Assembly (NCBI GenBank): GCA_027081065.1
Contig: JALWLW010000082.1
Coordinates: 1-14,882 of the forward strand
Length of the DNA stretch: 14,882 nucleotides
From: Campylobacteraceae bacterium
Lineage (GTDB): Bacteria > Campylobacterota > Campylobacteria > Campylobacterales > Sulfurovaceae
Reading direction: 5' to 3'
Shown one piece after another: positions 1-14,882 of the stretch. How positions within the stretch are numbered: the stretch's first letter is position 1; each line of letters opens with the position of its first letter. The translations under genes and the position numbers were made by a program. Below the pieces are notes generated by a model. It saw only the letters and a list, made by a program, of their open reading frames with translations, ran no database searches and was not told the origin of the DNA.

Positions 1-161
1 TTATTATTTCTTTAAATTATGACTTTTTTACATACATTTTACGTTTAAAAAATATTTTTCAACATATAAAAGACAATTATTTTTTACTTATGTTAATAAT
101 TATTGCTAGTGAAAGTAATTATCAATAAATAAGTAATTTTTTTGCTCACTTTTTAGGATTT

Positions 162-170
162 TGTTAAAAT
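162..170 (+). promoter_or_regulatory. Candidate extended -10 promoter for the 240-647 gene
   Basis: TGTTAAAAT matches the TGn plus -10 pattern common for the housekeeping sigma factor in Campylobacterota, within very AT-rich DNA and about 70 bases upstream of the first gene. A second similar match (TTGTAATATT, about 175-184) lies just downstream, so the exact start is uncertain. The rest of 1-239 is AT-rich and shows no gene. Confidence 0.35.
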
Positions 171-239
171 AACATTGTAATATTTTTTAATATACGTCAT
201 AATAATTATAGAAAATAACTAATCTTAAGGAGAAAGCAC

Positions 240-647
240 ATGAACAAGAAATTTTTAACCACAACTTTATTATCTATCTCACTATTATCACTTAATTTAT
301 CGGCAGGAAGTGCAATGAAATGTGGTAATGGTTTTTGTATTGTTGATATTTCAGATTTAGGACCTAATAAAAAAGAGACTAAAGTAAAAGAAGAAATTGT
401 TGTTAAAAAACCAATTGTTACTGAATCGTATAAAACTGTACTTCTTGATAATATTGAGACCATTGTATTTACAAAATATGTTATGAGTGAAAATGAAGTT
501 GCAGAGTATGACTTTGAAGAGATGCAAAAAAACCTACTTGTTCCTGTGTTAAACTCAGAAGACTTACCTACTTCAAATTATTTATGTGAAGATGACTTAA
601 AGCCAATTAAGGTTGCAGGAATTGATAATGCTTATCAATGTGGATAA
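240..647 (+). CDS. Small secreted protein of unknown function
   Basis: This is a 135-residue protein I do not recognise. Residues 1-25 form a clear Sec signal peptide: MNKK, then a hydrophobic core, ending ...LSAGSA, so the mature form should be periplasmic or secreted. The mature part is about 110 residues, acidic overall, with four cysteines: C28 and C33 in a CGNGFC motif near the new N-terminus, and C116 and C134 near the C-terminus. That could give one or two disulfides. There is no lipobox. The start is well supported by AAGGAG at 227-232, seven bases before the ATG. It appears monocistronic, since asd starts 197 bases later behind its own presumed promoter. No catalytic motif is visible, so no role is assigned. 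Confidence 0.75.
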   Translation: MNKKFLTTTLLSISLLSLNLSAGSAMKCGNGFCIVDISDLGPNKKETKVKEEIVVKKPIVTESYKTVLLDNIETIVFTKYVMSENEVAEYDFEEMQKNLLVPVLNSEDLPTSNYLCEDDLKPIKVAGIDNAYQCG

Positions 648-675
648 TTTTAAAATTTCTTTAAGTATTAGTTAT

Positions 676-772
676 GTGGGTCGTTAGACTCACGCTACTA
701 AAAAAGCCACTTCTCTTTTAAAACTTGAAAAACAAAACTTTCAAAGCATAGACTCACAGCCATTTCGTTAGA
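676..772. repeat. Intergenic patch with paired short repeats, possible dispersed element
   Basis: This stretch between two AT-rich flanks has a clearly different composition. TAGACTCAC occurs at 685-693 and again at 749-757, and CGTTAGA occurs at 682-688 and 766-772. GTGGGTC/GACTCAC (676-682 and 687-693, one G-T pair) can form a stem with a four-base loop. The minus strand contains a 21-codon open frame (698-763). I do not call it a gene because it has no ribosome binding site. The layout resembles a small non-coding dispersed repeat, but copy number cannot be judged from one window. Confidence 0.3.
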
Positions 773-802
773 ATAACATCAAACAATAAAAATTAAAATA
801 TT

Positions 803-811
803 TGATTATAT
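803..811 (+). promoter_or_regulatory. Candidate extended -10 promoter for the asd operon
   Basis: TGATTATAT fits a TGn-TATAAT-like extended -10 about 34 bases before the asd start, in an AT-rich stretch. No distinct -35 is seen, as is usual in this group. This is inference from pattern and position only. Confidence 0.3.
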
Positions 812-844
812 CTTAATGAAATAATTTAATTAAAAAGGACAAAT

Positions 845-1879
845 GTGAAACAGTATAATGTAGCTATTGTAGGAGCAAGTGGTGCTGTTGGGGAAGAGCT
901 ATTTAGGGTTTTAGAAGAGGTTAAATTCCCTATGGCTGATTTATTACCATTGGCATCTGCTAATTCTGCTGGTAAGGTGATTGAGTGTCAAGGCGAAGAG
1001 TATCGAATTGAAGAGTTAACAGAAGAGGTATTTGTTGGACGTAATATTGATATTGCTTTCTTTTCTGCTGGTGGTAGTATTTCTGCCAAGTATGCCAAGT
1101 ATGCAGTAGAATCTGGAGCTGTGGTTATTGATAATACATCTCATTTTAGAATGATTGATAATGTACCATTGGTTGTACCAGAAGTGAACCCCGAAGATAT
1201 TGAACTTTGGGAAGAGACAGGGATTATTGCTAATCCTAACTGTTCTACTATTCAAATGGTTCAACTTCTTAAGCCTCTTCATGATTTATATGGTATTAAA
1301 AGAGTCGATGTTTCAACCTATCAAGCAGTGTCAGGTGCTGGAAAAGCTGGAATGGAAGAGTTAGTGCAACAAATGCAAGATTTTTTTGCTTTTAAACTCG
1401 ATGCAACAAAAGTAGAAGCTTTTGCACATCAAATTGCTTTGAATGTTATTCCTCATATTGATGTACCTCAAGCGAATGGATATACAAAAGAAGAGATGAA
1501 AATGGTAAATGAGACAGGAAAGATTATGCATACAGCATTTGCTGTATCAGCGACTTGTGTTCGTGTACCTGTGCTTCGTTCTCATTCTGAAGCCATTACC
1601 ATTACTTTTGAAGATGATGTGGATGTTTGCGTAGATGAAGCAAGAAAGGTATTGAGTGAATTTGAAAATGTAACGGTTATTGATGACATTGAAAATAATA
1701 AATACCCAATGCCAATGATTGCAACAGATACTGATGAGACTTATGTAGGACGAATTAGAAAAGATATTTCATCAGCAAATATTTTACATATTTGGGGTGT
1801 TGCTGACCAAGTGAGAGTAGGGGCTGCAACCAATGCAGTTAGAATTGCACAAAAATGGATAAAATTGGAGAATAGGTAA
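845..1879 (+). CDS. asd: Aspartate-semialdehyde dehydrogenase
   Basis: The enzyme reduces aspartyl-4-phosphate to aspartate semialdehyde with NADPH. It is cytoplasmic and sits at the branch point to lysine/diaminopimelate, threonine and methionine. The protein has 344 residues, normal for the family. Visible features are the N-terminal nucleotide-binding motif GASGAVG (10-16), the active-site cysteine C133 in NPNCSTIQ, the substrate-binding STYQAVSGAG (Q160), and the RVPVLRSHSEA segment with R240 and catalytic-type H248. The start is GTG at 845, preceded by AAAAGGA (833-839). No ATG nearby fits the conserved N-terminus MKQYNVAIVGASG. It is the first gene of a tight operon: the YqhA-family gene begins one base after its stop. 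Family assignment is very secure. Confidence 0.97.
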   Translation: MKQYNVAIVGASGAVGEELFRVLEEVKFPMADLLPLASANSAGKVIECQGEEYRIEELTEEVFVGRNIDIAFFSAGGSISAKYAKYAVESGAVVIDNTSHFRMIDNVPLVVPEVNPEDIELWEETGIIANPNCSTIQMVQLLKPLHDLYGIKRVDVSTYQAVSGAGKAGMEELVQQMQDFFAFKLDATKVEAFAHQIALNVIPHIDVPQANGYTKEEMKMVNETGKIMHTAFAVSATCVRVPVLRSHSEAITITFEDDVDVCVDEARKVLSEFENVTVIDDIENNKYPMPMIATDTDETYVGRIRKDISSANILHIWGVADQVRVGAATNAVRIAQKWIKLENR

Positions 1880-1880
1880 A

Positions 1881-2447
1881 ATGGCAACAGAAGAAGAGAT
1901 AAGAGCAAGAGAAGAGCATGATAGAAAAAATAGTAGTCTTATTGAGACACTGTTTGAAGGTGCTATTTGGAATAGTAGGTTTATAGTGCTTTTAGCAGTG
2001 ATATTTGGATTGTTGGGAGCAATTATTCTTTTTGTTATAGCCTCTATGGATATTTGGAATGTAGCTATGTATACTTATGATACAATTATTACTCATGCAC
2101 ATCCTGAAAAGTTTCATGAAGATATTGTTGCAGGTATTATAGGCGCTGTTGATTTGTATCTTATTGCTGTGGTTATGTTTATCTTTTCCTTTGGATTATA
2201 TGAGCTTTTTATCTCTAATATTGATCAAGCAAAAGGTATTAATGGTTCAAAACTTTTGGCAATTCATGATTTAGATCAACTTAAAGATAAAATAGCGAAA
2301 GTTATTGTTATGGTGTTAGTAGTAAACTTTTTTCAAAGAGTTTTGCATACAAACTTTAGTACTCCAATAGAGATGCTCTATTTCGCATTCTCTATTATGG
2401 TATTGGCTATTGGTTTAAGTTTTTTAAGTAAGGTAGGGAAACATTAA
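1881..2447 (+). CDS. YqhA/UPF0114-family inner-membrane protein
   Basis: This is a 188-residue integral membrane protein whose sequence matches my memory of the YqhA (UPF0114) family, a group without an established biochemical role. An N-terminal charged segment (1-30) is followed by four predicted membrane helices at about 33-55, 84-110, 138-155 and 162-183. The family-like stretches are the [20 protein letters not shown] helix, [28 protein letters not shown], and the charged [19 protein letters not shown] connection. It sits between asd and hemE: its ATG follows the asd stop by one base, and its stop overlaps the hemE start in TAATG. The three are almost certainly cotranscribed and translationally coupled. 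The neighbours do not point to a specific role; shared expression with heme and amino acid synthesis may be only organisational. Confidence 0.85.
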
Positions 2448-3493
2448 TGAGTAAAATATTTGTAGACGCATGTTTAGGAAAAGAGACACCATACACACCT
2501 GTATGGATGATGAGACAAGCAGGTCGATACTTGCCAGAGTACATGAAAGTAAGAGCAGAAGCAGGAGATTTCTTGTCTCTTTGTCATGACCCTAAAAAAG
2601 CAGCTGAAGTTACTATTCAACCATTAGATATTGTGGGTGTTGATGCTGCTATTTTATTTTCAGATATTTTGGTGATTCCTGATGAGATGGGAATGGATTT
2701 GTCTTTTGTAAAAGGTGAAGGTCCAAAGTTTTCAGATCCAATTAAAGGTCAAGAAGATTTAGACAGACTTATTGGTGGAGAAGAGGCTGCAAGTAAATTA
2801 ACTTATGTTTACGATACCATTAAACTTTTAAGAACAGAGCTTGATGAACGTGGTGACAACATTGCACTTATTGGGTTTACGGGTTCACCTTGGACTTTAG
2901 CGACTTATATGATTGAAGGACAAGGAACAAAAACTTACAACTTATGTAAAAAGATGATGTACTCAAATCCTGAACTCTTACATAATATTTTAAGAGAAGT
3001 GACAGAAGTTGTTAAGCTTTATATGGAAAAACAGATTGAAGCTGGAATTGATGTTGTACAAATTTTTGATTCGTGGGCAGCAGCGATTGAGCCAGGAGTT
3101 TATGATGAGTTCTCATGGAAATATATGGTTGAAATTTGTGATCATTTAAAAGCTAAATATCCAGAAACACCAATTATTATGTTCCCTAAAGGGGTATCTG
3201 CTTTTATTGAACGTGGTTTAGTATATGGTAACTTTGATGTATTTGGTGTTGATTGGGGAACACCAATGGCAATGGCAAAAGAGAAACTAGGAGACAAATA
3301 TGTACTTCAAGGAAATATGGAACCATGTAGACTTTATTCAAAAGAAGCAACGACTGAGTGTGTTGAGTCTATTGCTAAGACGATGAAAGAGGGAAGACAT
3401 ATCTTTAATTTAGGACATGGAATTCTTCCTGATGTTCCTGTTGAAAATGCAATCCACTTTGTATCTGAGTGTAAAAGAGCATCAAAGCGTTAA
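2447..3493 (+). CDS. hemE: Uroporphyrinogen III decarboxylase
   Basis: HemE removes the four acetate carboxyls of uroporphyrinogen III to make coproporphyrinogen III in cytoplasmic heme synthesis, without a cofactor. The protein has 348 residues, the usual length. Conserved landmarks are [15 protein letters not shown] with R23 and R27 (substrate carboxylate binding), [12 protein letters not shown] with D73 (the key aspartate contacting pyrrole nitrogens), [16 protein letters not shown] with Y154, FDSWAA with S209, QGNMEP, and [14 protein letters not shown] with H324. All expected active-site residues are present. The start overlaps the preceding stop (TAATG), with AAGGTAGGG about eight bases upstream as ribosome binding site. 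It is the last gene of the asd operon, and a hairpin terminator begins immediately after its stop. Confidence 0.98.
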
Positions 3494-3526
3494 AAGATCA
3501 TAGGCTTTTTGCCTATGATTTTATTT
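3494..3526. terminator. Bidirectional rho-independent terminator
   Basis: A perfect nine-base stem, ATCATAGGC (3497-3505) with GCCTATGAT (3511-3519), closes on a five-base loop. It is followed by TTTTATTT on the plus strand and by a short T run on the minus strand. It starts one base after the hemE stop and touches the stop of the convergent LysM gene, so it probably ends both transcripts. Confidence 0.85.
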
Positions 3527-4453
3527 GGGAACATAAACCTTTTGTCCAATGCGTAAGGGAGTATTTTTATTTTTAATATTGTAGTTTGCAGCTACAATCT
3601 TATCTATCTTTGTTGTCGTTCCATAAAACTTTTTTGAGATATAAGCTAAATTATACCCTTTTTTTACAGTAATGTATCTTCGTCTTTTATTTTTTGGTAA
3701 ATAAGGAATTATGACTTTTTGCCCAACTTTTAGCCTTGTTTTATGACTTTTTATACTTTTATTGGCACGTATAATTCTTTTAAACTCCATAGGATTACCA
3801 TAAAACTTTTCAGAAAGTAAAGCAAGTGTATCACCTTTTTTTACAATGGCTATTCTTGGTTTTTTTCTTATGGTTTTAGCTTTTGGAGATACTTTTTTTA
3901 CTTTCTTTTTAATAGTTTTTGTAACAATTTTTTCTTCTTTTAATAAGGGAGGAGTGCTTTTGATTTCAGTAATGGTTTGAATAACGCTCTTTTTTTGAAT
4001 TTTTGGTTTAATGATTTTTGGTTCAAGTTTAGCAACATGCTCCAGTGCTAACTCTTCTGTGTAACGTACAACTTTTGTAATCTCTTCTTTTACCGAGACA
4101 ATAGGAATTTGAGGTTTCTTTATAACTTCTTTAGGTTTTGTTATGACCTCTTTTCCTACGGGTTGTTCTTTTGGAGTTTTTGCTATTGTCTCTTTTTTGA
4201 TAGTTGGTTTACTTTGATTATTGTCGGTAAGTAGCGTTACAGGTACGGTAGAAGTATTAGATGGTTGAAGTGACTTAAATCCTATGTACCCAAGAATGCT
4301 AACAGTAATTAAACCTATTGTTGTAAATAAGAATCCTTTAGATCGTTTACGCTCCTCTTCACTCTCTTCTAAAAAATGTTCTTCAAAGTCAAAATTAAAA
4401 CTCTCTTCTACTTCCTCTTCATCTGGACCTTTAAGTGGTTTTACTATTTCCAT
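3521..4453 (-). CDS. Membrane-anchored protein with two LysM domains
   Basis: With the start chosen here the protein has 310 residues. Residues 1-40 are strongly acidic and probably cytoplasmic. Residues 41-59 (GFLFTTIGLITVSILGYIGF) form one transmembrane helix, 60-200 are a Pro/Lys/Thr/Glu-rich linker, and 203-250 and 260-309 are two LysM modules (VKKGDTLALLSEKFYGN...GQKVIIP and VKKGYNLAYISKKFYGT...GQKVYVP). The layout suggests a type II anchor reaching through the periplasm to bind peptidoglycan. No enzyme domain is seen. The frame stays open to 4522, but a TGTTATAAT promoter lies inside that extension, so an mRNA starting from it would lack the upstream ATG. The ATG at 4453 precedes MEIVKPLKG, with a weak AAGAAG before it. 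A micro-ORF with a better ribosome site overlaps this start. It faces hemE tail to tail and is divergent from mutY. Confidence 0.8.
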   Translation of the reverse strand: MEIVKPLKGPDEEEVEESFNFDFEEHFLEESEEERKRSKGFLFTTIGLITVSILGYIGFKSLQPSNTSTVPVTLLTDNNQSKPTIKKETIAKTPKEQPVGKEVITKPKEVIKKPQIPIVSVKEEITKVVRYTEELALEHVAKLEPKIIKPKIQKKSVIQTITEIKSTPPLLKEEKIVTKTIKKKVKKVSPKAKTIRKKPRIAIVKKGDTLALLSEKFYGNPMEFKRIIRANKSIKSHKTRLKVGQKVIIPYLPKNKRRRYITVKKGYNLAYISKKFYGTTTKIDKIVAANYNIKNKNTPLRIGQKVYVPK

Positions 4454-4476
4454 GAAAACTTCTTTATTTTTAACAT
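4444..4476 (-). other. Possible 10-codon leader ORF overlapping the LysM gene start
   Basis: ATG at 4476 opens a ten-residue frame (MLKIKKFSWK) ending in TAG at 4444-4446, ten bases past the first base of the LysM gene's ATG and in another frame. It has the best ribosome binding site of the region: AGAGGA at 4482-4487, five bases upstream. It might feed ribosomes to the weakly preceded LysM start by coupling. Equally, the match could be accidental. Confidence 0.3.
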
Positions 4477-4502
4477 TGTATTCCTCTTTTAACCTTTTGT
4501 GA

Positions 4503-4511
4503 ATTATAACA
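4503..4511 (-). promoter_or_regulatory. Extended -10 promoter for the LysM gene
   Basis: Read on the minus strand this is TGTTATAAT, a perfect TGn-TATAAT extended -10. Transcription would begin near 4496, leaving a leader of about 43 bases before the ATG at 4453. It lies inside the longer open frame and is a main reason for preferring the shorter protein. Confidence 0.6.
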
Positions 4512-4568
4512 ATATAATACATTTTAATAGATTAACTTTAAAAGGCTAATTGAAAAATATGATAACTT

Positions 4569-4577
4569 TGATACAAT
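4569..4577 (+). promoter_or_regulatory. Extended -10 promoter immediately upstream of mutY
   Basis: TGATACAAT fits the extended -10 pattern. Its last base is only five bases before the mutY ATG (4583), so transcription would be expected to start at or next to the start codon. No Shine-Dalgarno sequence precedes the ATG. A leaderless mutY mRNA is the simplest reading, unless the real promoter lies further upstream. Confidence 0.45.
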
Positions 4578-4582
4578 GTTAA

Positions 4583-5551
4583 ATGCAAAATCATCTCTAC
4601 TCTCCTATTCATAAAAATATTTTAACTTGGTATCAAGCACATGGGCGTGTTACTTTACCGTGGAGAAATACACAGAGTGCTTATGAAATTTATCTTTCAG
4701 AAATCATGTTACAACAGACGCAAGTTAAAACTGTCTTGGAACGTTTTTATTTTCAATTTTTAGAAAAGTTTCCTACTTTAAGTGATGTGGCTCAGAGTCC
4801 GGTTGATGATGTTTTAAAGGCTTGGGAAGGTTTGGGCTATTATACCCGTGCTAGAAATTTACACAAAACAGCTGTTGAAACAAAAGGTATTTTACCTAAT
4901 AATGCAGAGGCACTAGAGAAGCTTCCAGGTATAGGAAAGTCCACGGCTCATGCTGTAGCTTGTTTTGCTTTTAATGAGCCTTTACCAATACTTGATGCGA
5001 ATGTAAAACGTATTTTGTATCGTTTTTTTGCTGTAATATCTTGTAGTGATAAAAAGTTATGGGAGTTAGCTTATAGGCTTTATGATAAAGAGAATGCCTA
5101 TATCTATAATCAAACAATGATGGACATTGGTTCAGCTATTTGTACACACAAAAATCCATCTTGTCACCTTTGCCCATTTGAGTCACAATGTAAAGGAAAA
5201 GAAAATCCACTTCTGTATCCTAAGAAAAAAAAGAAAAAAAAGAAACCTATTAGACAACGTACTTTAGTGATTTATCATAACAATGATGCTTATGCACTAA
5301 GTCAAAACTATGAGCGTTTACTTTCTGGTTTATGGGGATTTAAACAAGAAGAAAATTTTGCATTAAAGCCACAGATGAGTCTTTTGGGTAAAATTAAACA
5401 GCACTATACACACTTTACTTTAGACGCCTCTGTTGTATTGGTAGAAAATAAAGAGCAAGAAAAGTATTTTACGATGAATGAAATTGACCGTTTAGCTTTA
5501 AGTGGGGCAGATAGAAAGGCATTGGCACTATTGTCTGATTTTATAAAATAA
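4583..5551 (+). CDS. mutY: Adenine DNA glycosylase MutY
   Basis: MutY excises adenine mispaired with 8-oxoguanine, preventing G:C to T:A changes. The protein has 322 residues. The catalytic core shows the helix LSEIMLQQTQV with E40, the helix-hairpin-helix LEKLPGIGKSTA (111-122), and ILDANVKR with catalytic D138. The iron-sulfur ligands C187, C194, C197 and C203 have the exact C-x6-C-x2-C-x5-C spacing. Residues from about 225 onward form the C-terminal NUDIX-like domain that reads 8-oxoG (YTHFTLD near 275). A run of eight lysines (214-221) links the halves and is encoded by a repeated A AAA AAG sequence. No Shine-Dalgarno precedes the ATG, and a stop codon directly abuts it upstream in frame. 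A membrane protein gene follows 15 bases downstream, probably in the same transcript. Confidence 0.96.
   Translation: MQNHLYSPIHKNILTWYQAHGRVTLPWRNTQSAYEIYLSEIMLQQTQVKTVLERFYFQFLEKFPTLSDVAQSPVDDVLKAWEGLGYYTRARNLHKTAVETKGILPNNAEALEKLPGIGKSTAHAVACFAFNEPLPILDANVKRILYRFFAVISCSDKKLWELAYRLYDKENAYIYNQTMMDIGSAICTHKNPSCHLCPFESQCKGKENPLLYPKKKKKKKKPIRQRTLVIYHNNDAYALSQNYERLLSGLWGFKQEENFALKPQMSLLGKIKQHYTHFTLDASVVLVENKEQEKYFTMNEIDRLALSGADRKALALLSDFIK
5225..5242 (+). other. Tandem A AAA AAG slippery sequence inside mutY
   Basis: Two A8 runs, each followed by G, place the heptamer A AAA AAG in the zero frame twice, at 5227-5233 and 5236-5242. This is the heptamer used for -1 frameshifting in E. coli dnaX. 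After a -1 shift at the second site, reading gives Glu-Thr-Tyr and then TAG at 5251-5253. A +1 shift meets TAG at 5265-5267. Either event gives a MutY of about 225-230 residues without its C-terminal domain. I saw no convincing upstream stimulator or downstream hairpin. Confidence 0.45.
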
Positions 5552-5566
5552 CACAAAGGATAGATT

Positions 5567-6091
5567 ATGCAAGTTTTAAAATTTTTACTAGGTATTATTT
5601 TAGTTCAATTTATAACAGCTGTACTTATATATATATCACCTATAGAGTTAGATAATACAACAGGATTGTTACGTTTGATTTTACCTCTTTTTTTTATGGC
5701 ACTGTTAGTCGCTTTTTGGTTCTCTTCTCTCTCTAGTTCTTTGCGTAAAGATTCTGAATATAAAATGAGTAATAAGTTCGCAAAAGAGAGAGAAGCTTTT
5801 AAAGTAAAAGCTGAAAAAGCAAAAATAGAAGTTGTTAAAGAGGCCCAAAAGGAGATTACACGTGAAGCTAAAGTGACTCATGCTAAAGCAAACTTTAAAG
5901 TAGGTGCTGCTTTTGCAGGTGCTTTAGGTGTTGGTGCATTATTTATTTTTGCTCAACTTATTACAGTAGGACTTTTGACAATGACAGCTGCAGGTGGAGT
6001 TATTGGTGGATACTATTGGCGTGGGAAACGAATAGAGAACTCTAAAATCAAAGAGTTAGAGATTATTGATACAAAAGTAATTGCTCATTAA
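5567..6091 (+). CDS. Membrane protein with central helical region, unknown function
   Basis: I do not recognise this 174-residue protein. Two membrane helices (about 3-23 and 34-54) are followed by a highly charged, Lys/Glu/Ala-rich segment (62-110) with coiled-coil character. Next comes a glycine/alanine-rich hydrophobic pair (about 112-150: VGAAFAGALGVGALF... and TMTAAGGVIGGYYW), where the GxxxG-like spacing suits helix packing. A short charged tail ends the protein. AAAGGA (5555-5560) lies six bases before the ATG, so the start is firm. It follows mutY by 15 bases and is closed by a strong hairpin, which suggests cotranscription with mutY, although nothing in the protein points to DNA repair. 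The charged middle segment probably faces the cytoplasm if the helices form two hairpins. Confidence 0.8.
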   Translation: MQVLKFLLGIILVQFITAVLIYISPIELDNTTGLLRLILPLFFMALLVAFWFSSLSSSLRKDSEYKMSNKFAKEREAFKVKAEKAKIEVVKEAQKEITREAKVTHAKANFKVGAAFAGALGVGALFIFAQLITVGLLTMTAAGGVIGGYYWRGKRIENSKIKELEIIDTKVIAH

Positions 6092-6106
6092 TAAAACTTA
6101 AGTAAG

Positions 6107-6148
6107 AACTTCGTCATAAGTTACATACTTTATGAACGAAGTTTTATT
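6107..6148 (+). terminator. Rho-independent terminator after the mutY operon
   Basis: AACTTCGT (6107-6114) pairs with ACGAAGTT (6136-6143). The stem continues through CATAA/TTATG with one bulged A, around an eight-to-ten-base loop, and TTTTATT follows. It lies 15 bases after the stop at 6091. The opposite strand lacks a good T run, so it probably acts on plus-strand transcription only. Confidence 0.75.
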
Positions 6149-6192
6149 ATAAGAGATTAAGCTCAATTTTGAAGAGCTAAAATAGTTTAGTA

Positions 6193-7887
6193 TTAGTATG
6201 CCTCTTTTATGGGATCTTTTGGAAAAAGTTCTACTTCTATAGGGAACTCTTTAACGGTAGCAACACCTTCAGCTACAATTCTAAGTTGAAAGTTAACTAT
6301 TCTTACTTCAGTATCCGAAGTATATATTCCACGAGTAAATACAACATTAAAACAAACTTCATCACCTGCATTAACATTATCTATAGAATCCCCTGCAACT
6401 GCTCCTTCTATATTAGGAGTAATACTTTCGACAACGCTACCATCATCACCGATAGCTTCTAATATTACTGAAATGTCTGTACTTGTTCCTGCAATTGCTG
6501 ACTCAATAGCTGCTACAATCTCAGAACTATCAGCAGATAAATTGAAAACACTTCCATCGGTCAAGTCTGCAATTTCGATAACATCAGCGATACTTCCTCC
6601 AGATTGAAGTCCGAAAACTTTAATACCTTTACTTACTAAACTATCAACTGTTTCTGTTAACCCATGTCCAGGATAATCTGGTTCATCATCTGAATTATGA
6701 AAACCAGCATCTGTAGCTAAAAAGATAATTGGTAAAGCACCCTCTCTCCAACCTGTAGCAGCTTCTCCTCCCTGAAAAAGTGCTTCTAATTGGCTTTCAG
6801 GACCATCACGACCATATAAAAGATCTAAATTGTTAATTGCAGTTGTTACCAAGGAAAAATCATCAGTAAGAGGTTGATCTAATCTGAATGCATAATCTAC
6901 TGCTCCACCATATGGAGATATAGGGAAGTCACTAAAACTTGCTACAGAAATTTGTACATCTTGACCTGCCTCTTCAAATGCCGATATAATTTCATTGGCT
7001 CTTGCTCTAAATACAGCTAAATCATCTCCATAACTACCTGAAACATCAATTAAAAACATAATATCTACTTTCTGAAAAACTTCAGTACTATCAGGGATAG
7101 TTGCACATATAACTTTACTAATACTCTCTTTATCAAAAGGTATTGTAACTTTTATTAAATCAGGAGATATTGGATCACAAGGCATTTCAAAAGTAGTATG
7201 AATATTAAAGTCTCGTGCATCACTCATTGCAGAGTTACCAACAGTATTAAAGGCTAAAGCTTTAATAACATATGTTCTATCACATGTTAGACCCGTTAAT
7301 GTTACGTAAGTGTCACTTGGAGCTGTAGCATTATTCTCAGGAATCGTTACATTAATATCTCCACTTTCATCAAATAGTAAAAATCCATCTTCATTATCAG
7401 CATTGTCTAAGAAGTTTATTCGTACTGAAGTTTTATCAATGGGGGTTACACCTATATATGGCCCAGGAGCAGCTGGTATATCCATAGCTGGTTCATCAGA
7501 ACATGGTGTTGAAAATGTACTATGAATATTAAAGTGTTGTGTATCACTAGTTGACGAATTCCCATCAGCATTAAAAGCAAGAACCTTAGCTGAATAGAGT
7601 TTATCACATACTAAACCAGTAATATCGGCATAAACAGTATCAGTATTAGAGGCAGGAATTAGTTTATTTTTAACTAACTCTGATGTTGCATAGTCATATA
7701 TGGAAGCATAAAAACCATCTTCATTATTTGAGTTGTCTTGGGTTGAAACACGAACGGAAGTACTTGATAACTTACTAACACCAACATAGCTCCCTGGAGC
7801 ATTTGGCACAGCAGCTTCTGCGAAAGAGCTAAGAAGTGTTAACCCTGTTAATAGACTTATAAAAAGTCCCTTTCTATACTTAAACAT
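6193..7887 (-). CDS. Secreted protein with two FN3-like repeats and an integrin-beta-like VWA domain
   Basis: The protein has 564 residues. Residues 1-26 form a Sec signal peptide (cut near AEA-AVP). Residues 27-129 and 137-237 are two related FN3-like repeats, each with a cysteine pair (C94/C129 and C202/C237). Residues 274 to about 468 form a von Willebrand A domain with DVSGSYGDD: MIDAS D281, S283, S285, and the adjacent D288, D289 that match the integrin ADMIDAS. SFSDFPISPY (D320), GRDGPES (D361, P363, E364) and ATDAGFH (D393) align by eye with integrin beta betaI motifs. Flanking segments 244-273 and 471-553 (VNAGDEVCFNV) resemble the two halves of the integrin hybrid domain, with C261 and C512 available to pair. 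The start has AAGGA (7896-7900). It appears monocistronic. An adhesive, metal-dependent binding role is inferred; the ligand is unknown. Confidence 0.85.
   Translation of the reverse strand: MFKYRKGLFISLLTGLTLLSSFAEAAVPNAPGSYVGVSKLSSTSVRVSTQDNSNNEDGFYASIYDYATSELVKNKLIPASNTDTVYADITGLVCDKLYSAKVLAFNADGNSSTSDTQHFNIHSTFSTPCSDEPAMDIPAAPGPYIGVTPIDKTSVRINFLDNADNEDGFLLFDESGDINVTIPENNATAPSDTYVTLTGLTCDRTYVIKALAFNTVGNSAMSDARDFNIHTTFEMPCDPISPDLIKVTIPFDKESISKVICATIPDSTEVFQKVDIMFLIDVSGSYGDDLAVFRARANEIISAFEEAGQDVQISVASFSDFPISPYGGAVDYAFRLDQPLTDDFSLVTTAINNLDLLYGRDGPESQLEALFQGGEAATGWREGALPIIFLATDAGFHNSDDEPDYPGHGLTETVDSLVSKGIKVFGLQSGGSIADVIEIADLTDGSVFNLSADSSEIVAAIESAIAGTSTDISVILEAIGDDGSVVESITPNIEGAVAGDSIDNVNAGDEVCFNVVFTRGIYTSDTEVRIVNFQLRIVAEGVATVKEFPIEVELFPKDPIKEAY
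7177..7809 (-). repeat. Tandem FN3-like repeat-coding units
   Basis: Two units of about 100 codons (7501-7809 and 7177-7479) encode matching segments: APGxYxGV near the start, D-N-x-NEDGF, a T-G-L-x-C-D core, KxLAFNxxGNS, and a closing FNIHxTFxxPC. The shared wording, down to similar bases around the FNIH codons, indicates an internal duplication within the gene. Confidence 0.7.
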
Positions 7888-7940
7888 AATAATTTCCTTT
7901 TTTTATGTTAGTTTCAAATTAAATAGTTGTTAGGCAACTA

Positions 7941-7971
7941 AAAAAGCTTATTCAAGTAACTTTACTTGAAT
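7941..7971 (-). terminator. Terminator-like hairpin upstream of the FN3/VWA gene
   Basis: ATTCAAGTAA (7950-7959) and TTACTTGAAT (7962-7971) are perfect complements. On the minus strand the stem is followed by AAGCTTTTTTAG. A second, shorter stem, TAGTTG/CAACTA (7924-7940), follows it. It could end transcription from the RlpA operon 200 bases upstream, or sit in the leader of the FN3/VWA gene as an attenuator. Confidence 0.5.
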
Positions 7972-8000
7972 AGGGGCATATTAACATAAAGTATATAATA

Positions 8001-8047
8001 TAATTATAAAAAAATATATTTTATTTATATATATTTTTTTATAATTA
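8001..8047. repeat. Perfect 19-base inverted repeat made only of A and T
   Basis: The arms at 8001-8019 and 8029-8047 are exact reverse complements around a nine-base spacer, and every base is A or T. Each arm has a run of seven A (8008-8014) or T (8034-8040). It lies in the 290-base spacer between the FN3/VWA gene and the RlpA pair. Apart from this repeat and the hairpin nearer the FN3/VWA gene, 7888-8179 holds no gene that I can see. Several TATAAT-like strings in and around it could include the FN3/VWA promoter. Confidence 0.6.
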
Positions 8048-8179
8048 ATATTATTATCTATTTAAAAAAATTAAGTATTTGGACAGTAAAGTTATTTAAA
8101 AGATTAGTTTTGGGGTGAAATTTTTAATAAACAGGATGATATTATCTTTATTGTCAAATTTATGATTTTTCTTTATGGA

Positions 8180-8551
8180 CTACTTCTTAATTACTTTAAC
8201 TTTTAATTTTACCACCCCTTTATTGACATAGCCTAGTTTTTTGGCTGCTATGTAAGATAGGTCGATAATGCGTCCTTTTGCATAAGGCCCTCGGTCATTA
8301 ATACGAACAATTACTTTACGGTTATTTGTAAGGTTGGTTACCTCTACCATAGTATTAAATGGCAAGGTTTTATGGGCAGCTGTGTAAGCATACATATTGT
8401 ATCTTTCGCCACTAGCTGTTTTTTGTCCTTGAAACTTTTTACCATACCAACTCCCTTTACCTATTTGTGCGTTATTTACTTTAGCACAAGCAAGGGTTGA
8501 GAGTGATATAAGCAATGAGAGTACCAGTTTTATAATTAAAATGTTTTTCAT
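8180..8551 (-). CDS. RlpA-like double-psi beta-barrel protein, short paralogue
   Basis: This 123-residue protein has a signal peptide (about 1-23) followed by a single RlpA-type double-psi beta-barrel: GSWYGKKFQGQKTASGERYNMY, TAAHKTLPFNT, VRINDRGPY, RIIDLSYIAAKKLG. RlpA proteins act on peptidoglycan at the septum, and some are lytic transglycosylases that cleave strands lacking stem peptides. Glu49 and His60 match two residues reported as essential in Pseudomonas RlpA; the third, an Asp, is Asn52 here. There is no SPOR domain. The ATG at 8551 lies one base after the stop of the upstream paralogue, with AAGG six bases before it. A GTG at 8569 would also be in frame but would overlap that gene, so I prefer the ATG. 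STLAC near the cleavage site is not a good lipobox. Confidence 0.88.
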   Translation of the reverse strand: MKNILIIKLVLSLLISLSTLACAKVNNAQIGKGSWYGKKFQGQKTASGERYNMYAYTAAHKTLPFNTMVEVTNLTNNRKVIVRINDRGPYAKGRIIDLSYIAAKKLGYVNKGVVKLKVKVIKK

Positions 8552-8552
8552 C

Positions 8553-9227
8553 TTATACCTTATATGCACCTAAAAATTTTTTTGATTTTAAAAGTTGATT
8601 GGCTTCCCATGGTGTACATTTTAAAATTATTTTATAGGCTGTCTTTTTTTTATGCTTAATATATTGTTTAACAATAGTAGCATTTTTTAATTTGTGTTTT
8701 TCTTTAAATAGTTTGGCATTCTTTTTATTAAAGAAAGAGGCAATTTGAATTTTTTGATTTCTAATAATTTTTCTTTTTTTAGAGCTTTTTGTAGATTTTG
8801 AAGACAAAACTTCAATTTTAATTCTCTCAACCCCTTTTTTAACAAAGCCTAGTTTTTTTGCTGCAGCGTAAGAGAGGTCAATGTTTCGTGAAGAGTAAAA
8901 TGGTCCTCTGTCATTAACTCTAACAATAACAGAACGCCAATTTTTTAAACTGGTTACCTTTAAGACTGTTCCTAATGCATAAGTACGGTGAGCAGCTGTC
9001 ATGCTATACATGTTATAGCGTTCTCCATTGGCTGTTAATCGACCATGAAAAGGTTTTCCATACCATGAGGCTTTACCATACTTAATTGTTCCTCGTTTAA
9101 CATAGTGAGGATAGTATTTGATACCTCTGTCTTTGTAGGGGCGAATGTTGTTGTCTTTGGCTAAAGAAGTTGAGCTAAGTGTGAGTAAGGCAAAGAGTAA
9201 TATTATGCCATAGTTGATAATGTTCAT
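8553..9227 (-). CDS. rlpA: RlpA-like septal peptidoglycan protein with SPOR domain
   Basis: The protein has 224 residues. A signal peptide covers about 1-23, and a double-psi beta-barrel covers about 49-140 (KASWYGKPFHGRLTANGERYNMY, TAAHRTYALGT, VRVNDRGPF, RNIDLSYAAAKKLG). A Lys/Ser-rich linker is followed by a C-terminal SPOR-like segment, 158-224 (QKIQIASFFNKKNAKLF...AYKIILKC...GAYKV). SPOR domains bind denuded glycan strands at division sites, so a septal periplasmic role is expected. Glu69 and His80 are conserved, while the usual Asp is Asn72. No lipobox is evident, unlike enterobacterial RlpA. AAAAGGA lies about nine bases before the ATG. It forms a two-gene operon with the shorter paralogue (one-base gap), and its promoter region is shared divergently with htpG. 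The gene symbol rests on domain order. Confidence 0.88.
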   Translation of the reverse strand: MNIINYGIILLFALLTLSSTSLAKDNNIRPYKDRGIKYYPHYVKRGTIKYGKASWYGKPFHGRLTANGERYNMYSMTAAHRTYALGTVLKVTSLKNWRSVIVRVNDRGPFYSSRNIDLSYAAAKKLGFVKKGVERIKIEVLSSKSTKSSKKRKIIRNQKIQIASFFNKKNAKLFKEKHKLKNATIVKQYIKHKKKTAYKIILKCTPWEANQLLKSKKFLGAYKV

Positions 9228-9260
9228 TTAAGTATGTCCTTTTTTAACAATGAAGTTAAA

Positions 9261-9266
9261 ATTATA
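9261..9266 (-). promoter_or_regulatory. Candidate -10 for the RlpA operon
   Basis: Read on the minus strand this is a perfect TATAAT, 34 bases before the ATG at 9227, giving a short leader that still contains the AAAAGGA ribosome site. There is no TGn extension and no clear -35, so it rests on the hexamer and its position. Confidence 0.45.
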
Positions 9267-9358
9267 GTTTAATATAATTAAAGTAAACTATTAAGTAAAG
9301 AGACTCAACTTTATTGTTTAAATCAACTAAAACTATTGAAAATTTACAAAAAATATAT

Positions 9359-9364
9359 TATAAT
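9359..9364 (+). promoter_or_regulatory. Candidate -10 for htpG
   Basis: A perfect TATAAT about 50 bases upstream of the htpG ATG, so transcription would start near 9371. This places any upstream in-frame start, such as TTG at 9336, outside the message. No CIRCE-type (TTAGCACTC/GAGTGCTAA) or other heat-shock operator is visible in 9228-9413. Confidence 0.45.
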
Positions 9365-9413
9365 TCCAAAAATATTTACTAAAATAAATTTCACTAATAA
9401 AAGGAACAAAAAG

Positions 9414-11276
9414 ATGGCAAAACATCAGTTTCAAACAGAGATAGGGCAACTCTTAAAATTAATGACCCATTCACTCTACTCAAACAAAGAGATATTTATT
9501 AGAGAACTTGTATCTAACTCATCAGATGCAATAGATAAATTTAATCATATGCAATTAACTGATGATAAGTTCAAAGATGAAAATTGGGCTGGTCAAATTA
9601 ATATTAATTTAGATGAAGATGATAACTCTTTAACCATTGCCGATAACGGTATTGGTATGAATGAAGAAGACCTCATGAATAACCTTGGAACAATTGCTAA
9701 GTCTGGAACGAAGGCATTTGTTGAAAGTTTAACGGGAGATGCTAAGAAAGACTCTAACCTTATTGGTCAATTTGGGGTTGGTTTTTATTCTGTGTTTATG
9801 GTTTCTGATAATGTAGAAGTAATTACCAAAAAAGCTGGTGAAGACCAAGCTTATAAGTTTGCAACCGATGGAACAGGTGAATTTGAGATTACTCCTGTAA
9901 CCAAAGAGTCTCATGGTACAGTCATTTACATTAAGCTTAAAGAGGATGAAAAAGAGTTTTTACAAAAGCATCGAGTAGAATCAGTAGTTAAAAAATACTC
10001 TAATCATATTGCTTATCCAATTATGATGCACTTTAAAGAGGATGAAACAACAGGTGAGGGTGATGATGCTGTTACTAAAAAAGTAAGAAAATCAGAACAA
10101 GTAAATGCTGCAACTGCATTGTGGGCTATACCAAAATCTGAACTTAAAAAAGAGGACTATTTAGAGTTTTACAAAGGGCTTTCACACTCTGATGATGAGC
10201 CTTTAAAGTATTTGCATAACAAAGTAGAGGGAGCTCAGGAGTTTACAACACTTTTTTACATTCCCAAAATAGCTCCAATGGACATGAACCGAGCTGACTA
10301 TTCAAGTCATATTAAACTTTATGTTAAGCGTGTATTTATTACTGATGATGACAAAGAACTTTTACCAACATACTTACGTTTTGTACATGGTATTATTGAC
10401 TCAGAAGATTTACCACTTAATGTAAGCCGTGAAATTCTTCAAGACAATAGAATTTTAGCAAACATTAAACAAAGTTCAACAAAGAAGATTTTACAAGCGA
10501 TTAAAAAGCTAAAAGGTGAAGAAGCTGATATTTTTACAGCTCAATATAATAACCTTATTAAAGAGGGAATTTACACCGATTATATTAACAAAGACTTGTT
10601 ACTTGATATTGTTAAGTATAAGTCGTCAACACAAGAGGGCATGGTTACCTTTGCTGATTATATTTCACGTGCTGATTCTGAGAAAAAAGAGATTTACTAT
10701 ATTGTTGGTGAGAGTGAACAAGTACTTAGAAACTCTCCACTTCTTGAAGCTTATAACAAAGCAAATATTGAAGTTCTTCTAATGGACAATAAAAATGAAG
10801 ATACCATTGTAACTCCAATGATTGGAGAGTACAAAGAGTGGGAACTTAAAGATATTACAGCCATTGATGCACCTGATTCTAAAACTGAAGAAGAGAAAGA
10901 AGAAATTTCTAAAGAGTTTAAAGGATTAACCGAAAAGATTAAAGAAGTTCTTGGTGAAACAGTAAAAGATGTAAGAATTTCAAGTCGATTAACAAGCAGT
11001 CCTTCATGTGTGGTAAAAGACAACTCTAGCCCATTAGCAGGAATGGAAGAGATGTTTGCACAAATGGGTAAAACCATGCCAGAGACACCACTGTACTTAG
11101 AGTTAAACCCTGATCATGATATGATTAAAAAATTAGATAAGCTTGAAAAAGATGATATCTTTGCTGACATGGCGTGGATTTTATTTGATTCGGCTAAGTT
11201 GTCTGAAGGGTTAGAGCCTAAAGATAAGGCAGCATTTTCAGCTAGAGTAGCAAGAGTGGCAACTGAAGCGCTCTAA
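9414..11276 (+). CDS. htpG: Chaperone HtpG (bacterial Hsp90)
   Basis: HtpG is a cytoplasmic ATP-dependent dimeric chaperone. With ATG at 9414 it has 620 residues, close to E. coli HtpG. The N-terminal GHKL ATPase shows FIRELVSNSSDAIDKF (E31 general base, N35 for Mg/ATP, D38), IADNGIGM (D77-M82), GTIAKSGTKAF and the lid GQFGVGFYSVFMV. The middle domain contains LYVKRVFITDD and LPLNVSREILQ, and the C-terminal dimerisation domain holds the MEEMFAQMG region. The frame is open upstream to 9336, but that TTG lacks a ribosome site, lies before the probable transcription start and would add 26 lysine-rich residues. AAGGAA at 9401-9406 sets the start at MAKHQFQTEIGQLL. It appears monocistronic. No classic heat-shock operator is seen. 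Confidence 0.97.
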   Translation: MAKHQFQTEIGQLLKLMTHSLYSNKEIFIRELVSNSSDAIDKFNHMQLTDDKFKDENWAGQININLDEDDNSLTIADNGIGMNEEDLMNNLGTIAKSGTKAFVESLTGDAKKDSNLIGQFGVGFYSVFMVSDNVEVITKKAGEDQAYKFATDGTGEFEITPVTKESHGTVIYIKLKEDEKEFLQKHRVESVVKKYSNHIAYPIMMHFKEDETTGEGDDAVTKKVRKSEQVNAATALWAIPKSELKKEDYLEFYKGLSHSDDEPLKYLHNKVEGAQEFTTLFYIPKIAPMDMNRADYSSHIKLYVKRVFITDDDKELLPTYLRFVHGIIDSEDLPLNVSREILQDNRILANIKQSSTKKILQAIKKLKGEEADIFTAQYNNLIKEGIYTDYINKDLLLDIVKYKSSTQEGMVTFADYISRADSEKKEIYYIVGESEQVLRNSPLLEAYNKANIEVLLMDNKNEDTIVTPMIGEYKEWELKDITAIDAPDSKTEEEKEEISKEFKGLTEKIKEVLGETVKDVRISSRLTSSPSCVVKDNSSPLAGMEEMFAQMGKTMPETPLYLELNPDHDMIKKLDKLEKDDIFADMAWILFDSAKLSEGLEPKDKAAFSARVARVATEAL

Positions 11277-11326
11277 TAGTAAAAAACACAAAATATTTTT
11301 TAAAGTTATAAATTAAGCAATATATA

Positions 11327-11364
11327 AGTTTTGTTCACACTGTGAATAAAGTGTGAACAAAATT
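11327..11364. promoter_or_regulatory. Strong inverted repeat containing a TTCACA-N-TGTGAA palindrome
   Basis: TTTTGTTCACAC (11329-11340) and GTGTGAACAAAA (11351-11362) form a perfect 12-base stem with a ten-base loop. An alternative, tighter palindrome, TTCACA-C-TGTGAA, occupies 11334-11346. It lies 50 bases after the htpG stop and about 86 bases before the UPF0323 lipoprotein gene. It could end the htpG transcript, although its T tail is poor, or it could be the upstream half of a two-site operator. Confidence 0.5.
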
Positions 11365-11394
11365 ATAGTAAATTTAAATAATTTTACTAAAAAA

Positions 11395-11400
11395 TATATT
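11395..11400 (+). promoter_or_regulatory. Candidate -10 for the lipoprotein/ATP-grasp operon
   Basis: TATATT lies two bases before the second TTCACA-N-TGTGAA palindrome and about 50 bases before the lipoprotein ATG. If it is used, transcription would begin inside or next to that palindrome. The surrounding DNA is rich in similar A/T strings, so the choice is weak. Confidence 0.3.
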
Positions 11401-11402
11401 TT

Positions 11403-11417
11403 ATTCACAATGTGAAT
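11403..11417. promoter_or_regulatory. Candidate operator ATTCACA-A-TGTGAAT
   Basis: A perfect 7+1+7 palindrome sharing the TTCACA-N-TGTGAA core with the one at 11334-11346, their centres being 70 bases apart. A further half-site, TTTCACA, lies at about 11425-11431. Two equal palindromes before one start codon suggest a dimeric repressor or activator. The factor is not identifiable. The core has the opposite half-site order to a CRP site (TGTGA-N6-TCACA). Confidence 0.5.
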
Positions 11418-11449
11418 GAAAATATTTCACAAACATCAAGGAGATAAAG

Positions 11450-12073
11450 ATGAATAGACATATTAATAAAGTTTCAGACTATGCAATGGTAGGTGGACTT
11501 TCTGTTGTAGCACTGCTTGGTGTTCAAGGTTGTGGTGATGCTGGTGGAGATATGAACTCTCCAGAGCAACAAGAACAGAGCATTGAGAAAAAAGGTGCTT
11601 CAGTTACCATTGAAAAACAAGCTGATGGCTCTTACAAGATTATTGATGAATTTCCAAGTGCCACAACACGTGTTATTTTAAAAGAAGATGGTGTTGAACG
11701 TATTCTTACTCAAGAAGAGATTGATAAGTTGGTTAAAGAAGAGGAGGCTAGAGTTGAAGCTGGAACGTCAAAATTGACTCAAAACCCTGATGAGGTAAGA
11801 GAGTCTGGTGGGATGGGACTAGCTGGAACACTCATGGCATCAATGGCTGCTGGTATGGTTGGAGCAATGCTTATGAACAAGCTTATGAACAACCAAAATT
11901 ATCAACAAAATAGAAGAACTTCTTATAAGTCTCCAAGCACTTACTCTAGGTCTCAAAACTCATTTAAAAAGAATGCAGCAGCATCTAAGTCAAGAGCATC
12001 TTCTTCTAAAAAATCTGGTTTCTTTAGTAACAATAAAAAAGCATCTTCTCGTTCTTCAAGTTTTGGTGGTTAA
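11450..12073 (+). CDS. UPF0323-family lipoprotein
   Basis: This 207-residue protein resembles the UPF0323 lipoproteins that I recall from Campylobacter and Helicobacter. The N-terminus has a hydrophobic segment ending VQGC, with C28 as the likely lipidated cysteine. Residues 50-105 form a charged soluble part. Residues 119-147 are Gly/Met/Ala-rich and hydrophobic (GGMGLAGTLMASMAAGMVGAMLMNKL). Residues 148-207 are low complexity, rich in Ser, Lys, Asn and Arg, ending SSSFGG. A lipid anchor plus a helix would return the basic tail to the cytoplasm if the protein stays in the inner membrane. AAGGAG (11438-11443) fixes the start. It precedes the ATP-grasp gene by three bases, an arrangement like the unrelated-looking E. 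coli ygiB/ygiC pair. Its biochemical role is unknown to me. Confidence 0.85.
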   Translation: MNRHINKVSDYAMVGGLSVVALLGVQGCGDAGGDMNSPEQQEQSIEKKGASVTIEKQADGSYKIIDEFPSATTRVILKEDGVERILTQEEIDKLVKEEEARVEAGTSKLTQNPDEVRESGGMGLAGTLMASMAAGMVGAMLMNKLMNNQNYQQNRRTSYKSPSTYSRSQNSFKKNAAASKSRASSSKKSGFFSNNKKASSRSSSFGG

Positions 12074-12076
12074 GTC

Positions 12077-13264
12077 ATGAACCTTAGATCTATTAAAGTT
12101 CCTGATGACAAGTACTTAGAAAGCATTGGTTTCATTTGGCATACCGATGATGACTCAACCCCTTACATTGCCAATGAAATTGTAGAGGTCGATTCTGAAG
12201 AGGCAGATGCTTACTACGAAGCTGCCAATGAGCTTTACGATATGTTTGTAGAGGCTGGTGAATATGTGATTGAAAATGAACTTTTTCACGAATTAGGCAT
12301 TCCTTTTAATTTGATTGATGCTGTAAAGATGTCATGGGACAATGATGTTCATTGGCACTTGTACGGTCGTTTTGATTTTGCAGGTGGGCTAGATGGTAAA
12401 CCCATAAAACTCATTGAATTTAACGCCGACACACCAACAGCACTTTTTGAAACATCAATCGTTCAATGGGCAACGCTTAAGCTTAATGGTATGGAAGAGT
12501 CTCATCAGTTCAATAATTTACATGAAGCCTTAGTTGATAATTTTAAACGGCTGATTACCATGGAAGAGGATGTATCTTCATTTGAGGAGCGTTATGAGGG
12601 CTGGAAAATTCTCTTCTCTTCTGTAAAAGGTAACATCGAAGAAGAGAACACCGTAAAACTTTTGCAAAGCATTGCCAATGAAGCTGGATACGTGACAGAG
12701 TTTGCCTATGCCGATGAAGTTGAGTTTGACGGTGAAGAGGGTGTTTTCTACAAAGAAGAGAACTATGAGTATTGGTTTAAACTCTTGCCATGGGAAGATA
12801 TTGCCATTGAAGAGGCTGACTTAGCCATGTTGATGACACAGATTATGGAAAATCAAAAAGCAATTTTCTTGAATCCTGCATATACATTAATGTTCCAGTC
12901 AAAAGCATTCATGGCGATTTTATGGGAACTCTACCCAAATCATCCCTTACTGCTTGAAACTTCATTTGAGCCACTAGAAGGTGTGCCACAAGTCGAAAAA
13001 AGAATCTTTGGACGTGAAGGTGCAAACACAACCATTGTAAACGAAGATGAAGAGATAATCGCTCAAACAGATGGCGAGTATGGTGAGTTCGCTTCTATTT
13101 TCCAAGAGTATGTAGAGCTTCCAACTAACGATAAGGGCGAAAGCTACCAAGCTGGTGTATTTTATGCATATGAAGGATGTGGTTTAGGCTTTAGAAAAGG
13201 TGGTCTTATTTTAGATAATGCTTCTAAGTTTGTTGGGCATGTTGTTACAGTTGAGCAGGTGTAA
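12077..13264 (+). CDS. Glutathionylspermidine-synthase-like ATP-grasp ligase
   Basis: This 395-residue protein matches the synthetase half of glutathionylspermidine synthases and the YgiC/YjfC group. Family landmarks are the N-terminal WHTDDDSTPY, HLYGRFDFAG (R98, D100), LIEFNADTPTALFE (E114, N116, expected Mg/ATP ligands), YEGWKILFSSVKGNIEE, FKLLPWE, NPAYTLMFQSKAFMAILWELYPNHPLLLETSFEP, and KRIFGREGANT (K309, R313). The N-terminal CHAP amidase of bifunctional GspSA is absent. GspS joins the glycine carboxylate of glutathione to spermidine using ATP, but many homologues lack proven glutathione activity, so the substrate here is open. Only a weak GGTGG precedes the ATG, three bases after the lipoprotein stop, which suggests translational coupling. 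An in-frame metallopeptidase frame continues directly after its TAA. Confidence 0.9.
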   Translation: MNLRSIKVPDDKYLESIGFIWHTDDDSTPYIANEIVEVDSEEADAYYEAANELYDMFVEAGEYVIENELFHELGIPFNLIDAVKMSWDNDVHWHLYGRFDFAGGLDGKPIKLIEFNADTPTALFETSIVQWATLKLNGMEESHQFNNLHEALVDNFKRLITMEEDVSSFEERYEGWKILFSSVKGNIEEENTVKLLQSIANEAGYVTEFAYADEVEFDGEEGVFYKEENYEYWFKLLPWEDIAIEEADLAMLMTQIMENQKAIFLNPAYTLMFQSKAFMAILWELYPNHPLLLETSFEPLEGVPQVEKRIFGREGANTTIVNEDEEIIAQTDGEYGEFASIFQEYVELPTNDKGESYQAGVFYAYEGCGLGFRKGGLILDNASKFVGHVVTVEQV

Positions 13265-13267
13265 AAT

Positions 13268-13765
13268 CTGACCTTAAAATACCTAAATAATTATCCCAAA
13301 AACTTACAAGAGCAAATAAGAGAGCTTATTAAAAAAGATAAGCTCTCAAACTACATTTTAAACAAATACCCCAACAGACACGCGTACCAAAATGACAAAG
13401 CACTCTATGAATATATCAATGAATTTAAAAATATCTATTTAAAAAAGTTTACGCTCTCTAAAGTTGTTTATGATGGAAAAATAAATGTTATTAACAATGC
13501 GTTAGGAACACACACTTTTGTCTCACGTGTACAGGGTGGAAAATTGAAGGCTAAAAATGAAATACGCATAGGAACAATTTTTAAAAATATGCCTGAAGAA
13601 TTCTTACGTATGATAGTGGTGCATGAGTTGGCTCATTTTAAAGAGAAGGAACACAACAAGGCTTTTTATAAGTTTTGTACCTATATAGAACCTTCTTACC
13701 ATCAGTTTGAATTTGATTTGAGGGTTTACTTAACTCATGTAGACTTATTAGGAAAACTTTATTAG
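13268..13765 (+). CDS. YgjP-like zinc metallopeptidase with non-canonical or lost start
   Basis: From 13268 the frame is open for 165 codons and reads LTLKYLNNYPKNLQEQIRE... through VVHELAHFKEKEHNKAFYKF (H119, E120, H123, H129), then a Tyr/Phe-rich C-terminus. HExxH plus a histidine six residues later is the metal motif of YgjP-like (DUF45) proteins. The first ATG/GTG/TTG in frame is TTG at 13544, which would remove 92 residues of plausible N-terminal domain and leave a 73-residue protein. CTG at 13268 has AGGTG (13257-13261) six bases upstream and would give (M)TLKYL. The previous gene's TAA (13262-13264) is in the same frame, two codons before. Options are CTG initiation, readthrough, start at TTG, or a recently disabled gene. 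Enzyme family is likely; start is unsettled. Confidence 0.7.
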   Translation: MTLKYLNNYPKNLQEQIRELIKKDKLSNYILNKYPNRHAYQNDKALYEYINEFKNIYLKKFTLSKVVYDGKINVINNALGTHTFVSRVQGGKLKAKNEIRIGTIFKNMPEEFLRMIVVHELAHFKEKEHNKAFYKFCTYIEPSYHQFEFDLRVYLTHVDLLGKLY

Positions 13766-13863
13766 ATTCCTAGAGTAAAAGAGATAAATGAACCAAATAA
13801 AACTCTATAAGTGATGTTGAGAGCTAAAATTGAAATAAGGGTTAGGGTTATTTGAAGTCTCAT
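13762..13863 (-). CDS. 33-residue hydrophobic small membrane protein
   Basis: ATG at 13863 opens MRLQITLTLI SILALNITYR VLFGSFISFT LGI, ending at TAA (13762-13764). AAAGGA lies about six bases before the ATG, and a TATAAT about 31 bases upstream gives it a promoter of its own. Nearly the whole peptide is hydrophobic, with two arginines, enough for one membrane span. Its stop overlaps the metallopeptidase stop tail to tail. Function is unknown. A small membrane-complex subunit or a toxin-like peptide are both possible, and the name should stay hypothetical. Confidence 0.6.
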   Translation of the reverse strand: MRLQITLTLISILALNITYRVLFGSFISFTLGI

Positions 13864-13893
13864 GATATTTCCTTTATGGTTGTTGTTAAAAGG

Positions 13894-13899
13894 ATTATA
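13894..13899 (-). promoter_or_regulatory. -10 element for the 33-residue small gene
   Basis: Read on the minus strand this is TATAAT within CCTATAATCC. Transcription would begin near 13887, giving a leader of about 24 bases that contains AAAGGA just before the ATG at 13863. Confidence 0.5.
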
Positions 13900-13930
13900 G
13901 GTAAGTTGTGTTTGTTGAGTGTTTGATATA

Positions 13931-13961
13931 GCTAATTAATGGTACTAATTAGCATTCTTTT
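13931..13961 (+). terminator. Hairpin with T-rich tail between convergent genes
   Basis: GCTAATTA (13931-13938) and TAATTAGC (13946-13953) are perfect complements around a seven-base loop. On the plus strand ATTCTTTTTA follows, so it can act as a terminator for transcripts coming from the ATP-grasp/metallopeptidase operon. On the minus strand it lies eight bases after the stop of the zinc-ribbon gene but has no T run, so its use in that direction is less certain. Confidence 0.5.
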
Positions 13962-14882
13962 TATGGAGTAAATTGGAAAACTTCTTGTAAGACTTCAGGG
14001 TGTTGATCCACATAAACAGCTCCACCAGCTCCTCCTCCAAGTGTTCCGACAATGGCTGCAATTTTTAGCCATGAGTAGGGGCGTTCACCTGTTACTTTCC
14101 CTGTTTGACCATTAATAGCATAGTTATAGGTTTTGTTTTTCCATTTAAATTTAGCTGTCCAGATGGGAAAGAGAACGCTTTTATATGAGGTATTGTTGTA
14201 GCTAGTGTTGATGTGTGTAATCTGTTGTTGGTCTCCACCAATATCACGGCGAATATCTTGGCGAATGATGCTGTTCATTTTTACTTTTGCCAGTTCAAAG
14301 CCATTGTCTAGTCCGATGGTGTATTCTTCTGATTCAAAACCAGCTAGATACTTTTCATTAAAGGGAACAAGTGCTTGGGTATGCCAAGGGCTTAGGTTGT
14401 CTAAAATGGTATGTGAAATGGTTTTAGATGCACCAATGGTGATGTCATCAAAACTATTTGAGACTTCTCCTGAGACGGCTGTCCATCTAATTCGAGGTTC
14501 TTGTACCTGTTGGCGTGACTCTTTACCATTAATTATCACTGTTCGTTCTACTGTCACATAGTAAATGTCACCTCTTTGACCTTGATACCGGGTATAGGTA
14601 TTGGCATCATAAGTCCAATAGGGTAGGTAGTAACCTTTTAGTTTTTCATTACCATCAAGAAATTTTTTAAGTTTAGAAGGGGCAAACCATAAAGAACCAA
14701 TCCATTTTTTAAATAAGTTTCGTGCTTCTTGTTGCGAGAGTTGAAAAGGCAAAAGAGATTTTGGGGTAATCTCTTTTACAAAATCAGTAATTGCAGGGGT
14801 ATTACAATAGGGACAATTAGAAGAGAGAGAGTAAGGGGTCATGTTAAAAGTAGCTGCACATTTAGTACATTTGACCTCTTTA
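13961..14882 (-). CDS. Zinc-ribbon membrane protein, partial at right edge
   Basis: The frame is open to the window edge, so the N-terminus is missing. Reading inward from the edge gives KEVKCTKCAATFNMTPYSLSSNCPYC: two CxxC pairs making a TFIIB-like zinc ribbon. The ATG at 14842 falls between the two CxxC pairs and is therefore not the real start. A region with WIGSLWFAPSKLKKF, GYYLPYWTYDA and RGDIYYVTV follows, which is typical of proteins often labelled zinc-ribbon or PriA-like helicase. No helicase motifs are visible here, so a helicase name would be misleading. Near the C-terminus a glycine-rich hydrophobic helix (WLKIAAIVGTLGGGAGGAVYV) may span the membrane, followed by a short tail. The body is mostly beta-rich by appearance. 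Function is unknown. Confidence 0.75.
   Translation of the reverse strand, partial: KEVKCTKCAATFNMTPYSLSSNCPYCNTPAITDFVKEITPKSLLPFQLSQQEARNLFKKWIGSLWFAPSKLKKFLDGNEKLKGYYLPYWTYDANTYTRYQGQRGDIYYVTVERTVIINGKESRQQVQEPRIRWTAVSGEVSNSFDDITIGASKTISHTILDNLSPWHTQALVPFNEKYLAGFESEEYTIGLDNGFELAKVKMNSIIRQDIRRDIGGDQQQITHINTSYNNTSYKSVLFPIWTAKFKWKNKTYNYAINGQTGKVTGERPYSWLKIAAIVGTLGGGAGGAVYVDQHPEVLQEVFQFTP

Follow-up and report, generated by a model that had tools for sequence, protein, structure and literature searches.

An integrin-beta-type betaI/hybrid headpiece in a bacterial protein with fibronectin type III repeats

How much of an integrin beta chain is found in a protein of a Campylobacteraceae bacterium, and what could it do there? 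The question is raised by a stretch of DNA of 14,882 nucleotides (the window; contig JALWLW010000082.1, assembly GCA_027081065.1, positions 1 to 14,882), in which an earlier note had claimed a secreted protein with an integrin-beta-like betaI domain set in a hybrid domain. The existence of bacterial relatives of integrin beta is already known, since such sequences are mentioned in passages of a published paper (PMC3192720) and both Pfam and the source name of one homologue (P0092, "Integrin beta chain VWA domain") already label them in this way. An integrin-beta-like protein of Trichodesmium likewise appears in passages already in print. Among the titles and abstract starts of the papers listed by searches of the open-access PMC literature, we found no betaI-in-hybrid module on bacterial S8 proteases or on FN3 or PKD stalks.

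Layout of the protein and relationship to integrin beta

The module lies in an open reading frame on the reverse strand, of which it forms approximately the C-terminal 320 residues; window positions 6220-7160 (-) correspond to residues 243-556. When the DNA was inspected, an AAAGGA-like stretch was seen just upstream of the ATG. The protein is laid out as follows:

6193..7887, minus strand: ORF of 564 amino acids with signal peptide, two FN3 repeats, hybrid N-terminal half, betaI and hybrid C-terminal half (ORF list, Pfam, DNA)
7813..7887, minus strand: probable Sec signal peptide, residues 1-25 (sequence by eye; hydropathy peaking in windows that begin at residues 7-10)
7219..7806, minus strand: two fibronectin type III (FN3) repeats, about residues 28-223, the best at 146-223 and the limits of the first approximate (PF00041, E 2.9e-8, two stretches)
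7078..7161, minus strand: N-terminal half of the hybrid domain, residues 243-270, with strands 245-249 and 255-263 (model strands, superposition, hhalign from column 4)
7105..7107, minus strand: C261 in the hybrid N-half, possibly in a disulfide with C512
6481..7071, minus strand: integrin-beta-type betaI (VWA) domain, residues 273-469 (PF00362, PDB matches, model)
6220..6480, minus strand: C-terminal half of the hybrid domain, residues 470-556, with six strands (model strands; profile matches to integrin beta-1 and beta-6; hhalign to column 306)
6352..6354, minus strand: C512 in the hybrid C-half, possibly in a disulfide with C261

The FN3 repeats that had been claimed for the same protein are thus present, two in number. 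Hydropathy peaks fall in two places only: the signal peptide and residue 457, which belongs to the last betaI helix of the structural model. No lipobox was detected in the 564-residue protein by pattern search, nor does it contain RGD, KGD or LDV motifs. A C261-C512 disulfide in the hybrid domain is possible; among the 51 homologue rows used for conservation counts (53 homologues minus two near-duplicates), the two cysteines occur together in 6, C512 alone in 1 and neither in 44. Promoter and terminator scans were uninformative, as the observed counts were no higher than expected (13 promoter-like sites versus 16.7, and 1 terminator-like site versus 1.4).

In the Pfam scan, Integrin_beta (PF00362) was the top family for the window's protein with 41.3 bits (E 1.9e-10, cut-off 24.8), ahead of generic VWA (PF00092), which at 29.5 bits (E 1.1e-6) also exceeded its cut-off; the expected ranking of the two was therefore confirmed. 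PF24909 (vWA_SIBA-E, cut-off 27) scored 25.8 bits with the whole protein and 27.5 with the module alone. All the motifs on which the original claim had been built (DVSGSYGDD, SFSDFPISPY, GRDGPE, GWR and ATDAGFH) were found in the protein, GWR at residues 379-381. A phmmer search of the PDB with the single sequence gave integrin beta as the first 48 of the best 60 of 69 matches (best E 6.6e-5). With a 13-module profile (the window's module plus 12 picked by hand from other homologues), integrin beta made up 59 of the best 60 of 64 matches, including beta-6 at E 1e-15, and the one remaining row was collagen VI (E 4.8e-8). In several beta-1 chains, one profile stretch ran to chain residue 432-459, from betaI into the hybrid C-half, which scores weakly by itself (beta-6, i-Evalue about 0.7). 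All 13 modules match PF00362, and also VWA, VWA_2, VWA_4 and PF24909 (E up to 1). Finally, hhalign against 13 animal-type integrin beta chains, nine of which carry an animal's name, gave 99.8% and E 1.2e-27 over module columns 4-306, reaching both hybrid halves. The similarity to integrin beta is far beyond chance, and the window's module is genuinely related to the ligand-binding head of integrin beta and belongs to the PF00362 domain family.

The AlphaFold2 model of the module (pLDDT 93.2, pTM 0.89) gives the same picture. Model residues 7-321 superpose on residues 85-433 of beta3 (300 residues, 3.3 A) with both flanks included, as had been anticipated of integrin headpieces, and integrin beta accounted for 50/50 Foldseek and 50/50 VIA rows among the matches listed. 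The flanks of betaI supply the strands of another domain, which matches the hybrid domain of integrins in the superposition; strand pairing was read solely from the secondary structure and the ranges superposed. The claimed insertion of betaI between two hybrid halves thus holds in the model strands, in the superposition and in the hhalign match, and the predicted architecture is that of the integrin beta headpiece, in which the sequences on either side of betaI together make up the hybrid domain that holds it.

Metal-site residues and differences from known systems

Asp158 and Asn215 of integrin beta are SyMBS ligands, and the SyMBS set used for the comparison consists of Asp, Asn, Asp and Glu. 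The corresponding residues of the window's protein, with their conservation in the 51 homologue rows, are:

7033..7047, minus strand: MIDAS motif D281-V-S283-G-S285 (50/51, 45/51 plus 6 with Thr, and 50/51)
7021..7026, minus strand: ADMIDAS D288 and D289, at +7 and +8 from D281 (39/51 and 40/51)
6928..6930, minus strand: SyMBS Asp D320, in SFSDFPISPY (51/51)
6796..6813, minus strand: G359-R-D361-G-P363-E364, equivalent to integrin NRDAPE (SyMBS plus MIDAS Glu) with Asn replaced by Gly (G359 and E364 51/51; D361 48/51; P363 45/51)
6709..6711, minus strand: D393 of ATDA, equivalent to Asp251 of beta3 (51/51)

Passages of the integrin literature place the metal sites at the DxSxS motif, Asp126/Asp127, Asp251, Met335 and Glu220 (PMC3792891) and at Asp217 for the LIMBS/SyMBS site (PMC9856412). 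With Thr allowed for Ser, the MIDAS positions (D281, S283, S285, E364 and D393) are complete in 50/51 rows, the exception being P0034, which differs at two. By our criteria all three sites are kept in 39/51 rows. The ADMIDAS acids are missing in 11/51, including P0053, which fails the SyMBS criterion too, so the three-site arrangement is not universal among the homologues. Nor is the Asp-Asp pair strict in the animal-type rows: in a hand-picked comparison of 57 rows (38 bacterial, 15 animal-type, of which 8 have an animal's name, and 4 from gnats), Asp stands at the D288 position in just 7 and at the D289 position in 8 of the 15 animal-type rows, making it a loose feature. In the SyMBS, three of the four side-chain positions are kept in the window's protein (D320, D361 and E364). 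The fourth, Asn in 14/15 animal-type rows, is Gly in 38/38 bacterial ones, so the replacement pointed out at G359 runs through all the bacterial rows compared. The three-metal site that had been proposed therefore stands for MIDAS and ADMIDAS, whose residues are complete in the window, while the SyMBS is without its Asn; judged from the alignment, the bacterial head has a near-complete three-metal residue set.

The segment corresponding to the specificity-determining loop separates the two sides as well. It is 10 residues long and without Cys in the window's protein and 8-12 residues without Cys in 38/38 bacterial rows, versus 19-35 residues in the animal-type rows, 14/15 of which have two Cys. 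Neither the loop nor the SyMBS Asn difference of bacterial heads was found described in the open-access PMC literature. PSI, EGF and beta-tail domains, a transmembrane helix and a cytoplasmic tail are all lacking in the window's protein, as seen by Pfam and from the end of the ORF after the hybrid domain at residue 564. Lacking these parts and the specificity-determining loop, the protein is a betaI/hybrid headpiece and not an integrin subunit. Going by integrin structures, the loop and the SyMBS Asn may go with alpha pairing. However, four fungus gnat proteins (Bradysia and Pseudolycoriella; P0124, P0135-P0137) run counter to so neat a story: these chitin-binding proteins, named "integrin beta" and grouping with animal integrins, carry, in 4/4 cases, the bacterial-type Gly in place of the SyMBS Asn and a short segment that lacks the specificity loop. 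They are perhaps alpha-free derivatives, to judge from these residues.

What is shared with the animal headpiece comprises the fold, the betaI-in-hybrid order, MIDAS, ADMIDAS, the SyMBS Asp and Glu, GWR and ATDA. The Ala after D393 is as in beta1/beta3 (PMC3792891). The FH..YP loop differs, with 33-42 residues in animal integrin beta versus 10 in the window's protein. Cyanobacterial integrin-beta-like proteins (Nostoc P0086 and Gloeotrichia P0111) share the betaI metal residues, the Gly for Asn and the lack of a specificity loop, but their FH..YP loop is longer and closer to that of animals, and PF00362 scores them much higher (118.6 and 97.3 bits); some proteins of this kind have RTX repeats or PEP-CTERM tails. 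In P0086, P0092, P0093 and P0111, all of cyanobacterial type, the long FH..YP loop comes with a FAVT-like segment, much as in animal integrin beta, and among bacterial proteins these may stand closest to integrins. SIB-type proteins (PF24909), of Dictyostelium origin, also have an integrin-beta-like VWA domain; their model scores the window's protein lower than PF00362 does.

Relatives, partner domains and spread

Searches with the window's module gave 53 homologues and those with the profile 91, from candidate lists bounded by word sharing and length. Precomputed Pfam domains list PF00362 in 44 of the 53 and an S8 peptidase domain (PF00082) in 34. By simple patterns, these 34 S8 proteins have a GTSxxxP-type serine motif in 30 cases and an HG[TS]x[VI] histidine motif in 23, and a loose lipobox pattern occurs within the first 45 residues in 23. 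Two of them, from Vibrio crassostreae (P0020) and Desulfosarcina cetonica (P0022), have the same C-terminal betaI/hybrid module at 43 and 46% identity; they differ from the window's protein in having the protease in front and no FN3 listed. Another three S8-fused relatives (P0031, P0037 and P0039) carry a DxDGDG-like insert between the LEALYQ helix and GWR, which is not in the window's protein and possibly binds calcium. The nearest relatives of the window's protein have N-terminal FN3 (P0003), PKD (P0002, locus L001) or HYDIN/ASPM Ig-like (P0004-P0008) repeats.

Both homologue sets together comprise 134 proteins, one of them from an insect. Both hybrid halves are covered in 64, the C-half only in 28, the N-half only in 14 and neither in 28; many distant relatives are thus betaI domains without a recognisable complete hybrid. 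With 9/53 homologues lacking PF00362 and 42/134 proteins not reaching the hybrid C-half, the family grades into other VWA proteins. The module ends within 25 residues of the C-terminus in 58/64 proteins with both halves and in 33/34 S8 proteins.

In a tree of the 57 rows, whose root is not known, a branch with 100/100 support parts the animal-type and gnat rows from the bacterial ones. The FN3/PKD/Ig rows form one clade (100/99) within a branch with P0009, P0010 and P0012 (98/95), among the protease rows; the group labels are ours, and the "s8" group includes P0009 and P0059, which have no S8 domain. Since FN3, PKD, HYDIN/ASPM Ig-like or S8 peptidase domains precede the same module and the clade is nested among protease rows, the window's lineage most likely derives, as far as the sequences indicate, from a protease fusion whose N-terminal partner was exchanged.

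The module is rare and patchy in the phylum of G001, a relative with a 78% match. Only 6/397 genomes match at E <= 1e-6, among which G001 alone covers the whole module (3e-136), the others being partial at 2e-19 or weaker, and the PF00362 search found 2/298 genomes. In another genome of this phylum (L005 1-3438, minus strand), a distant partial VWA match lies inside an ORF of >1100 amino acids.

No conserved operon or partner gene was seen when the neighbours in the window were compared with those at L001, which are different genes. Those in the window include LysM, RlpA-like and other genes (Pfam) as well as asd, hemE, mutY and htpG (named by eye). Upstream of the module gene and on the same strand, two RlpA-like (DPBB_1) ORFs overlap by 17 bases (8180-9227, minus strand). 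At 11450-13264 (plus strand), a small serine-rich lipoprotein-like ORF, assigned by eye and with no Pfam match, is followed by a glutathionylspermidine-synthase-like gene (PF03738, 7.4e-125). Spread on mobile elements was considered and rejected: no phage record matches the module, and plasmid records match twice by protein and never by DNA. On Vibrio gigantis plasmid p1 (L010, positions 1076-2017), the module (45% identity) lies near the record start, where PLSDB lists no gene; a possible reason is that the gene extends across that start.

Possible function and alternative explanations

We consider it reasonably probable that the window's protein is a Sec-exported single chain in which an FN3 stalk carries an alpha-free, cation-dependent integrin-beta-like binding head, with an adhesin-like or matrix-binding role. 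The signal peptide would direct export to the periplasm or outside. The head would then hold Mg2+ at the MIDAS, Ca2+ at the ADMIDAS and, more weakly, a cation at the SyMBS, with a protein ligand supplying the acidic side chain that completes the MIDAS coordination, as in integrins. It would bind in a cation-dependent way with no alpha subunit, the FN3 stalk or the protease being the function that it delivers; in the protease-fused relatives, the same head may place the subtilisin on a substrate or anchor. According to PMC3792891, an acidic residue of integrin ligands binds the MIDAS Mg2+ with support from the SyMBS Ca2+, and the ADMIDAS is linked with helix alpha7 of betaI and with the swing of the hybrid domain. 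Cation-dependent ligand binding seems the likeliest job of the bacterial module, with better than even chances, because it keeps most of the parts needed, including an L-S-x-D-S-S turn ahead of the last betaI helix (L450 and S454, each in 46/51 rows). A conformational switch is possible, and the open-like pose of the head in the model is only a hint of one. The adhesin role is put forward as a suggestion, since the same module sits in most homologues (34/53) on a secreted protease, not on a stalk, and FN3 repeats are found on secreted enzymes too, so that they do not force this name on the protein.

The module might instead be a C-terminal accessory domain of secreted subtilases, kept after loss of the protease and having a structural role or no metal-dependent ligand; its tasks would have been substrate capture, control of activity or assistance in folding. 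The S8 domain in 34/53 homologues, the nesting of the window's group among protease rows and the C-terminal position of the module all speak for this reading. However, the MIDAS residues are intact in 6/6 FN3/PKD/Ig rows examined, which argues against decay, and three stalk types in the window's group carry the same head. We regard the accessory-domain reading as rather unlikely. Pairing with a separate alpha-like beta-propeller protein into a bacterial heterodimer, as in integrins, draws on the presence of integrin-type beta-propellers in bacteria (passages of PMC3192720), but the specificity-determining loop is absent, no FG-GAP family was found among the ten window proteins scanned with Pfam, and the FG-GAP propeller (PF01839, PF13517) was not found in G001, the one related genome searched, although these propeller searches are weak evidence; such pairing is very unlikely.

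Two further readings concern the origin of the resemblance. A generic VWA domain that had gained its integrin-like motifs convergently and was flanked by ordinary linkers would fit the above-cut-off score of PF00092 and the VWA, VWA_2 and VWA_4 matches of all 13 modules. Against it, Integrin_beta scores higher in the window's protein and also in P0004, P0010 and P0022, and hhalign and the model take in both hybrid halves; largely refuted by Pfam, the PDB profile search, hhalign and the model, convergence is highly improbable. Integrins are otherwise known chiefly in animals and the unicellular organisms related to them, and it also had to be weighed whether the gene was recently transferred from an animal or is contaminating animal DNA. 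The neighbouring genes look bacterial (by eye and by Pfam), the 100/100 branch splits bacterial from animal-type rows, neither the animal loop nor the Asn occurs in the bacterial rows, and source names of relatives include Vibrio, Desulfosarcina, Burkholderiales, Thiotrichaceae, Nostoc and Myxococcota. An animal source is thus largely refuted, and its probability is practically negligible.

Beyond the preferred reading of an alpha-free binding head, we advance a bolder one, which we think unlikely as a whole: the integrin beta headpiece may predate integrins in bacteria as a stand-alone, alpha-free ligand switch, carried on proteases and stalks and open-like at rest, in which betaI binding would be coupled to the hybrid swing. 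If so, ligand binding could steer or gate proteolysis in the protease fusions, and animals would have added the specificity loop and the SyMBS Asn later, on pairing of the beta chain with a propeller.

One part of a major adhesion receptor of animals exists in bacteria by itself, apparently without a partner chain. The comparison separates what is shared, a three-site betaI in a hybrid domain, from what seems specific to integrins, namely, the specificity loop, the SyMBS Asn and the PSI/EGF legs. Being soluble and made of one chain, the bacterial relative would allow work on how metals are coordinated and how betaI and hybrid are coupled when no alpha chain is present, and the protease fusions suggest a concrete, testable use of such a head in bacteria.
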